A stretch of 64,000 nt of DNA, taken from positions 179,408 through 243,407 of the forward strand of contig NZ_JAVHJP010000003.1 of NCBI RefSeq assembly GCF_031020795.1, in the 5' to 3' direction. Below are positions 1 through 64,000 of this stretch, one piece after another; positions within the stretch are counted from its first letter, which is position 1, and every line of letters begins with the position of its first letter. The DNA is from Hydrogenophaga pseudoflava (GTDB taxonomy: Bacteria; Pseudomonadota; Gammaproteobacteria; Burkholderiales; Burkholderiaceae_C). A program made the translations under genes and the position numbers. Below the pieces are notes generated by a model. The model saw nothing but the letters and a program-made list of their open reading frames with translations, searched no databases and was not told the origin of the DNA.

Positions 1-1
1 G

Positions 2-175
2 CTGATGGCCGGCAGCGCCAGCCCGTCGGGCGACTACAGCGTCGTGACGCGGGACGACGGCGGCAAGCAGCTGGCCTACAAGGGCAAGCCGCTGTACTAC
101 TGGGCCAAGGACAGCAAGCCGGGTGACAAGACCGGCGACGGCTTCAACGGCGTCTGGCGCGTCGCGGCGCCCTGA
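2..175 (+). CDS. 3' end of a COG4315-like secreted/lipoprotein repeat protein (partial)
   Basis: Only the last 57 codons are in the window; the gene enters from the left edge and stops with TGA at 173-175. The visible protein ends with a conserved-looking block containing YKGKPLYYW and GDGFNGVWRV. This pattern is typical of the small secreted 'predicted lipoprotein with conserved Tyr' family (COG4315), whose function is not known. It lies 9 bases upstream of an ECF sigma factor gene in the same reading frame, so the two are probably co-transcribed. The family call rests on the motif only. Confidence 0.6.
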   Translation: MMAGSASPSGDYSVVTRDDGGKQLAYKGKPLYYWAKDSKPGDKTGDGFNGVWRVAAP

Positions 176-184
176 GCACCGACC

Positions 185-718
185 TTGGGACCGCAGGACA
201 CGCTGCCCCACATCCCCCGTCTGCGGCGCTACGCGCGCCTGCTGACGGGGGACCCGACACGCGCCGACGATCTGGTGCAGGACACGCTGGAGCGCGCCTG
301 CCACAAGTGGTCGCTCTGGAAGCCCCGCGCCGACGGCACCGGCCTGCGCGCCTGGCTGCTGTCGATGATGCACAACCTGCACCTCAACCAGGTCCGCGAC
401 CAGGTGCACGAGCGCGAGGCGGTCGAACTCGACGAACTCAACGAACCACGCCACGACCCCTTCGCGCACACGCCCGAGCGCATGGACCTGGAACTGGCGC
501 TGGCGCAGCTCCATCCGCTGCTGCGCGAAACCGTGCTGCTGGTCTGTGTGGAAGAAATGTCCTATGCCGAAACCGCGCAGCTCATGGGCGTGCCGGTCGG
601 CACCGTGATGTCCCGCCTGTCGCGCGGGCGCGAGCGGCTGCGCCAGCTCACCAGCGGAGAGCCCACCGCGACCACCGCCCCCCGCCTGAAAGTCGTCTCC
701 GGAACCCGCGCGCCATGA
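185..718 (+). CDS. ECF-type RNA polymerase sigma factor
   Basis: This 177-residue protein has the two-domain layout of an extracytoplasmic-function sigma factor. Region 2 lies around residues 10-65 (DDLVQDTLERA, followed by a Trp-rich stretch). Region 4 lies around residues 105-155 (SYAETAQLMGVPVGTVMSRLSRGR helix-turn-helix). It would direct RNA polymerase to a small regulon and be held inactive by the anti-sigma protein encoded immediately downstream, whose ATG overlaps this stop codon (ATGA). The start is TTG at 185: the previous in-frame codon run ends at the TGA of the upstream gene (173-175), and no ATG or GTG lies early enough to keep region 2. No good Shine-Dalgarno is visible, so translation may be coupled to the upstream gene. 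Class is clear; target genes are unknown. Confidence 0.88.
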   Translation: MGPQDTLPHIPRLRRYARLLTGDPTRADDLVQDTLERACHKWSLWKPRADGTGLRAWLLSMMHNLHLNQVRDQVHEREAVELDELNEPRHDPFAHTPERMDLELALAQLHPLLRETVLLVCVEEMSYAETAQLMGVPVGTVMSRLSRGRERLRQLTSGEPTATTAPRLKVVSGTRAP

Positions 719-1497
719 ACACCGATGCCACCTCTCCTGTGACCGAGGCCGAGCTGCACGCCTGGGTCGACGGGCAGTTGCCGCACGACCGCCGCGAGGC
801 GGTGTCGGCCTGGCTGCAGCAGCACCCCGACGAAGCGCGCCGGGTGCAGGACTGGCAGGCCCAGCGGACCGCGCTGCAAGGCCTGCAGCGCAGCGTGCTC
901 GACGAGCCGGTGCCGCTCGCGCTGGCGCGGGCCACCCGCCCAGCGCGCCGCGCCGTCTGGCCGCAGGCTCTGGCGGCCAGCGTGCTGCTGGCTCTCGGTT
1001 TTGCCGGTGGGTGGTGGGGACGCAGTGCCGGCGATCCAGCCGCCCGTCTGGCTGCCACGCCTCCGGGCTTTGTGCAGGAAGCGCGCGTGGCCCACGCCGT
1101 CTACACGCCCGAGAAACGCCATCCGGTGGAGGTCGGCGTGGACCAGCAGGCGCACCTGATCCAGTGGCTGTCCAAGCGACTGGGCACGCCGCTGACGGCA
1201 CCGGTGTTGCGGGACCAGGGTTTTTCACTGATCGGCGGGCGGCTGCTGCCTGGTCGGAACAGCGAGGCCCGCGCCCTGTTCATGTACGAGTCGGCCACCG
1301 GCGAGCGGGTCACCCTGCATGTGTCCGCCCTGGGTGAACAGGCGGGGCGCGACACCGCGTTCCAGTTCACCCGCACGGGCGAGACCGAGACCTTCTACTG
1401 GGTCGACCGGACCATGGGCTACGCGCTCAGCGGCCAGCTGCCGCGCGAGCGGCTGGCGGTGCTGGCCGATGCGGTCTACCGCCAGCTGCCGCGCTGA
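715..1497 (+). CDS. Anti-sigma factor, single-pass membrane protein
   Basis: The 260-residue protein starts at ATG 715, overlapping the sigma factor stop by four bases. The N-terminal part (residues 1-50) has a zinc-finger-less anti-sigma pattern (TEAELHAWVDGQLP), typical of cytoplasmic sigma-binding domains in this family. A Trp/Ala/Leu-rich membrane segment lies at about residues 83-103 (ASVLLALGFAGGWWG), followed by a periplasmic domain of about 150 residues. It probably sequesters the neighbouring ECF sigma factor at the membrane and releases it after an envelope signal. The family assignment follows from gene order, the N-terminal motif and topology. The signal is not evident. Confidence 0.8.
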   Translation: MNTDATSPVTEAELHAWVDGQLPHDRREAVSAWLQQHPDEARRVQDWQAQRTALQGLQRSVLDEPVPLALARATRPARRAVWPQALAASVLLALGFAGGWWGRSAGDPAARLAATPPGFVQEARVAHAVYTPEKRHPVEVGVDQQAHLIQWLSKRLGTPLTAPVLRDQGFSLIGGRLLPGRNSEARALFMYESATGERVTLHVSALGEQAGRDTAFQFTRTGETETFYWVDRTMGYALSGQLPRERLAVLADAVYRQLPR

Positions 1498-1512
1498 GCC
1501 GGGGCCCGGCGC

Positions 1513-2376
1513 TCAGGCCAGCGCCTGCGCGTGGTGGCGCAGGTGGTCGTCGATGAAGCTGCTGATGAAGTAATAGCCGTGGTCGTAGCCGGCATGGCGC
1601 CGCAGCGTGAGCGGCTGCCCCACCTGTGCGCAGGCCGCCTCGAAGGCCTCGGGGTGGAGCTGCTCGGCCAGGAATTTGTCGGCCAGGCCCTGGTCGACCA
1701 GGATGCCGCCAAGGAACGGTGCCGTGGTCTGTGCGGCCATGAGCAGGCTGGCGTCGTGCGCCGCCCAGGTGGCTTCGTCCTGCCCGAGATAGCCCAGGAA
1801 GGCCTTGCGGCCCCATGGGCACTTCGTCGGCGCGCAGATCGGCGCAAAGGCCGAGAGGCTGCGGAACACGCCGGGGTGGCGCAGCGCCAGGGTGAGCGCG
1901 CCGTGCCCGCCCATGGAGTGGCCGGTGATGCCCAGACGGTCGCCGTCGAGTCCGAACTCGGCCACCACGCCGGGAATCAGGTCTTGCAGCAGGTAGCTCT
2001 CCATCTGCCAGTGGCCGGCCCAGGGGTGTTCGGTGGCGTCGAGGTAGAAGCCCGCGCCGACACCGAAGTCCCAGTGGTGGTCTTCGCCGTCGATGCCGCT
2101 GTTGCGCGGGCTGGTGTCGGGGAACAGCAGGGCCAGGCCCAGCTGGGCGGCCAGGCGCTGGGCGCCGGCCTTCATGGTGGCCGTCTCTTCGGTGCAGGTC
2201 AGGCCGGCCAGATACGTGAGCAGCGGCACCTTGTCCCCGGCCACCGCCTGCGGCGGCAGGAACAGCGCGAAGCGCATCGGCAGGCCGATCTGGTTGACCG
2301 AGAAGTGTTTGTAGAAGCGCTGCACGCCGCCGAAGCAGCCGTGTTCGCTGAGCAGTTCGAGTCGTTCGAGGGCCAT
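1513..2376 (-). CDS. fghA: S-formylglutathione hydrolase
   Basis: This 287-residue esterase-D family enzyme hydrolyses S-formylglutathione to formate and glutathione in the cytoplasm, the last step of glutathione-dependent formaldehyde detoxification. The catalytic serine sits in GHSMGGHGAL (near residue 151); other family marks are LTYLAGLTCTEE and PDTSPRNSGI, with the catalytic His in GYDHGYYF near the C-terminus. Length matches the family (about 280). It is the last gene of a minus-strand operon behind the class III alcohol dehydrogenase and an alpha/beta hydrolase, which supports the role. It converges on the anti-sigma gene with a 15-base gap. Confidence 0.95.
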   Translation of the reverse strand: MALERLELLSEHGCFGGVQRFYKHFSVNQIGLPMRFALFLPPQAVAGDKVPLLTYLAGLTCTEETATMKAGAQRLAAQLGLALLFPDTSPRNSGIDGEDHHWDFGVGAGFYLDATEHPWAGHWQMESYLLQDLIPGVVAEFGLDGDRLGITGHSMGGHGALTLALRHPGVFRSLSAFAPICAPTKCPWGRKAFLGYLGQDEATWAAHDASLLMAAQTTAPFLGGILVDQGLADKFLAEQLHPEAFEAACAQVGQPLTLRRHAGYDHGYYFISSFIDDHLRHHAQALA

Positions 2377-2399
2377 GGTGAGATATGGGGTGAAAAGGG

Positions 2400-3308
2400 T
2401 CAGCGGCGGACCAGTTCGAGCACCGCATCGGCAAAGGCGCGCGGCGCCTCCTGCGGCAGGTTGTGGCCGATGCCGGGCAGCACGCGGTGCTGGCGTGGGC
2501 CGGTGAAACGGTGGGCCTGGGCGGCGGCGGGCTCCCAGGGGCGCACGCCGTCGGCCACGCCGTCGAAGCTGATGGTGGGCACGGTGATGGGCGGCTGGGC
2601 GGCGATGCGGCGTTCGACATCCGCCACGGCCGGGTCGCCCGGCACCAGGCCGAAGCGGTGGCGGTAGGAGTGGATGACCACGTCCACGAAGTCCGGGTGG
2701 TCGAAGGCGGCGGCGCTGCGTTCAAACGTGGCGTCGTCAAACGCCCAGGTGGGCGACCAGAGTTGCCAGAGCCGGCGGCACAGTGCTCGCCGGTTCTGTA
2801 TCAGCGCCGCACGGCCGCGCTCGCTGTGGAACAGGTACTGGTACCACAGGCGCTGCTCGTTCTCGGGCGTGTCCGGCACCATGGCGCGGGCGATGTGCTG
2901 CAGGTTGTAGCTGTTGACCGTGACCAGGCCGGCGCATCGCTCTGGCCACAGCGCGGCCACGACGCAGGCCGCACGGCCGCCCCAGTCGTAGCCCGCGAGC
3001 ACGGCGCGCTCGATGGAGAGCGCATCGAGCAGCGCCAGCAGGTCGGCGCCCAGCACCGCCTGCTCGCCCGAGCGCGGCGTGGCCGCATCGAGGAAACGCG
3101 TGCCCCCGTACCCGCGCAGGTAGGGCACGACCACGCGGCAACCGGCCGCGGCCAGCATCGGCGCCACGTCGACATACGAATGGATGTCGTACGGGAAACC
3201 GTGCATCAGCAGCACCGGCGGGCCGTCGACCGGGCCGGCCAGGTGGCAGGCCACGTCGAGCACACCCGCGCGCACGCGGGTGTCGGCGTTCAGCAGCGGC
3301 AGCGCCAT
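2400..3308 (-). CDS. Alpha/beta hydrolase with Asp nucleophile (epoxide hydrolase / dehalogenase-like)
   Basis: This 302-residue alpha/beta-hydrolase has the oxyanion-hole motif HGFP (LLMHGFPYDIHSY, residues 34-46) and a nucleophile elbow GYDWGG. The nucleophile is therefore aspartate, as in soluble epoxide hydrolases and haloalkane/haloacetate dehalogenases, rather than serine. The catalytic His is in GIGHNLPQEAP near the C-terminus. The gene sits between frmA-type and fghA genes in the same operon, with gaps of 7 and 23 bases. A role linked to C1 or reactive electrophile detoxification is possible, but the substrate cannot be read from sequence. Assignment to the enzyme class is firm; the specific reaction is not. 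Confidence 0.75.
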   Translation of the reverse strand: MALPLLNADTRVRAGVLDVACHLAGPVDGPPVLLMHGFPYDIHSYVDVAPMLAAAGCRVVVPYLRGYGGTRFLDAATPRSGEQAVLGADLLALLDALSIERAVLAGYDWGGRAACVVAALWPERCAGLVTVNSYNLQHIARAMVPDTPENEQRLWYQYLFHSERGRAALIQNRRALCRRLWQLWSPTWAFDDATFERSAAAFDHPDFVDVVIHSYRHRFGLVPGDPAVADVERRIAAQPPITVPTISFDGVADGVRPWEPAAAQAHRFTGPRQHRVLPGIGHNLPQEAPRAFADAVLELVRR

Positions 3309-3315
3309 GGCGGCT

Positions 3316-4422
<1,107 letters not shown>

Positions 4423-4470
4423 TGAGGTTCTCCCGTTGGTTGGAAAACCCTGAGGGTAGCGCAGGCTGCT

Positions 4471-5670
4471 TCAGTTCACAGGCGCTCCGGCCTTGAACCA
4501 CTGGGCGAACAATGCCCGTTCGTCCTCGGTGAGGCCGGTGGCGTTGTTCATCGGCATGAGCTTCTGCACCACCACCTGCTGGTAGACCATCTGGGCGTTC
4601 TTCTTCAGCCCGTCCGCCGAGTCCAGGCGCACGCCCTTGCTCTGCAAGGCCTCGCCATGGCACATCACACAGCGCTGCGCCACCACGGGCTGCAGCTGCG
4701 CATACCCCACGGTGGCGGGCGCCGCCGCCGCGGGCGCCACGGTCGCGGGCCGCAGCCAGACGATGAGACCCAGCAGCACCACCACGCCCACGGCCGCGTA
4801 CTTCCAGGGGTGCGGGTTGCGGCCCAGCTTGTACCCATGGCGCATGACGAAGAACTGGCGGATGGCCGCGCCCGCGAACATGATGCCGATGAGGATGAGC
4901 CAGTTCTGCGGGTGCGCGTAGGTGAAGCTGTAGTGGTTGCTCAGCATGGCGAACAGCACCGGCAGCGTGAAGTAGGTGTTGTGCACGCTGCGCTGCTTGC
5001 CGCGGATGCCGTGGATCGGATCCACCGGGCGGCCGGCCTTCATGTCGGCCACCATGGTGCGCTGGCCGGGAATGATCCAGAAGAACACGTTGGCGCTCAT
5101 GGCCGTGGCCAGCATGGCGCCCATCAGCAGGAAGGCGGCACGGCCGGCGAACATGTGGGTGGCCGCGTAGGCCGCCACGCACACCAGCAGCAGCACCAGC
5201 GCGCCCACCTTGGCGTCGCCGTTTTTCGTCTGGCCCAGGGTGCGGCAAATGGCGTCGTAGGCGAACCAGAACACCACCAGGAAGGCCAGCGCGGCGGCAA
5301 TGGCCCCGGCGGGCGACCATTCCATGACCCGCGGGTCGATCAGGTAGACGCTGGGGCTCCAGAGGTAGGACACCAGGAACAGCGCAAAGCCCGAGAGCCA
5401 GGTGGAGTAGCTCTCCCAGTAGAACCAGTGCAGGTGGTCGGGCAGTTTCGGCGGCGCGGCCTTGAACTTGACCGGGTGGTAGAAGCCGCCGCCGTGCAGC
5501 GCCCAGAGTTCACCGCCGACACCGTCCTTCTTCAGCCGCTCGTCCTCGGGCGGCGTGAGGCTGCTGTCGAGGAAGACGAAATAAAAGGAAGAGCCGATCC
5601 AGGCGATGGCGACGATCACGTGCAGCCAGCGCAGCAGCAGGTTGGCCCAGTCGAGCAGATAGGTTTCCAT
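4471..5670 (-). CDS. puuD: Membrane urate oxidase (urate hydroxylase PuuD) with cytochrome c domain
   Basis: PuuD oxidises urate to 5-hydroxyisourate and hands electrons to the respiratory chain through its own cytochrome c domain instead of producing hydrogen peroxide. The 399-residue protein has about eight membrane segments in residues 10-300 (start METYLLDWANLLLRWLHV, then AIAWIGSSFYF, then WFYWESYSTWLSGFALF). A C-terminal haem-binding CVMCH motif lies around residue 340. Its product is the substrate of the HIU hydrolase encoded at 7578-7931. A TGTATACA palindrome about 140 bases upstream of the start links it to the purine GntR regulon. Confidence 0.93.
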   Translation of the reverse strand: METYLLDWANLLLRWLHVIVAIAWIGSSFYFVFLDSSLTPPEDERLKKDGVGGELWALHGGGFYHPVKFKAAPPKLPDHLHWFYWESYSTWLSGFALFLVSYLWSPSVYLIDPRVMEWSPAGAIAAALAFLVVFWFAYDAICRTLGQTKNGDAKVGALVLLLVCVAAYAATHMFAGRAAFLLMGAMLATAMSANVFFWIIPGQRTMVADMKAGRPVDPIHGIRGKQRSVHNTYFTLPVLFAMLSNHYSFTYAHPQNWLILIGIMFAGAAIRQFFVMRHGYKLGRNPHPWKYAAVGVVVLLGLIVWLRPATVAPAAAAPATVGYAQLQPVVAQRCVMCHGEALQSKGVRLDSADGLKKNAQMVYQQVVVQKLMPMNNATGLTEDERALFAQWFKAGAPVN

Positions 5671-5807
5671 GGCACCTCAACACAAGGACGGTCAGTCCGT
5701 CGGGGTTTGCGACTCACCACCGCGGGCGCTCTGAGTCGGCTGAGGGCCGCGTAATTGAGTGACCCGGGCTGTGGCCCAGGCACCCGCTCCGCTGCGACCG
5801 GATGGAT

Positions 5808-5823
5808 AAAGTGTATACACTTT
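5808..5823. promoter_or_regulatory. Predicted purine GntR operator upstream of puuD
   Basis: A perfect 16-base palindrome, AAAGTGTATACACTTT, lies between the xdhC stop and the puuD start. The same core TGTATACA occurs at 7966-7973, 15212-15219 and 16843-16850, each time upstream of a purine gene. It is inferred to be the binding site of the GntR protein encoded at 8003-8671. Confidence 0.7.
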
Positions 5824-5845
5824 TTGGAGACAGTTGGTTCCGTAC

Positions 5846-6667
5846 TTACCCTGACCGGACAAGCAACAACTGAGCCACCACCGAGGCCGCGATCACCGCC
5901 GGCTCCTTGCCGACGATGCCAGGCAGTCCGATGGGGCAGGTGATGCCGCCGAGCTCCTCTTCGGTGAAGCCTCGCTCGAACAGCCGGCGCCGGAAGGTGG
6001 CCCACTTGGTCTGGCTGCCGATCAGACCCACAAACGGCAGGTCGCCCGATGCCCGGCGTCGCTGCAGGCAGGCCGCCACGATGTCCAGATCTTCGGCGTG
6101 CGAGAAGCTCATGATCAGCACCCGCGCGCCGGGCGGCAGGTCGCGCACCGCATCTCGCACCGGCTCTGAGTGTTCGGCGCACACGGTCGATGGCAGGGGT
6201 TCAGGGAACACGCCGTCGCGGCTGTCGATCCAGTGCACCGCAAACGGCAGCGGTGCCAGCGCCCGCACGATGGCCTGGCCGACGTGCCCGCCGCCAAACA
6301 GCGCCACCGGCGTGAGCACCGGCGCCAGCCGCTGCTGCAGGACGGCCGCCCCGGCCTGCGTGACCGGCTCGAAGCACAGCTCCACCACGCCGCCGCAGCA
6401 CTGCCCGAGGCTGGGGCCCAGCGCCACCCGGTGCGTCCAGGGCGCCGACGCGCCGGCCGCCAGCGCGTCCCGGGCCTGCTTCAGCGCGTCCCATTCCAGA
6501 TGGCCGCCGCCGATGGTGCCCACCTGACCCTCCGGCCACACGGCCATCCAGGTGCCCGCCTCCCGCGGCACCGAGCCCTGGGTGCGCGAGACGGACACCA
6601 GCACCGCCGGTGCCCGCGCCAGGCGTTGAAACAGAAGGTCCAGATCGGGGTGCTGTGTGGCGTGCAT
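5846..6667 (-). CDS. xdhC: Xanthine dehydrogenase accessory protein XdhC
   Basis: XdhC binds molybdenum cofactor, helps its sulfuration and inserts it into xanthine dehydrogenase, the enzyme that makes urate from xanthine. The 273-residue protein starts at ATG 6667 (MHATQHPDLDLLFQRL). It shows the family motifs GSVPREAGTWM, GTIGGGHLEW, CCGGVVEL, and a Rossmann-type stretch LFGGGHVGQAIVRAL. An upstream extension in the same frame is low-complexity and unlike the family, so the internal ATG is preferred. The xanthine dehydrogenase genes themselves are not in the window. The gene is followed by the operator and puuD on the same strand. Confidence 0.9.
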   Translation of the reverse strand: MHATQHPDLDLLFQRLARAPAVLVSVSRTQGSVPREAGTWMAVWPEGQVGTIGGGHLEWDALKQARDALAAGASAPWTHRVALGPSLGQCCGGVVELCFEPVTQAGAAVLQQRLAPVLTPVALFGGGHVGQAIVRALAPLPFAVHWIDSRDGVFPEPLPSTVCAEHSEPVRDAVRDLPPGARVLIMSFSHAEDLDIVAACLQRRRASGDLPFVGLIGSQTKWATFRRRLFERGFTEEELGGITCPIGLPGIVGKEPAVIAASVVAQLLLVRSG

Positions 6668-6830
6668 GCCAAAAATCCGTCCAAATACGCCAATGCGGCG
6701 ACCGCCTGGCAGTATCCACCGGGGTCTTGCTTGGGCAAGTGGGCAAAGAACCATAAACTGCATCTCCCCAGCCCTATGGCGCCCTGCCTGGCGGCGACTT
6801 CGACAGTCACGAAGACACCGAGAGACATCC

Positions 6831-7355
6831 ATGCACGCTCCAAGCACCCGTTTCCTTGCCGTCCACCGACTGGCCGCCCTGGCCGTGGCCGCCCTGCTCG
6901 CCGCCTGCGCCGCGCCGGTGCCCACGCCCCCGCCGGCCGAGCCGGTGCTGGAGACCACGGCAGCCCCGCCGCCGGAGGCGCCGGTGGCCGTCGAATCCCC
7001 GCCCACCTACGTGTCGCACGCGGTCACGCCGCGCGATTACCGCCGCGACGGCGCCCGCCACCTCTATGACAAGAACGCTCACCGCATCTTCAAAGGCAAG
7101 ATGCCGCCGCTGCTGCAGGGCGTGGGCACGATGCAGCTGGAGCTGGACCACCGCGGCCAGATCGTGACGATGCACTGGATGCGCCCCCCCAGCCACCCCG
7201 GTGCCAAGGCCGAGATCGAGCGCGCCATCCAGGAAGCCGCCCCCTACCCGGCGCCTGTGCTCATGGGCCGTGTCTACTACGTCGACACCTGGCTCTGGGA
7301 CAAGAGCGGCCAGTTCCAGCTGGACACGCTGACCGAAGGGCAAAGGAACAAGTAG
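6831..7355 (+). CDS. Putative lipoprotein with TonB-C-like domain, function unknown
   Basis: The 174-residue protein begins with a lipoprotein signal peptide whose lipobox LLAAC puts the modified cysteine at residue 26. A Pro/Ala-rich linker follows (residues 27-60), then a globular part. The C-terminal 80 residues (LELDHRGQIVTMHWMRPP, then AIQEAAPYPAPV) resemble the TonB C-terminal fold pattern seen in small envelope proteins. It is divergent from xdhC with about 160 bases between them. Its stop codon runs directly into a GC-rich repeat. No function can be given; a periplasmic envelope role is an inference. Confidence 0.75.
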   Translation: MHAPSTRFLAVHRLAALAVAALLAACAAPVPTPPPAEPVLETTAAPPPEAPVAVESPPTYVSHAVTPRDYRRDGARHLYDKNAHRIFKGKMPPLLQGVGTMQLELDHRGQIVTMHWMRPPSHPGAKAEIERAIQEAAPYPAPVLMGRVYYVDTWLWDKSGQFQLDTLTEGQRNK

Positions 7356-7431
7356 CCCCCCTGCGCGCCTGACGGCGCTTCCCCCCTGCTGCGCGGGGGG
7401 ACGGCCCCTGTGGCCGGGCACAGCCCGTTCC
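7356..7431 (-). repeat. GC-rich palindromic intergenic repeat, copy 1a
   Basis: A run of C, then GCGC/GGCGC, a second C run facing a G run, and a terminal GCCGGGCACAGCCCGTTCC. It is the inverted counterpart of the copy at 7504-7570. Both lie between two converging genes and together can fold into strong stems, so they may help end transcription. Six copies of this family are listed in this window. Confidence 0.7.
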
Positions 7432-7503
7432 ACGGTGCCACTGGATGGGGAGCACACACTCCGACAACGTCATCGGGGCGCGCTGACTTTCTCGAGGATG
7501 CGG

Positions 7504-7570
7504 TGGAACCGGCTTTGCCGGGCCACTCGCATCGCCCCCTGGGGGGTGACGCCGAAGGCGGCGAGGGGGG
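7504..7570 (+). repeat. GC-rich palindromic intergenic repeat, copy 1b
   Basis: It begins GGAACCGGCTTTGCCGGGCC, continues through CCCCCTGGGGGGTGACGCC and ends GGCGGCGAGGGGGG. It is closely similar to the copy at 20114-20177 and abuts the 3' end of uraH. Confidence 0.8.
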
Positions 7571-7577
7571 ATCGTTT

Positions 7578-7931
7578 CTAGCTGCCCCGGTACGTGGAAT
7601 AGCTCCACGGACTCACCAGGAGCGGCACGTGGTAGTGCTGATCGGTGTGGGCCACGCCGAAATCCAGCGCCACGCGGTTCAGGAAATTCGGCTCGGGCAG
7701 CGGCACGCCCCGGGCTGCGAAGTAGCCCTTCACATCGAACACCAGCCGGTAGGTGCCCACCTTCAGGCTGGCGTTGTCGTACAGCGGGCCGTCGGGGTTG
7801 CGGCCGTCGTGGTTCAGCGTGAAGCGCCTGACCAGCGTGGCCTGCTCGCCCTCGGTGGTGTAGAGCTCGACGGCCATGCCCGCCGCGGGGCAGCCGTGCA
7901 TCGTGTCCAGAACGTGGGTGCTCAGGCCCAT
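7578..7931 (-). CDS. uraH: 5-hydroxyisourate hydrolase (transthyretin-like)
   Basis: The enzyme hydrolyses 5-hydroxyisourate, the PuuD product, to OHCU. The 117-residue protein has the family signatures: HVLDT at the N-terminus (catalytic His), the Arg-containing stretch RRFTLNHDGRNPDG, the HYHVPLLVSPWSYSTYRGS terminus with its second His, and the invariant YRGS end. It is transcribed divergently from the GntR regulator. The palindrome AAAAGTGTATACACTTTT lies 30 bases upstream of its start, so it is probably repressed together with the regulator gene. Confidence 0.96.
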   Translation of the reverse strand: MGLSTHVLDTMHGCPAAGMAVELYTTEGEQATLVRRFTLNHDGRNPDGPLYDNASLKVGTYRLVFDVKGYFAARGVPLPEPNFLNRVALDFGVAHTDQHYHVPLLVSPWSYSTYRGS

Positions 7932-7960
7932 GGTGAAGTCCTCTTGAAGTTCGGTCGACC

Positions 7961-7978
7961 AAAAGTGTATACACTTTT
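7961..7978. promoter_or_regulatory. Predicted purine GntR operator between uraH and the regulator gene
   Basis: An 18-base perfect palindrome, AAAAGTGTATACACTTTT, is centred in the divergent intergenic region. It is the longest of the four TGTATACA sites. It overlaps the expected -35 position for the regulator gene, whose possible -10 is TATGAT at 7991-7996. This arrangement would suit autorepression and repression of uraH. Confidence 0.75.
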
Positions 7979-8002
7979 TGTTTTTCTGGATATGATGAAT
8001 CC

Positions 8003-8671
8003 ATGGAAACCTCCAGCACCAGCCAGATCGTCGAATCGCTGACCCGGGCCATCGTCGAGCACCGCCTGCACCCGGGTACCAAGCTCGCCGAGCAGAAACT
8101 GGCCGACCACTTCGGCGTCTCGCGCACCCTGGTGCGCCAGGCCCTGTTCCAGCTCTCCCAGAACCGCCTCATCCGCCTGGAGCCGGCGCGCGGCGCCTTT
8201 GTGGCGGCCCCGTCGGTCGACGAGGCCAAACAGGTGTTCGCGGTGCGCCGCATGCTGGAGGTCGAGATGACACGGGCGTTTGTTCGCCAGGTCACCCCCG
8301 CCAAACTCAAGGCGCTGCGCGAGCACGTGGCCCAGGAGAAACAGGCCGTCAGCAACCAGGACGTGCCCGGCCGCACCGAACTGCTGGGCGACTTCCATGT
8401 GCGCATGGCCGAACTCATGGGCAACGAGGTGCTGGCCGAACTGCTGCGCGACCTGATCTCGCGCTGCGCCCTGATCACCCTGATGTACCAGAGCACCGCC
8501 GCCGCCGAGCACTCCAACGAGGAGCACGCCGACATCGTCAAGGCACTCGCCGCCCGGGACGAGGATCTGGCGGTGCGCCTGATGAACGAGCACCTGCTGC
8601 ACGTGGAAGAGGGCCTGACCTTCGACCGCAAGCTGCCGACCAACGACCTGTCCGTCGCCCTTTCTTCCTGA
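8003..8671 (+). CDS. GntR-family (FCD subfamily) transcriptional regulator of purine catabolism
   Basis: The 222-residue protein has an N-terminal winged helix (residues 10-75; KLAEQKLADHFGVSRTLVRQAL) and a C-terminal FCD effector domain. Its metal-binding residues are recognisable in DFHVRMAEL, EEHADIVKAL and NEHLLHVEE. It sits divergent to uraH and directly ahead of puuE and uraD-allC. A perfect palindrome precedes its own start by 25 bases, so it is most likely the regulator of the TGTATACA sites. No Shine-Dalgarno is visible before ATG 8003 and a TATGAT box ends only 6 bases upstream, so the mRNA could be leaderless or start very close to the ATG. The effector is probably a purine degradation intermediate, which is an inference. 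Confidence 0.88.
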   Translation: METSSTSQIVESLTRAIVEHRLHPGTKLAEQKLADHFGVSRTLVRQALFQLSQNRLIRLEPARGAFVAAPSVDEAKQVFAVRRMLEVEMTRAFVRQVTPAKLKALREHVAQEKQAVSNQDVPGRTELLGDFHVRMAELMGNEVLAELLRDLISRCALITLMYQSTAAAEHSNEEHADIVKALAARDEDLAVRLMNEHLLHVEEGLTFDRKLPTNDLSVALSS

Positions 8672-8679
8672 ACGCCCGC

Positions 8680-9633
8680 ATGATCTACGACAGCACCGCC
8701 CCCTACCCGCGCGACCTGGTCGGCTACGGCCGCGACGTGCCCCACGCCCGCTGGCCCGGCGGCGCCCGCATCGCCGTGCAGTTCGTCCTCAATTACGAAG
8801 AGGGCGGCGAGAACAGCGTGCTGCACGGCGACAAGGCCAGCGAACAGTTCCTCTCGGAAATGTTCAACCCGGCCGCCTTCGAGGCCCGCCACATCAGCAT
8901 GGAAGGCATCTACGAGTACGGCTCGCGCGCCGGCGTCTGGCGCATCCTGCGCGAGTTCGAGAAACGCCAGCTGCCTCTGACCGTGTTCGGCGTGTCCACC
9001 GCGCTGCAGAAGCACCCCGAACTGACCGCGGCGTTCCAGGAACTCGGGTACGACATCGCCTGCCACGGCCTGAAGTGGATCCACTACCAGAACATCGACG
9101 AGGCCACCGAACGCGCCCACATGGCCGAGGCGATGCAGATCATCGAAGGCCTGACCGGCGAGCGGCCGCTGGGCTGGTACACCGGTCGCGACAGCCCCCA
9201 CACGCGCCGCCTGGTGGCCGACTACGGCGGCTTCGAATACGACAGCGACTACTACGGCGAAGACCTGCCGTTCTGGATGAAGGTGTGCAAGACCGACGGC
9301 AGCGACGCGCACCAGCTCATCGTGCCTTACACGCTGGACTGCAACGACATGCGCTTCGCGCTGCCCCAGGGCTACTCGCACGCCGACCCGTTCTTCCAGT
9401 ACATGAAGGACACCTTCGATGCCCTGTACGCCGAAGGCGACCCGGATGGCCTGGACCGGCCCAAGATGATGAGCATCGGCATGCACTGCCGCCTGCTCGG
9501 CCGCCCCGGCCGCATCACCGCGCTGCAGCGTTTCCTGGACCACATCCAGTCGCACGACAAGGTCTGGGTGGCGCGCCGGCTGGACATCGCGCGGCACTGG
9601 AAGGCCATGCACCCCTTGCACACCGCCGGCTGA
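8680..9633 (+). CDS. puuE: Allantoinase PuuE (polysaccharide-deacetylase type)
   Basis: PuuE hydrolyses allantoin to allantoate; unlike the amidohydrolase-type allantoinase it belongs to the NodB/polysaccharide deacetylase superfamily. The 317-residue protein shows the expected start (YDSTAPYPRDLVGYGRDVP), EYGSRAGVWRILR, DIACHGLKWIHY, GWYTGRDSPHTRRLV, and SIGMHCRLLGRPGR near the C-terminus. It starts 8 bases after the GntR gene and is 16 bases ahead of the fused uraD-allC gene, so the three are one operon. Confidence 0.95.
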   Translation: MIYDSTAPYPRDLVGYGRDVPHARWPGGARIAVQFVLNYEEGGENSVLHGDKASEQFLSEMFNPAAFEARHISMEGIYEYGSRAGVWRILREFEKRQLPLTVFGVSTALQKHPELTAAFQELGYDIACHGLKWIHYQNIDEATERAHMAEAMQIIEGLTGERPLGWYTGRDSPHTRRLVADYGGFEYDSDYYGEDLPFWMKVCKTDGSDAHQLIVPYTLDCNDMRFALPQGYSHADPFFQYMKDTFDALYAEGDPDGLDRPKMMSIGMHCRLLGRPGRITALQRFLDHIQSHDKVWVARRLDIARHWKAMHPLHTAG

Positions 9634-9649
9634 GCCGGGAGAACCCGAC

Positions 9650-11425
9650 ATGCCCCTGACCCTGGACCAACTCAACGCGGCGCCCCTGCCCGAGGCGCTG
9701 CAGATGCTCGACGGCCTGTACGAGCATTCGCCCTGGATCGCCGAGCGTGCCCTGTTGCGCAGGCCCTTCGCCTCGCTGGCCCAGCTCAAGCATGCGATGA
9801 CCCGCGTGCTCGACGAAGCCGGCATCGAGCCGCAGCTGGCGCTGATCCGCGCCCACCCGGAACTGGCCGGCAAGGCCATGGTGAGCAGGACGCTGACCGC
9901 CGAATCGACCCACGAACAGACCAAGGCGGGCCTGACGAACTGCACGCCCGAAGAGTTTGCACACATCCAGCAGCTCAACGCCGACTACAACGCGCGCTTC
10001 GGCTTCCCCTTCATCCTGGCGGTGCGCGGCCCGCGGGGCACCGGGCTCACCAAGGCGCAGATCATCGAGGCCTTCGAGCGCCGCGTGCACGGCCACCCGG
10101 ACTTCGAGCGCCAGGAGTGCCTGCGCAACATCCACCGCATCGCCGAGATCCGCCTGAACGACAAGTTCGGCTTCGAACCGGTGGACGGGCAACTGGTGTG
10201 GGACTGGCAGGAGAAGCTGGCGCAGCACAGCGACCCGGGCTACGCGGAGAAAGGCCAGCTCACCGTCACCTACCTCACCGACGCGCACCGCGCCTGCGCC
10301 CAGCGCATCAGCCACTGGATGAAGGACTGCGGCTTCGACGAGATCGAGATCGACGCCGTGGGCAATGTGGTGGGGCGCTACCACGCCGCCACACCGGGCG
10401 CGAAGTACCTGATCTCCGGTAGCCACTACGACACCGTGCGCAACGGCGGCAAGTACGACGGGCGCCTGGGCATCTTCGTGCCCATGGCCTGCGTGCAGAA
10501 GCTGCACGCGGCCGGGAAACGCCTGCCGTTTGGCATCGAGGTCGTGGGCTTCGCGGAAGAAGAAGGCCAGCGCTACAAGGCGACGTTCCTGGGCTCCGGC
10601 GCGCTGACCGGCCACTTCGACCCGGCCTGGCTGGACCAGAAAGATGCCGATGGCGTCACCATGCGCGAGGCCATGCAGCACGCCGGCCTGTGCCTGGACG
10701 ACATCCCCAGGCTGCAGCGCGACCCGGCGCAGTACCTGGGCTTCATCGAGGTGCACATCGAACAGGGGCCGGTGCTCAACGAACTGAACCTGCCGCTGGG
10801 CATCGTGACCAGCATCAACGGCAGCGTGCGCTACCTCGGCGAGGTCATCGGCATGGCCAGCCACGCCGGCACCACGCCCATGGATCGCCGCCGCGACGCC
10901 GCCGCGGCGGTGGCGGAGCTGATCCTGTATGCCGAACAGCGCGCCGCGCAGGATGGCGATTCGGTGGCCACCGTGGGCATGCTGCAGGTGCCCAACGGCT
11001 CCATCAACGTGGTGCCAGGCGCCTGCAGGTTCAGCCTGGACATGCGCGCGCCGACCAATGCACAACGCGACGCGCTGGCGCAGGACGTGCTGTCCAAGCT
11101 CGCGGAAATCTGCGAACGCCGCGGCCTGCGCCACACGCTGGAAGAGACCATGCGCGCCGCCGCCGCGCCCAGCGCCCCCGAATGGCAGGCGCGCTGGGAA
11201 GCCGCCGCCACCGCCCTGGGGGTGCCGATCTACCGCATGCCCAGCGGCGCCGGCCACGACGCCATGAAGCTGCACGAGGTGATGCCGCAGGCCATGCTGT
11301 TCGTGCGTGGCGAGAACAGCGGCATCAGCCACAACCCGCTCGAATCCAGCACCGCCGACGACATGGACCTGGCCGTCAAGGCCTTCGACCACGTGCTGCA
11401 ACAACTGACCACCGAAGCCCTCTGA
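9650..11425 (+). CDS. Bifunctional OHCU decarboxylase / allantoate amidohydrolase
   Basis: This 591-residue protein joins two enzymes of ureide breakdown. Residues 1-170 are an OHCU decarboxylase (UraD), which makes S-allantoin, with the catalytic His in RAHPELAGK and the family motif RFGFPFILAVRG. Residues 175-591 are an M20-type allantoate amidohydrolase (AllC/HyuC group), with metal-site motifs SGSHYDTVRNGGKYDG, GFAEEEGQRY, EVHIEQGPVL and SHNPLES. The halves act on either side of allantoinase PuuE, encoded just upstream, so the fusion guarantees both ends of the allantoin step. Length equals the sum of the two families, and both active sites look intact. The join lies near FGFEPVDGQL. Confidence 0.92.
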   Translation: MPLTLDQLNAAPLPEALQMLDGLYEHSPWIAERALLRRPFASLAQLKHAMTRVLDEAGIEPQLALIRAHPELAGKAMVSRTLTAESTHEQTKAGLTNCTPEEFAHIQQLNADYNARFGFPFILAVRGPRGTGLTKAQIIEAFERRVHGHPDFERQECLRNIHRIAEIRLNDKFGFEPVDGQLVWDWQEKLAQHSDPGYAEKGQLTVTYLTDAHRACAQRISHWMKDCGFDEIEIDAVGNVVGRYHAATPGAKYLISGSHYDTVRNGGKYDGRLGIFVPMACVQKLHAAGKRLPFGIEVVGFAEEEGQRYKATFLGSGALTGHFDPAWLDQKDADGVTMREAMQHAGLCLDDIPRLQRDPAQYLGFIEVHIEQGPVLNELNLPLGIVTSINGSVRYLGEVIGMASHAGTTPMDRRRDAAAAVAELILYAEQRAAQDGDSVATVGMLQVPNGSINVVPGACRFSLDMRAPTNAQRDALAQDVLSKLAEICERRGLRHTLEETMRAAAAPSAPEWQARWEAAATALGVPIYRMPSGAGHDAMKLHEVMPQAMLFVRGENSGISHNPLESSTADDMDLAVKAFDHVLQQLTTEAL

Positions 11426-11433
11426 AAGCCCCC

Positions 11434-12687
11434 ATGACCACCGCCCACCAGCAACTCGACGCCTGGATCGACGCCCACTTCGACGAGGAAGTGCGGTTCC
11501 TGCAGGAACTCATCCGCGTGCCCACCGACACGCCGCCCGGCAACAACGCGCCGCACGCCGAGCGCACCGCCGAGCTGCTGGCCGGCATGGGCCTGCCCGC
11601 CGAGAAGCACGCCGTGCCGGACGCCGAGGTCAAAGCCGCGGGGCTGGAAACCATCACCAACCTGATCGTGCGCCGCCGCTTTGGCGACGGCGGCCGAACC
11701 GTGGCGCTCAACGCCCATGGCGACGTGGTGCCGCCCGGCGAGGGCTGGACCCACGACCCGTATGGCGGCGAGATCGCGGACGGCAGGATCTACGGCCGCG
11801 CCGCCGCGGTGAGCAAGTGCGACATCGCCAATTTCACCTTTGCCATCCGCGCCCTGGAATCGCTGGGTCTGCCGCTCAAGGGCGGCGTGGAACTGCACGT
11901 GACCTACGACGAGGAGTTCGGGGGCGAGGTGGGTCCCGAGTGGCTGCTCAAGAATGGCCTGACCAAACCCGACCTCATGATCGCCGCCGGCTTCAGCTAC
12001 CAGGTGGTGATCGCGCACAACGGCTGCCTGCAGCTGGAGGTCACCGTGCTCGGCGACATGGCGCACGCTGCCATCCCCGACAGCGGCACCGACGCGCTGC
12101 AGGGCGCGGTGCACATCCTCAATGCGCTGTACGCACTGAACGCCGAGTACCTGAAGCTGCGCTCGGGCGTCGAAGGCATCACCCACCCCTACCTCAACGT
12201 CGGCCTGATCCAGGGCGGCACCAACACCAACGTGATCCCCGGCAAGGTGGTGCTCAAGCTCGACCGCCGCATGATCCCCGAGGAAGACCCGGCCGAGGTG
12301 GAGGCCGCCCTGCGCCGCACCATCGCCGAGGCCGCCGCCCGCTACCAGCCGCCGCGGGGCGGGCGCGCCATCAGCGTGGACGTCAAGCGCATCCTGCTGG
12401 CGCGCGCGCTCAAGCCCCTGCCTGGCAACAAGCCCCTGGTCGAAGCCCTGCAGAAACACGGCAGCGAGCTGTTCGGCGAGCCCATCCCCGCCGTGGGCAC
12501 GCCGCTGTACACCGACGTGCGCATCTACGGCGAGCACGGCATCCCCGGCGTGATCTACGGCGCCGGCCCGCGCACGGTGCGCGAGTCCAATGCCAAACGG
12601 GCCGACGAGAACCTGGTCCTGGAGGATCTGCGCCGCGCGACCAAGGTGGTCGCGCGCACCCTGCTGGACCTGCTGGCAGCGGCATAG
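11434..12687 (+). CDS. M20-family amidohydrolase/peptidase, probably ureide or N-acyl amide hydrolase
   Basis: The 417-residue protein belongs to the M20 metallohydrolases (ArgE/DapE/CPG2 type). Metal-site motifs are ALNAHGDVVPPG, GRAAAVSKCDIANF (with a KCD in place of the usual DMKGG) and TYDEEFGGE; GTPLYTDVRIYG lies near the C-terminus. It begins 8 bases after the bifunctional uraD-allC gene and so belongs to the ureide operon. A role in the next step after allantoate (ureidoglycine/ureidoglycolate or a carbamoyl amide) is suggested by position only. The sequence does not settle the substrate. Confidence 0.78.
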   Translation: MTTAHQQLDAWIDAHFDEEVRFLQELIRVPTDTPPGNNAPHAERTAELLAGMGLPAEKHAVPDAEVKAAGLETITNLIVRRRFGDGGRTVALNAHGDVVPPGEGWTHDPYGGEIADGRIYGRAAAVSKCDIANFTFAIRALESLGLPLKGGVELHVTYDEEFGGEVGPEWLLKNGLTKPDLMIAAGFSYQVVIAHNGCLQLEVTVLGDMAHAAIPDSGTDALQGAVHILNALYALNAEYLKLRSGVEGITHPYLNVGLIQGGTNTNVIPGKVVLKLDRRMIPEEDPAEVEAALRRTIAEAAARYQPPRGGRAISVDVKRILLARALKPLPGNKPLVEALQKHGSELFGEPIPAVGTPLYTDVRIYGEHGIPGVIYGAGPRTVRESNAKRADENLVLEDLRRATKVVARTLLDLLAAA

Positions 12688-12775
12688 ATCCCTGTGAAGT
12701 CCGCATAAACGCGCGCCCCTCCCCGTGACACAATCACCGCCCGCCCCGCCGGGCGGTTCGCACTTTGGAGACCTC

Positions 12776-15076
<2,301 letters not shown>

Positions 15077-15095
15077 GCGGCTCCCCGCTCCACCC

Positions 15096-15123
15096 AAAGG
15101 GACGCTGCGGCGTCCCTTTTTTT
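15096..15123 (+). terminator. Rho-independent terminator after maeB
   Basis: Stem GGGACGC / GCGTCCC with loop TGCG (15099-15116), followed by seven T. It is 20 bases past the maeB stop. Confidence 0.92.
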
Positions 15124-15210
15124 GTGCCCGCGGCCCCGGACACCGCCCGTCGGCGAGCGAGGCCCACGAGGGTTTCCCCGATGCGCCTCTCTTCTTGCGG
15201 TACACATAAT

Positions 15211-15220
15211 GTGTATACAG
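15211..15220. promoter_or_regulatory. Predicted purine GntR operator upstream of the purine permease
   Basis: GTGTATACAG holds the core TGTATACA (15212-15219), flanked by AT-rich sequence as at the other sites. It lies 25 bases upstream of the permease start. Confidence 0.65.
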
Positions 15221-15244
15221 TTTTGCATGCAGCAAGGAGACCAC

Positions 15245-16732
15245 ATGTCAACAACAGTGCACCCCGTAGACGAACGACTGCCCGGCAGCAAGCTCACCGC
15301 GCTGGGCCTGCAACATGTGCTGGTGATGTACGCGGGCGCGGTCGCGGTGCCGCTGATCGTCGGCCGGGCCCTCAAGCTCAGTCCGCAGGAGGTGGCCATG
15401 CTGATCTCGGCCGACCTGTTCTGCTGCGGCATCGCCACGCTGATCCAGGCCCTGGGCGTCACGCAGTGGTTCGGCATCCGGTTGCCGGTGATGATGGGCG
15501 TGACCTTCGCCGCCGTCGGCCCCATGGTGGCCATCGCCAACACCACGCCGGGCACCGACGGTGCGCGCATGCTGTTCGGCGCCATCATCGGGGCCGGGGT
15601 GATCTCCATCGTGATCGCGCCGATGGTCAGCCGCCTGCTGCGCTTCTTCCCGCCCGTGGTCACCGGCACCATCATCGCCGTCATCGGCATCAACCTGATG
15701 CGCGTGGGCATCAACTGGATCTTCGGCAACCCGGTCGGGCCCACCGCGCCGCTGGTGGTGCCGCCGGAGCACAGCGAGTGGCTGAGCACGCTGCGCAGCG
15801 CCGCCGCGGCCGGCACGCCTGGCTACCCGGCCGTGCCGCAGGGCCTGACGCTGGCCCCCACCGAGCCCAACCCGCGCTACGCCGCCTTGCCGGGTGTGGC
15901 CGTGTCCGCCGCGGTGCTGGTCACCATCCTCCTGGTGTCCCGGTTCGCCAAAGGTTTCCTGGCCAACATCTCGGTGCTGGTCGGCATCGTGGTGGGCGGG
16001 ATCATGGCCACGATGATGGGCATGATGCACTTCGACAAGGTCGGCCAGGCCAAGTGGGTGGACGTGGTGCTGCCCTTCCACTTCGGCACCCCCATCTTTG
16101 ACCCGGTCATGGTGCTGACCATGACGCTGGTGATGATCGTGGTGATGATCGAGTCCACCGGCATGTTCCTGGCGCTGGGCGAGATGACCGACCGCAGGAT
16201 CGACCAGCCGGCGCTGGCCCGCGGCCTGCGCACCGACGGCCTGGGCACCCTGTTCGGCGGCATCTTCAACACATTCCCCTACACCAGCTTCTCGCAGAAC
16301 GTGGGGCTGGTCGCGGTCACCGGCGTCAAGAGCCGCTTCGTCTGCGTGGCCGCCGGCGTCATCCTGCTGGTGCTGGGCCTGCTGCCCAAGATGGCGGCGC
16401 TGGTGGAGTCGCTGCCCACCGTGGTGCTGGGCGGCGCCGGCCTGGTGATGTTCGGCATGGTGGCGGCCACCGGCATCCGCATCCTGGGTGGCGTGGACTT
16501 CAAGACCCAGCGCAACAACGCCCTGATCGTGGCGATCTCCATCGGCGTCGGCATGATCCCGCTGATCGCGCCGAAGTACTCGCAGTGGATGTCGCACGCG
16601 ATCCACCCGCTGATCGAATCGGGCATCCTGCTGGCCTCGGTCAGCGCCGTGCTGCTGAACCTGTTCTTCAACGGTGGCAAGGCCGATGAAGCCGCCGCCA
16701 TCCGCGCGGCCAAACAGGCCGAAGCCCACTGA
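15245..16732 (+). CDS. NCS2-family purine permease (xanthine/urate type)
   Basis: The 495-residue membrane protein is a nucleobase:cation symporter-2. It has about 12-14 membrane segments, an N-terminal LQHVLVMYAGAVAVPLIVG segment and the signature-like MIVVMIESTGMFLALGE. The conserved NTFPYTSFSQNVGLVAVTGV is the NCS2 motif typical of xanthine/urate carriers. It probably imports xanthine or urate for the neighbouring catabolic genes. ATG 15245 follows an AAGGAGA ribosome-binding site. An upstream TGTATACA site and a downstream terminator make it a single-gene unit of the purine regulon. The exact purine is not determined. Confidence 0.92.
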   Translation: MSTTVHPVDERLPGSKLTALGLQHVLVMYAGAVAVPLIVGRALKLSPQEVAMLISADLFCCGIATLIQALGVTQWFGIRLPVMMGVTFAAVGPMVAIANTTPGTDGARMLFGAIIGAGVISIVIAPMVSRLLRFFPPVVTGTIIAVIGINLMRVGINWIFGNPVGPTAPLVVPPEHSEWLSTLRSAAAAGTPGYPAVPQGLTLAPTEPNPRYAALPGVAVSAAVLVTILLVSRFAKGFLANISVLVGIVVGGIMATMMGMMHFDKVGQAKWVDVVLPFHFGTPIFDPVMVLTMTLVMIVVMIESTGMFLALGEMTDRRIDQPALARGLRTDGLGTLFGGIFNTFPYTSFSQNVGLVAVTGVKSRFVCVAAGVILLVLGLLPKMAALVESLPTVVLGGAGLVMFGMVAATGIRILGGVDFKTQRNNALIVAISIGVGMIPLIAPKYSQWMSHAIHPLIESGILLASVSAVLLNLFFNGGKADEAAAIRAAKQAEAH

Positions 16733-16754
16733 GCAAGGCCCCCAAGGCTCTGCC

Positions 16755-16780
16755 GGGGCCCCACGCGGGGCCCCTTTTTT
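16755..16780 (+). terminator. Rho-independent terminator after the purine permease
   Basis: Perfect stem GGGGCCCC / GGGGCCCC with loop ACGC, followed by six T; it starts 22 bases past the stop codon. Confidence 0.92.
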
Positions 16781-16841
16781 GTGCGCGCCGCACCATTACA
16801 GGGTTAGTCAGGATGACGTGTCCGGCCGGAGCCCCAAAAAT

Positions 16842-16851
16842 CTGTATACAC
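16842..16851. promoter_or_regulatory. Predicted purine GntR operator upstream of the ABC transporter operon
   Basis: CTGTATACAC contains the core TGTATACA (16843-16850). It lies 107 bases ahead of the binding-protein gene, behind the permease terminator, so it probably marks the promoter of the four-gene operon. Confidence 0.62.
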
Positions 16852-16958
16852 GTTCTGTGTTCAATGTGCAGGCTGTCGCCGCGCCTGGCATTGAAATTGC
16901 TGACCCGCTCTCAGCCCTTTCCGCATCCCCGCGCGCCACCCCGACGGAGCCTTCCACC

Positions 16959-17990
16959 ATGGACAAACGCCACCTTCTCAAGTTCACCGCGGCCCTGGCC
17001 GCCGCTGCCGCCTTCGGCAGCGCCCATGCACAGACCGCCATCAAGTTCCAGCTGGACTGGCGCTTCGAAGGCCCGGCCGCACTGTTCCTGCAATCGGAGG
17101 CCAAGGGCTACTACAAGGCCGCCGGCCTGAACGTCACCATCGACGCCGGCAACGGCTCGGGCGGCACCGTCACCCGCGTGGCCTCGGGCACCTACGACAT
17201 GGGCTTCGCCGACATGGCCGCCCTGATGGAGTTCCACGCCAACAACCCGGACGCACCGAACAAGCCGGTGGCCGTGATGATGGTCTACAACAACACGCCC
17301 GCCGCGGTGCTGGCGCTCAAGAAGAGCGGCATCACCAAGCCGGCCGACCTCAACGGCAAGAAGCTCGGCGCACCGGTGTTCGACGCCGGCCGCAAAGGCT
17401 TTCCGATCTTCCAGAAGGCCAACAACATCGGCAACGTGGCCTGGACCTCGATGGACCCGCCGCTGCGCGAAACCATGCTGGTGCGCGGCGACATCGACGC
17501 CATCACCGGCTTCTCCTTCACCTCGCTGCTCAACCTGGAGGCACGTGGCGTGAAGGCGGAGGACGTGGTCATCCTGCCCTACGCCGAGCATGGCGTGAAG
17601 CTCTACGGCAACGTGGTCATCGCCAGCCCCAAGCTCATCAAGGAGAACCCGGCCGCGGTCAAGGCCTTCCTCAGCGCGTTCGCCAAGGGCGCCAAGGAAG
17701 TCATGGCCAACCCGGCCGCCACCATCGAAACCGTGAAGGCACGCGACGGCATCATCAACGTCGCGCTTGAAACGCGCCGCCTGCAGCTGGCGGTGGACTC
17801 CGTGGTGGCCAGCCCCGACGCGCGCAGGGAAGGCTTCGGCCAGATCGTGCCCGGTCGCATGGCGCTGATGGCCTCGCAGGTCTCCGACGCCTACGGCACC
17901 AAGAACCGCGTCGATGTGGCCCAGGTGTGGAACGGTTCCATGCTGCCCCCGGCGGCCGAACTCAACGTGCTGCCCCCGGCCAAGAAGTGA
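16959..17990 (+). CDS. ABC transporter substrate-binding protein (NMT1/THI5-like)
   Basis: The 343-residue protein has a Sec signal peptide (residues 1-24, cleavage after AHA) and an NMT1/THI5-type periplasmic binding fold: FQLDWRFEGPAALFLQSEAKGYY, then GGTVTRVASGTYDMGFADMA. This family binds pyrimidines, riboflavin, sulfonates or other small heterocycles and anions. It is the first gene of an operon with ATPase, permease and a deaminase; each junction overlaps by one to a few bases or is short. The purine-type operator upstream suggests a purine or purine-breakdown ligand, which is an inference. Confidence 0.88.
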   Translation: MDKRHLLKFTAALAAAAAFGSAHAQTAIKFQLDWRFEGPAALFLQSEAKGYYKAAGLNVTIDAGNGSGGTVTRVASGTYDMGFADMAALMEFHANNPDAPNKPVAVMMVYNNTPAAVLALKKSGITKPADLNGKKLGAPVFDAGRKGFPIFQKANNIGNVAWTSMDPPLRETMLVRGDIDAITGFSFTSLLNLEARGVKAEDVVILPYAEHGVKLYGNVVIASPKLIKENPAAVKAFLSAFAKGAKEVMANPAATIETVKARDGIINVALETRRLQLAVDSVVASPDARREGFGQIVPGRMALMASQVSDAYGTKNRVDVAQVWNGSMLPPAAELNVLPPAKK

Positions 17991-18826
17991 TGGCCGGCGC
18001 GCCCTCTGCGGCCGACCCGGCCTTCGTCGACTTCGACGGGGTCTGGCTGGCCTACAACGACGACCTGCTGGCGAAGAACGTCTTCGCCGTCGAGGACATC
18101 AACCTCAAGGTCCGCCAGGGCGAGTTCATCGCCATCGTCGGCCCTTCGGGCTGCGGCAAGTCGACCTTCATGAAGCTCACGACCGGGCTAAAGATGCCCA
18201 GCATGGGCAAGATCACGATCGACGGCCAGCCGGTCACCGGCCCGCTGAAGATCTCGGGCATGGCCTTCCAGGCGCCCAGCCTGCTGCCCTGGCGCACCAC
18301 GCTGGACAATGTGCTGCTGCCGCTGGAAATCGTGGAGCCGTACCGCAGCCAGTTCAAGGACCGGCGCAGGGAGTACGAGGAGCGCGCGAAGAAGCTGCTG
18401 GCCAGCGTGGGCCTGGGCGGCATGGAGAAGAAGTTCCCGTGGGAGCTCTCGGGCGGCATGCAGCAGCGCGCCAGCATCTGCCGCGCGCTGATCCACGAGC
18501 CCAAGATGCTGCTGCTGGACGAACCCTTCGGCGCCCTCGATGCGTTCACCCGCGAGGAACTCTGGTGCACGCTGCGCGACCTGTGGGAGGCGCAGCAGTT
18601 CAACGTCATCCTGGTCACGCACGACCTGCGCGAGAGCGTCTTCCTGGCCGACACGGTGTACTGCATGAGCAAGAGCCCCGGCCGTTTCGTGGTGCAGCGC
18701 GAGATCCCGATTCCGCGCACGCGCGACCTCGAAGTGACCTACACACCCGAGTTCACCGACATCGTGCACGAGCTGCGCGGCCACATTGGAGCCATGCGAA
18801 AAGCAGGCGCCACGATCAACCAGTGA
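17990..18826 (+). CDS. ABC transporter ATP-binding protein (NitT/TauT type)
   Basis: The 278-residue ATPase powers import through the adjacent permease. It has Walker A GPSGCGKST, the Q-loop AFQAPSLLPWRT, signature LSGGMQQRASICRAL, Walker B MLLLDEPFGALD and the H-loop VTHDLRES. ATG 17990 shares its A with the binding-protein stop (TGATG), showing tight translational coupling. The closest functional class is the NitT/TauT group of importers, matching the NMT1-like binding protein. Confidence 0.93.
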   Translation: MAGAPSAADPAFVDFDGVWLAYNDDLLAKNVFAVEDINLKVRQGEFIAIVGPSGCGKSTFMKLTTGLKMPSMGKITIDGQPVTGPLKISGMAFQAPSLLPWRTTLDNVLLPLEIVEPYRSQFKDRRREYEERAKKLLASVGLGGMEKKFPWELSGGMQQRASICRALIHEPKMLLLDEPFGALDAFTREELWCTLRDLWEAQQFNVILVTHDLRESVFLADTVYCMSKSPGRFVVQREIPIPRTRDLEVTYTPEFTDIVHELRGHIGAMRKAGATINQ

Positions 18827-18836
18827 AAGCCATCGC

Positions 18837-19601
18837 ATGAACAAGAAACAGATGGAGCGCTGGTCGCCGCTGCTGCTGCTGATCGCGATCATCGTGATCT
18901 GGGAAGTGATCTGCAGCGGCTTCAAGGTCTCGGAGTTCATCTTCCCCAGCCCCTCGCGCATCTGGGAACAGACGCTGGAGCACAAGACCACCATCCTCGG
19001 TCACGCCTGGCGCACCTTCTGGGTGACCATGGCGGGCTTTGGCATCGCCATCGTGGTGGGTGTGCTGCTGGGCTTCCTGATCGGCAGTTCGCGCCTGGCC
19101 TACGCCGCGGTCTATCCGCTGATGACCGCCTTCAACGCCCTGCCCAAGGCGGCCTTCGTGCCGATCCTGGTGGTGTGGTTCGGCATCGGGGCCGGCCCGG
19201 CCATCCTCACGGCCTTCCTGATCAGCTTCTTCCCCATCATGGTCAACATCGCCACCGGCCTGGCCACGTTGGAGCCCGAGCTGGAAGACGTGCTGCGCGT
19301 GCTCGGCGCCCGGCGCTGGGACGTGCTGATGAAGGTGGGCCTGCCGCGCTCCATGCCGTATTTCTATGGCTCGCTCAAGGTGGCCATCACGCTGGCCTTC
19401 GTGGGCACCACGGTGTCCGAGATGACCGCCGCCAACGAAGGCATCGGCTACCTGCTGATCTCGGCCGGCAGCTCGATGCAGATGGGCCTGGCGTTCAGCG
19501 GCCTGCTGGTCGTGGGCATCATGGCCATGGTGATGTACGAACTGTTCAGCTTCATCGAGAAGCACACCACCGGCTGGGCGCACCGCGGAAGCCAGGGCTG
19601 A
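18837..19601 (+). CDS. ABC transporter permease (NitT/TauT type)
   Basis: The 254-residue inner-membrane protein has about six membrane segments and the permease coupling motif (TGLATLEPELEDVLRVLGAR, then GLPRSMPYFYGSLKVAI). It works with the ATPase upstream and the NMT1-like binding protein. Its stop overlaps the ATG of the following deaminase gene by one base, so import and deamination are co-expressed. Confidence 0.92.
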   Translation: MNKKQMERWSPLLLLIAIIVIWEVICSGFKVSEFIFPSPSRIWEQTLEHKTTILGHAWRTFWVTMAGFGIAIVVGVLLGFLIGSSRLAYAAVYPLMTAFNALPKAAFVPILVVWFGIGAGPAILTAFLISFFPIMVNIATGLATLEPELEDVLRVLGARRWDVLMKVGLPRSMPYFYGSLKVAITLAFVGTTVSEMTAANEGIGYLLISAGSSMQMGLAFSGLLVVGIMAMVMYELFSFIEKHTTGWAHRGSQG

Positions 19602-20074
19602 TGACCGGCGACCAGATCGCGCGCCATCTGCGCCGCGCCAACGACGTGGCGCTGCGCGCCATGCAGATGGGCCGCCACCCCTTCGGCGCGCTGCTGGTCG
19701 CGCCCGACGGCGAGACGGTGCTGGCCGAGCAGGGCAACATCGACACCGTGCAGCACGCCGAGGCCACGCTGGCGCGCACGGCCTCGCTCAACTACCCGGC
19801 CGGCTTCCTCTGGGGCTGCACCCTGGTGACCACCTTCGAGCCCTGCGCCATGTGCACGGGCACCGCCTACTGGGCGAACATCGGCCGCATCGTCTACGGC
19901 GCGAGCGAAGAGGCGCTGCTGGCGCTCACGGGCAACCACGCCGAGAACCCCACCCTGGCCCTGCCCTGCCGCGATGTGATCGCACGCGGTCAGAAGGCCA
20001 TCGAAGTGATCGGCCCCGTCCCGGCGCTGGAGGCCGAGATGGTGGCGCCGCACCGCGACTTCTGGAAACGATAG
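19601..20074 (+). CDS. Nucleobase/nucleoside deaminase of the CDA/guanine deaminase group
   Basis: The 157-residue zinc enzyme has the cytidine-deaminase fold signatures: His52 and Glu54 in QHAEATLA, and Cys82 and Cys85 in EPCAMCTG. Length and sequence fit the bacterial guanine deaminase / nucleoside deaminase branch rather than tRNA-specific TadA, which usually lies elsewhere. It is translationally coupled to the ABC permease, so it likely acts on the imported base, for example guanine to xanthine, feeding xanthine dehydrogenase. The substrate is inferred from context. Confidence 0.85.
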   Translation: MTGDQIARHLRRANDVALRAMQMGRHPFGALLVAPDGETVLAEQGNIDTVQHAEATLARTASLNYPAGFLWGCTLVTTFEPCAMCTGTAYWANIGRIVYGASEEALLALTGNHAENPTLALPCRDVIARGQKAIEVIGPVPALEAEMVAPHRDFWKR

Positions 20075-20113
20075 AGCGGCTCAGGTGCGACACATCCCGT
20101 TCCAGAATGCCGT

Positions 20114-20177
20114 GGAACCGGCTTCGCCGGGCCACTGGCATGGCCCCCTGGGGGGTGACGCGAAGCGGCGCGGGGGG
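20114..20177 (+). repeat. GC-rich palindromic intergenic repeat, copy 2
   Basis: GGAACCGGCTTCGCCGGGCC followed by CCCCCTGGGGGG and GCGAAGCGGCGCGGGGGG. It is nearly identical to copy 1b and ends 14 bases before the ureD start. Confidence 0.82.
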
Positions 20178-20191
20178 CTATCCTGATTCGT

Positions 20192-21022
20192 ATGCCCTGG
20201 CACGCCCGTCTCTCCCTCGACTACCAACGGCAAGGTGACCGCACCGTCCTGCAGCACTCGCACGACGGCCCGCTGCGCATCTTCAAGAGCCTCTACCCTG
20301 AAGGCGACGCGGTCTGCCACAACGTGATCGTGCATCCGCCGGGAGGCCTGGTGGGGGGTGATGTGCTGGACATCGGCGTGCGGGTGGCGGCTGGCGCCCA
20401 CGGCCTGCTCAGCACCCCGGGCGCCACCCGTTTCTACGCCACCGACGAGGCCTTCGCCACGCAGCAGGTGCGGCTGGAGCTGGACGCCGGCGCCCGGCTG
20501 GAGTGGCTGCCGCTGGAGACCATCGCCTTCCCCGGCTGCCGCGCCGAGAACCGCTGGAGCGCGAGCCTGGCCGAGGGCGCCGAGCTGATCGCGTGGGACG
20601 TCACCGCGCTGGGCCTGCCCGGTGCGGCACAGCCCTACGAGCGCGGCGAGTTCCTCCAGCGGCTGGAGATTCCCGGCTGCTGGCTGGAGCAGGCGCGCAT
20701 CGCCGCCGACGACCGGCGCCTGCTGGACTCGCCCCTCGGGCTGGGCGGCCACCGCTGCCTGGGCACCCTGGTGTTCGCCGCCGGCGGCCCGCTGGCGCGC
20801 GAGCGGCGCGAGCACCTGCTGGAGCGTGTGCGCGAAGCCCTCGGGCAGGCGCCGGCGGACGTGGTGGCCGGCGCCACCTTCCCCAACGACCGGGTGCTGG
20901 CGGTGCGCGCCGTGGCGCCGCTGGTCGAGGCGCTGATGGCCTGCCTGCAGGGCGTCTGGGCGGCCCTGCGCCCGGCGGCCTGGGGCCTGCCGGGCAACCC
21001 GCCCCGCATCTGGCGGGTCTGA
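20192..21022 (+). CDS. ureD: Urease accessory protein UreD
   Basis: UreD is the scaffold that binds apo-urease with UreF and UreG for nickel insertion. The 276-residue protein has the family pattern: RLSLDYQRQGDRTVL, HNVIVHPPGGLVGGD, STPGATRFYA, WLPLETIAFPG and a C-terminal ARNPPRIWRV-like end (LPGNPPRIWRV). The remaining urease genes lie about 29 kb away at 50481-54994, whereas in related bacteria ureD usually stands directly before ureA. A GC-rich repeat is immediately upstream, so the original upstream neighbour seems to be gone. Confidence 0.94.
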   Translation: MPWHARLSLDYQRQGDRTVLQHSHDGPLRIFKSLYPEGDAVCHNVIVHPPGGLVGGDVLDIGVRVAAGAHGLLSTPGATRFYATDEAFATQQVRLELDAGARLEWLPLETIAFPGCRAENRWSASLAEGAELIAWDVTALGLPGAAQPYERGEFLQRLEIPGCWLEQARIAADDRRLLDSPLGLGGHRCLGTLVFAAGGPLARERREHLLERVREALGQAPADVVAGATFPNDRVLAVRAVAPLVEALMACLQGVWAALRPAAWGLPGNPPRIWRV

Positions 21023-21150
21023 GCCCTCCTCGAACTGCCCCGGTTTTGCCGCGCTGTTCGGCCGATCAACGGCGCGCGCCCCTGCACAGAATCGGAGCAG
21101 GCTCCACCACGACCATCGCCATTCCGTCCGCGCCGCCCGCACCGCCCAAC

Positions 21151-22836
21151 ATGTCCACCCCGCTCCACGACGCCAAGGCGCTCGTCATCGACGGCAACCC
21201 GCTGTCCCGCTCCATCATCGTGGGGCAGCTGCGGGACGCCGGCGTGGGCACCATCGTGCAGTGCCCCCGGCTGGCGGATGCCCGCACCAAGCTGGAAATG
21301 TGGCCCTTCGACGTCGTGATCTGCGAGCAGTACTTCGATCGCGAGGCCTCCACCGGGCAGGAGCTGCTGGACGACCTGCGCCGCAACCAGCTGCTGCCGT
21401 TCTACACGGTGTTCGTGATGGTCACCTCCGAATCCTCATACAGCAAGGTGGCCGAGGCGGCGGAGTCGGCCCTCGACGCCTACCTTCTCAAGCCCCACAC
21501 GGCGGCCGGGCTGGTCGAGCGCATCGTGCAGGCCCGCGACCGCAAGGCCGTGCTCAGGCACATCTTCACCGCCATCGATGAGGAACGCTTCGACGAGGCC
21601 GCGCAGATGTGCAAGGCGCACTTCGAGGCGCGCAAGCCCTACTACCTTTATGCAGCGCGCATCGGCGCCGAGCTCATGCTGCGCGGCGGTCACCTGCACG
21701 AGGCCGAGCTGCTCTACGAGGCCGTGATCGCGGCCAAAACGCTGCCCTGGGCCAAGCTGGGCGTGGCCCGTGCGCAGGTCGAGGGCGGCTTCCAGCAGCG
21801 CGCCGTCACCACGCTGGAAAGCCTGATCGAGACCGACCCCGGCTACACCGACGCCTACGACATCATGGGTCGCGCCCAGTTCGAGCTGGGCAACTTCCAG
21901 GCGGCGCTCGCCACCTTCAAGCGCTCCACCATGCTCACGCCCTCGTCGGTCAACCGGCTGCTCAAGCACGGCATGATGGCCTGGTACGCCGGTGAACGCG
22001 AAGAGGGTGTCGAGATGCTCGACCGGGCCACCCGCATCGGCCTGGACTCCAAGCTCTACGACCCCCAGGCCCTGGTGCTGCTCGCCTTTGCGCGCCTGGA
22101 CAACAACGAACACAAGGGCCTGCAGCGCTGCCGCGAACAGATGGAGCGCATCCGCGACCGCCAGGAAGACAATCCGCGCCCGCAGCGGCTGCTGGAAGTG
22201 ATCGAGGCGCTGATCGCGATCCAGGACTACCAGACCGCGCAGGCACTGGACGACGTTCGTCGCATGGCCAAGACCATCCACCTGCCGACCTTCGACGTGG
22301 AGGCGGCCTGCAACCTGCTGGGCCTGATGACGCGCCTGGCGATGCGTTCGATCCAGCTCTACGAGGTGGACGCCGCGGTGGACACCATGGCGCTGCGCTT
22401 CTGCACCAGCCGCGCGCTGACCGAGCTGCTGGCCTGCGCGGCGACCGGCCGGCAGGACTTCATCAACCGGGTCCGCAGCGGCCACGCCCACATCCTCAAA
22501 CAGACCGAGGAGGCCATGTCGCTGAGCCTGCAGGGCGATCCGCAGGCCGCGGTGGTCAAGCTGCTGCAGGACGGCGAGCAGACGCTCAACGCCAAGATCA
22601 TCGAGTCGGCCCACCTGGTGCTGCAGCGCTACCAGGCGCGCATTCCCGACCACGCCGAACTGCAGCAGAAGGCGCAGGCCATGCGCGAGCGCTACCGCAC
22701 CACCGACATCCACGCCGGCCTGGGCGAACAGGCCCACACCGGACGGGCCGCGGGCGGCATGTCCCTGCCCTCGGGCTACAGACCGCCACCGAAGAGCGAG
22801 GGCCTCTTGGCGAACGTGAACACCGTGGGGGCCTAG
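21151..22836 (+). CDS. Response-regulator-like receiver with TPR domain
   Basis: The 561-residue protein has an N-terminal receiver-like domain (residues 8-125) and then a long helical region with tetratricopeptide repeats (for example residues 170-300; GYTDAYDIMGRAQFELGNFQ). The usual phosphoacceptor Asp position reads VVICEQYF, so Glu59 replaces Asp, and the acidic pocket has one Asp (VIDGNP). The conserved Lys is kept (YLLKPHT). Phosphorylation at that site is unlikely and the Glu could mimic it. No output DNA-binding domain is seen. It resembles receiver-TPR proteins of Burkholderiales of poorly defined function. ATG 21151 is the first start within the domain frame. Confidence 0.82.
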   Translation: MSTPLHDAKALVIDGNPLSRSIIVGQLRDAGVGTIVQCPRLADARTKLEMWPFDVVICEQYFDREASTGQELLDDLRRNQLLPFYTVFVMVTSESSYSKVAEAAESALDAYLLKPHTAAGLVERIVQARDRKAVLRHIFTAIDEERFDEAAQMCKAHFEARKPYYLYAARIGAELMLRGGHLHEAELLYEAVIAAKTLPWAKLGVARAQVEGGFQQRAVTTLESLIETDPGYTDAYDIMGRAQFELGNFQAALATFKRSTMLTPSSVNRLLKHGMMAWYAGEREEGVEMLDRATRIGLDSKLYDPQALVLLAFARLDNNEHKGLQRCREQMERIRDRQEDNPRPQRLLEVIEALIAIQDYQTAQALDDVRRMAKTIHLPTFDVEAACNLLGLMTRLAMRSIQLYEVDAAVDTMALRFCTSRALTELLACAATGRQDFINRVRSGHAHILKQTEEAMSLSLQGDPQAAVVKLLQDGEQTLNAKIIESAHLVLQRYQARIPDHAELQQKAQAMRERYRTTDIHAGLGEQAHTGRAAGGMSLPSGYRPPPKSEGLLANVNTVGA

Positions 22837-23531
22837 ATTGCCACCAGCTGGCGGATGTTTTTGTCCTGCATCTCGCTGCCCGGCCCGCTGGCGATCACCT
22901 CGCCGCGCTCCATCACCACGTACCGGTCGGCCAGTTCCTCGGCGAAGTCGTAGTACTGCTCCACCAGCACGATGGCCATGTTGCCGCGGTCGGCCAGCAT
23001 GCGGATCACCTTGCCGATGTCCTTGATGATGTTGGGCTGGATGCCTTCGGTGGGCTCGTCCAGGACCAGCAGCTTGGGCCCCGCCGCCAGCGCGCGGGCG
23101 ATCGCCAGCTGCTGCTGCTGCCCGCCCGAAAGGTCGCCGCCGCGCCGGCCCAGCATCTGTTTAAGCACCGGAAACAGCTCGAACAGCTCGGCCGGAATCG
23201 GCGTGCCGCCGGGCTTGTAGGCCAGGCCCATCTGCAGGTTCTCCTGCACCGTGAGGCGGGCGAAGATCTCGCGGCCCTGCGGCACGAAACCGATGCCGGC
23301 CCGGGCCCGCTCGTAGGGCGTGGCCTTGTCGATGGCTTTTCCGTCGAAGGTGATGCTGCCGTTCTTGATGGGCACCAACCCCATGAGCGACTTGAGCAGC
23401 GTGGTCTTGCCCACGCCGTTGCGGCCCAGCACCACCGTCACCTGGCCCAGCTCGGCCGTGAGGCCGACGTTGCGCAGGATGTGGCTGCCGCCGTAGTACT
23501 GGTTGACGTCCTTGACTTCCAGGAGGCTCAT
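22833..23531 (-). CDS. urtE: Urea ABC transporter ATP-binding subunit UrtE
   Basis: One of two ATPases of the high-affinity urea importer. The 232-residue protein is of the LivF type: QYYGGSHIL, Walker A LGRNGVGKTTLL, signature LSGGQQQQLAIARAL, Walker B LLVLDEPTEGIQPN. The TEGIQPNII wording is typical of UrtE. It is the last gene of urtABCDE on the minus strand. Its stop codon and that of the converging receiver-TPR gene share the palindrome CTAG (22833-22836). Confidence 0.95.
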   Translation of the reverse strand: MSLLEVKDVNQYYGGSHILRNVGLTAELGQVTVVLGRNGVGKTTLLKSLMGLVPIKNGSITFDGKAIDKATPYERARAGIGFVPQGREIFARLTVQENLQMGLAYKPGGTPIPAELFELFPVLKQMLGRRGGDLSGGQQQQLAIARALAAGPKLLVLDEPTEGIQPNIIKDIGKVIRMLADRGNMAIVLVEQYYDFAEELADRYVVMERGEVIASGPGSEMQDKNIRQLVAI

Positions 23532-23541
23532 CGTGTTTCCT

Positions 23542-24417
23542 TCATCGGCCCAGGTACACCTCGATGACCCGCTCGTCGGCCTGCACTTCGTCGAGCGTGC
23601 CTTCGGCCAGCACAGAACCGTCGCACAGCACGGTGACCTTCTCCGAGATCGCGCGGATGAAGCTCATGTCGTGCTCCACCACCATCAGCGAGTGCTTGCC
23701 CTTGAGCGAGAGGAACAGCTCGGCGGTGCGCGCCGTCTCCTCGTCGGTCATGCCGGCCACCGGCTCGTCCAGCAGCAGCAGCTTGGGGTCCTGCATCAGC
23801 AGCATGCCGATCTCCAGCCACTGCTTCTGCCCGTGGCTGAGCAGACCGGCGGGGCGGCGGGCGCTGTCGGCCAGGTGGATGGTGCTCAGCACCTCGGCCA
23901 GCCGGTCCTTTTCTTCTCCTGTGAGCGAGAACACCATGCTGTGGCCCACGCGCTTGTCGGTGGCCAGTGCCAGCTCCAGGTTCTCGAACACCGAGAGCTG
24001 CTCGAACACCGTGGGCTTCTGGAACTTGCGGCCGATGCCCAGCGCGGCGATCTCGGGCTCGCGGTAGCGCAGCAGGTCGATGGTGCTGCCGAAGAACACC
24101 GTGCCGCTGTCGGGCCGGGTCTTGCCGGTGATGATGTCCATCATCGTGGTCTTGCCGGCCCCGTTGGGGCCGATGATGCAGCGCAGCTCGCCGGGCGCGA
24201 TGTCCAGGTTCAGGCCATTGATGGCCTTGAAGCCGTCGAAGGAGACGTGCACGTCTTCGAGGTAGAGGATGCGGCCGTGCGTGGTGTCGACCTCGCCCGC
24301 TCTTGCAACGCGGCCGTAGCCGGCGCTGCGGCCGCCCGATTCGGTCTTGCCGGTCTCGACCAGGGTCTTGGCTTTTTCGTAGCGCTGCGCGCCCGCTTCC
24401 ATCAGATCCGGCGTCAT
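23542..24417 (-). CDS. urtD: Urea ABC transporter ATP-binding subunit UrtD
   Basis: The second ATPase of the urea importer (LivG type), 291 residues. Visible motifs are IIGPNGAGKTTMMDIITGKTRPD (Walker A inside), GRKFQKPTVFEQLSV, LSHGQKQWLEIGMLL and LLLLDEPVAGMTD. The LSHGQKQWLEIGM signature is characteristic of UrtD. ATG 24417 overlaps the urtC stop (ATGA), which supports it over an upstream in-frame ATG at 24471. About 60 residues precede the ABC domain. Confidence 0.94.
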   Translation of the reverse strand: MTPDLMEAGAQRYEKAKTLVETGKTESGGRSAGYGRVARAGEVDTTHGRILYLEDVHVSFDGFKAINGLNLDIAPGELRCIIGPNGAGKTTMMDIITGKTRPDSGTVFFGSTIDLLRYREPEIAALGIGRKFQKPTVFEQLSVFENLELALATDKRVGHSMVFSLTGEEKDRLAEVLSTIHLADSARRPAGLLSHGQKQWLEIGMLLMQDPKLLLLDEPVAGMTDEETARTAELFLSLKGKHSLMVVEHDMSFIRAISEKVTVLCDGSVLAEGTLDEVQADERVIEVYLGR

Positions 24418-25523
24418 GCCTTGGCTCCCCGCAGTTTCTTTACCAGCCCCACCACGCCCTGCGGCATCCACAGCGTCACGGCGATGAACAGCACACCGAG
24501 GAAGTAGAGCCAGAACTCGGGGAAGGCCACGGTCAGCCAGCTCTTGGCGCCGTTGACGATGAAGGCACCGACGATGGGACCGACCAGGGTGGCGCGGCCG
24601 CCGACGGCGGTCCAGACCGCGATCTCGATGCTGGCCGCCGTGCTCATTTCACCCGGGTTGATGATGCCCACCTGCGGCACGTACAGCGCACCGGCGATGC
24701 CGCACATCACGGCCGAGATGGTCCAGATGGTGAGCTTGTAGGGCAGCGGGTTGTAGCCGCAGAACATGACCCGGCTCTCGGCGTCGCGGATGGCCTGCAG
24801 CACGCGGCCGAACTTGCTCGCCACCAGCCAGCGCGCGAACACATAGAACCCCAGCAGTGTGAGGCCGGTGACGACGAACAGCGTCATGCGCATGCCCTGC
24901 GTGGCGATGGGCAGGCCCAGGATGCGCTTGAAGTCGGTGAAACCGTTGTTGCCGCCCATGCCTGTTTCGTTGCGGAAGAACAGCAGCAGCGCGGCGAAGG
25001 TCAGGGCCTGCGTGATGATGGAGAAGTACACGCCCTTGATGCGCGAGCGGAAGGCGAAATAGCCGAACACGAAGGCCACCAGGCCCGGCACCAGCACGAT
25101 CAGCAGCAGCGTGGCGATGAAGCTGTCGCTCAATGCCCAGTGCCAGGGCAGTTCCTTCCAGTCCAGGAAGACCATGAAGTCCGGCAGGTCGCTCTGGTAG
25201 TTGCCGTCGCGGCCGATCTGGCGCATCAGGTACATGCCCATGACGTAGCCGCCGAGCGCGAAGAACAGGCCGTGGCCCAGGCTCAGGATGCCGGTGTAGC
25301 CCCAGATCAGGTCCATGGCCAGCGCGCAGATGGCGTAGCACATGATCTTGCCCAGCAGGCCGACCATGTAGTCCGACAGGTGGAACACGCTGTCCGCCGG
25401 CACCATCAGGTTCAGCACGGGCGCCAGGGCACAGACCACCAGCAGCGCGACCATCACACCGCTGAAGGCACCGCGCGTGAGCAGCGGACCGGGCGCAGGA
25501 AGGGAAACAGAAGCAGTGGTCAT
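24414..25523 (-). CDS. urtC: Urea ABC transporter permease UrtC
   Basis: Inner-membrane channel subunit (LivM type), 369 residues with 8-10 membrane segments. Motifs include DLIWGYTGILSLGHGLFFALGGY and the coupling region LQAIRDAESRVMFCGYN. The start at 25523 (MTTASVSLPAPG) is chosen because sequence further upstream in frame comes from the GC-rich repeat lying between urtB and urtC. It pairs with UrtB and the two ATPases. Confidence 0.94.
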   Translation of the reverse strand: MTTASVSLPAPGPLLTRGAFSGVMVALLVVCALAPVLNLMVPADSVFHLSDYMVGLLGKIMCYAICALAMDLIWGYTGILSLGHGLFFALGGYVMGMYLMRQIGRDGNYQSDLPDFMVFLDWKELPWHWALSDSFIATLLLIVLVPGLVAFVFGYFAFRSRIKGVYFSIITQALTFAALLLFFRNETGMGGNNGFTDFKRILGLPIATQGMRMTLFVVTGLTLLGFYVFARWLVASKFGRVLQAIRDAESRVMFCGYNPLPYKLTIWTISAVMCGIAGALYVPQVGIINPGEMSTAASIEIAVWTAVGGRATLVGPIVGAFIVNGAKSWLTVAFPEFWLYFLGVLFIAVTLWMPQGVVGLVKKLRGAKA

Positions 25524-25567
25524 AGGAACACATCCATGCGAGCGAGGGTCCAGGTCGAGAGTGCCGC

Positions 25568-25644
25568 GGAACCGGCTCTGCCGGGCCGCTGGCGCTGCCC
25601 CTTGAGGGGCGGAGCGGCCACACGCAGTGGGCAAGCGACGGGGG
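25568..25644 (+). repeat. GC-rich palindromic repeat inside the urt operon, copy 3
   Basis: GGAACCGGCTCTGCCGGGCC, then CCCCTTGAGGGGCGGAGCGGCC and a trailing GACGGGGG. A diverged copy of the family lies in the 124-base gap between urtB and urtC. Neighbouring urt junctions are much tighter, so this looks like an insertion into the operon. Confidence 0.72.
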
Positions 25645-25647
25645 TGG

Positions 25648-27237
25648 TCATGTTTCGCGACCCTTGAATGCAAAGATGCCCTGCGGACGTTTCTGGATGA
25701 AGACGATGATGAAGACCAGCACCGCGATCTTGGCCAGCACGGCGCCGGCCCAGCCTTCGAGGAACTTGTTCAGCAGGCCCAGACCCAGCGCGGCGTAGAC
25801 CGTGCCGGCGAGCTGGCCGACGCCGCCCAGCACCACCACCATGAAGCTGTCGACGATGTAGCTCTGTCCCAGGTCAGGGCCGACGTTGCCGATCTGGCTC
25901 AGCGCACAGCCGGCCAGCCCGGCGATGCCCGAGCCCAGCGCGAAGGCATAGGTGTCGATGCGCGCGGTGTTCACGCCCATGCAGCTGGCAATCGGGCGGT
26001 TCTGAGTCACGCCACGCACGAACAGGCCCAGGCGCGTTTTCGAGATCAGCAGGGTCACGCCGATCAGCACGGCGGCCGCGAAGGCGACGATGATGATGCG
26101 GTTCCAGGGCAGGGTGAGGTTGCCCAGCAGCGTGACGCTGCCGCTCATCCAGCTCGGGTTTTCCACGCCCACGTTCTGCGCACCGAACAGGCTGCGCACG
26201 CCCTGCATCAGCACCAGGCTGATGCCCCAGGTGGCCAGCAGGGTTTCCAGCGGCCGACCGTAGAGGAAACGGATCACGCTGCGTTCCATGGCCGCGCCCA
26301 CCAGGGCTGAGGCGATGAAGGCCACCGGCATGGCGGCCAGCAGGTACCAGTCGAAGAAGTCGGGCAGCGCGCTCTTGAAGAAGGCCTGCACCAGCCAGGT
26401 GGCGTAGGCGCCGATCATGATCAGCTCGCCGTGCGCCATGTTGATCACGCCCATCAGGCCATAGGTGATCGCCAGGCCCAGCGCGGCCAGCAGCAGGATG
26501 CTGCCCAGGCTGATGCCGGTGAAGGCCTGCGAGAGGCCGCTGCTGATCGCCAGCGAGCGGTCGAGCGCGGAGATTGCGGCGCTCAGCGCGGCCTTCACCG
26601 ACGCGCTGTCCTCCGCTTCCAGCCGGGCCGCGAGCAAGGGCTTGAGTGCGGGGTCGCCCATGCCGCCCAGTGCCTGCGCGGCGGCCAGGCGCTGCGCCTC
26701 GTCGTCGCTGGCCAGCTGCATGGCGGCGCGCGCCCGCTCAAGTGAGGCGCGGGCCTCGGCGTCGAGCGCGGTATTGGCCAGCGCCTTGTCCACCAGGGGC
26801 AGCTGCGCGGCATCGGGTTCGTCGAAAGCACTTTTCTGCAGCATGGCGGCGGCGGCCTGCTGGGCCTGCACGTCGCTGCCGAACAGGTCGCGCACCGACA
26901 GCGCGGCTTCCAGTGCGCTGCGCAGCCGGTTGTTGACCATGGAGTCCTCGGCGTCGTCGGCCGGGGTGACCGCCGCACCGGTCACGGCATCGGTCGCACT
27001 GCCGTCGTCGGCGATCAGCAGCACCTGCTCGCCCTGCACCTTGACGGCGCCGTTGCCCAGCGCCTGCAGCAGCGCGAGCGTGCGCTCGTCGGGTGCGGCC
27101 GCCAGCCGGTTGATGGCGGCGATGCGGTCGTCGCTGTCGCCCGCGGCCAGCGCCAGGGCGTCGGCCGGGGTGAGGGCATGTGCACTGGCTGCGCCGATCA
27201 GGCACAACAACACAAGAAGGGAACGCAGCCAGCGCAT
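25648..27237 (-). CDS. urtB: Urea ABC transporter permease UrtB
   Basis: The 529-residue permease has a signal-like N-terminus and a periplasmic helical extension (residues 20-235), as is usual in UrtB. The LivH-type membrane domain follows: LGLAITYGLMGVINMAHGELIMIGAY, GRPLETLLATWG, and the coupling region VRGVTQNRPIASCMGVN. It transports urea with UrtC, UrtD and UrtE. It is 12 bases downstream of urtA. Confidence 0.95.
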   Translation of the reverse strand: MRWLRSLLVLLCLIGAASAHALTPADALALAAGDSDDRIAAINRLAAAPDERTLALLQALGNGAVKVQGEQVLLIADDGSATDAVTGAAVTPADDAEDSMVNNRLRSALEAALSVRDLFGSDVQAQQAAAAMLQKSAFDEPDAAQLPLVDKALANTALDAEARASLERARAAMQLASDDEAQRLAAAQALGGMGDPALKPLLAARLEAEDSASVKAALSAAISALDRSLAISSGLSQAFTGISLGSILLLAALGLAITYGLMGVINMAHGELIMIGAYATWLVQAFFKSALPDFFDWYLLAAMPVAFIASALVGAAMERSVIRFLYGRPLETLLATWGISLVLMQGVRSLFGAQNVGVENPSWMSGSVTLLGNLTLPWNRIIIVAFAAAVLIGVTLLISKTRLGLFVRGVTQNRPIASCMGVNTARIDTYAFALGSGIAGLAGCALSQIGNVGPDLGQSYIVDSFMVVVLGGVGQLAGTVYAALGLGLLNKFLEGWAGAVLAKIAVLVFIIVFIQKRPQGIFAFKGRET

Positions 27238-27249
27238 CAGGACCCCCGC

Positions 27250-28515
27250 TTACTTCTTCTCAGGGACGTTCTTCTTGCCCTTGTTCTCGGCGATGTAGTC
27301 GCTCCACGGATCGGCCACGACCGGACCCGGGGTCTTCCACACCACGTTGAACTGGCCGTCGGCCTTCACTTCACCGATGAACACCGGCTTGTGCAGGTGG
27401 TGGTTTTCCTTGTCCATGGTGGAGGTGAAACCGCCGGGTGCCTTGAAGGTCTGGCCGGCCATGGCGGCGATGACCTTGTCGGTGTCCGTGGACTTGGCCT
27501 TCTCGACGGCCTGGGCCCACATGTTGATGCCGATGTAGGTGGCTTCCATCGGGTCGTTGGTCAGCGGCTTGTCCTTGTGGCCGGCGATGTTCTTGGCCTT
27601 GGCGTAGGCGGCCCACTTCTTGGTGAACTCGGCGTTGGCCGGGTTCTTCACGCTCATGAAGTAGTTCCAGGCGGCCAGGTGGCCCACCAGCGGCTTGGTG
27701 TCGACGCCGCGCAGCTCTTCCTCACCCACCGAGAAGGCCACCACCGGCACGTCCTTGGCCGACAGGCCGGCGTTGCCCAGCTCCTTGTAGAACGGCACGT
27801 TGGAGTCGCCGTTGATGGTGGAGACCACGGCCGTCTTCTTGCCGGCGGAAGCGAACTTCTTGATGTTGGCAATGATGGTCTGGTAGTCCGAGTGGCCGAA
27901 GGGGGTGTACTCCTCCATGATGTCGGCGTCGGCGACACCCTTGGACTTCAGGAAGGCGCGCAGGATCTTGTTGGTGGTGCGCGGGTAGACGTAGTCGGTG
28001 CCCAGCAGCACCCAGCGCTTGGCGCTGCCGCCGTCCTTGCTCATCAGGTATTCCACCGCTGGAATCGCCTGCTGGTTGGGCGCGGCGCCGGTGTAGAACA
28101 CGTTCTTGGACAGCTCTTCACCCTCGTACTGCACCGGATAGAACAGCAGGCTGTTCTTCTCTTCGAACACCGGCAGCACCGACTTGCGGCTCACCGAGGT
28201 CCAGCAGCCGAACACGGCGGCCACCTTGTCCTGGTCGATCAGCTGCTTGGCCTTTTCGGCGAACAGCGGCCAGTTGGAGGCCGGGTCGACCACCACGGGC
28301 TCGAGCTTCTTGCCCAGCACGCCGCCCTTGGCATTGATCTCGTCGATGGTCATCAGGGCCACGTCCTTGAGGACGGTTTCCGAGATGGCCATCGTGCCCG
28401 AGAGGCTGTGCAGCACGCCGACCTTGATGGTGTCGGCGGCGTGGGCGGTGAGGCCGAAGGCGCCCAGGGCGGTCGCGACCGTCAGGGCTTTCAGGGTGAA
28501 TCGACGTTGCATCAT
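27250..28515 (-). CDS. urtA: Urea ABC transporter substrate-binding protein UrtA
   Basis: The periplasmic urea-binding protein, 421 residues, has a signal peptide (residues 1-27, cleavage after AHA) and the family start DTIKVGVLHSLSGTMAISE. Further UrtA marks are FGCWTSVSRKSVLPVFEE, LLFYPVQYEGEE, and GSDYVYPRTTNKI-like LGTDYVYPRTTNKIL. The first of two ATGs (28515) has GGAG 9 bases upstream on the coding strand. It heads urtABCDE, the high-affinity uptake system for the urea consumed by urease. Confidence 0.96.
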   Translation of the reverse strand: MMQRRFTLKALTVATALGAFGLTAHAADTIKVGVLHSLSGTMAISETVLKDVALMTIDEINAKGGVLGKKLEPVVVDPASNWPLFAEKAKQLIDQDKVAAVFGCWTSVSRKSVLPVFEEKNSLLFYPVQYEGEELSKNVFYTGAAPNQQAIPAVEYLMSKDGGSAKRWVLLGTDYVYPRTTNKILRAFLKSKGVADADIMEEYTPFGHSDYQTIIANIKKFASAGKKTAVVSTINGDSNVPFYKELGNAGLSAKDVPVVAFSVGEEELRGVDTKPLVGHLAAWNYFMSVKNPANAEFTKKWAAYAKAKNIAGHKDKPLTNDPMEATYIGINMWAQAVEKAKSTDTDKVIAAMAGQTFKAPGGFTSTMDKENHHLHKPVFIGEVKADGQFNVVWKTPGPVVADPWSDYIAENKGKKNVPEKK

Positions 28516-28893
28516 GGCGCTTCTCCAGGGTTCTAAAACATCCGTTGGGGGGTTCGACTTTCACCACCGCATCGCCTGTGGCAGGCTCAGCGATGGGGTC
28601 GGACGGATGCTAGGGAAGCCCCTGTGAAGCGTCTGTACGCCGGGTGGCGTACGAAGGACGTACACCACTGGGTTCCGGGGACCGGGCCGACCCGTGGTTC
28701 CTTGTCGTAGGAGCGGCAGGCTGCGCAAGAACGAAGGAAAAGCCGGCATTCGGTGGCGCTTTCCATGGCTTGGCTGGGCGCGCAGACGCCCAGAATTCAC
28801 CGGTGCCTTGACCGGGCGACGGAAGGCAAACGGGGCTGGCGCCATGGGCGCGGACCCCGGACCCAGGGTGGCCGCCCAGTACAGGAGACCGAC
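28516..28893. other. Non-coding region between urtA and a small gene
   Basis: This 378-base stretch separates the divergent urtA and the 70-residue gene. It holds an inverted repeat GTACGCC-GGGT-GGCGTAC (28635-28652), with another GTAC 11 bases further on. The position, about 120 bases ahead of urtA, would suit a regulator site. I see no convincing sigma-54 box and no gene. Confidence 0.45.
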
Positions 28894-29106
28894 ATGCCCT
28901 CCCCATCAAGCCCCTGCGAACACCGGCTGCTCTTCGCATCGCTGTTCCACCCCGGCCGCGGCGTCGCCGTGCCGTGCGACGCCCAAGGTGAAGTGCACAT
29001 GGACGAGCTGACCGAGCGTTTGAAGAACGCCTATCTGGGCGCCCGCGCCCTCATGGGACGGGAGTACGCCTACCCCGTGGTGGAGGCGGTGCACTCGCTG
29101 CACTGA
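28894..29106 (+). CDS. Small conserved-looking hypothetical protein (70 aa)
   Basis: The ATG follows AGGAGACCGAC, a good ribosome-binding site. The protein has 70 residues, no membrane segment and a balanced composition (LFHPGRGVAVPCDAQGEVH, MDELTERLKNAYLGARALMG). It ends just before the aldehyde dehydrogenase gene, which runs the other way. I do not recognise the family. The good start signal and GC pattern favour a real gene. Confidence 0.65.
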   Translation: MPSPSSPCEHRLLFASLFHPGRGVAVPCDAQGEVHMDELTERLKNAYLGARALMGREYAYPVVEAVHSLH

Positions 29107-29139
29107 ATCCCGCGGGGCTCAGCCGCGGGGTGGGCGGAG

Positions 29140-30612
29140 TCAGCAGGGCACGCCGCCGCGCGCCAGCAGCCAGGCGGGTGCGTCCTGCAGGCACACCGGA
29201 CGCAGGAAGCGCTCCAGCGCCGCGTCGCCGACCGAGGTGGTCATGGGTGCGGTGCTCGACGGCCAGGGGCCGCCGTGCTGCTGCGCCGCCGTCACGGCCA
29301 CGCCGGTGGGCACCCCCGCGAACAGCACGCGGCCGGCGATCTGCGTGGCGCTGCGCACGATGGCGCGGTTGTCCGCCGTGTCTTCGTCGGCTCCCCAGAC
29401 GGTCACCGTCAGACTGCCGCCGACGGCGGCGAGCACGGCGTTCACCTCGGCCAGGCTGGCGCAGCGCACGATCAGGCTGCTGGGGCCGAACACCTCCTCG
29501 CGCAACTCGTGGCGCTCGATGAAGCGCTGCGCGCTCACCTGCAGCAGCTGCGGGCCGGGCGCGGGCGCCACACCCTGGCCCTGCAGCAGCGACAGTGCGC
29601 CCGCGTCCATGAAACCCTTGATGCCGGCGTCGAAGGCCTTGCGCATGCCCGCGGTCAGCATGGGATGTGGCTGCTGCTTGGCCAGCGCCTGCACCAGCTG
29701 CGGGATGAATGCCTCGGTCTCGGGCCCGTCCACCAGCACCAGCAGGCCGGGGTTGGTGCAGAACTGGCCGCAGCCCAGGGTGATGGAGCCGGCCAGCGTG
29801 GCCGCCAGCTCGGCGCCTTGGGCGGCCAGCGCGGCGGGCAGTGCGACCAGCGGGTTGATGGAGCCGAGTTCGCCGTAGAACGGGATGGGGCGCGGGCGGG
29901 CGTTGGCCTCGGCCTGCAGCGCGGCACCGCCGCGGGTGGAGCCGGTGAAGGCGCCGGCCGCGATCAGCGGGTGGCGGATGAGGCCGACACCGACCTCGAC
30001 GCCGGCGCCCTGCACCAGGCCGATCAGCCCGGCCGGCAGGCCCTGCGACTTCAGCACGCGCTGGATGATGGCGAACACCTTCTGCGACAGGCCCGGGTGG
30101 CCGGGGTGGGCCTTCACCACCACCGGGCAACCGGCGGCCAGCGCCGAGGCGGTGTCGCCACCCAGCACCGAGAAGGCGAACGGGAAATTGCTGGCCGCGA
30201 ACATGGCCACCGGTCCCAGCGGCATGCGCTGGCGCACCATGGCCGGGTGCCCGGCGGGCGGGCCACCGGCCACGGCCGGGTCGTCCAGCGATTCGAACGG
30301 CACGCCGCGCTGCGCGATGTCGGCGAAGCGGCGCAGCTGGAAGGTGGTGCGGTCGAGCTCGCCGTTCAGGCGCACCGGGCCCAGCGCGGTCTCCAGGTCG
30401 GCCCAGGCGACCAGCGTCTCGCGCTCCGCCTCCAGGCCGTCGGCCAGCGCGCGCAGCAGGGCCGCACGCTGCTCGCCACTGCTGCGGGCCCAGTCGCCGA
30501 ACGCGGCGTGGGCCTCGGTGGCGGCGCGGTGGATGTCCTGTTCGGTGGACGCGGTCAGGGCTTTGCCGTGGGCTTCGCCGGTGCGGGCGTTGATGGATTG
30601 CAGGGTGCTCAT
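29140..30612 (-). CDS. 2-oxoglutarate semialdehyde (2,5-dioxopentanoate) dehydrogenase
   Basis: The enzyme oxidises 2,5-dioxopentanoate to 2-oxoglutarate with NAD(P), the last step of oxidative uronate/aldarate breakdown. The 490-residue aldehyde dehydrogenase shows ASNFPFAFSVLGGDTASALAAG, AFTGSTRGG, FYGELGSINPL and the nucleophile Cys in LGCGQFCTNPG. This wording is typical of the KGSA dehydrogenase branch. It starts two bases after the GntR-type regulator stop and is therefore in the same minus-strand unit. KdgD, which makes its substrate, is encoded at 37701. Confidence 0.9.
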   Translation of the reverse strand: MSTLQSINARTGEAHGKALTASTEQDIHRAATEAHAAFGDWARSSGEQRAALLRALADGLEAERETLVAWADLETALGPVRLNGELDRTTFQLRRFADIAQRGVPFESLDDPAVAGGPPAGHPAMVRQRMPLGPVAMFAASNFPFAFSVLGGDTASALAAGCPVVVKAHPGHPGLSQKVFAIIQRVLKSQGLPAGLIGLVQGAGVEVGVGLIRHPLIAAGAFTGSTRGGAALQAEANARPRPIPFYGELGSINPLVALPAALAAQGAELAATLAGSITLGCGQFCTNPGLLVLVDGPETEAFIPQLVQALAKQQPHPMLTAGMRKAFDAGIKGFMDAGALSLLQGQGVAPAPGPQLLQVSAQRFIERHELREEVFGPSSLIVRCASLAEVNAVLAAVGGSLTVTVWGADEDTADNRAIVRSATQIAGRVLFAGVPTGVAVTAAQQHGGPWPSSTAPMTTSVGDAALERFLRPVCLQDAPAWLLARGGVPC

Positions 30613-30614
30613 GC

Positions 30615-31382
30615 TCAGGTTTCGGGTTGGGCGCGGCGCAGACGCTCGCGGCTGTTGGAGAGGTGGGTGCGCATGGCGGCGCGCGCAGCCTCGGGTTCCT
30701 GGCGCCGGATGGCGTCCAGGATGTCTTCGTGTTCGCGGTGCACCCGCTCCAGGTAGGCCAGTCGCCCCTCGGGCGCCCGGGCCGCCGTGTTGAGGCGGGT
30801 GCGCGGAATGATCATGGTGCCGAGGTAGATCATCAGCTCCGCAAAGTGGCGGTTGCCGGTGGCCCGCGCCACCTCCACGTGGAACTGGAAATCCGAGGGC
30901 ACGGCGTCGGAGTCGGCGTGGATGGCCACGTTGAACGAGGCCAGCGCGGCCGCCATGGCCGACAGGCTCGCCTCGTTGCGCCGCGTCGCGGCCAGCGCCG
31001 CGGCCTCGCTTTCGAGGCTGATGCGCAACTCCAGCAGTTCGACGACATCGGCCACCGTCGCGAAGTCCTCGGGGGCGATGCGAAACGTGGGTTCGGCGGC
31101 GCGGGGCACCTGCACGAAGGTGCCGATGCCATGGCGCGTCTCGACCAGGCCGGAGGCCTGCAGCCGAGAGATGGCCTCGCGCACCACGGTGCGGCTGACG
31201 TCGAAACGCCCGACCAGCTCCGATTCGCTCGGCAGCTTGAGGCCCGGGACCAGCCGGCCCTCCCGGATGTCCGCCTCCAGCGTGGCCACGATTTCCGACA
31301 CCAGGCCGCGCGGCCGGCGCGCACGCGCAGCGGCCACCGCCCCGACGGGGCTCTCCTCTCCTAGGGTTTTCACGGGGTCCAT
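30615..31382 (-). CDS. FadR-type GntR regulator of uronate/aldarate genes
   Basis: The 255-residue regulator has an N-terminal winged helix (residues 28-95; LKLPSESELVGRFDVSRTVVREAI) and an FCD domain with the expected metal-ligand pattern (DFQFHVEVARATGN, then HREHEDILDAI). It lies between divergent catabolic units. Palindromes TTGTCTGACAA stand in the adjacent promoter and before kdgD, and match the general FadR-family site GT-N3-AC. It probably represses uronate genes and releases DNA when an aldarate-type inducer binds. ATG 31382 has AAGGA upstream on the coding strand; an earlier GTG is possible. Confidence 0.88.
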   Translation of the reverse strand: MDPVKTLGEESPVGAVAAARARRPRGLVSEIVATLEADIREGRLVPGLKLPSESELVGRFDVSRTVVREAISRLQASGLVETRHGIGTFVQVPRAAEPTFRIAPEDFATVADVVELLELRISLESEAAALAATRRNEASLSAMAAALASFNVAIHADSDAVPSDFQFHVEVARATGNRHFAELMIYLGTMIIPRTRLNTAARAPEGRLAYLERVHREHEDILDAIRRQEPEAARAAMRTHLSNSRERLRRAQPET

Positions 31383-31392
31383 GGCTTTTTCC

Positions 31393-31421
31393 TTGACAGC
31401 CTGCGTGGGGATTTTCACAAT
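31393..31421 (+). promoter_or_regulatory. Predicted sigma-70 promoter for the udh operon
   Basis: TTGACA (31393-31398), 17 bases, CACAAT (31416-31421), followed 9 bases later by a TTGTCTGACAA palindrome. The promoter before kdgD has the same elements in the same order. It lies just upstream of the regulator start codon on the other strand. Confidence 0.65.
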
Positions 31422-31430
31422 GGCGCTCAC

Positions 31431-31441
31431 TTGTCTGACAA
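31431..31441. promoter_or_regulatory. Predicted FadR-type operator at the udh promoter
   Basis: TTGTCTGACAA is a palindrome around one central base, located around the expected transcription start. Repeated at 31635-31645 and, with one change, at 37637-37647. Confidence 0.7.
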
Positions 31442-31526
31442 CACACAACTGACATTTGGAGCACGGTTGAACTGTAGCAAAGGCCCGGCGTTCTGTGCAA
31501 CCGAACCGGAAAACGCGTGAAACACC

Positions 31527-32345
31527 ATGGTAAACCCTAGGAAAACCCACCAACGGATCCTGCTCACCGGCGCCGCCGGCGGCCTGGGCACTGCCCTGCG
31601 CACCCGGCTCCGAGCGAACTGCGACGTGCTCAGGTTGTCTGACAAGATAGGCCTGGGCGAGGCGCAGCCGGGCGAAGAGATCGCCCTGGCCGACCTGGCC
31701 GATGCGGCGGCGGTGGACGCGGCCGTGGCCGGCTGCGACGCCATCGTGCACCTGGGCGGCATCTCGGTGGAGGCGCCGTTCGAGGCCATCCTGCAGGCCA
31801 ACATCCTGGGCGTCTACCACCTGTACGAAGCGGCCCGGAAACACGGCGTCAAGCGCGTGGTGTTCGCCAGCTCCAACCATGTCACCGGCTTCTACAGGCA
31901 GAGCGAAACCATCACCGCCGACCACCCGGCCCGGCCCGACAGCTACTACGGCGTGAGCAAGGCCTTCGGCGAGGACTTCTCGCGCTTCTACTTCGACCGC
32001 TACGGCATCGAGACCGCCTGCGTGCGCATCGGCTCCTCGTTCCCCGAGCCCAAGGACCGCCGCATGCTCGCCACCTGGCTGAGCTTCGACGACCTGCACC
32101 GCCTCATCAGCGCCTGCCTGTCCACCCCGGTGCTGGGCCACAGCATCGTGTTCGGCATGTCGGACAACGCGGTCACCTGGTGGGACAACAGCCGCGCGCG
32201 CCACATCGGCTACGTGCCGCAGGACAGCTCGGACGTGTTCCGCGACGCCGTGTTCGCGCGCACCCCTGCGCCCGACCTGAACGACCCGGCCGCCCTCTAC
32301 CAGGGCGGCGGCTTCGTCAAGGCGGACCCCTTCAAGAAGGCCTGA
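31527..32345 (+). CDS. udh: Uronate dehydrogenase
   Basis: The enzyme oxidises glucuronate or galacturonate to the aldarolactone with NAD. The 272-residue short-chain dehydrogenase shows the Rossmann motif TGAAGGLGTALR, the catalytic Ser/Tyr/Lys (FASSNHVTGFY, YYGVSKAFGEDF) and the ending PAALYQGGGF, characteristic of uronate dehydrogenases. It heads a plus-strand operon with a lactonase and a TRAP transporter. An extra TTGTCTGACAA copy lies inside its coding region at 31635-31645. ATG 31527 has only a weak ribosome-binding site. Confidence 0.92.
   Translation: MVNPRKTHQRILLTGAAGGLGTALRTRLRANCDVLRLSDKIGLGEAQPGEEIALADLADAAAVDAAVAGCDAIVHLGGISVEAPFEAILQANILGVYHLYEAARKHGVKRVVFASSNHVTGFYRQSETITADHPARPDSYYGVSKAFGEDFSRFYFDRYGIETACVRIGSSFPEPKDRRMLATWLSFDDLHRLISACLSTPVLGHSIVFGMSDNAVTWWDNSRARHIGYVPQDSSDVFRDAVFARTPAPDLNDPAALYQGGGFVKADPFKKA
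31635..31645. promoter_or_regulatory. Additional FadR-type operator inside udh
   Basis: A second perfect TTGTCTGACAA lies 204 bases downstream of the promoter-proximal site, within the udh coding sequence (LRLSDK codons). Repressors bound at both sites could loop the promoter or block elongation; that is inference. Confidence 0.5.
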
Positions 32346-32354
32346 GTGCGCGCC

Positions 32355-33260
32355 ATGAGCGATCAGGCCGAACTGCTGCTGGACGCGCGCAACGGCGTGG
32401 GCGAGAGCCCCGTCTGGGACGGCGCGCGCCAGTGCCTGTGGTGGGTGGACATTCCCGGCCAGCGGCTGTGGTGCTGGAGCGTCTCCAGCGGCCGCGCGCT
32501 GCACTGGGCCACGCCCGAGCAGACCGGTTGCATCGCACTGGCCGCGGGCAGCGACGCCCTGCCCCATGGCCAGTGGATCGCGGCCATGGAGACCGGCATC
32601 GCGCGCCTGACGCCGCAGACCGACGGCACGGTGGACTGCGAGTGGGTCGCCCGCGTGAACCATCCGCAGACCGGCATGCGCTTCAACGACGGCCGCTGCG
32701 ACCGCCAGGGCCGCCTGCGCGCCGGCACCATGGTGGCCGACATGTCGCTGGCGGCTCCGTCGGGCAGCCTGTACGCGCTCGTAGCGCCCGGCGGGCTGCG
32801 GGGTCTGGAAGCCGGCTACATCACGCCCAACGGCATGGCCTTCAGCCCCGACGGCCGCACGATGTACCTGTCGGACTCGCACCCGAACCGCCAGACCGTC
32901 TGGGCCTTCGACTACGACACGGACACCGGCACGCCGCACGACCGCCGCGTGTTCATCGACTTCAGGCCCCTGCCCGGCCGCCCCGACGGCGCCGCGGTGG
33001 ACGCCGACGGCTGCTACTGGATCTGCGGCAACGACGCCGGCCTGGTGCACCGCTTCACGCCCGACGGCAAGCTCGACCGCTCGCTGCCCGTGCCGGTGAA
33101 GAAGCCCGCCATGTGCGCCTTCGGCGGCGCCGGGCTCGACACCCTGTTCGTCACGTCCATCCGGCCCGGCGGCGATCTGTCCGATCAGCCGCTGGCCGGT
33201 GGCGTCTTTGCACTGCGTCCGGGCGTGAGGGGCCTGGACGAGCCGCGCTGCGTCCTCTGA
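32355..33260 (+). CDS. SMP-30/gluconolactonase family aldarolactonase
   Basis: The 301-residue beta-propeller enzyme shows the SMP-30 marks GVGESPVWDGARQCLWWVDI, MRFNDGRCDRQGR and TPNGMAFSPDGRTMYLSDSH, with metal-binding Glu, Asn and Asp in their usual places. Next to uronate dehydrogenase it most likely hydrolyses the glucaro- or galactarolactone that enzyme produces. ATG 32355 is preferred; a GTG at 32346 is also in frame. Gap to udh is about 9 bases. Confidence 0.88.
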   Translation: MSDQAELLLDARNGVGESPVWDGARQCLWWVDIPGQRLWCWSVSSGRALHWATPEQTGCIALAAGSDALPHGQWIAAMETGIARLTPQTDGTVDCEWVARVNHPQTGMRFNDGRCDRQGRLRAGTMVADMSLAAPSGSLYALVAPGGLRGLEAGYITPNGMAFSPDGRTMYLSDSHPNRQTVWAFDYDTDTGTPHDRRVFIDFRPLPGRPDGAAVDADGCYWICGNDAGLVHRFTPDGKLDRSLPVPVKKPAMCAFGGAGLDTLFVTSIRPGGDLSDQPLAGGVFALRPGVRGLDEPRCVL

Positions 33261-33321
33261 CGCCCTGACGCGCCGGCACGGTTTTCTTCACCTCAACCCA
33301 ACCACCCCAACGGAGACACTG

Positions 33322-34296
33322 ATGAAACTGCAACGCCGATTCCTCACCAGCCTGGTGCTGGCCGCCCTGCTGCCTCTGGGCGCGCAGGCCCAGACCGTGC
33401 TGAAGTCGCACGACACCCACCCCGCCGGCTACCCCACCGTGGTCGCCGTCGAGAACATGGGCAAGAAACTGGAGGCCGCGACACAAGGCCGCATCAAGGT
33501 GCAGATGTTCCCCGGCGCCGTGCTGGGCCAGGAAAAGGAAGCCGTGGAGCAGGTGCAGCTGGGCGCCATCCAGATGGCCCGCATCTCGCTGGGCGTGATC
33601 GGCCCGGTGGTGCCCGAGGTGGACGTGTTCAACATGCCCTTCGTGTTCCGCGACATCAAGCACATGCGCGCCGTGATCGACGGCCCGGTGGGCGACGAAC
33701 TGCTGGCCAAGGTGACGGCCAGCCCGGCGCGTCTGGTGGGCCTGGGCTGGATGGACGGCGGCGCGCGCAGCCTCTACACCAAGAAGCCGGTGCGCAAGCC
33801 CGAGGACCTCAAGGGCCAGAAGGTGCGCATGATGGGCAACCCGCTCTTCGTGGACACCATGAACGCCATGGGCGGCAACGGCATCGCCATGGCCTACGGC
33901 GAGGTGTTCACCTCGCTGCAGACCGGCGTGATCGACGGCGCCGAGAACAACCCGCCGAGCTACTTCACCGCCAACCACTACAACACCCCGGCCAAGTACT
34001 ACAGCCAGACCAACCACCTGATCATTCCCGAGATCCTGGTGATGTCCAAGGTGGCCTGGGACAAGCTCAGCCCGGCCGACCAGGCGCTGGTGAAGAAGCT
34101 GGCGCGCGAGGCGCAGCTGGAGCAGCGCCAGCTCTGGGACAAGAGCGTGGAGGAGTACACCGCCAAGCTCAAGGCCGCCGGCGTCGAGTTCATCAACATC
34201 GACAACAAGCCCTTCTACGACGCCACCGAGCCGGTGCGCCAGAAGTACGGCGCCAAGCATGCCGAGCTGATGAAGCGCATCTCGGCTGTGAACTAA
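33322..34296 (+). CDS. TRAP transporter substrate-binding protein (DctP type)
   Basis: The 324-residue periplasmic protein has a signal peptide (cleavage after AQA, residue 23) and the DctP fold: LKSHDTHPAGYPTVVAVENMG, FPGAVLGQEKEAVEQVQLG, MPFVFRDIKHMRAVIDG, SLQTGVIDGAENNPPSY. Genomic position between lactonase and aldarate dehydratase points to uronates or aldarates as ligands. It follows GGAGACACTG and precedes the DctQ and DctM subunits after a GC-rich repeat. Confidence 0.93.
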   Translation: MKLQRRFLTSLVLAALLPLGAQAQTVLKSHDTHPAGYPTVVAVENMGKKLEAATQGRIKVQMFPGAVLGQEKEAVEQVQLGAIQMARISLGVIGPVVPEVDVFNMPFVFRDIKHMRAVIDGPVGDELLAKVTASPARLVGLGWMDGGARSLYTKKPVRKPEDLKGQKVRMMGNPLFVDTMNAMGGNGIAMAYGEVFTSLQTGVIDGAENNPPSYFTANHYNTPAKYYSQTNHLIIPEILVMSKVAWDKLSPADQALVKKLAREAQLEQRQLWDKSVEEYTAKLKAAGVEFINIDNKPFYDATEPVRQKYGAKHAELMKRISAVN

Positions 34297-34298
34297 GT

Positions 34299-34366
34299 CC
34301 CCCCCTGCGCCGCTTCGCGGCTTCCCCCCAGGGGGACCACACCTGAGGCCCGGCGGAGCCGGTTCC
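34299..34366 (-). repeat. GC-rich palindromic repeat between dctP- and dctQ-type genes, copy 4
   Basis: CCCCCCTGCGCCGCTTCGCGG, CCCCCCAGGGGG and GCCCGGCGGAGCCGGTTCC: an inverted-orientation copy of the family. It lies in the 140-base gap inside the TRAP operon and could attenuate transcription so that the binding protein is made in excess; that is inference. Confidence 0.8.
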
Positions 34367-34436
34367 TCGGTGTGTGCTGGATGGCCGCTCCACCGTTGCT
34401 TCTCTTTCTCCCACTCTCCCTCTCTTCGAGGCTCTC

Positions 34437-34979
34437 ATGAGTCATCAACCTTCCAGCGGACACCCTGTCTCGCGCTTCATGGACCTGGTCTACCTCGCCT
34501 GCATCTGGGTCGCCGGGGCCTGCATCTTCCTGATGTCGGTCTTCATCCCGTGGGGCATCTTCTCGCGCTACGTGCTGGGCACGGGCTCGCAATGGCCCGA
34601 GCCCATCTCCATCCTGCTGATGGTGGTGTTCACCTTTCTGGGCGCGGCCTGCAGCTACCGCGCGGGTGGCCACATCGCCGTGGAGATGCTGACGCAGCGC
34701 CTGCCGGCCTCGGTGCAGCGCCCGCTGCGCGGCGTGGTGCACCTGCTGATGCTGGGCGTGTCGCTGTTCATGTTCTGGTACGGCATCCAGCTGTGCGTCG
34801 GCACCTGGGGCCAGTCGATCCCCGAGCTGCCCTGGATGCCCGTGGGCTTCACCTACCTGCCGGTACCTCTCGGCGGCGCCGTCACCGCGCTGTTCGTGCT
34901 GGAACACATCGTCCTGGGCGACCAGCGCCAGCGCGCCATCGTCACGTTTGACCACGAACCCGCCCAGGGAGCCGCGTGA
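34437..34979 (+). CDS. TRAP transporter small permease (DctQ type)
   Basis: The 180-residue membrane protein has four predicted helices (IWVAGACIFLMSVFIPWGIF, ILLMVVFTFLGAACSYR, VVHLLMLGVSLFMFWYG, and a C-terminal one), the normal DctQ topology. It forms the membrane complex with the DctM protein encoded next. ATG 34437 (MSHQPSSG) is preferred over upstream in-frame starts that lie next to the repeat. Confidence 0.9.
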   Translation: MSHQPSSGHPVSRFMDLVYLACIWVAGACIFLMSVFIPWGIFSRYVLGTGSQWPEPISILLMVVFTFLGAACSYRAGGHIAVEMLTQRLPASVQRPLRGVVHLLMLGVSLFMFWYGIQLCVGTWGQSIPELPWMPVGFTYLPVPLGGAVTALFVLEHIVLGDQRQRAIVTFDHEPAQGAA

Positions 34980-36265
34980 TGGAAGCCTGGGTCCTGCTCG
35001 GCAGTTTCTTCGTGCTGATCCTGATCGGCACCCCCGTGGCCTACGCCATGGGCATCGCGGCGCTCATCGGCGCCTGGTGGATCGAGATCCCGCTGGACGC
35101 GGTGATGATCGCGATCGCCAACGGCGTCAACAAGTTCTCGCTGCTCGCCATTCCCTTCTTCGTGCTGGCCGGCGCCATCATGGCCGAAGGCGGCATGGCG
35201 CGGCGCCTGGTGGCCTTTGCCAACGTGCTGGTGGGCTTCATCCGCGGCGGCCTGTCGCTGGTGAACATCCTGGCCTCCACCTTTTTCGGCGCCATCTCCG
35301 GTTCGTCCATGGCCGACACGGCCTCGGTCGGCACCGTGCTGATTCCCGAGATGGAGAAGAAGGGCTACCCGCGCGACTTCGCCACCGCCGTGACCGTCAG
35401 CGGTTCGGTGCAGGCCATCCTCATCCCGCCCAGCCACAACGCGGTCATCTACTCGCTGGCCGCGGGTGGCACCGTGTCCATCGCGGCGCTGTTCATCGCC
35501 GGTGTGCTGCCGGGCCTGCTGCTGGGGCTCACGCTCTCGGTCATGTGCCTGGCCATGGCGCGCAAGCGCAACTACCCCAAGGGCGAAGTGATCCCGATGA
35601 AGCAGGCGCTGAGGATCTGCGCCGACGCGCTCTGGGGCCTGGCCACCATGGTCATCATCCTCGGCGGCATTCTCAGCGGCGTGTTCACCGCCACCGAGTC
35701 GGCCTCCATCGCGGTGCTGTGGGCGTTCTTCGTCACGATGTTCGTCTACCGCGACTACAAGTGGAACGAGCTGCCCAAGCTGGTCCACCGCACGGTCAAG
35801 ACGCTGTCGATCGTGATGATCCTGATCGCCTTCGCAGCGAGCTTCGGCTACATCATGACCCTGATGCAGATCCCGATGAAGATCACCGCGGCACTGACGG
35901 CCCTGTCCGACAACCGCTACGTGATCCTGGCGCTGATCAACGGTCTGCTGCTGGTGCTGGGCACGCTGATGGACATGGCACCGCTGATCCTGATCCTCAC
36001 GCCGATCCTGATGCCGGTGATCCAGAGCATCGGCGTGGACCCGGTGCACTTCGGGATGATCATGATGGTCAACCTGGGCATCGGCCTGCTGACCCCGCCG
36101 GTCGGTGGGGTGCTCTTCGTCGGCGCGGCCGTGGCCAAGCTGCCGATGGAACAGGTGGTCAAGGCCCTGCTGCCCTTCTTCGGCGCCCTGCTGCTGGTGC
36201 TGGTCGCGGTCACCTACATCCCCGCGCTGTCGCTGTGGCTGCCCGCCGTGCTGGACGTGAAGTGA
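34979..36265 (+). CDS. TRAP transporter large permease (DctM type)
   Basis: The 428-residue protein has about 12 membrane helices and the DctM marks: NKFSLLAIPFFVLAGAIMAEGG, FFGAISGSSMADTASVGTVLIPEM, TVSGSVQAILIPPSHNAVIY, NLGIGLLTPPVGGVLF. Its ATG shares a base with the DctQ stop. It carries the sodium-driven import of the substrate captured by the DctP protein. Confidence 0.94.
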   Translation: MEAWVLLGSFFVLILIGTPVAYAMGIAALIGAWWIEIPLDAVMIAIANGVNKFSLLAIPFFVLAGAIMAEGGMARRLVAFANVLVGFIRGGLSLVNILASTFFGAISGSSMADTASVGTVLIPEMEKKGYPRDFATAVTVSGSVQAILIPPSHNAVIYSLAAGGTVSIAALFIAGVLPGLLLGLTLSVMCLAMARKRNYPKGEVIPMKQALRICADALWGLATMVIILGGILSGVFTATESASIAVLWAFFVTMFVYRDYKWNELPKLVHRTVKTLSIVMILIAFAASFGYIMTLMQIPMKITAALTALSDNRYVILALINGLLLVLGTLMDMAPLILILTPILMPVIQSIGVDPVHFGMIMMVNLGIGLLTPPVGGVLFVGAAVAKLPMEQVVKALLPFFGALLLVLVAVTYIPALSLWLPAVLDVK

Positions 36266-37557
36266 TGACCTCGCACGCCATCCGCCATGTGCGCGTGACG
36301 CCCATCGCGTTCCGCGACCCGCCGCTGCTGAACGCGGCCGGCATCCACGAACCCTGGGCGCTGCGCTCGATCATCGAGATCGAGACCGACTCGGGCCTGG
36401 TCGGCATCAACGAAAGCTACGGCGACGGGCCCATGCTGGAGGCGCTGGCCAAGGCCGCGCCCGCGCTCACTGGTCTTTCGCCCTGGGCGCTCAACGAGAT
36501 GGACACCCGCGTGGCCGCGCTGGTGGCGCCCCGGCAGACCGCCGCCTCGGAGTTCCTGGGCCAGCAGGTGTCCCTGGCACCGGGCACCCACGTCTCAAAG
36601 ACCGTGGCCAAGGTGACCAGCGCCTTCGAGGTGGCGATGATGGACCTGCAGGGCCAGCTGGCGAACGCGCCGGTGGTGGACCTGCTGGGCGGCGCGGCGC
36701 GCCCCGCCGTGCCGTTCAGCGCCTACCTGTTCTTCAAGTACGCCGAGCACATTGACAAGCCCTACACGCCCGATCCGTTTGGCGAAGGCCTCACACCCGG
36801 TCAGATGGTGGCGCAGGCGCGCCGCATGATCGACCAGTACGGCTTCAAGAGCATCAAGCTCAAGGCCGGCGCGCTGCCGCCGGAGCAGGAAGTGGCCACC
36901 CTGCTGGCGCTCGCCCAGGCCTTCCCCGGCGCGCCGCTGCGCATCGACCCCAACGCCAACTGGAGCGTGGCCACCAGCCTGAAGGTGGTTGAGCAGCTGC
37001 GCGGCGTGCTGGAGTACTACGAAGACCCGGCCCCGGGACTGGACGGCATGGCCGCCGTGGCCGCCGCCTGCGATGTGCCGCTGGCCACCAACATGGTGGT
37101 CACCGACCTGAAGGAATTCCGCCGCAACGCCGAGATGGGCTGCCCGGTGAAGATCGTGCTCAGCGACCACCACTACTGGGGCGGCCTGCGCGCCACGCAG
37201 CGACTGGCGCTGATGTGCGAGACCTTCGGCCTGGGCCTGTCCATGCACTCGAATTCGCACCTGGGCATCAGCCTGATGGCCATGACGCACCTGGCCGCGT
37301 CGGTGCCGCTGCTGTCCTACGCCTGCGACACCCACTACCCCTGGCAGGACGACGAGGTGGTGCAGGGCGGGCGCCTGCGGTTTGAAGACGGCGGCCTGCG
37401 CGTGACCACCACGCCCGGCCTGGGTGTGCAGATCGACCGCGAAGCCCTGGCCCGTCTGCACCAGAACTACCTGGACACGGCCATCCGCCACCGGGACGAC
37501 CTGGGGCAGATGCGCAAGTACGACCCGTCGTTCACCGGCCACCAGCCGAGGTTCTGA
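36265..37557 (+). CDS. Enolase-superfamily dehydratase, diverged glucarate dehydratase
   Basis: The 430-residue protein aligns with glucarate dehydratases: the lysine motif IKLKAGALPPEQE, metal ligands in DPNANW and YYEDPAPG, the His motif MHSNSHLGIS, and CDTHYPWQDDEVV. The residues around the active site differ from the orthodox glucarate dehydratase encoded at 39634 (KLKGGVL, DPNGGW, AEDPCG, SHSNNH). It may be the 'glucarate dehydratase-related' type, or may prefer another aldarate such as idarate. ATG 36265 overlaps the DctM stop. Confidence 0.83.
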   Translation: MTSHAIRHVRVTPIAFRDPPLLNAAGIHEPWALRSIIEIETDSGLVGINESYGDGPMLEALAKAAPALTGLSPWALNEMDTRVAALVAPRQTAASEFLGQQVSLAPGTHVSKTVAKVTSAFEVAMMDLQGQLANAPVVDLLGGAARPAVPFSAYLFFKYAEHIDKPYTPDPFGEGLTPGQMVAQARRMIDQYGFKSIKLKAGALPPEQEVATLLALAQAFPGAPLRIDPNANWSVATSLKVVEQLRGVLEYYEDPAPGLDGMAAVAAACDVPLATNMVVTDLKEFRRNAEMGCPVKIVLSDHHYWGGLRATQRLALMCETFGLGLSMHSNSHLGISLMAMTHLAASVPLLSYACDTHYPWQDDEVVQGGRLRFEDGGLRVTTTPGLGVQIDREALARLHQNYLDTAIRHRDDLGQMRKYDPSFTGHQPRF

Positions 37558-37598
37558 CCCGGGGGGTAAGGGGTTTCCACATACGTGCATGGAAGCCC

Positions 37599-37628
37599 TT
37601 GACACCCCCTCCTGCCTTTTCACACAAT
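37599..37628 (+). promoter_or_regulatory. Predicted sigma-70 promoter for kdgD
   Basis: TTGACA (37599-37604), 18 bases, CACAAT (37623-37628). The operator-like TTGTCTGACAT follows 8 bases later. Same architecture as the udh promoter. Confidence 0.68.
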
Positions 37629-37636
37629 CTCATCAG

Positions 37637-37647
37637 TTGTCTGACAT
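37637..37647. promoter_or_regulatory. Predicted FadR-type operator before kdgD
   Basis: TTGTCTGACAT, one base off the palindrome TTGTCTGACAA seen at the udh promoter, at the expected transcription start of the kdgD operon. Confidence 0.62.
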
Positions 37648-37700
37648 CCTACAAGAAGATCACAAAGACCCCTTCATCCACCCACCCAGGCTGAACCACC

Positions 37701-38618
37701 ATGCAATACACCCCCCAAGACCTCAAGCAAGTCATGTCCTCGGGCCTGCTGTCCTTTCCCGTGACGGACTTCGACGCCAATGGCGACTTCAACGCCAAGG
37801 GCTACGCCGAGCGCCTGGACTGGCTGGCCCCCTACGGAGCGAGCGCGCTGTTCGCCGCGGGCGGCACGGGTGAGTACTTCTCGCTCTACGGCGAGGAATA
37901 CGGCCAGATCATCAAGACCGCGGTCGACACCTGCCGCGGCAAGGTGCCCATCATTGCCGGCGCCGGCGGCCCGACCCGCACCGCCATCGCCCACTCGCAG
38001 GAAGCCGAGCGCCTGGGCGCCCACGGCATCCTGCTGCTGCCGCACTACCTGACCGAAGCCGGACAGGAGGGCCTGATCGCCCACGTCGAGCAGGTCTGCA
38101 GGAGCGTGCAGTTCGGCGTCATCGTCTACAACCGCGACCGCACCAAGTTCACGCCCGAGTCGCTGGCCATCCTGGCCGAGCGCTGCCCCAACCTGATCGG
38201 TTTCAAGGACGGCATGGGCAACATCGAACTGATGTCGTCCATCTACATGCGCATGGGCGACCGCTTCGCCTACCTCGGTGGCCTGCCCACGGCCGAGGTC
38301 TACGCCGCCGCCTACAAGGCGCTGGGCACCCCGGTGTACTCGTCCGCCGTCTTCAACTTCATCCCGAAGACCGCGATGCAGTTCTACGAAGCCGTGCGCA
38401 GCGACGACATGGCCACGCAGCACCGCCTGCTCAAGCAGTTCTTCATGCCCTATCTGAAGATCCGCAACCGCGTCGAAGGCTATGGCGTGAGCATCATCAA
38501 GGCAGGTGCCAGGCTCGTGGGCCATGACGCCGGTCCGGTGCGCGCGCCGCTGTCGGATCTCAAACCTGGCGAGATGGACGAGCTCAAGACGCTGATCGAC
38601 GCGCTGGGCCCGCAGTAA
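37701..38618 (+). CDS. kdgD: 5-dehydro-4-deoxyglucarate dehydratase
   Basis: KdgD dehydrates and decarboxylates 5-keto-4-deoxyglucarate, the product of the aldarate dehydratases, to 2,5-dioxopentanoate. The 305-residue protein is of the DHDPS/NAL fold: [28 protein letters not shown], Schiff-base Lys in [10 protein letters not shown], and Tyr in [10 protein letters not shown]. Its product is oxidised by the dehydrogenase at 29140. It heads a second operon with its own promoter and operator. Confidence 0.95.
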
Positions 38619-38660
38619 CCCCCCCCCCGCGCTTCCATCCATACGCATCTGGAAACACCC

Positions 38661-39626
38661 ATGACCATGAACAAGTCCCTCATCACCCTGCTGCTGGCCG
38701 CGGCCACCAGCCTGCCCGCCTTCGCCTGGCCCGACAAGCCCATCACCCTCGTCGTGCCCTTCCCGCCCGGTGGCTCCACCGACATGATCGCCCGCCAGCT
38801 CTCCGGCAAGATGGGTGAAAAGCTCGGCGGCAACGCCACCGTGATCGTCGAGAACAAGGCCGGTGCCACGGGCACCATCGGTGCCACCTTCGTGGCCCGC
38901 GCACCGGCCGACGGCCACACGCTGCTGGTGGCGTCGCTCGGCCCCTTCGTGATCGCGCCGCACCTGATCAAGGTGCAGTACGACGCGCTCAAGGACCTGG
39001 ACCCGGTGACTGTGGTCGTGCAGGCGCCCAACGTGCTGGTGGTGCCCGCCGCCTCCGCCCACAAGTCGCTGGCCGACGTGATCGCCTTCCAGAAGGCCAA
39101 CCCCGGCAAGATGACCTTCGCCTCGTCGGGCAACGGTTCCAGCGACCACCTGACCGCCGAGCTGTTCTGGCAGCAGACCGGCACCAGCGGCGTGCACGTG
39201 CCCTACAAGGGCGGCGGTCCGGTGATGAGCGACCTGCTGGGCAACCAGGTGGAGTCGTCGTTCATGAACATCAACACCGCCATGCCGCAGATCAAGGCCG
39301 GCAAGCTGCGCGCCCTGGCCATCACCAGCGCCAAGCGCTCGCCGCTGCTGCCCGAGGTGCCCACGCTGGAAGAAGGCGGCGTGAAGGACGCCAACGTGCA
39401 GTCCTGGCAGGCCGTGGCTGCGCCCAAGGGCCTGCCCGCCGATGTGAAGAAGCGCGTGCACGAGGCCGTGCTGGCCTCGATCAACGACCCGGCCATCAAG
39501 CCCAAGCTGCTGGAGCTGGGTTTCGAGGTGGTGCTGAACACGCCCGAGCAGTTCGCGGCCTTCCAGGCCAGCGAATACGCGCGCTGGCAGAAGCTGATCA
39601 CCAGCCGCAACATCAAGGCAGATTGA
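38661..39626 (+). CDS. Bug/TctC-family tripartite tricarboxylate transporter binding protein
   Basis: The 321-residue periplasmic protein has a signal peptide ([22 protein letters not shown]) and the Bug-family start [43 protein letters not shown] is a further mark. These proteins bind carboxylates for a TctAB membrane pair. No tctA or tctB is in the window, so it works with a distant one or as an orphan sensor. It lies between kdgD and gudD, so an aldarate ligand is likely. Ten C bases stand just before its leader (38619-38628). Confidence 0.88.
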
Positions 39627-39633
39627 GCACACC

Positions 39634-40959
39634 ATGACCGCACCGATCGTCCAGTCGATGCGTGTGGTCCCGGTCGCCGGCCGGGACGGCATGCTGCTCA
39701 ACCTGTCGGGCGCGCACGCGCCCTTCTTCACCCGCAACATCGTCATCGTCACCGACAACGCGGGCCACACCGGCCTGGGCGAGGTGCCGGGCGGCGAGAA
39801 GATCCGCCAGACGCTGGAAGACGCGCGGCCTCTGGTCGAAGGCCAGACCGTCGGCAACCTGCAGGCCATCCTGAACGCCATGCGCGTGAAGTTCGCCGAC
39901 CGCGACAGCGGCGGCCGCGGCCTGCAGACCTTCGACCTGCGCACCACCATCCACGCCGTCACCGCGGTGGAATCGGCCCTGCTCGATCTGCAGGGCCAGC
40001 ACCTGGGCGTGCCGGTCGCCGCCCTGCTGGGCGAAGGTCAGCAACGCGACGCGGTGCAGATGCTGGGTTACCTGTTCTTCGTCGGCGACCGTCTGAAAAC
40101 GGACCTGCCCTACGCGAGCGAACCCGACAACGCCGACGACTGGTGCCGCCTGCGCCACGAGGCCGCGATGACGCCCGAGGCCGTGGTGCGCCTGGCCGAA
40201 GCGGCGCAGAAGCGCTACGGCTTCCAGGACTTCAAGCTCAAGGGCGGCGTGCTCGCCGGTGACGCCGAGGTGGACGCGGTGACCGCGCTGCACGAACGTT
40301 TCCCCGAAGCGCGCGTGACGCTGGACCCCAACGGTGGCTGGCTGCTGAAGGACGCGATCCGCCTGGGCGAGAAGATGCGCGGCGTGGTCGCGTACGCCGA
40401 AGACCCCTGCGGTGCCGAAGAGGGCTTCAGCGGCCGCGAGGTGATGGCCGAGTTCCGCCGCGCCACCGGCCTGCCCACCGCCACCAACATGGTCGCCACC
40501 GACTGGCGCCAGATGGCGCATTCGCTGGCGCTGCAGAGCGTGGACATCCCGCTGGCCGACCCGCACTTCTGGACCATGGCCGGTTCGGTGCGCGTGGCCC
40601 AGACCTGCCGCGACTGGGGCCTGACCTGGGGTTCACACTCCAACAACCACTTCGACATCTCGCTGGCCATGTTCACCCACGTGGGCGCGGCCGCGCCGGG
40701 CAAGGTCACGGCCATCGACACCCACTGGATCTGGCAGGACGGCCAGCGCCTGACGAAAGACCCGCTCAGGATCGAAGGCGGCTGCGTGCAGGTGCCGAAG
40801 AAGCCCGGTCTCGGCATCGAGATCGACATGGCCGAGGTCGAGAAGGCCCACCAGCTCTACATGCAGCACGGCCTGGGCGCACGCGACGACGCCATCGCGA
40901 TGCAGTACCTGATCCCGGGCTGGACCTTCGACCCCAAGCGCCCCTGCCTGGTCCGATGA
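39634..40959 (+). CDS. gudD: Glucarate dehydratase
   Basis: The enzyme dehydrates D-glucarate to 5-keto-4-deoxyglucarate. The 441-residue protein carries the full active-site pattern of GudD: the lysine motif [12 protein letters not shown], metal ligands in LDPNGGW and [17 protein letters not shown], and the catalytic His in GSHSNNHFD. It ends in an ATGA overlap with garD. Length (446 in E. coli) and residues make it the orthodox enzyme of the cluster. Confidence 0.95.
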
Positions 40960-42497
40960 GCACCGTGCCGCGCACCATCCGCATCCACCCGACCGACAAC
41001 GTGGCGGTGGTGGTCAACGACGGCGGTCTGCCCGCCGGCACCGCCCTGCCCGGTGGACCGACCCTGGTGCAGGCCGTGCCGCAGGGCCACAAGGTGGCGC
41101 TGGCCGACCTGCCCGCCGGCACCGCCGTGCGCCGCTACAACGTGGTCATCGGTCACACCGCAGTGGACATTCCCGCGGGCGGCTGGGTCAACGAACAGCG
41201 GCTGGTGATGCCCGCGGCGCGTTCGCTGCAGGGCCTGCCCGCGCCGCAACCACCGGCCGAGCTGCCGCCGCTGGAGGGCTTCAGCTTCCAGGGTTACCGC
41301 AACGCCGACGGCAGCGTGGGCACGCGCAACCTGCTGGCCGTCACGACCACGGTGCAGTGCGTGGCCGGTGTGCTCGAATTCGCCGTCGGGCGCATCAAGA
41401 AGGAGCTGCTGCCGCACTACCCCAACGTGGACGGCGTGGTGGGCCTGACGCACAGCTACGGCTGCGGCGTGGCCATCGACGCGCCCGACGCCATCATCCC
41501 CATCCGCACGGTGCGCAACCTCGCGAGCAACCCCAACTTCGGCGGCGAGGTGATGGTGCTCAGCCTGGGCTGCGAGAAGTTGCAGCCTGAACGATTGCTG
41601 CCGCCGGGCTCGATCCCGATTTCGGATGAGCGCCAGGGGCCGGACGTGGTCTGCCTCCAGGACGAGAAGCACGTCGGCTTCATGTCGATGATCGACAGCA
41701 TCCTCACACAGGCCAAGGGCCACCTCGAACGCCTGAACGCGCGCCAGCGCACCACCTGCCCGGTGAGCGAACTGGTGGTGGGCGTGCAGTGCGGTGGCAG
41801 CGACGCGTTTTCCGGTGTCACCGCCAACCCGGCCGTGGGCTTTGCGACCGACCTGCTGGTGCGCGCGGGTGCCACGGTGATGTTCAGCGAGAACACCGAG
41901 GTGCGCGACGCGGTGGACCAGCTCACGCGCCGCGCCGCGACACCCGAGGTGGCCGAAGCCATCGTGCGCGAACTCGGCTGGTACGACGCCTACCTCGCGC
42001 GCGGCCAGGCCGACCGCAGCGCCAACACCACGCCCGGCAACAAGAAGGGCGGCCTGTCGAACATCGTCGAGAAGGCCATGGGCTCCATCGTCAAGAGCGG
42101 CAACGGCCCGATCCACGGCGTGATCGCCCCCGGCGAGAAGGTGACACAGAAGGGCCTGATCTTCGCGGCCACGCCCGCCAGCGACTTCATCTGCGGCACG
42201 CTGCAGCTGGCCGCCGGCATGAACCTGCACGTCTTCACCACCGGCCGCGGCACACCCTACGGTCTGGCCGAATGCCCGGTCATCAAGGTGGCCACACGCA
42301 ACGACCTGGCGCGCCGCTGGCACGACCTGATGGACGTCAACGCCGGCCGCATCGCCAGCGGCGAAGCGTCGATCGACGAACTCGGCTGGGAGCTGTTCCA
42401 CCGCCTGCTGGCCGTCGCCAGCGGCGAGAAAACCTGGGCCGAGAAATGGGGCCTGCACAACGACCTGGTTCTATTCAATCCGGCCCCGGTGACCTGA
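40956..42497 (+). CDS. garD: Galactarate dehydratase
   Basis: The enzyme dehydrates galactarate to the same 5-keto-4-deoxyglucarate as GudD. The 513-residue protein belongs to the UxaA/GarD family: an N-terminal SAF domain ([20 protein letters not shown]), then [37 protein letters not shown] and [10 protein letters not shown]. The reading frame overlaps gudD by four bases. With GudD and the enolase-type enzymes it gives at least two unrelated ways to feed aldarates to KdgD. Confidence 0.93.
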
Positions 42498-42561
42498 ACC
42501 TGTTCCCCCAAGCCAGCGCCACGACTGGCCACTTCCTTCCATCCACCACGGAGACACCACC

Positions 42562-43530
42562 ATGATCCAGCGCCGACACCTGATGGCCGCATCCACCCTG
42601 GCCGCCCTGCCCCTGGGCGCCTTTGCGCAGAGCGACTACCCGAACAAACCCATCAAGATCATCGTGGCCTTCCCGCCCGGGGGCACCTCCGATGTGATGG
42701 GCCGCATGGTGGCCGAGCCGCTGGCCAAGGTGCTGGGCCAGCCGGTGGTGGTCGAGAACGTGGGCGGCGCCGGCGGCGTGATCGGCACCGAGCGCGGCGT
42801 CAAGGCGCCCGCCGACGGCTACACCATCATCCAGACCGGTGTGGGCCAGAACGCCGTGGCCCACGGCCTGGACCCCAACCTCAAGTACGACTCGGTCAAG
42901 GACTTCATCCACCTCAGCCACGTGCACAGCGGCCCCAACGTGCTGGTGGTCAACGCCAACCAGCCCTACAAGACCCTGGCCGAGCTGGTGAAGGCGGCCA
43001 AGGCCAGCCCCGGCAAGCTCGACTACGGCTACACCCATGCGGCTTCGGGCCACATGGCGATGGAGCTGTTCAAGCAGACCGCCGGCATCTTCATGACCGG
43101 CATCCCCTACCGCGGCGGCGGCCCGATGATGACCGCGCTGCTGGGCAACGAGATCCCGATGATGTTCATCAACCAGGACGTGGCCCTGCCCCACGTCAAG
43201 GCCGGCAAGCTGCGCCCGCTGGCGGTCTCCAGCCTGCAGCGCAACAGCCTCTACCCCGACGTGCCCACCGTCGCCGAATCGGGCTACCCGGGCTTCGAGG
43301 CGCTGTCCTGGTCGGGCATGTCGGTGGCCAGGGGCACGCCCGCGCCCATCGTGGCGAAGCTTGAAGCCGCGTTCAAGGAGGTCATGACCTCGCCCGCCAT
43401 CAGGCAGAAGCTGGAGAGCAACGGCTTCGTGGTGCCGGCGCAGGGCTCCAAGCCCTACACGGACTTTGTCGCCAGCGAACTGCAGCGCTGGACCAAGGTG
43501 ATCAAGACCGCCGGCATCAAGCCGCAGTGA
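42562..43530 (+). CDS. Second Bug/TctC-family binding protein
   Basis: The 322-residue protein has a signal peptide (cleavage after AFA) and the Bug pattern SDYPNKPIKIIVAFPPGGTSDVMGRM; IPYRGGGPMMTALLGNE is the ligand-site motif. It is paralogous to the protein at 38661 but clearly different. It lies between garD and the third enolase-type dehydratase. No TctA/TctB partner is present here. GGAGACACCACC precedes the ATG. Confidence 0.88.
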   Translation: MIQRRHLMAASTLAALPLGAFAQSDYPNKPIKIIVAFPPGGTSDVMGRMVAEPLAKVLGQPVVVENVGGAGGVIGTERGVKAPADGYTIIQTGVGQNAVAHGLDPNLKYDSVKDFIHLSHVHSGPNVLVVNANQPYKTLAELVKAAKASPGKLDYGYTHAASGHMAMELFKQTAGIFMTGIPYRGGGPMMTALLGNEIPMMFINQDVALPHVKAGKLRPLAVSSLQRNSLYPDVPTVAESGYPGFEALSWSGMSVARGTPAPIVAKLEAAFKEVMTSPAIRQKLESNGFVVPAQGSKPYTDFVASELQRWTKVIKTAGIKPQ

Positions 43531-43549
43531 CACAGGAGCCCGACGCCGC

Positions 43550-44686
43550 ATGAGCACCACCGCCGACCGCATCGCCTGGATGCGCATCTCCTCCTGTTAT
43601 CTGCCCCTGGCCAACCCGATCAGCGATGCCAAGGTGCTGACCGGGCGCCAGAAGCCCATGACCGAGATCGCGATGCTGTTCGTGGAACTGCAGACCGAGC
43701 AAGGCCATGAAGGCCTGGGTCTGAGCTACAGCAAACGCGCGGGCGGGCCCGGCCAGTTCGCGCACGCGCAGGAGATCGCACCGAACCTGATCGGCGAAGA
43801 CCCGAACGACATCGCGCGCCTGTGGGACAAGCTGTGCTGGGCCGGTGCGTCGGTGGGGCGCAGCGGTCTGTCCACCCAGGCCATCGGCGCCTTCGACGTG
43901 GCGCTGTGGGATGTGAAGGCGCGCCGCGCGAACCTCTCGCTGGCCAAGCTGCTGGGCGCGCACCGCGAGTCGGTGCGCTGCTACAACACCTCGGGCGGTT
44001 TCCTGCACACGCCCATCGACCAGCTGAAGGTGAACGCCGCGGCCTCGGTGGCGCGCGGCATCGGCGGCATCAAGCTCAAGGTCGGCCAGCCCGACGGGCG
44101 CATCGACATGCAGCGCGTGCAGGCGGTGCGCGAGCACCTGGGCGACGGCGTGCCACTGATGGTGGACGCGAACCAGCAGTGGGACCGACCCACCGCGCAG
44201 CGCATGTGCCGCGCGCTCGAAGGCTTCAACCTCGTGTGGATCGAAGAGCCGCTGGACGCGTATGACCACGAGGGCCACGCGGCCCTGGCACAGCAGTTCG
44301 ACACGCCGATTGCCACCGGCGAGATGCTGACCAGCGCGGGCGAACACTGGGACCTGATCCGCCACCGCGCGGCCGACTACCTGATGCCCGACGGCCCGCG
44401 CGTCGGCGGCATCACGCCTTTCCTGAAAGTGGCTGGCCTGGCCCACCACGCCGGCCTGATGCTGGCGCCGCACTTCGCGATGGAGCTGCACGTGCACCTG
44501 GCCGCGGCCTACCCGACCGAACCCTGGGTGGAGCACTTCGAATGGCTGGAGCCGCTGTTCAACGAACGCATCGAAATCGCCAACGGCCGCATGCGGGTGC
44601 CCACGCGGCCCGGCCTGGGCCTGTCGCTGAGCGGGCAGGCGCGGGCGTGGACCCGCGAGCGGGCCGAGGTCGGCGCACGGGTCTGA
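43550..44686 (+). CDS. Enolase-superfamily dehydratase, L-talarate/galactarate type
   Basis: The 378-residue protein belongs to the mandelate racemase subgroup: KLKVGQ (catalytic Lys pair), metal ligands in VDANQQWD, IEEPLD and ATGEML, and the catalytic His in APHFAMELHVHL. This set matches talarate/galactarate dehydratases rather than glucarate dehydratase. Its product would again enter the KdgD route. Position downstream of garD and a binding protein supports an aldarate substrate; which stereoisomer is not decided by sequence alone. Confidence 0.85.
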   Translation: MSTTADRIAWMRISSCYLPLANPISDAKVLTGRQKPMTEIAMLFVELQTEQGHEGLGLSYSKRAGGPGQFAHAQEIAPNLIGEDPNDIARLWDKLCWAGASVGRSGLSTQAIGAFDVALWDVKARRANLSLAKLLGAHRESVRCYNTSGGFLHTPIDQLKVNAAASVARGIGGIKLKVGQPDGRIDMQRVQAVREHLGDGVPLMVDANQQWDRPTAQRMCRALEGFNLVWIEEPLDAYDHEGHAALAQQFDTPIATGEMLTSAGEHWDLIRHRAADYLMPDGPRVGGITPFLKVAGLAHHAGLMLAPHFAMELHVHLAAAYPTEPWVEHFEWLEPLFNERIEIANGRMRVPTRPGLGLSLSGQARAWTRERAEVGARV

Positions 44687-44699
44687 CCACACGGCCTCG

Positions 44700-45755
44700 A
44701 TGGCAGCGCCCACCCCTCTGAACCCGCAACGCTTCTTTGGCGAGGTCGGCGGCGACCCCGTCGCCCTCTTCCACCTGCGCCATGCGAACGGCATGGAAGT
44801 GGCTGTGAGCAACCTCGGCGCCAAGGTGTTGCAGATCCTCGTGCCGGATCGCGACGGCGTGCCGGGCGATGTGGCGCTGGGCTACGACAGTCTGGCCGCG
44901 CTGCAGGCCGGCGCGCCGTCCATGGGCGCCTTCATCGGGCGGTATGCCGGGCGCATTGCGCAGGCGCGCTACACGCTCGACGGCACGGCCTACACACTCG
45001 ACGCCAACGCCGGCCCTCATTGCATCCACGGCGGCCCGAACGGGTCGCGCCACCGCGTGTTCTCGGCCCACCAGGACGCGCCCGACCAACTCACGCTGCG
45101 CCTGCGCTTCGAGCCCTCGGTGGACCGGCACCCCGGCATCGTCGACCTCACGCTCAGCTACCGCCTCACCGACGGCCATGCGCTGGTGATCGAACACGAA
45201 GCGGTGGCGGTCTGCACCGCCAGCCCGGCCTCGCCCGCGAGCTTCACGCCGCACATCTTCTTCAATCTCGACGGGCCGGGCGAGCGCCTGATCGACGACC
45301 ACCACCTGCAGGTGAGGGCCGACCAGCTGCTGGCCGCCGACGCCGACAACGTGGCCACCGGTGAACGCGGGCCCCTGGACGGCCACGCGCTGGATCTGCG
45401 CCGGCCCCGGCGGCTGGGCGAGCTGCCCGACATCGACCACGCCTATGAGCTCGCCGGTTCGACCCACGGCGGTCTGCGACGGGTGGCCCAGGCCCACAGC
45501 CCGGTCTCGGGCCGCACCCTCGACGTGTGGACCACCGAACCCGTGATGCAGGTCTACACCGCAGGCGCATTGGGCACGGGCGCCGCGCCGGACATCGGCA
45601 AACACGGCGTGGTCCACCGCCCGCGCGCCGGCCTGTGCCTGGAACCGCAGCAGTACCCCAATGCCATGAACTGCCCGGGGTTCCCGCTCAACCGGGTGGG
45701 CATGGAAACGCCCTACCGGGCGCGCACCGAGTACCGCTTCGGCACGCGGGACTGA
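44700..45755 (+). CDS. galM: Aldose 1-epimerase
   Basis: The 351-residue mutarotase interconverts alpha and beta anomers of aldoses; here it could speed supply of the anomer used by uronate dehydrogenase. Family marks are NLGAKVLQILVPDRDG, the His of PHCIHGGPNG, HIFFNLDG and a C-terminal CLEPQQYPNAMNCPGFP with the catalytic Glu. It starts 13 bases after the dehydratase gene, as the last gene of the sugar-acid operon. It converges on the response regulator gene with a 5-base gap. Confidence 0.92.
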   Translation: MAAPTPLNPQRFFGEVGGDPVALFHLRHANGMEVAVSNLGAKVLQILVPDRDGVPGDVALGYDSLAALQAGAPSMGAFIGRYAGRIAQARYTLDGTAYTLDANAGPHCIHGGPNGSRHRVFSAHQDAPDQLTLRLRFEPSVDRHPGIVDLTLSYRLTDGHALVIEHEAVAVCTASPASPASFTPHIFFNLDGPGERLIDDHHLQVRADQLLAADADNVATGERGPLDGHALDLRRPRRLGELPDIDHAYELAGSTHGGLRRVAQAHSPVSGRTLDVWTTEPVMQVYTAGALGTGAAPDIGKHGVVHRPRAGLCLEPQQYPNAMNCPGFPLNRVGMETPYRARTEYRFGTRD

Positions 45756-45760
45756 ACGGG

Positions 45761-46801
45761 TCAGCCCCCCCGCGGCTGCAACAGCGGTACCCGGTTGATC
45801 GCCATCGCCGCCGCCGCGGTGCGCGTCTCCACCCCCAGCTTGGCGTGGATGCGCTCCAGGTGCTTCTTCACCGTCGCCGGGCTGGAACCGAGGATGTCGC
45901 CGATGTCGCGGTTGATCTTGCCCTTGACCACCCAGTACAGCACCTCCGCCTCGCGCGCGGTCAGGCCGAAGGCCTGTGCCAGCGCTTCGAGCACCGCGGC
46001 GTCCGAGGTCTCCTGCATCACGATCAGCCAGTCGCCGGGCTCGCCGTGGGCCTCGTCTTCGTCTCCGATCTGCTGGTGCAGCCGGAAGCTCAGGCGGCGG
46101 GGGCCGTGGGCTATGGTCAGGCGTGGTGGTTCGCGCAGCGGCTGGCCCGGCGCGGGCGGCGCGGCGAACTCGGGCAGCAGGCGCTCCAGCCACTGCAGCA
46201 CCGGCGCGGGCGTCACCGGCGCCTCGGTGCCGAAGTAGCGCTGCAGCAGGTCGCGCGCCAGCGGCGTCTGCCACATCAGCCGGCCGTCGCGCGCACGCAC
46301 GGTGATGGTGGCGTAGCCAAACGCGTCGAGCGCGTTGCGTGCCTGGCTGCGCTCCAGCGCGCCCTGGCGCGACTGGCGCGACTGGCGCAGGTGCACGCCC
46401 ATGCGCGCCATCACCTCCCGCGGCTTGATCGGCTTGGTGACGTAGTCCACCCCGCCCGCCTCCAGCGCCGCGACCAGGTGCTCGGTCTCGGTCAGGCCGG
46501 TCATGAACAGGATGGGGATGTGCGCGGTCTGCGGGTCGGCCTTGAGCTGGCGCGCCACCTCGAAGCCGTCCAGGCCGGGCATCACCGCGTCCAGCAGCAC
46601 CACATCGGGCAGAGCCTGGCGCGCGCGGCGGATGGCCGCCTCGCCGTCGAGCGCCACCAGCACGGTGTAGCCCGCATCGTCCAGAGCGTCGTGCAGCGGC
46701 GCGACGTTGTCGGGCACGTCGTCGACGATCAGCACCACCGCGCCGGGTTCGGCGGACAGCAGGGCGTCGGCGGAGGGGTGGTCGGGCGAGCGGATCATCA
46801 T
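45761..46801 (-). CDS. Response regulator with LuxR-type DNA-binding domain
   Basis: The 346-residue protein has a receiver domain (residues 20-140; phosphoacceptor Asp71 in VVLLDAVMPG, acidic pair IVDD, Lys in YVTKPI). A central region of about 100 residues follows, then a C-terminal LuxR helix-turn-helix (LTAREAEVLYWVVKGKINRD, ATVKKHLERIHAKL). Its ATG overlaps the stop of the transporter-kinase gene by four bases, so it is the partner of that sensor. Target genes probably include the adjacent divergent urease operon or transport genes; this is inferred from position. Confidence 0.92.
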   Translation of the reverse strand: MMIRSPDHPSADALLSAEPGAVVLIVDDVPDNVAPLHDALDDAGYTVLVALDGEAAIRRARQALPDVVLLDAVMPGLDGFEVARQLKADPQTAHIPILFMTGLTETEHLVAALEAGGVDYVTKPIKPREVMARMGVHLRQSRQSRQGALERSQARNALDAFGYATITVRARDGRLMWQTPLARDLLQRYFGTEAPVTPAPVLQWLERLLPEFAAPPAPGQPLREPPRLTIAHGPRRLSFRLHQQIGDEDEAHGEPGDWLIVMQETSDAAVLEALAQAFGLTAREAEVLYWVVKGKINRDIGDILGSSPATVKKHLERIHAKLGVETRTAAAAMAINRVPLLQPRGG

Positions 46802-49800
46802 GCGGTGCGGTCGGTGGAAGGTCGGCCGGCGCCCAGCGGGAGCAGGCGCTGTTCAATGGCCTCGAAGCGGAACTCGCGCGCCAGCGCGCGCAGAGCGTCG
46901 GCGAACGCCGCCTGCTCGGGGTGGTCGGCCGCCCAGTCGTCGAGCCAGCGCATCACACCTTTGGCATAGCCCAGGCGCACCAGCTCCAGCAACGGCGAGA
47001 AGTCGTGCGCGGCGGGCGGTGGCGCCGCGGTGGCCGGCGCGGCCACCGTGTCGGTGGCCACCGGGGCATGCACCCAGCGCAGGCCCAGCTGTTGCTGCAG
47101 CCAGCCCGTGAGGTCGTCGCGCCGCACCGGCTTGACGAAGAACGCCTGATCGGCCGGCCGGCCATCGTTGGCATCGGCCTGCAGGCCCTTGTCGAAGGCG
47201 TTGGCCGACACCACCGCCATGGGCACGGCCGACCAACCCGCGGCGCGCAGCCGGCGCAGCGTCTCCCAACCGTCGATGCCCGGCATGGCCAGGTCCATGA
47301 ACACCGCGTGCGGCGCGCGCTCGCTGTCCGGTGCCACGCCGTCGAGCAGGGCCAGCGCGTCGTGGCCGCTGGTGGCCAGCATCACCTCGAAGCCCAGCGG
47401 CTGCAGCCAGCGCGCGATGAGTTCGCGGTCGCTCTCTTCGTTGTCCACCACCAGCACGCGCCGGCGCGGGCCTTCGTAGCCGGTGACCGGTGCCGCCACA
47501 GCGGCCGGCCGCGTGGCCGCGCCGTGCAGGGCGGGCAGGAACAGGCGCACGCTGAACACCGTGCCCTGGCCCGGCGCGCTGCGCACCGTCATCTCGCCGC
47601 CCATCAGGTCGGTCAGCATCTTGGCGATCGTCAGGCCCAGGCCGGTGCCGCCCCCGGCGGCCGCCGAACCACCCTCGGCCTGCTGGCCGCGCGCGAAGGG
47701 CTCGAACACGCGCTCCAGCTCGGTGTTGCTCATGCCCGGTCCGGTGTCGCTGACCTCGAACACCGCCATCTCGCGCGCATGGCCCACCTTCAGCCGCACC
47801 TCGCCCTCGCGTGTGAACTTCACCGCATTGCCCAGCAGGTTGATCAGGATCTGGCGCAGCCGCTTTTCGTCGGCGCGCACCGCCTCGGGCAGGCGCGGCC
47901 CGGGCTCGAACACGAAGCGCAGGCCCTTGGCCGCGGCCTGCAGCTCGAACATGCTGGCGACCTCGCCCACGGTGTCGGCGAAGGCCATCGGCTTCACATC
48001 GAGCTTCAGCTTGCCCGACTCGATGCGCGCGATGTCCAGCGTGCCCTCGATCAGCGAGAGCAGGTGCTCGCCGCCGCGGTGGATCACGCGGATGGCCTGG
48101 GCCCGGTGCGGTGCCAGCTCGCGGTCTTCCTGCAGCAGCTGGGCGTAACCCAGGATGCTGTTGAGCGGCGTGCGCAGCTCGTGGCTGATGGTGCTGATGT
48201 AGCGGCTCTTGGCCTGGTTGGCCTGGTCGGCGACCTCGCGCGCGCGCTGCAGCTGCTCGTCGGTGCGGCGGTGCGACTCGATCTCCTGCATCAGCAGCCG
48301 GGTCTGCCGGTTGGACTCCTCCTGCGCCACCTCGCGGCTCTTGTGAGCCAGCACCAGCCACCAGGCCACCGTGGCCGCGATCAGCAGCAGCACCGCGTAC
48401 ACGCGCAAAAAGCCCGAGCGCAGCGCGGCGTCCAGCAGGCCCACATCGCCCACCGCGGCCACGCCCTGGCCCAGACCCTCGACCTGCTGCCGGTAGAGCA
48501 GCCCAAGCACCGCCGCCAGCACCGGCGCAATCACCAGCATCAGCAGCAGGTAGTGGGCCAGGCCGGCCTCCAGGTAGGGCCAGGCCCGCTGCGGCAGCAC
48601 CGTGCGCAGCGCCGACTGCCACTGCACCGACAGCCGCGCGTGGGGTTTGCAGAGGTCGCCGCAGCGCGCGTCCAGCGTGCAGCACAGCGAGCAGATCGGC
48701 CCCTGGTAGGCGGGGCAGTGGGCCATGTCGGGGCCTTCGTAATCCCGCTCACAGATAACGCACTTCAGGACGCTCAGGCGCTGGTAGCGATTCGCCGCCG
48801 GGCCGCCCCAAGGCGAATCAGCCCCCTCGGGGGGCAGCGACCCGCGAAGCGGCGGAGCGTGGGGGTCAGCGCCTCTGGCGATGTAATAGCGCCCCTTCGT
48901 CGCCCACGCGATCAGCGGCGCCGTCACCAGCGCCGTCACCATCGCGATCACGGCCGAGAAGGCCTGCGCGCCGGCACCCATCAGGCCCATGTGGGCCGCG
49001 ATCGACAGCGCCGAGGCCAGGCCCATCGCGCCCACGCCCACCGGGTTGATGTCGTACAGATGCGCACGCTTGAACTCGATGCCCTTGGGGCTCCAGCCCA
49101 GGGGCTTGTTGATCACCAGGTCGGCCACCACCGCCATGATCCAGGCGATGGCGATGTTGCTGTAGAGGCCCAGCACCTCGCCCAGCGCGCGGAACACGTT
49201 CATCTCCATCAGCATGAAAGCGATCAGCGTGTTGAACACCACCCAGACCACGCGGCCGGGGTGGCTGTGCGTCAGGCGCGAGAAGAAGTTGCTCCAGGCC
49301 AGCGAGCCGGCGTAGGCGTTGGTGACGTTGATCTTGAGCTGCGAGACCACGACGAACAGCGCCGTGGCCGCCACCGCCCAGCCGTAGTTCGGGAACACGT
49401 ACTCGTAGGCGGCGAGGTACATCTGGTTGGGGTCGACCGCGCGCTCCACCGGCACCATGTGGCTGATCGCGAGGTAGGCGAGCAGCGCACCGCCCAGCAT
49501 CTTGAGCACACCCAGCAGCACCCAGCCCGGACCGCCGGCCAGCACGCCCGCCCACCAGCGCCCGGCCCGCCCCCGTTGCGGCGCCGGCATGAAGCGCAGG
49601 TAGTCCGCCTGTTCGCCCATCTGCGTGATGAGCGCGATGCCCACCGTCAGCGCCGCACCAAACAAGTGCCAATCAAAGGCGATGCCCGCACCACTTTCGC
49701 CCCCGTAGTGCACCACATTGGAAAACGCACCCGGATCGAGCACCCACACCGCCACGAAGGGAACGACCATCATCACCAGCCACAGCGGCTGGGTCCAGAC

Positions 49801-50370
49801 CTGGAAGCGGCTGATGATGGACACGCCGTAGGTCACCAGCGGAATCACCACGAGGGCGCAGATCAGGTAGCCCCAGGCCGGCGGGATGTCCAGCGCCAGA
49901 TCCAGCGCGTAGGCCATCACCGCCGCTTCGAGCGCGAAGAAGATGAAGGTGAACGAGGCGTAGATCAGCGAGGTGATGGTCGAGCCGATGTAGCCGAAGC
50001 CTGCGCCGCGGGTGAGCAGGTCCATGTCGACGCCGTAGCGCGCGGCGTAGACGCTGATCGGCAGGCCGGCCAGGAAGATGATCAGCCCGGTCGCGAGGAT
50101 GGCCCAGAAGGCGTTGACGAAGCCGTACTGCACCAGCAGCGTGGCGCCCACGGCTTCGAGGATCAGGAACGAGGCCGCGCCGAACGCGGTGTTGGCCACC
50201 CGCCATTCGCTCCACTGGCGGAAGCGCTGCGGCGTGAAGCGCAGCGCGTAGTCCTCCATGGTCTCGCGGCCGACCCAGCTGTTGTAGTCGCGGCGCACCT
50301 TGATGATGCGCTGGACCGGCTCGGGTCGCCCGGCCAGCGGATCGGTCGCGAGGTCGGATGGGGTGTTCAC
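46798..50370 (-). CDS. NCS1 transporter / hybrid sensor histidine kinase fusion
   Basis: This protein of about 1190 residues fuses four modules. Residues 20-510 are an NCS1-type (cytosine/allantoin permease-like) membrane domain with about 12 helices ([27 protein letters not shown]-type [10 protein letters not shown]). Residues 537-577 are a Cys-rich segment ([32 protein letters not shown]). Two more helices follow, then HisKA and HATPase domains (His near 729 in [24 protein letters not shown]), and a receiver with Asp near 1026 (VFMDLAMPG). It probably senses the transported or bound compound. GTG 50370 fits the family start; an ATG at 50472 is an alternative. A GC-rich repeat lies in frame at 48797-48865. 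It is divergent from ureA. Confidence 0.88.
48797..48865 (+). repeat. GC-rich palindromic repeat inside the transporter-kinase gene, copy 5
   Basis: GCCGGGCC, CCCCCTCGGGGGG and GCGAAGCGGCGGAGCGTGGGGG, matching the intergenic repeat family in sequence and order. It is read in frame without a stop, giving about residues 502-525 between the membrane domain and the Cys-rich segment ([19 protein letters not shown]). Confidence 0.78.
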
Positions 50371-50480
50371 CCTGTGGTTTTCGCACCTTTCGTGCCATAC
50401 GCCGGATGCCGGATAGGCAATGCCGCGCGCGGCGGCATACTGGTCCACCATCCCGGCACACGCCTTGCTCATTCCTGTCC

Positions 50481-50783
50481 ATGGAACTCACACCCCGCGA
50501 AAAAGACAAGCTGCTGATCTTCACCGCCGCCCTGCTGGCCGAGCGGCGCAAGGCGCGCGGCCTCAAGCTCAATTACCCCGAAGCCGTGGCCCTGATCAGC
50601 GCTGCGGTGATGGAAGGCGCGCGCGACGGCAAGACCGTGGCCCAGCTCATGAGCGAAGGCCGCGCCGTGCTCACGCGCGAGGACGTGATGGAGGGCGTGC
50701 CCGAGATGATTCCCGACATCCAGGTCGAAGCCACCTTCCCCGACGGCACCAAGCTCGTGACCGTGCACACCCCGATCGCCTGA
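50481..50783 (+). CDS. ureA: Urease gamma subunit
   Basis: The 100-residue protein is the small gamma subunit of the nickel urease: [58 protein letters not shown]. It is the first gene of ureA-small ORF-ureBCEFG. About 110 bases separate it from the divergent transporter-kinase start and must hold both promoters. ureD is not adjacent. Confidence 0.97.
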
Positions 50784-50798
50784 ACCCCGGAGCCCCGC

Positions 50799-50960
50799 AT
50801 GAAACGCCTCACCGCCCTCACCGCTGCCCTCACCACCCTGCCCGCCCTGGCCCACGACGGCCATGGCCTGTTCGGCAGCCACTGGCACGCCACCGACGCG
50901 CTCGGGTTTGTCGGCGTGGCCGCGCTGATCGGCTTCGCCCTCTGGATGTCCCGCAAATAA
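50799..50960 (+). CDS. Small His-rich membrane peptide between ureA and ureB (53 aa)
   Basis: A 53-residue open frame fills most of the gap between ureA and ureB. It has a signal-like start ([20 protein letters not shown]), a His-rich stretch [12 protein letters not shown] at 19-30, and a hydrophobic helix [19 protein letters not shown] at the end. The His cluster just after the predicted cleavage site recalls the N-terminus of HupE/UreJ-type nickel permeases, though the rest is missing. A CGGAG ribosome-binding site precedes the ATG. A role in nickel handling is inferred. Confidence 0.72.
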
Positions 50961-50970
50961 GGCCCGCCGC

Positions 50971-51276
50971 ATGATCCCCGGCGAATACCTGATCGACGAC
51001 GGCGAGCACGCCCTCAACCCCGGCCGCTCCACGCTCACGCTGGTGGTGCAGAACACCGCCAACCGCCCGGTGCAGGTGGGCTCGCACTACCACTTTGCCG
51101 AGACCAACGCCGCGCTGTCCTTCGACCGCGCGGCCGCGCAGGGCAAGCGCCTGAACATCGCCAGCGGCACCGCCGTGCGCTTCGAGCCCGGCCAGCAGCG
51201 CACCGTCGAGCTGGTGGACTTCGCGGGTGAGCGCATCGTGTACGGCTTCCGTGGCCTCGTGCAAGGAAAACTCTGA
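50971..51276 (+). CDS. ureB: Urease beta subunit
   Basis: The 101-residue beta subunit shows the family sequence: [61 protein letters not shown] and [11 protein letters not shown]. It assembles with UreA and UreC. It starts 10 bases after the small ORF and ends 2 bases before ureC. Confidence 0.97.
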
Positions 51277-51278
51277 CC

Positions 51279-52997
<1,719 letters not shown>

Positions 52998-53017
52998 TAG
53001 CAAAACAGGGAAGTCCA

Positions 53018-53617
53018 ATGCTTCAAGTCTCCAAACTCGTCCCGCAGGGCAAGGGGCTGGCGCCGGTGCTGGTGCGCCGCGCCGCCACGGTCACCCTCGA
53101 CTGGGATGTCCGCCAGAAGAGCCGTTTCGACGCCGAGTCGTCCGATGGCCGCCGCGTCGGCGTGTTCCTGCCGCGCGGCACCGTCGTGCGCGGCGGTGAC
53201 GTGCTGGTCACCCAGGACGGCTCGCTGCTGCGGGTGAACGCCGCGGCCCAGCCGGTGCTCAAGATCACCGCCTGCACCGACCACCACCACGGGCACGACC
53301 ACGACCCCGCCTTCGACCTGATGCGCGCGGCCTACCACCTGGGCAACCGCCACGTGCCCATCGAGCTGCGGCCCGATCACCTCAAGATCGAGCCCGACCA
53401 TGTGCTGGCCGACCTGCTGCGCACCATGCACCTGAACGTGGCCGAGGTGCGCGAGCCTTTCGAGCCCGAGGGCGGGGCCTACGCCGCCGGTCATGGCGGT
53501 CACGGGCACAGCCATGGCCACGAGCACCACGGCCATGACCATGGGCACGCCCACCCCAGCCACGACCACGGACACGGTCATGGCCACCACCACGCGCATG
53601 GTCACGACCACGGCTGA
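53018..53617 (+). CDS. ureE: Urease nickel chaperone UreE with long His tail
   Basis: UreE delivers nickel to the urease complex. The 199-residue protein has the N-terminal domain ([27 protein letters not shown]) and a central metal-site domain ([13 protein letters not shown]). The C-terminal tail of about 40 residues is more than half His/Gly/Asp ([17 protein letters not shown]), which can bind many nickel ions. The tail coding region overlaps the start of ureF by 20 bases. The start ATG is 20 bases past ureC. Confidence 0.95.
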
Positions 53618-54314
53618 AGCGCCGGCGACCGTGGCGGCCGGGCTGCTGCACACGCTGTGGCTGGCCTCGCCGGCCCTGCCGGTCGGCGGCTTTTCGTATT
53701 CCGAAGGATTGGAAGCTGCGGTGGACGCCGGGCTGGTGCGCGACGAGGCCAGTGCCGCCGCCTGGCTCGCCGACCAGCTGCAGCTCTCGCTCGCGCGCAG
53801 CGACCTGGCGGTGGTGGCGCAGGCCATCCCCGCGTGGCGGGCGAACGACCTGGCCCGCATCCGTGCGCTCAATGACTGGGTGCTCCGCACCCGGGAGACC
53901 CAGGAGTTCCGCCTGCAGACCGAACAGATGGGCCGCTCGCTGCAGGCCTGGGCGCAATCGCTGGGCGAGTTCGGCGGCGGCGTGCTGCAGCGCCTGCAGG
54001 CGGCGGATCTGCAGCCGCCCACCTACCCGGTCGCCATGGCCTGCGCTGCGGCGGCCTCGGGTGCGCCCCTGGCCGACAGCCTGGCCGGCTTCGCCTTCGG
54101 CTGGGCCGAGAACATGGTGCAGGCGGCCATCAAGTCGGTGCCGCTGGGTCAGAGCTCGGGCCAGCGCATGCTGGCGCGCCTGGTGACCGAGATCCCCGGC
54201 GCCGTGGCCTACGCGATGGCGCTGGGCGACGAAGACCGCCAGGCCTTCACGCCCCTGCTCGCCATCCTGAGCGCCCGCCACGAAACCCAGTACTCGCGAC
54301 TGTTCCGATCCTGA
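53598..54314 (+). CDS. ureF: Urease accessory protein UreF
   Basis: UreF bridges UreD and UreG in the urease activation complex. The 238-residue protein shows [43 protein letters not shown] and [23 protein letters not shown] 53598 ([12 protein letters not shown]) is chosen because further upstream in frame the sequence is only the shifted reading of the ureE His tail. That leaves a 20-base overlap with ureE. Confidence 0.94.
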
Positions 54315-54325
54315 AGACGCACACG

Positions 54326-54994
54326 ATGACCGCCCTGCACCACATCCCGAACCGCACCAAGACCCTGCCCCCGCTGCGCGTGGGCATCGGCGGACCCGTC
54401 GGCTCGGGCAAGACCACGCTGCTCGAGATGCTGTGCAAGACCATGCGCGAGCGCTACGACCTGGTCGCCATCACCAACGACATCTACACCAAGGAAGACC
54501 AGCGCCTGCTCACCGTCAGCGGCGCACTGCCGGCCGAGCGCATCATGGGCGTGGAAACCGGCGGCTGCCCGCACACCGCCATCCGCGAGGACTGCTCGAT
54601 CAACCTCGAAGCCATCGACCGCATGCTGGGCGAGTTCCCGGACGCCGACATCGTGTTCGTCGAATCCGGCGGTGACAACCTGGCCGCGACCTTCAGCCCC
54701 GAACTCTCCGACCTGACGATCTACGTGATCGACGTCGCGGCCGGCGAGAAGATCCCGCGCAAGGGCGGGCCCGGCATCACCAAGAGCGACCTGTTCGTCA
54801 TCAACAAGACCGATCTGGCGCCCCACGTCGGGGCCGACCTGGAGGTGATGAAACAGGACACCACGCGCATGCGTCCCGACACCGCGCGCAAGCCCTGGGT
54901 GATGACCAACCTCAAGACGCTCGACGGCGTGGCCGAGGTCGTGCGCTTCATCGAGCAGCGCGGCATGCTGACCCCGGCCAGCGCCTCGACCTGA
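54326..54994 (+). CDS. ureG: Urease GTPase UreG
   Basis: UreG hydrolyses GTP during nickel delivery. The 222-residue protein has the P-loop [10 protein letters not shown] (residues 22-31), the metal-linked motif [14 protein letters not shown] (CPH), [15 protein letters not shown], and the guanine motif NKTDLAP. Last gene of the urease operon; a tRNA-Ser gene follows 31 bases later. Confidence 0.97.
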
Positions 54995-55025
54995 ACGCAC
55001 CGGCGGCTACAATGCCGCCCACCCC

Positions 55026-55113
55026 GGAGACGTGGGAGAGTGGTTTAATCCAGCGGTCTTGAAAACCGCCGACCCGCAAGGGTCCGTGAGTTCGAATCTC
55101 ACCGTCTCCGCCA
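55026..55113 (+). tRNA. tRNA-Ser (anticodon UGA)
   Basis: The 5' arm GGAGACG pairs with CGTCTCC, followed by discriminator G and an encoded CCA (55111-55113). The anticodon stem GCGGT/ACCGC encloses loop CTTGAAA, giving anticodon TGA at 55060-55062. A long variable arm (type II) and GTTCGAATC-type T loop (GAGTTCGAATCTC) fit serine tRNA. It reads UCA and related serine codons. Confidence 0.97.
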
Positions 55114-55124
55114 GGACATCAAGC

Positions 55125-55149
55125 AAAACGGGCCCTCGCGGCCCGTTTT
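55125..55149 (+). terminator. Terminator after tRNA-Ser
   Basis: AAAACGGGCC / GGCCCGTTTT with loop CTCGC. The flanking A and T runs make it usable in both directions. Confidence 0.88.
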
Positions 55150-55440
55150 CACTTTCTACCCATCACCCTACCCATCGTCGGCGGTGGCAGTCCACCACTG
55201 CTGGCGTCCGCATGGCCGCGTTCACGCGAGGAGACACCGCCGCTCCACCGGGCCTCGCCTGCGCCCGGCTCCAGGGGACCGGGCGCACCATTCGCGGGCT
55301 GGCCGAATGATATTTTCCTTAAGAAAATCAACGATCTCTTAAGTTTTACAGCGCTATAGTGCCCGCACTGCGGAGGACCCTTTTTCCGCCCAACCTGCGT
55401 CCGGCCTGCTCCTGGCGCCAGACGAACCAGGGAGGACCCC
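55150..55440. other. Non-coding region upstream of the glycosyltransferase gene
   Basis: This 291-base stretch has no convincing gene. Its right part (55307-55360) is markedly AT-rich for this genome. It contains the inverted repeat ATTTTC-CTTAA-GAAAAT (55312-55328), and a TATAGT hexamer at 55355-55360 that could be a -10 box for the downstream gene. I cannot name a clear -35. Confidence 0.5.
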
Positions 55441-57057
55441 ATGGCGACCACGACACCCCAGACCACACACCGTTTGCCAGCCCTGCGGGAGCGGCTGCGT
55501 TCGAGCGCCCTGTGGCTCTGGCTGATCGCCTCTGTCGGCGCCCTGTTCCGGCTCCGGCAGTTCGTGTACGACCGCTCCTTCTGGCACGACGAAACCCTGC
55601 TGGGTACGGCCTTTGTCGGCCGGGATTTCGCGCAGCTGGTGTTCGAACCCCTGGCCAACAACCAGGCTGCCCCGGTGGGATACCTGGTGCTGGTGAAACT
55701 GGTCACCGAAATCCTCGGCACCCACGAGTGGACGCTGCGACTGGTGTCCCTGCTCAGCGGCCTGGCGGCACTGGCGCTGGCGGTGCCCGTCTCCCGCCAG
55801 CTGTTTTCGTCCTCCGTCGCGCGCGCCACGCTGGTCGGTCTGGTGGCCGTGTCGCCGGTGTTGGTGTACTACAGCTCCGAGTTCAAGCAGTACCAGGGCG
55901 ACGTGCTGTGCACCCTGCTGATCCTCTGGCTGACCTTGCGTTTCAGGCCCGAAACGCACCGGCGCGACGCGCTGTGGCTGGCGGTGGCCGGTGCCGTCGG
56001 CATCTGGTTCTCCCATGCCATCGACTTCGTGCTCGCCGGCAGCGGGCTCGTGCTCTGGCTGGAGATGGCCCGGCGCCGCGAGCGCGCCGCCTGGCTGGCC
56101 GTGAACGCGGTCGGTCTGGTCTGGCTCGCCAGCTTTGCCCTCGACTACTTCGTGGCCCTGCGCTCGGTGCCGCACAACGCCTACCTGGCAGGGTTCTGGT
56201 CCACGACCTTCGCGCCCCTGCCGCCCAGGACGGCGGCCGAGCTGCTCTGGTTCCGTGACAGCGCGCTGGGCCTGGTGTACCTGGGCTACCTCCAGATGGG
56301 CACGGCGTTCCGGGAGGTGCTGCCCGGCTGGTTCGGCGGGCGCGTGTACGCCCTGCTGGCCCTCACCGTGCTGGGCTGCGTGGCCCTGGCCTTCCAGCGC
56401 GTCCGGGCGGCCGCCATGGGAGCCGTGACCCTGGCGGCGGTGCTGGGGGCCTCGGCCCTGCACCAGTACCCTTTCCGGGCCCGGCTCATTCTTTTCCTGG
56501 TGCCGTTCGTGTTCGTCGCCCTCGCCGCGCTCGTGCAGCAGCTGCACGACTTGCCCCTGCGCCGGGCCGGCCCGTGGCTGGCCGGCGGGCTGGCCATGGC
56601 CGCCTCCTGGACACCGCTCGGCCTGAGCCTGCACACCCTCCGGCACCCCAACAACTACCAGGACATCCGGGGCGCCCTGCAACACATCGCCGACCACCGC
56701 CAGCCCGGTGACCACGCCATGTTCAGCAGCTGGACCTACCCCGCCTACAGCTTCTACGCCTCCCGGACGGGGCTGGGCGACATGCCCCAATTCGTCTACC
56801 GTCCCACCGCCAACGAGCTGCACAACATCTTTTCCACGGTGCGGCGGATCTGCCAGGACCCCGCCTCGGGCCGGACCTGGGTGCTGGCCACCAACCAGAT
56901 CGTCGCCCACAACCGCGCGTTTCTGGAGGCGCTGCACTCCGCGTCGCCGCCGCTGTTCACCCTGCCGATGGAAGGCGCCGCACTGTTCCTGCACGACTTC
57001 CGGCCCACTGCGTTCTGCCAGCGCTACCGCTCAACTTTGCCGCCGCCCGGCCGATAG
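55441..57057 (+). CDS. GT-C fold membrane glycosyltransferase-like protein
   Basis: The 538-residue protein has a cytoplasmic N-terminus, about 11 membrane helices and an ending soluble part of about 130 residues. The first extracytoplasmic loop carries DRSFWHDE, the acidic signature of GT-C enzymes (ArnT/PMT/glycosyltransferase 39 group) that use lipid-linked sugars. Further marks are YYSSEFKQYQGDV and RPTANELHNIF. The donor and acceptor are unknown. It follows the AT-rich region and seems to be a single gene. Confidence 0.75.
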   Translation: MATTTPQTTHRLPALRERLRSSALWLWLIASVGALFRLRQFVYDRSFWHDETLLGTAFVGRDFAQLVFEPLANNQAAPVGYLVLVKLVTEILGTHEWTLRLVSLLSGLAALALAVPVSRQLFSSSVARATLVGLVAVSPVLVYYSSEFKQYQGDVLCTLLILWLTLRFRPETHRRDALWLAVAGAVGIWFSHAIDFVLAGSGLVLWLEMARRRERAAWLAVNAVGLVWLASFALDYFVALRSVPHNAYLAGFWSTTFAPLPPRTAAELLWFRDSALGLVYLGYLQMGTAFREVLPGWFGGRVYALLALTVLGCVALAFQRVRAAAMGAVTLAAVLGASALHQYPFRARLILFLVPFVFVALAALVQQLHDLPLRRAGPWLAGGLAMAASWTPLGLSLHTLRHPNNYQDIRGALQHIADHRQPGDHAMFSSWTYPAYSFYASRTGLGDMPQFVYRPTANELHNIFSTVRRICQDPASGRTWVLATNQIVAHNRAFLEALHSASPPLFTLPMEGAALFLHDFRPTAFCQRYRSTLPPPGR

Positions 57058-57112
57058 CCAGTCTGAAGAGAACGTTCGGGGAATCGCCCACTCCCGGACC
57101 TTCGGACTCGCC

Positions 57113-58264
57113 ATGAACGCCAACGCCACCCCTGCCGCCAACAACCCGCTGCTGGTCCTGCTGGACTTCGTGGCCAGTCCGTTGCTGCTGTTCAGCCCGG
57201 AGGGCCAGGTGGTCTTCACCAACCAGGCGGCCAAGGCGATGCGCTGCCGCCCCCACCTGTTGCTGGGCAGCGACCCCGACGTCAAGGCCATGGTGCGTGC
57301 CGTGGCTGGCGGCCGCGCGCTGGCCAGCCTGGAACTGCGCGTCGAGGCCCTGTCGGACGACGGCATCGCGCGGCTGCTTTGTCGCAGCGCACCCCGGCCT
57401 GTGGCCGGGTTGGTGCCGGTCTCGGTGGCGCTGGCCGAAGTCGATCCGCTTGAACCGCCCCCGGGCCCTGCGGCCGAGGCCGACCAGCGCCTGTCGCTGC
57501 AGCAGATCATGGAGCTGCTCAAGGCCGAGCTGCTGCCCCCCATCGAACAGGTGACGGGACTGCTCGAACCCTCGTCGAACATGGAGCTGGCGCAGTCGGT
57601 GCGCCATCTGCAGGACCGGCTGGAACGCATGGTGGATCTGGTCAACGTGTTCGGAGAGGACGTGCTCATCGGTGAAGACCGGATGCTGCTGCCGGATCTG
57701 GTGCGCAGCATCGCGCAGGAGCTCGCGCCGCTGACCGAGGCACAGGGTGTGTCCTTCGTCATCGAAGGCGTCCGCGACGACCCGCCGCCGGTGTATGGCA
57801 ACCGGCGCCTGATGCGCCGGGCGCTCTATGAGTGCATGCACAACGCGGTGACCCAGGCGCGCCAGGGGGTTCAGAGCAAGGAAGCGGTGGCCGTCGGCAT
57901 CGGCTTCCGGCCTTCCGGTCACCACCTGCTGATGAACATTCACCACCTGGGCGTGCTTTCGGCCGCCACGCTGTCGCGTCACGCCGCGGCCGTCTTCCGC
58001 CCGGTGACCGATGCGAAACACACCGAGGGCAGCCACTCCGAAGCCCTGCGCATCGGCCTGCCGCTGACCCAGCGCATCCTGCAGCTGCATGGCGGCCGGC
58101 TCCGCATCGACCAGGACACAGCCAACGGGCTCCATGTGATGCTGGAGCTCCCCACCGGCGCGCCACTTCGCAACACACACCACCTCGACATGCTGCAGGC
58201 CCAGATCTACGCCGAGGACCTGTCGAAACTGATGGCCCGCACCCGCCGAAGGAGCCCCGCATGA
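57113..58264 (+). CDS. Degenerate PAS-histidine kinase (probable pseudokinase)
   Basis: The 383-residue soluble protein has a short PAS-like N-terminus (residues 13-60; ASPLLLFSPEGQVVFTNQAA), a dimerisation helix pair and a HATPase-like C-terminal domain. At the H-box the wording is KAELLPPI (Ala138 where His is expected in SHELRTPL). The ATPase N-box is partly kept (ALYECMHNAV), but the G1 motif DxGxG is replaced (NIHHLGVLS). It is unlikely to autophosphorylate. Its stop overlaps the start of a response regulator by four bases, so it may regulate that protein or the downstream kinase by binding. Confidence 0.8.
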   Translation: MNANATPAANNPLLVLLDFVASPLLLFSPEGQVVFTNQAAKAMRCRPHLLLGSDPDVKAMVRAVAGGRALASLELRVEALSDDGIARLLCRSAPRPVAGLVPVSVALAEVDPLEPPPGPAAEADQRLSLQQIMELLKAELLPPIEQVTGLLEPSSNMELAQSVRHLQDRLERMVDLVNVFGEDVLIGEDRMLLPDLVRSIAQELAPLTEAQGVSFVIEGVRDDPPPVYGNRRLMRRALYECMHNAVTQARQGVQSKEAVAVGIGFRPSGHHLLMNIHHLGVLSAATLSRHAAAVFRPVTDAKHTEGSHSEALRIGLPLTQRILQLHGGRLRIDQDTANGLHVMLELPTGAPLRNTHHLDMLQAQIYAEDLSKLMARTRRRSPA

Positions 58265-58644
58265 CCGCCCGCATCCTCATCGTCGACGACCAGCCCGACA
58301 TCCGGAAACTGATCCGCCTCACGCTGCAGCACCTGGACGACGCCGAAGTCCACGAGGCCGACAACGGCGGCGACGGCTGGCGCCTGGCCCAGGACATCCG
58401 GCCCGACCTGATGCTGCTGGACGTCATGATGCCCGGCGAGCTCGACGGCTACCAGGTCTGCGCCAAGGTCAAGAGCGATCCGGTGCTCAAGGGTCAGACC
58501 AAGGTGATCCTGCTGACTGCGCGCGCCCAGGTCGAGGACCAGGAGCAGGGCCGAAAGGCCGGCAGCGACGCCTACCTCACCAAGGCGTTCAGCCCGCTCA
58601 AGCTGCTCGACCTGGTGGACGACATGCTGGGCCGCACGGTCTGA
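58261..58644 (+). CDS. Stand-alone response regulator receiver
   Basis: The 127-residue receiver has the acidic pair Asp9-Asp10 (LIVDDQPD), phosphoacceptor Asp54 (LMLLDVMMPG), Thr in LLTARAQ and Lys in YLTKAFSP. It has no output domain. It lies between the degenerate kinase and a complete membrane kinase, and is probably phosphorylated by the latter. ATGA overlap with the upstream gene indicates coupling. Confidence 0.92.
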   Translation: MTARILIVDDQPDIRKLIRLTLQHLDDAEVHEADNGGDGWRLAQDIRPDLMLLDVMMPGELDGYQVCAKVKSDPVLKGQTKVILLTARAQVEDQEQGRKAGSDAYLTKAFSPLKLLDLVDDMLGRTV

Positions 58645-58672
58645 CTCCGCCACGGTCGTCGTCGGAATTCCG

Positions 58673-61285
58673 ATGAAAGCGCTGTACAGACGGTTCGGCC
58701 ACTGGGTGGCCCTGCGCTCGCTGCGAACGCAGCTGATGACGATCGCCATCGTGCTGTGCCTGGCCGCCATGGCCATCACGGTGCCGCTGTCGCTCTCCAG
58801 CCTGCAGCGCCAGACCGAACAGGAAAGCCTCCAGTGGGCGCAGGCGCTGGCCCGGATGGCGGCACAGGCGGCCAGCGTGCCGCTGGCCGACAACGACTTT
58901 GGTGCGTTGGACGAGGCCCTGCAGGAGGTCGTCGCCCTGCCCGGTGTCCAGGCCGTCCGGGTGGTTCGGCCCGGCGGGCAGGAAGCCCTGCGGGTCGAGC
59001 GGCGGGACAGCGGCATCGTGTCGGTGCGACCACGCAACAGACCTGCCCTGCCGGCGCCGGAACAAGGGCATGTGCAGACCGGAGAGCGCCTGCACGCAGT
59101 GGCCAGCCTGCTGACCGCGAACCGCGGCGACGAGGGCCACCCGGTGGACTATCCCCAGTTCGACCGCGAAGGCTGGGTCGAGGTGGAGTTCAGCTTCGCG
59201 GCCCGCATGGCGGCCGCACGGAAAAGCTGGGTGGTCGCCTCGACCGGCATCCTGGTCCTGGCGCTGCTGGCGCTGGGTGCCTTCGCCCTGTTCCTGCGGC
59301 GCACGATCCAGCCCATCCGCGCCCTGGCCGCCTACGCCAGCAACATGGTCGACTCGCCCGGCGACACCTTGCAGCTGCGCTGGGGCAGCCAGGAGGTGCG
59401 CGAACTCGGTCGCGCGCTGAACTGGTCCTCGCAGGAGCTGGCGCGCCGCATGACCGAGACGCGCCAGCGCCTCACGCGCATGAAGGCGGTGCTGGACACC
59501 GCCGCCGACGCCATCGTCGGCATCGGGGCGGACGGGCAGATCGTGGGCGCGAACCCCGCCGCCGAGCGCATGTTCGGCTCGGACGAGAAGGACCTGATCG
59601 GGCGCCCGCTGGCCGGCGTGCTGCCGGGCATGGACGCCGACCGGCTGCGGCAGACCATGGCCGATGGCATGCTGATCCACAGCACCCAGAGCCGCATCGG
59701 CCGGGTCGAGATGGACGCCACGCGCCACGGCGGCACCGCGTTCCCGGTGGAGGTGCTGCTGGGCGAGATCTCGGGCGACCCCGAGATCCGCTACACCTGC
59801 ATCGTGCGCGACCTCACCGACATGAAGCTGGCCGAGGAGTACCTGACGCTGTACGGGCGCGTGCTCGACTGCACGCCCAACGGCATCTCGGTCAGCGACG
59901 CCCGCCGATACCCACAGCCCATCGTGCACGTCAACCCCGCCTTCACCCGCATCACCGGCTATGCGCCCCACGAGATCCTCGGGCGCGACGCCAGCCTGCT
60001 GGAGGGGCCGCTGACCGACCCGGACGACATGGCGCTGCTCGCGCGAACGGTGCAGAACGGGGCCGAGGTCAAGGTCACGCTGCACAACTACCGCAAGGAC
60101 GGCAGCGTGTTCCACAACAAGCTCTCGGTCTCGCCCGTGCGCGACGGCAAGGGAGAGATCACGCACTACATCAACGTGATCGAGGACGTCACCGCGCAGG
60201 TCGAGGTCAAGCAGCGACTGATCGAGCGCACCGCGCGCCTGAACGCCACGTTCGACCTCAGTCCCGATGGTTTTGCGGTGTTCGATGCCCGGGGCGAACT
60301 CATCACCAGCAACCCGGCCCTGCGGGCCATGGTGGGCGAGATGTCCTCGTGGATGCCGCTGTCCAGCTTTGACAACTGGATGCGCCAGCTGTGCGAGGAG
60401 CCCGAACGCTATGCCCCGGTGGGGAGCGATGCCGGCGACGGCACACGGCTCACGCTGGTGCTGGCCCGCCCCTCGCGCAAGGTGCTGGAACGCGAGGTCC
60501 GGCGCCACCTTGGCGGCAGCGGCGAGACCTTCGTGTACTTCCGGGACGTGACGCAGCAGTTCGAGGTCGACCGCATGAAGAGCGAGTTCCTCGCCACGGC
60601 GGCGCACGAGCTGCGCACCCCCCTGGCCAGCATCCTGGGTTTCACCGAGCTGATGATCCACCGCAGGTACAGCGAAGAGAAACAGAAGGACCTGCTGCAG
60701 ACCGTGCACCGGCAGGGCACGCTGCTGAACAATCTGATCCAGGAGCTGCTGGACCTCTCGCGCATCGAGGCGCGCCAGGGCAAGGACTTCCGCATCGTCG
60801 CCACACCGCTGGCGGCCATCATCAACGCCGCGCTCGACGGCATGGGCCACCAGGAGCTGGGCCGGCAGGTCACGGTGGGCCCCCTGCCGGAGCTGCACGT
60901 GATGGCCGACGCCAGCAAGATCCAGCAGGCCCTGACCAACCTGCTGAGCAACGCGTTCAAGTACTCGCCCGCCGGTGGCGAGGTGTCCCTGAAAGTCCAG
61001 CCGAACGAACGGGACGGCATGGAAGGGGTGGTGATCGAGGTGCGCGACCACGGCATCGGCATGACCCCGGCGCAACTGGCGCGTGCCTTTGAACGCTTCT
61101 ACCGCGCAGACGCCTCGGGCAACATCCCCGGCACCGGCCTGGGGCTGAACCTGGTCAAGGAGATCGTCGAGATCCACGGCGGGACCATCGAACTGGCCAG
61201 CGAGCCTGGCGCGGGCACCACGGCCCGCCTCTGGCTGCGCGGCGCACCGTCAACGGTACCGGTCGGCGAGCCGGAGACGGTCTGA
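58673..61285 (+). CDS. Membrane histidine kinase with HAMP and multiple PAS domains
   Basis: The 870-residue protein has membrane helix 1 (residues 23-44), a periplasmic sensor loop (45-185), membrane helix 2 (190-210), a HAMP region, then several PAS domains (about 270-610; for example TADAIVGIGADGQIVGANPA-like segments and DLTDMKLAEEYL). A HisKA domain follows with His645 in AAHELRTPLAS, and a complete HATPase (LTNLLSNAFKYSP, DHGIGMT, GTGLGLNLVKEI). The signal is unknown. It shares an operon with the receiver and pseudokinase and ends one base from the stop of the opposing hemW gene. Confidence 0.92.
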   Translation: MKALYRRFGHWVALRSLRTQLMTIAIVLCLAAMAITVPLSLSSLQRQTEQESLQWAQALARMAAQAASVPLADNDFGALDEALQEVVALPGVQAVRVVRPGGQEALRVERRDSGIVSVRPRNRPALPAPEQGHVQTGERLHAVASLLTANRGDEGHPVDYPQFDREGWVEVEFSFAARMAAARKSWVVASTGILVLALLALGAFALFLRRTIQPIRALAAYASNMVDSPGDTLQLRWGSQEVRELGRALNWSSQELARRMTETRQRLTRMKAVLDTAADAIVGIGADGQIVGANPAAERMFGSDEKDLIGRPLAGVLPGMDADRLRQTMADGMLIHSTQSRIGRVEMDATRHGGTAFPVEVLLGEISGDPEIRYTCIVRDLTDMKLAEEYLTLYGRVLDCTPNGISVSDARRYPQPIVHVNPAFTRITGYAPHEILGRDASLLEGPLTDPDDMALLARTVQNGAEVKVTLHNYRKDGSVFHNKLSVSPVRDGKGEITHYINVIEDVTAQVEVKQRLIERTARLNATFDLSPDGFAVFDARGELITSNPALRAMVGEMSSWMPLSSFDNWMRQLCEEPERYAPVGSDAGDGTRLTLVLARPSRKVLEREVRRHLGGSGETFVYFRDVTQQFEVDRMKSEFLATAAHELRTPLASILGFTELMIHRRYSEEKQKDLLQTVHRQGTLLNNLIQELLDLSRIEARQGKDFRIVATPLAAIINAALDGMGHQELGRQVTVGPLPELHVMADASKIQQALTNLLSNAFKYSPAGGEVSLKVQPNERDGMEGVVIEVRDHGIGMTPAQLARAFERFYRADASGNIPGTGLGLNLVKEIVEIHGGTIELASEPGAGTTARLWLRGAPSTVPVGEPETV

Positions 61286-61286
61286 A

Positions 61287-62507
61287 TCAGCCGGGCAGGA
61301 ACAGCGACTGCAGGTCGCTCAGGAAATCGAAACCCCGCTCGGTGGGCGCCACCCAGGCGCCGTCCCGGGTCAGCCAGCCCTTGTCCAGCCCCTCGCGCAA
61401 TGCACCATCGACGGCCGACAGCGGCAGCCCCGTTCGGGCGCTGAAGTCGGTCAGGCTGAACCCCTCGCGCAACCGCAAGGCGTTGAGCATGTACTCGAAC
61501 GGCAGGTCGCGCCGCGCCACCTCTTCCACGCCCACCACCGCATCGCCGGCCAGCGCCTTGTCCATGTACAGCCGCGGCTCACGCGCCCGCACCTGGCGCA
61601 CCACGCGGTGTGCAAAGCTCAGCTTGCTGTGCGCGCCCGCGCCGATGCCCAGGTAGTCGCCGAACTGCCAGTAGTTCTGGTTGTGGCGGCTGCGGTGGCC
61701 GCGCCGCGCATAGGCCGAGACCTCGTAGCGCTCCAGGCCCTGTTCGGCGGTCACCTCGGTGATGCGGTCGAGCATCGCATAGGCGTCGTCGTCCTCGGGC
61801 ACCTGCGGCGGGAACTTGGCGAACACCGTGTTCGGTTCGATGGTCAGGTGGTAGATCGAGATGTGTGGCGGATGGAAGCTGAGCGCAGCGCGGATGTCGT
61901 GCTCGCACTGCGCCAGGGTCTGGCCGGGCAGCGCGTACATGATGTCCAGGTTGAAGGTGTCAAAAGAGACGGCCGCCTCTTCCACCGCCGCCCGCGCCTG
62001 CGCCCCGTCGTGCACCCGGCCCAGCGCCTTCAGGTGTTCGTCGTTGAAGCTCTGCACGCCGATCGACAGCCGCGTCACCCCCGCCTGGCGGAAGGCCCTG
62101 AAGCGGTCTTTTTCGAACGTGCCGGGATTGGCTTCCAGCGTGATCTCAGCATCGGCGTCCAGCCGCGTGAGTGCGCGCACATCGCCCAGTAGGCGGTCGA
62201 TGGCTTCCGGCGAGAACAGACTGGGCGTGCCGCCGCCGATGAACACGGTGTGGATGGGCCGGCCCCAGATCAGCGGCAGCGCGGCCTGCAAATCGGCGCG
62301 CAGCGCGTCCAGATACGGCTGCTCGGGCAGCGGCTGGCCCGGCGCCGAGGTCGCGCTCCACTCGTGCGAGTTGAAGTCGCAGTACGGGCACTTCTTCAGG
62401 CACCACGGCAGGTGGATGTAGAGCGAGAGCGGCGGCAGGCCCTGAAGCTGCAGGGTCCCCGGGCGCATCCAGTGGCGGATGTCGCTCCAGTGTGGGGCCT
62501 CGCTCAT
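61287..62507 (-). CDS. hemW: Haem chaperone HemW (radical SAM)
   Basis: The 406-residue protein belongs to the oxygen-independent coproporphyrinogen oxidase-like group: iron-sulfur motif CLKKCPYCDFNSH (CX3CX2C), IGGGTPSLF, TRLSIGVQSFN, and LDIMYALPGQ. HemW proteins act in haem handling rather than coproporphyrinogen oxidation. Its ATG overlaps the rdgB stop by four bases, in the common Burkholderiales order rph-rdgB-hemW. Confidence 0.93.
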   Translation of the reverse strand: MSEAPHWSDIRHWMRPGTLQLQGLPPLSLYIHLPWCLKKCPYCDFNSHEWSATSAPGQPLPEQPYLDALRADLQAALPLIWGRPIHTVFIGGGTPSLFSPEAIDRLLGDVRALTRLDADAEITLEANPGTFEKDRFRAFRQAGVTRLSIGVQSFNDEHLKALGRVHDGAQARAAVEEAAVSFDTFNLDIMYALPGQTLAQCEHDIRAALSFHPPHISIYHLTIEPNTVFAKFPPQVPEDDDAYAMLDRITEVTAEQGLERYEVSAYARRGHRSRHNQNYWQFGDYLGIGAGAHSKLSFAHRVVRQVRAREPRLYMDKALAGDAVVGVEEVARRDLPFEYMLNALRLREGFSLTDFSARTGLPLSAVDGALREGLDKGWLTRDGAWVAPTERGFDFLSDLQSLFLPG

Positions 62508-63112
62508 GGTTGCGCGAACCAGCGCTCGCGCATCAGGGCGAGCATCTGCTGCGCGGCCTTGCCGCGATGGCTGTTGGCGTTCTTCACCTCGGTTGGCAAC
62601 TGGGCAAAGGTCTTGCCGAAGGGCGGCAGCAGCAGCACCGGGTCGAAGCCGAAGCCCTGGTCACCGATGCGTTCCTGCGTGATGAGCCCGGCGGCGCGGC
62701 CGGTGGCCACCAGCGGCTCCGGGTCGTCGGCGCTGCGCAGCGCCACCAGCGTGCTCACCAGCGCCGCGCGGCGGTCGGTGATGCCCTGCATCTGCTCCAG
62801 CAGCGCGCGCACGTTGTTGTCGTCGCCCTTCTCGTAACCGAACTGTGTCGCGTAGAACGCCGTATCCACCCCCGGAAGACCACCGAAAGCCTCGACGCAC
62901 AGACCCGCGTCGTCGGCCAGCGCGGGCAGGCCGCTGACCTGCGACGCATGCCGCGCCTTGGCCAGAGCGTTCTCGATGAAGGTGCGGTGCGGCTCGGGCG
63001 CCTCGGGAATGCCCAGGTCCGCCTGGCGCACCAGTTCCACGCCCAGCGGCGCGAACAGCGCCTGCAGCTCGGCCAGCTTGCCCTTGTTGTTCGACGCGAG
63101 GACGAGTTTCAT
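62504..63112 (-). CDS. rdgB: XTP/dITP pyrophosphatase RdgB
   Basis: The enzyme removes non-canonical purine nucleoside triphosphates (XTP, dITP, ITP). The 202-residue protein has the HAM1 motifs: [43 protein letters not shown], and [29 protein letters not shown] 63112 overlaps the rph stop (ATGA). Confidence 0.96.
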
Positions 63113-63837
63113 TCGCCGAGCGACTTCTTCTGCGCCACGATCAGCTCGCCAATGCCCTTCTCGGCCAGCGCCAGCAGTGCGTCCATTTCCTTGCGCGTGA
63201 AGGCCACGCCCTCGGCCGTGCCCTGCACCTCGACATAGTGACCGGCGCCGGTCATCACCACGTTCATGTCGGTGTCGCAGGCCGAGTCCTCGACGTATTC
63301 CAGGTCCAGCAGCGGCTGGCCGGCCAGGATGCCGACCGAGATCGCGGCCACATGGTCCCTGATCGGCGAGGCCACCAGCTTGCCCTCGGCGATCAGCTTG
63401 TTCACCGCGTCCTGCGCGGCCACGAAGGCGCCGGTGATGCTGGCGGTGCGCGTGCCGCCGTCGGCCTGCAACACGTCGCAATCCAGCGAGATCGTGCGCT
63501 CACCAAGAGCCTGCAGGTCGAACACCGCTCGCAGCGAACGCCCGATCAGGCGCTGGATCTCCTGCGTGCGGCCGCTCTGCTTGCCCTTGGCCGCCTCGCG
63601 GCTGCTGCGGGTGTGCGTGGCGCGCGGCAGCATGCCGTACTCGGCCGTCACCCAGCCCTCGCCCGAGCCCTTCTTGTGCGGCGGCACCTTCTCCTCGACC
63701 GAGGCGGTGCACAGTACCTTGGTGTGGCCGAACTCGATCAGCACCGAGCCTTCGGCGTGCATGGTGTAGCCGCGGGTGATGCGCACCGGGCGCAGTGAAT
63801 CGTTGGCCCGCTGACCGGGCCGGCTGGAAATGCTCAT
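63109..63837 (-). CDS. rph: Ribonuclease PH
   Basis: The phosphorolytic 3'-to-5' exonuclease trims tRNA 3' ends. The 242-residue protein starts at ATG 63837 ([20 protein letters not shown]); the phosphate-site and RNA-binding motifs are present ([51 protein letters not shown]). An upstream in-frame ATG would read into the preceding gene's end and is not used. The first gene of rph-rdgB-hemW. Confidence 0.96.
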
Positions 63838-63847
63838 GGGGAAAACC

Positions 63848-64000
63848 TCAGGAATTGCGTTCGGCGGTGCGCCGGATCGCTTCATTGATCTCGGCGATCG
63901 AACGTTCGATCGCCTCGTCGTCCATGTCCTCGATCGTGGGATCGGGCACACCGGACTGGATGGTGGAGGCGAATACCCCCTCTTCGATCTCTTCGGTGGA
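63848..64000 (-). CDS. 3' end of an unidentified gene upstream of rph (partial)
   Basis: The window's right edge cuts a minus-strand frame with 50 codons visible before TGA at 63848-63850. The tail is very acidic then basic ([20 protein letters not shown], then RRTAERNS), with no stop within. It lies 10 bases ahead of rph, so it is probably in the same operon. Too little is visible to name a family. Confidence 0.65.

Follow-up and report, generated by a model that had tools for sequence, protein, structure and literature searches.

Sensor kinases fused to a transporter are, in the parts of the literature examined, of the SLC5/STAC and Amt types. CrbS is a hybrid kinase, and its LuxR-type regulator needs an imperfect inverted repeat in target promoters (PMC5715377 and PMC9100948, from the sections available). 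An amide substrate has been inferred for the UrtABCDE-like ABC transporter with FmdA/AmiE in the blr0969 region of Bradyrhizobium (PMC3098086, available in part), and a hybrid kinase and a LuxR-family regulator are listed near urt operon III of Ectopseudomonas guguanensis (PMC13296017, likewise). We did not find an NCS1-type histidine kinase in a search of the open-licence PMC literature. The window (the whole stretch of 64,000 nucleotides that was analysed) contains such a gene together with urease and urea transport genes. Its relevant features are as follows.

20192..21022, + strand: ureD
22833..28515, − strand: urtEDCBA, urea ABC transporter operon (UrtA above the NCBIfam TIGR03407 cut-off; UrtB, UrtC, UrtD and UrtE presumed from position and general likeness)
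28636..28651, no strand: operator-like dyad TACGCCGGGTGGCGTA, perfect, 121 bp before the urtA start
45761..46801, − strand: response regulator, REC plus LuxR-type HTH (GerE), phospho-Asp D71 (Pfam, alignment)
46798..50370, − strand: NCS1-type hybrid sensor histidine kinase, 1190 aa, GTG start
47107..47457, − strand: kinase receiver domain (Response_reg), residues 972-1088, D1026 (Pfam, alignment)
47536..47871, − strand: HATPase_c, residues 834-945 (Pfam)
48013..48213, − strand: HisKA, residues 720-786, H730 (Pfam)
48331..48591, − strand: two helices leading from the Cys module to HisKA, about residues 594-680 (AF2 model; limits approximate)
48640..48762, − strand: eight-cysteine module, residues 537-577 (spacing conserved among kinases; present in homologue L167)
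48787..48865, − strand: interspersed repeat of ~80 bp inside the linker coding sequence, residues about 502-528 (DNA matches in its own genome)
48874..50295, − strand: NCS1-type transmembrane domain, residues 26-499 (hhalign to NCS1 proteins; AF2 model and Foldseek)
50398..50413, no strand: degenerate operator-like dyad, 2 mismatches, kinase-ureA intergenic region (dyad scoring)
50481..50783, + strand: ureA, urease gamma (Pfam), divergent, 110 bp from the kinase start
50971..51276, + strand: ureB, urease beta (Pfam)
51279..52997, + strand: ureC, urease alpha (Pfam)
53493..54314, + strand: ureF (Pfam)
54326..54994, + strand: ureG (by position and similarity)

The kinase consists of an NCS1-type membrane domain, a cysteine module, two helices and a hybrid kinase, the order that the first-pass annotation had read in a chain of about 1190 residues. 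HisKA, HATPase_c and receiver domains are all present, as is an adjacent regulator with receiver and HTH. The phospho-acceptors are in place, and H730 and D1026 are invariant in an alignment of 22 kinase members. An H-box pattern was found in 146/154 kinases (136 standard, 10 with RSP). The AF2 model (pLDDT 77.8, pTM 0.78) has helices at 573-616 and 622-698 in its own numbering, to which 21 is added for the protein residue. The coupling to a LuxR-type regulator and the divergent urease operon, both noted at first pass, are likewise borne out: the two genes overlap by 4 bp, the regulator is the same-strand neighbour of the kinase at 139 of the 145 loci with enough flank, and ureA is transcribed away from the kinase. 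Phospho-Asp is present in 146 of 148 regulators, a set that includes duplicate loci and is limited to regulators whose alignment begins before residue 30 and runs past residue 300. The two exceptions, with Ala instead, come from two genomes of a single genus without the kinase; in G062, a regulator-bearing genome without the kinase, the phospho-Asp is kept.

The membrane domain is of NCS1 ancestry, yet so remote from NCS1 that Pfam overlooks it. No PF02133 match (E<=1) was found for the window kinase or in the N-terminal stretches of 22 kinase members, each scanned alone, and scanning the kinase's own genome with PF02133 gave no match. PDB sequence searches (phmmer/hmmsearch) with the window stretch and with profiles A2 and A4 returned no transporter; Intersectin 2 (E 2.4), the sole match of A2, is probably a composition effect. 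We use the label NCS1 because profile comparison, a standalone homologue and the predicted structure all lead to it. With hhalign, A2 aligned to A7, a profile of six NCS1-type proteins (four clear the PF02133 cut-off, one falls short of it, one has no match), with probability 99.7 and E 7.9e-26 over 423 columns, and the controls gave probabilities of 0.5 (NCS2) and 61 (another symporter, partial). The standalone homologue L182, 45% identical, lies above the PF02133 cut-off (31.8 vs 23.5 bits); a second standalone homologue, L167, has no match. A Foldseek search of the PDB with the AF2 model placed Mhp1 and CodB at ranks 1-5 (TM-scores by target length 0.59-0.70, rmsd 5-7 A). SLC5 relatives rank below these NCS1 structures and the kinase has no Pfam SLC5 match, in keeping with the earlier claim of a transporter-linked kinase of the NCS1 rather than the SLC5 type.

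Conservation of the NCS1 ligand residues, proposed at first pass as a check, holds in part. We take Asn318, Gln121, Trp117 and Trp220 of Mhp1 to be substrate residues and Ser312/Thr313 to be the Na2 site. In chained alignments the Asn318 position is kept (N351), but that of Gln121 is Glu148 and those of Trp117/Trp220 are F144/T242, neither of them Trp; K346/I347 occupy the Ser312/Thr313 positions. E148, Q344, K346, N348 and N351 are invariant in 102/102 sequences, whether urea-linked, amide-linked or other, a count that leaves out the distant standalone L225.

The Cys-rich segment claimed at residues 537-577 is real, and contains eight Cys (537, 540, 552, 560, 563, 564, 570, 574) and two His (551, 577). 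It is more than chance because the spacing C2C11C7C2CC5C3C is kept in 155/155 kinases. The module belongs to the transporter, since two kinase-less homologues carry it: L167 has the entire module at its C-terminus, and L182 keeps only the Cys aligned with C537, C540, C560 and C563. The segment is thus not a new coupling linker. The L182 pattern suggests that the module may contain two separable four-Cys sites. Matches of the L182 Cys tail to tetrahaem cytochromes (E 0.0014 and 0.004) are probably a composition effect. Between the transporter and HisKA, where kinases of the CbrA/CrbS type have STAC, no meaningful Pfam match was found in the window kinase and 22 members. Linker residues about 502-528 coincide with the interspersed repeat and lie outside the conserved design: the linker DNA has 45 matches in its own genome, itself included, and the nearest orthologue (L045) lacks the repeat. 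Folded as RNA, the repeat did no better than shuffles (z -0.53). The linker comparison kept 142/155, dropping linkers without a recognisable boundary.

Among 398 Pseudomonadota genomes sampled, 58 have a match to the profile of the kinase gene; six of these matches are weak, and some of the six are plain NCS1 permeases. Urea (urt, ure) or short-chain amide markers (UrtABCDE-like ABC, FmdA, AmiE) occur in the fetched stretch at 142 of 154 distinct kinase loci, counted after the duplicates L086, L113, L122 and L164 had been dropped. The link to nitrogen genes that was to be checked in homologues is therefore found at most loci, with 58 carrying ure, 30 ure and urt, 6 urt, 47 amide, 1 amide and urt, and 12 none. 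Contexts were assigned by tblastn. Going upstream, the first marker reached is a divergent ureA no more than 400 bp away at 71 of the 154 loci, and a divergent FmdD in the same range at 29 (distances taken between tblastn match ends). Among the amide loci, 43/47 have FmdA or AmiE and 4/47 only an FmdD-type protein. The amide label rests on FmdA/AmiE because the one amide-linked binding protein put to the NCBIfam model for urea UrtA passes it as well (514.8 vs 492.75 bits). Two amide-labelled kinases (L055 8344 and L116 9944) belong to the urea group, each in tandem with an amide-group kinase. For ten neighbours at five of the markerless loci, Pfam named RuBisCO, LysR, DeaD helicase, TPS secretion, HlyD, a kinase, an aminotransferase or an integrase, or gave nothing. 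A tree of 103 rows (102 chosen from 158, plus the window kinase) gives no specificity switch, because V/L414 is the only residue by which a two-clade test tells the urea-linked from the amide-linked members. The recurring FmdA/AmiE context suggests that urea or small amides may be the signal.

A dyad, TACG[C/T]C-N4-G[A/G]CGTA, lies upstream of urtA and fmdD. It was first seen in fmdD promoters, and its degenerate letters were picked after both the fmdD and urtA sets had been viewed, which applies to the following counts, as does the fact that the shuffled controls preserved base composition only. At <=1 mismatch it is present in 20/26 fmdD promoters (control 1/260), 33/38 urtA promoters of kinase loci (control 5/380) and 13/68 kinase-ureA regions (control 5/680). 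The urtA set omits the duplicate loci. The dyad is no general mark of urea-linked kinases, for the five urtA promoters without it (3-5 mismatches; L176, L179, L259, L261, L263) all go with urea-linked kinases of other families within the class. Among genomes of the same family that lack the kinase, the dyad occurs in 5/26 readable urtA promoters (L289, whose start was not readable, is left aside), versus 33/38 where the kinase is present (Fisher 6e-8, a value that overstates independence because the loci are related). The dyad at urtA tracks the regulator. A full-length regulator persists in 3/27 kinase-less same-family genomes, all three with the dyad, and it adjoins the kinase in all 37 kinase loci of the urtA set, the window being the 38th. 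By regulator presence, the dyad is found at urtA in 36/41 with and 2/23 without (G027 and G008). The perfect dyad occurs twice in the window's own genome and a reversed-pattern control once. A palindrome (gTGscay...) found by EM in kinase-ureA regions did not carry over to urtA promoters and was attributed to shared ancestry.

From these sequence comparisons we think it probable that kinase and regulator form a urea/small-amide transceptor system that switches on urea import and hydrolysis. The NCS1-family domain, with its own C-terminal Cys module, would bind urea or some small amide closely related to it. Its occupancy or conformation would be relayed by way of the Cys module and the two helices, and the histidine kinase would then phosphorylate the co-encoded REC-LuxR regulator, which is predicted to bind the dyad upstream of urtABCDE, and more weakly the kinase-ureA region, and so to activate urea import and hydrolysis. 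In paralogous or distant systems, a like pair may govern the amide ABC transporter, FmdA and AmiE. The Cys module would bind metal, and the sensor would not need to transport.

The signal had originally been sought among purine, hydantoin, allantoin and cytosine, by sensing of which the NCS1 domain could anticipate urea release. According to the PF02133 description, compounds of this kind are substrates of known NCS1 members, and the window also holds urate oxidase, HIU hydrolase, OHCU decarboxylase, XdhC and an NCS2 permease. These purine genes, however, lie at least ~26 kb away from the kinase, and short-chain amides, to which the other recurring context of the kinases points, are not products of purines. 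Since the gene maps drawn for part of the kinase loci (low-GC loci L171-L173, L175, L177, L180, L181 and L183 uncalled) never place the window's urate genes beside the kinase, we keep purine or hydantoin sensing only as a rival; the two missing Trp, by their presumed roles in Mhp1, also count against it, and we consider it very unlikely. Equally improbable is that the Cys module is the real sensor, of metal or redox state, to which urease would be tuned, with the NCS1 domain as an anchor. The invariant eight-Cys spacing fits such a role, but the module also tails one kinase-less transporter and, partly, another, and mean column identity is higher in the NCS1 domain (A2, 79%) than in the whole chain (A1, 63%). 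A link between urease and metal fails to explain the module because the amide-linked FmdA/AmiE members have it too.

The kinase might instead read transport flux or general nitrogen status through a urea/amide domain that still transports, rather than occupancy. The standalone homologues resemble working permeases in urease and amidase settings: L182 adjoins ureG within a ureA-C-F-G run, and L167 adjoins FmdA and an aliphatic amidase. CbrA, moreover, is reported with both transport and kinase activity (PMC7096432 and PMC13022988, in the parts available). Against this, though not decisively, the transporter domain of Ks-Amt5 senses despite lost transport (PMC5764959, available in part). We judge a flux sensor unlikely. 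The question of transport or sensing is testable because these module-bearing, kinase-less homologues lie beside urease and amidase genes. The urea/small-amide transceptor, our preferred reading, leads to predictions of an operator, a regulon and what the kinase gene does, and would add a bacterial urea sensor, urea being a major source of nitrogen. More tentatively, and at slightly under an even chance, it may represent a widespread, undescribed Pseudomonadota class in which entire NCS1-type urea/amide permeases that already had a two-site, metal-binding Cys tail were captured by a hybrid kinase, yielding a direct sensor of external urea and small amides that has a LuxR-type regulator dedicated to it and an operator in common. 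The Cys tail would then be a mechanical coupler that replaces STAC, possibly metal-gated. An NCS1 type with a different coupling module would mean that the fused-sensor design arose anew from another transporter family.

The blr0969 region and E. guguanensis urt operon III are the cluster type beside which the amide-group (group-2) kinases lie; the available parts of the two papers (PMC3098086, PMC13296017) describe no sensor as an NCS1 fusion, no Cys module and no dyad. Mhp1 and CodB (PF02133) share fold and homology with the membrane domain, to which the window protein adds the Cys tail and kinase, and it has Lys346/Ile347 at the Mhp1 Ser312/Thr313 positions. In Ks-Amt5, too, a nutrient transporter domain fused to a histidine kinase senses a nitrogen compound, but it has the Amt fold and 679 residues, whereas the window kinase combines NCS1, Cys module, receiver and co-encoded regulator (PMC5764959, in the part available). 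In the SLC5/STAC kinases CbrA, CrbS and RpuS, likewise, a domain from a transporter family forms the N-terminal part and is fused to a histidine kinase. Their transporter domain is SLC5 and their linked genes concern histidine, acetate or pyruvate; the window kinase, in contrast, has an NCS1 domain, an eight-Cys module and two helices between transporter and kinase, no PAS (Pfam), and urea/amide genes.

The kinase gene lies in a urea setting in the window, with the following features:
46798-50370, minus strand, kinase ORF of 1190 residues, with a GTG start at 50370
45761-46801, minus strand, regulator with a receiver and a LuxR-type HTH (Pfam)
48787-48865, minus strand, interspersed repeat of about 80 bp, in frame in the kinase linker
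22833-28515, minus strand, urtEDCBA
20192-21022, ureD
4471-21022, urate-to-urea degradation genes adjoining urt

The C-terminal part of the kinase contains HisKA, HATPase_c and receiver domains (Pfam). The regulator and kinase genes overlap by 4 bp, and ureA starts on the opposite strand at 50481, 110 bp from the kinase start; the coupled LuxR-type regulator and divergent urease of the first-pass annotation were thus confirmed. Urate-degradation genes are also found left of ureD. The closest named relatives among the matches listed are Hydrogenophaga. A block at 29140-45755 (about 29-46 kb) stands between urt and the kinase. Five of its genes were identified by Pfam (a galactarate/altronate dehydratase, two enolase-type proteins, a TctC receptor and an aldose epimerase), as was one epimerase-type dehydrogenase; the names of the others are presumptive. 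They look like sugar-acid catabolism genes. Because urt directly adjoins the kinase-regulator pair in several relatives (e.g., loci L057, L091, and L098), this block may be an insertion. ARAGORN reported a tRNA-Arg at 53134-53225, within the urease accessory gene region, which is probably a false call.

A Pfam search of the window protein gave no match to PF02133. By hhalign, 22 family members aligned to six NCS1-type proteins with a probability of 99.7 over 423 columns, a comparison that is mildly circular in that the six were found with the kinase family's own profile. Four of the six are independently above the Pfam cut-off, and as a set they match CodB (E 2e-29) and Mhp1 (1e-13) in the PDB. 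The controls gave a probability of 0.5 for an NCS2 permease and 61 for another symporter, the latter over part of its length. The kinase-less homolog L182 is 45% identical to the corresponding stretch of the window protein and passes PF02133. An AlphaFold2 model (pLDDT 77.8, pTM 0.78) has Mhp1 and CodB as top matches, followed by SLC5, Nramp, and LeuT relatives, with moderate TM-scores. By these three lines the N-terminal domain is established as a remote NCS1 domain, and the proposed fusion of an NCS1 permease-like domain to a hybrid kinase holds.

The Cys-rich module predicted between permease and kinase is likewise real: eight Cys at fixed spacing are conserved in 155/155 kinases. A complete module ends the standalone homolog L167 (10905-12446), and in L182 the first and the later CxxC are retained while the other four Cys are missing. 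The module may therefore comprise two separable four-Cys sites. Because kinase-less proteins carry it, whole or in part, it would belong to the transporter and have been carried along into the kinase fusion. The more distant standalone NCS1 protein L225 lacks the module. Its locus (5949-10373) continues with an adjoining carbon-nitrogen hydrolase and a periplasmic-type binding protein, and is possibly another amide-linked NCS1 lineage.

The linker DNA has 45 matches in its own genome, counting itself. The repeat of about 80 bp is absent from the nearest orthologue, L045, and similar SLPPEG-type stretches occupy the same linker place in L048, L050, and L051; thus, repeats of this kind seem to enter the kinase linker repeatedly. 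The kinase orthologue of L056 (7959-11672) has a tandem insertion (AAGPPQGGEAPSGGS-type) within its receiver domain, apparently this same repeat family in the opposite reading direction.

The N-terminal stretch matches 203/299 genomes of the family (E<=0.001), the weakest presumably via the linker repeat. Profile matches were found in 18/369 genomes of the class and 58/398 of the phylum (6/58 weak). We examined the best 80 of at least 576 named loci, 20 from the family, 18 from the class, 10 chosen amide-linked (group-2) loci and 31 further ones from the phylum. Removal of four duplicates left 158 distinct sequences, with 154 counted as kinases (76 named, 21 family, 16 class, 10 group-2, and 31 phylum); one more, L119, is broken off at a contig end. 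Markers at the 154 kinase loci were ure (58), ure with urt (30), urt (6), amide (47), amide with urt (1), and none (12), which supports the first-pass link to nitrogen genes. The regulator gene comes directly after the kinase in 139/145 loci with sufficient flank.

Formamidase (FmdA) or aliphatic amidase (AmiE) is encoded in 43/47 amide loci. The remaining four have the binding protein only, and in two of them a urea-group kinase is in tandem with an amide-group one. A UrtABCDE-like ABC operon typically lies opposite group-2 kinases, often with an aliphatic amidase close by. Both FmdA proteins tested (2/2) are above the NCBIfam formamidase cut-off, and the amide-linked binding protein tested is also accepted by the NCBIfam urea UrtA model. 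On a quickly built tree (103 rows) the urea/amide labels require seven changes; as its backbone support is weak, our claim is limited to the recurrence of both settings. At five marker-free loci, ten neighbors belong to unrelated families or to none. L180, L181, and L173 carry kinases without an adjacent regulator or urea/amide markers in the fetched stretch, L180 near a RuBisCO gene. The L064 kinase (7689-11201) has an amide-group-like NCS1 domain and a urea-group-like Cys module and kinase, and is possibly a recombinant between paralogues.

Expectation maximization on 26 kinase-fmdD intergenic regions recovered naTACGTcaattgACGTAtn (width 20, LLR 312 vs. 34 for shuffled sequences). When a width-18 matrix trained without the window was scanned across its 64 kb, the best match was in the kinase-ureA gap, and a match tied for third lay before urtA. 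In the generalized form TACGYC-N4-GRCGTA, with one mismatch allowed, this operator-like dyad occurs at fmdD in 20/26 cases (control 1/260), at urtA in 33/38 (control 5/380), and in kinase-ureA regions in 13/68 (control 5/680). The five urtA misses (L176, L179, L259, L261, L263) all concern urea-linked kinases that belong to other families within the class, and thus the dyad does not extend to every urea-linked member. The urtA site is the sole perfect dyad in the window. Genome-wide there are two, compared with a single occurrence of the reversed pattern; in the 3-kb surroundings of the second, none of the predicted genes matches a window gene.

Genomes of the same family without the kinase provide a natural control. 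We counted 54 (no match in 20, only weak matches of E 1.7e-12 or worse in 34); a profile search without a positive control found no match in the 10/54 rechecked. urtA is present in 27/54, and the dyad precedes it in 5/26 readable cases. A full-length regulator is kept in 3/27 genomes with urtA, all three with the dyad; the other two dyads are in G027 and in G008, a genome 65% complete. In each of the 37 urtA-set loci that carry the kinase, the regulator adjoins it, as in the window. The dyad is found at urtA in 36/41 cases with the regulator vs. 2/23 without, a comparison whose p values are descriptive because related genomes are not independent. A kinase-regulator-operator chain predicts cases in which kinase and phosphorylation site are lost while regulator and dyad persist. 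In L302 and L303, of one genus, Ala replaces the phospho-Asp of the regulator, a change seen nowhere else in the 148 full-length regulators; with the dyad kept and the kinase gone, control is apparently phosphorylation-independent. L304 keeps the Asp. In L302 and L304 the regulator is directly opposite ureA, the place taken elsewhere by kinase and regulator.

In chained alignments, N351 and E148 fall at Mhp1 Asn318 and Gln121, which we take to be ligand residues, and K346 and I347 occupy the positions of Ser312/Thr313, presumably the Na2 site. E148, Q344, K346, N348, and N351 are invariant in 102/102 sequences, and V/L414 is the only position separating urea- from amide-linked members. This suggests that the ligand feature shared by both groups would be a carboxamide group. 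Most likely, a ligand would bind in the NCS1 pocket and the signal would be coupled via the Cys module and two helices. The regulator would then be phosphorylated, directly or via the kinase's own receiver (Pfam finds no HPt domain), and would activate urt (urea) or fmd (amide) promoters at their dyad.

We found no description of an NCS1-type kinase in the open-license PMC literature; amide gene clusters are touched on in PMC3098086 and PMC13296017. In working mode the window kinase resembles the SLC5/STAC kinases (PMC5715377) and Ks-Amt5 (PMC5764959), but it differs from both in its transporter family and its linking module.
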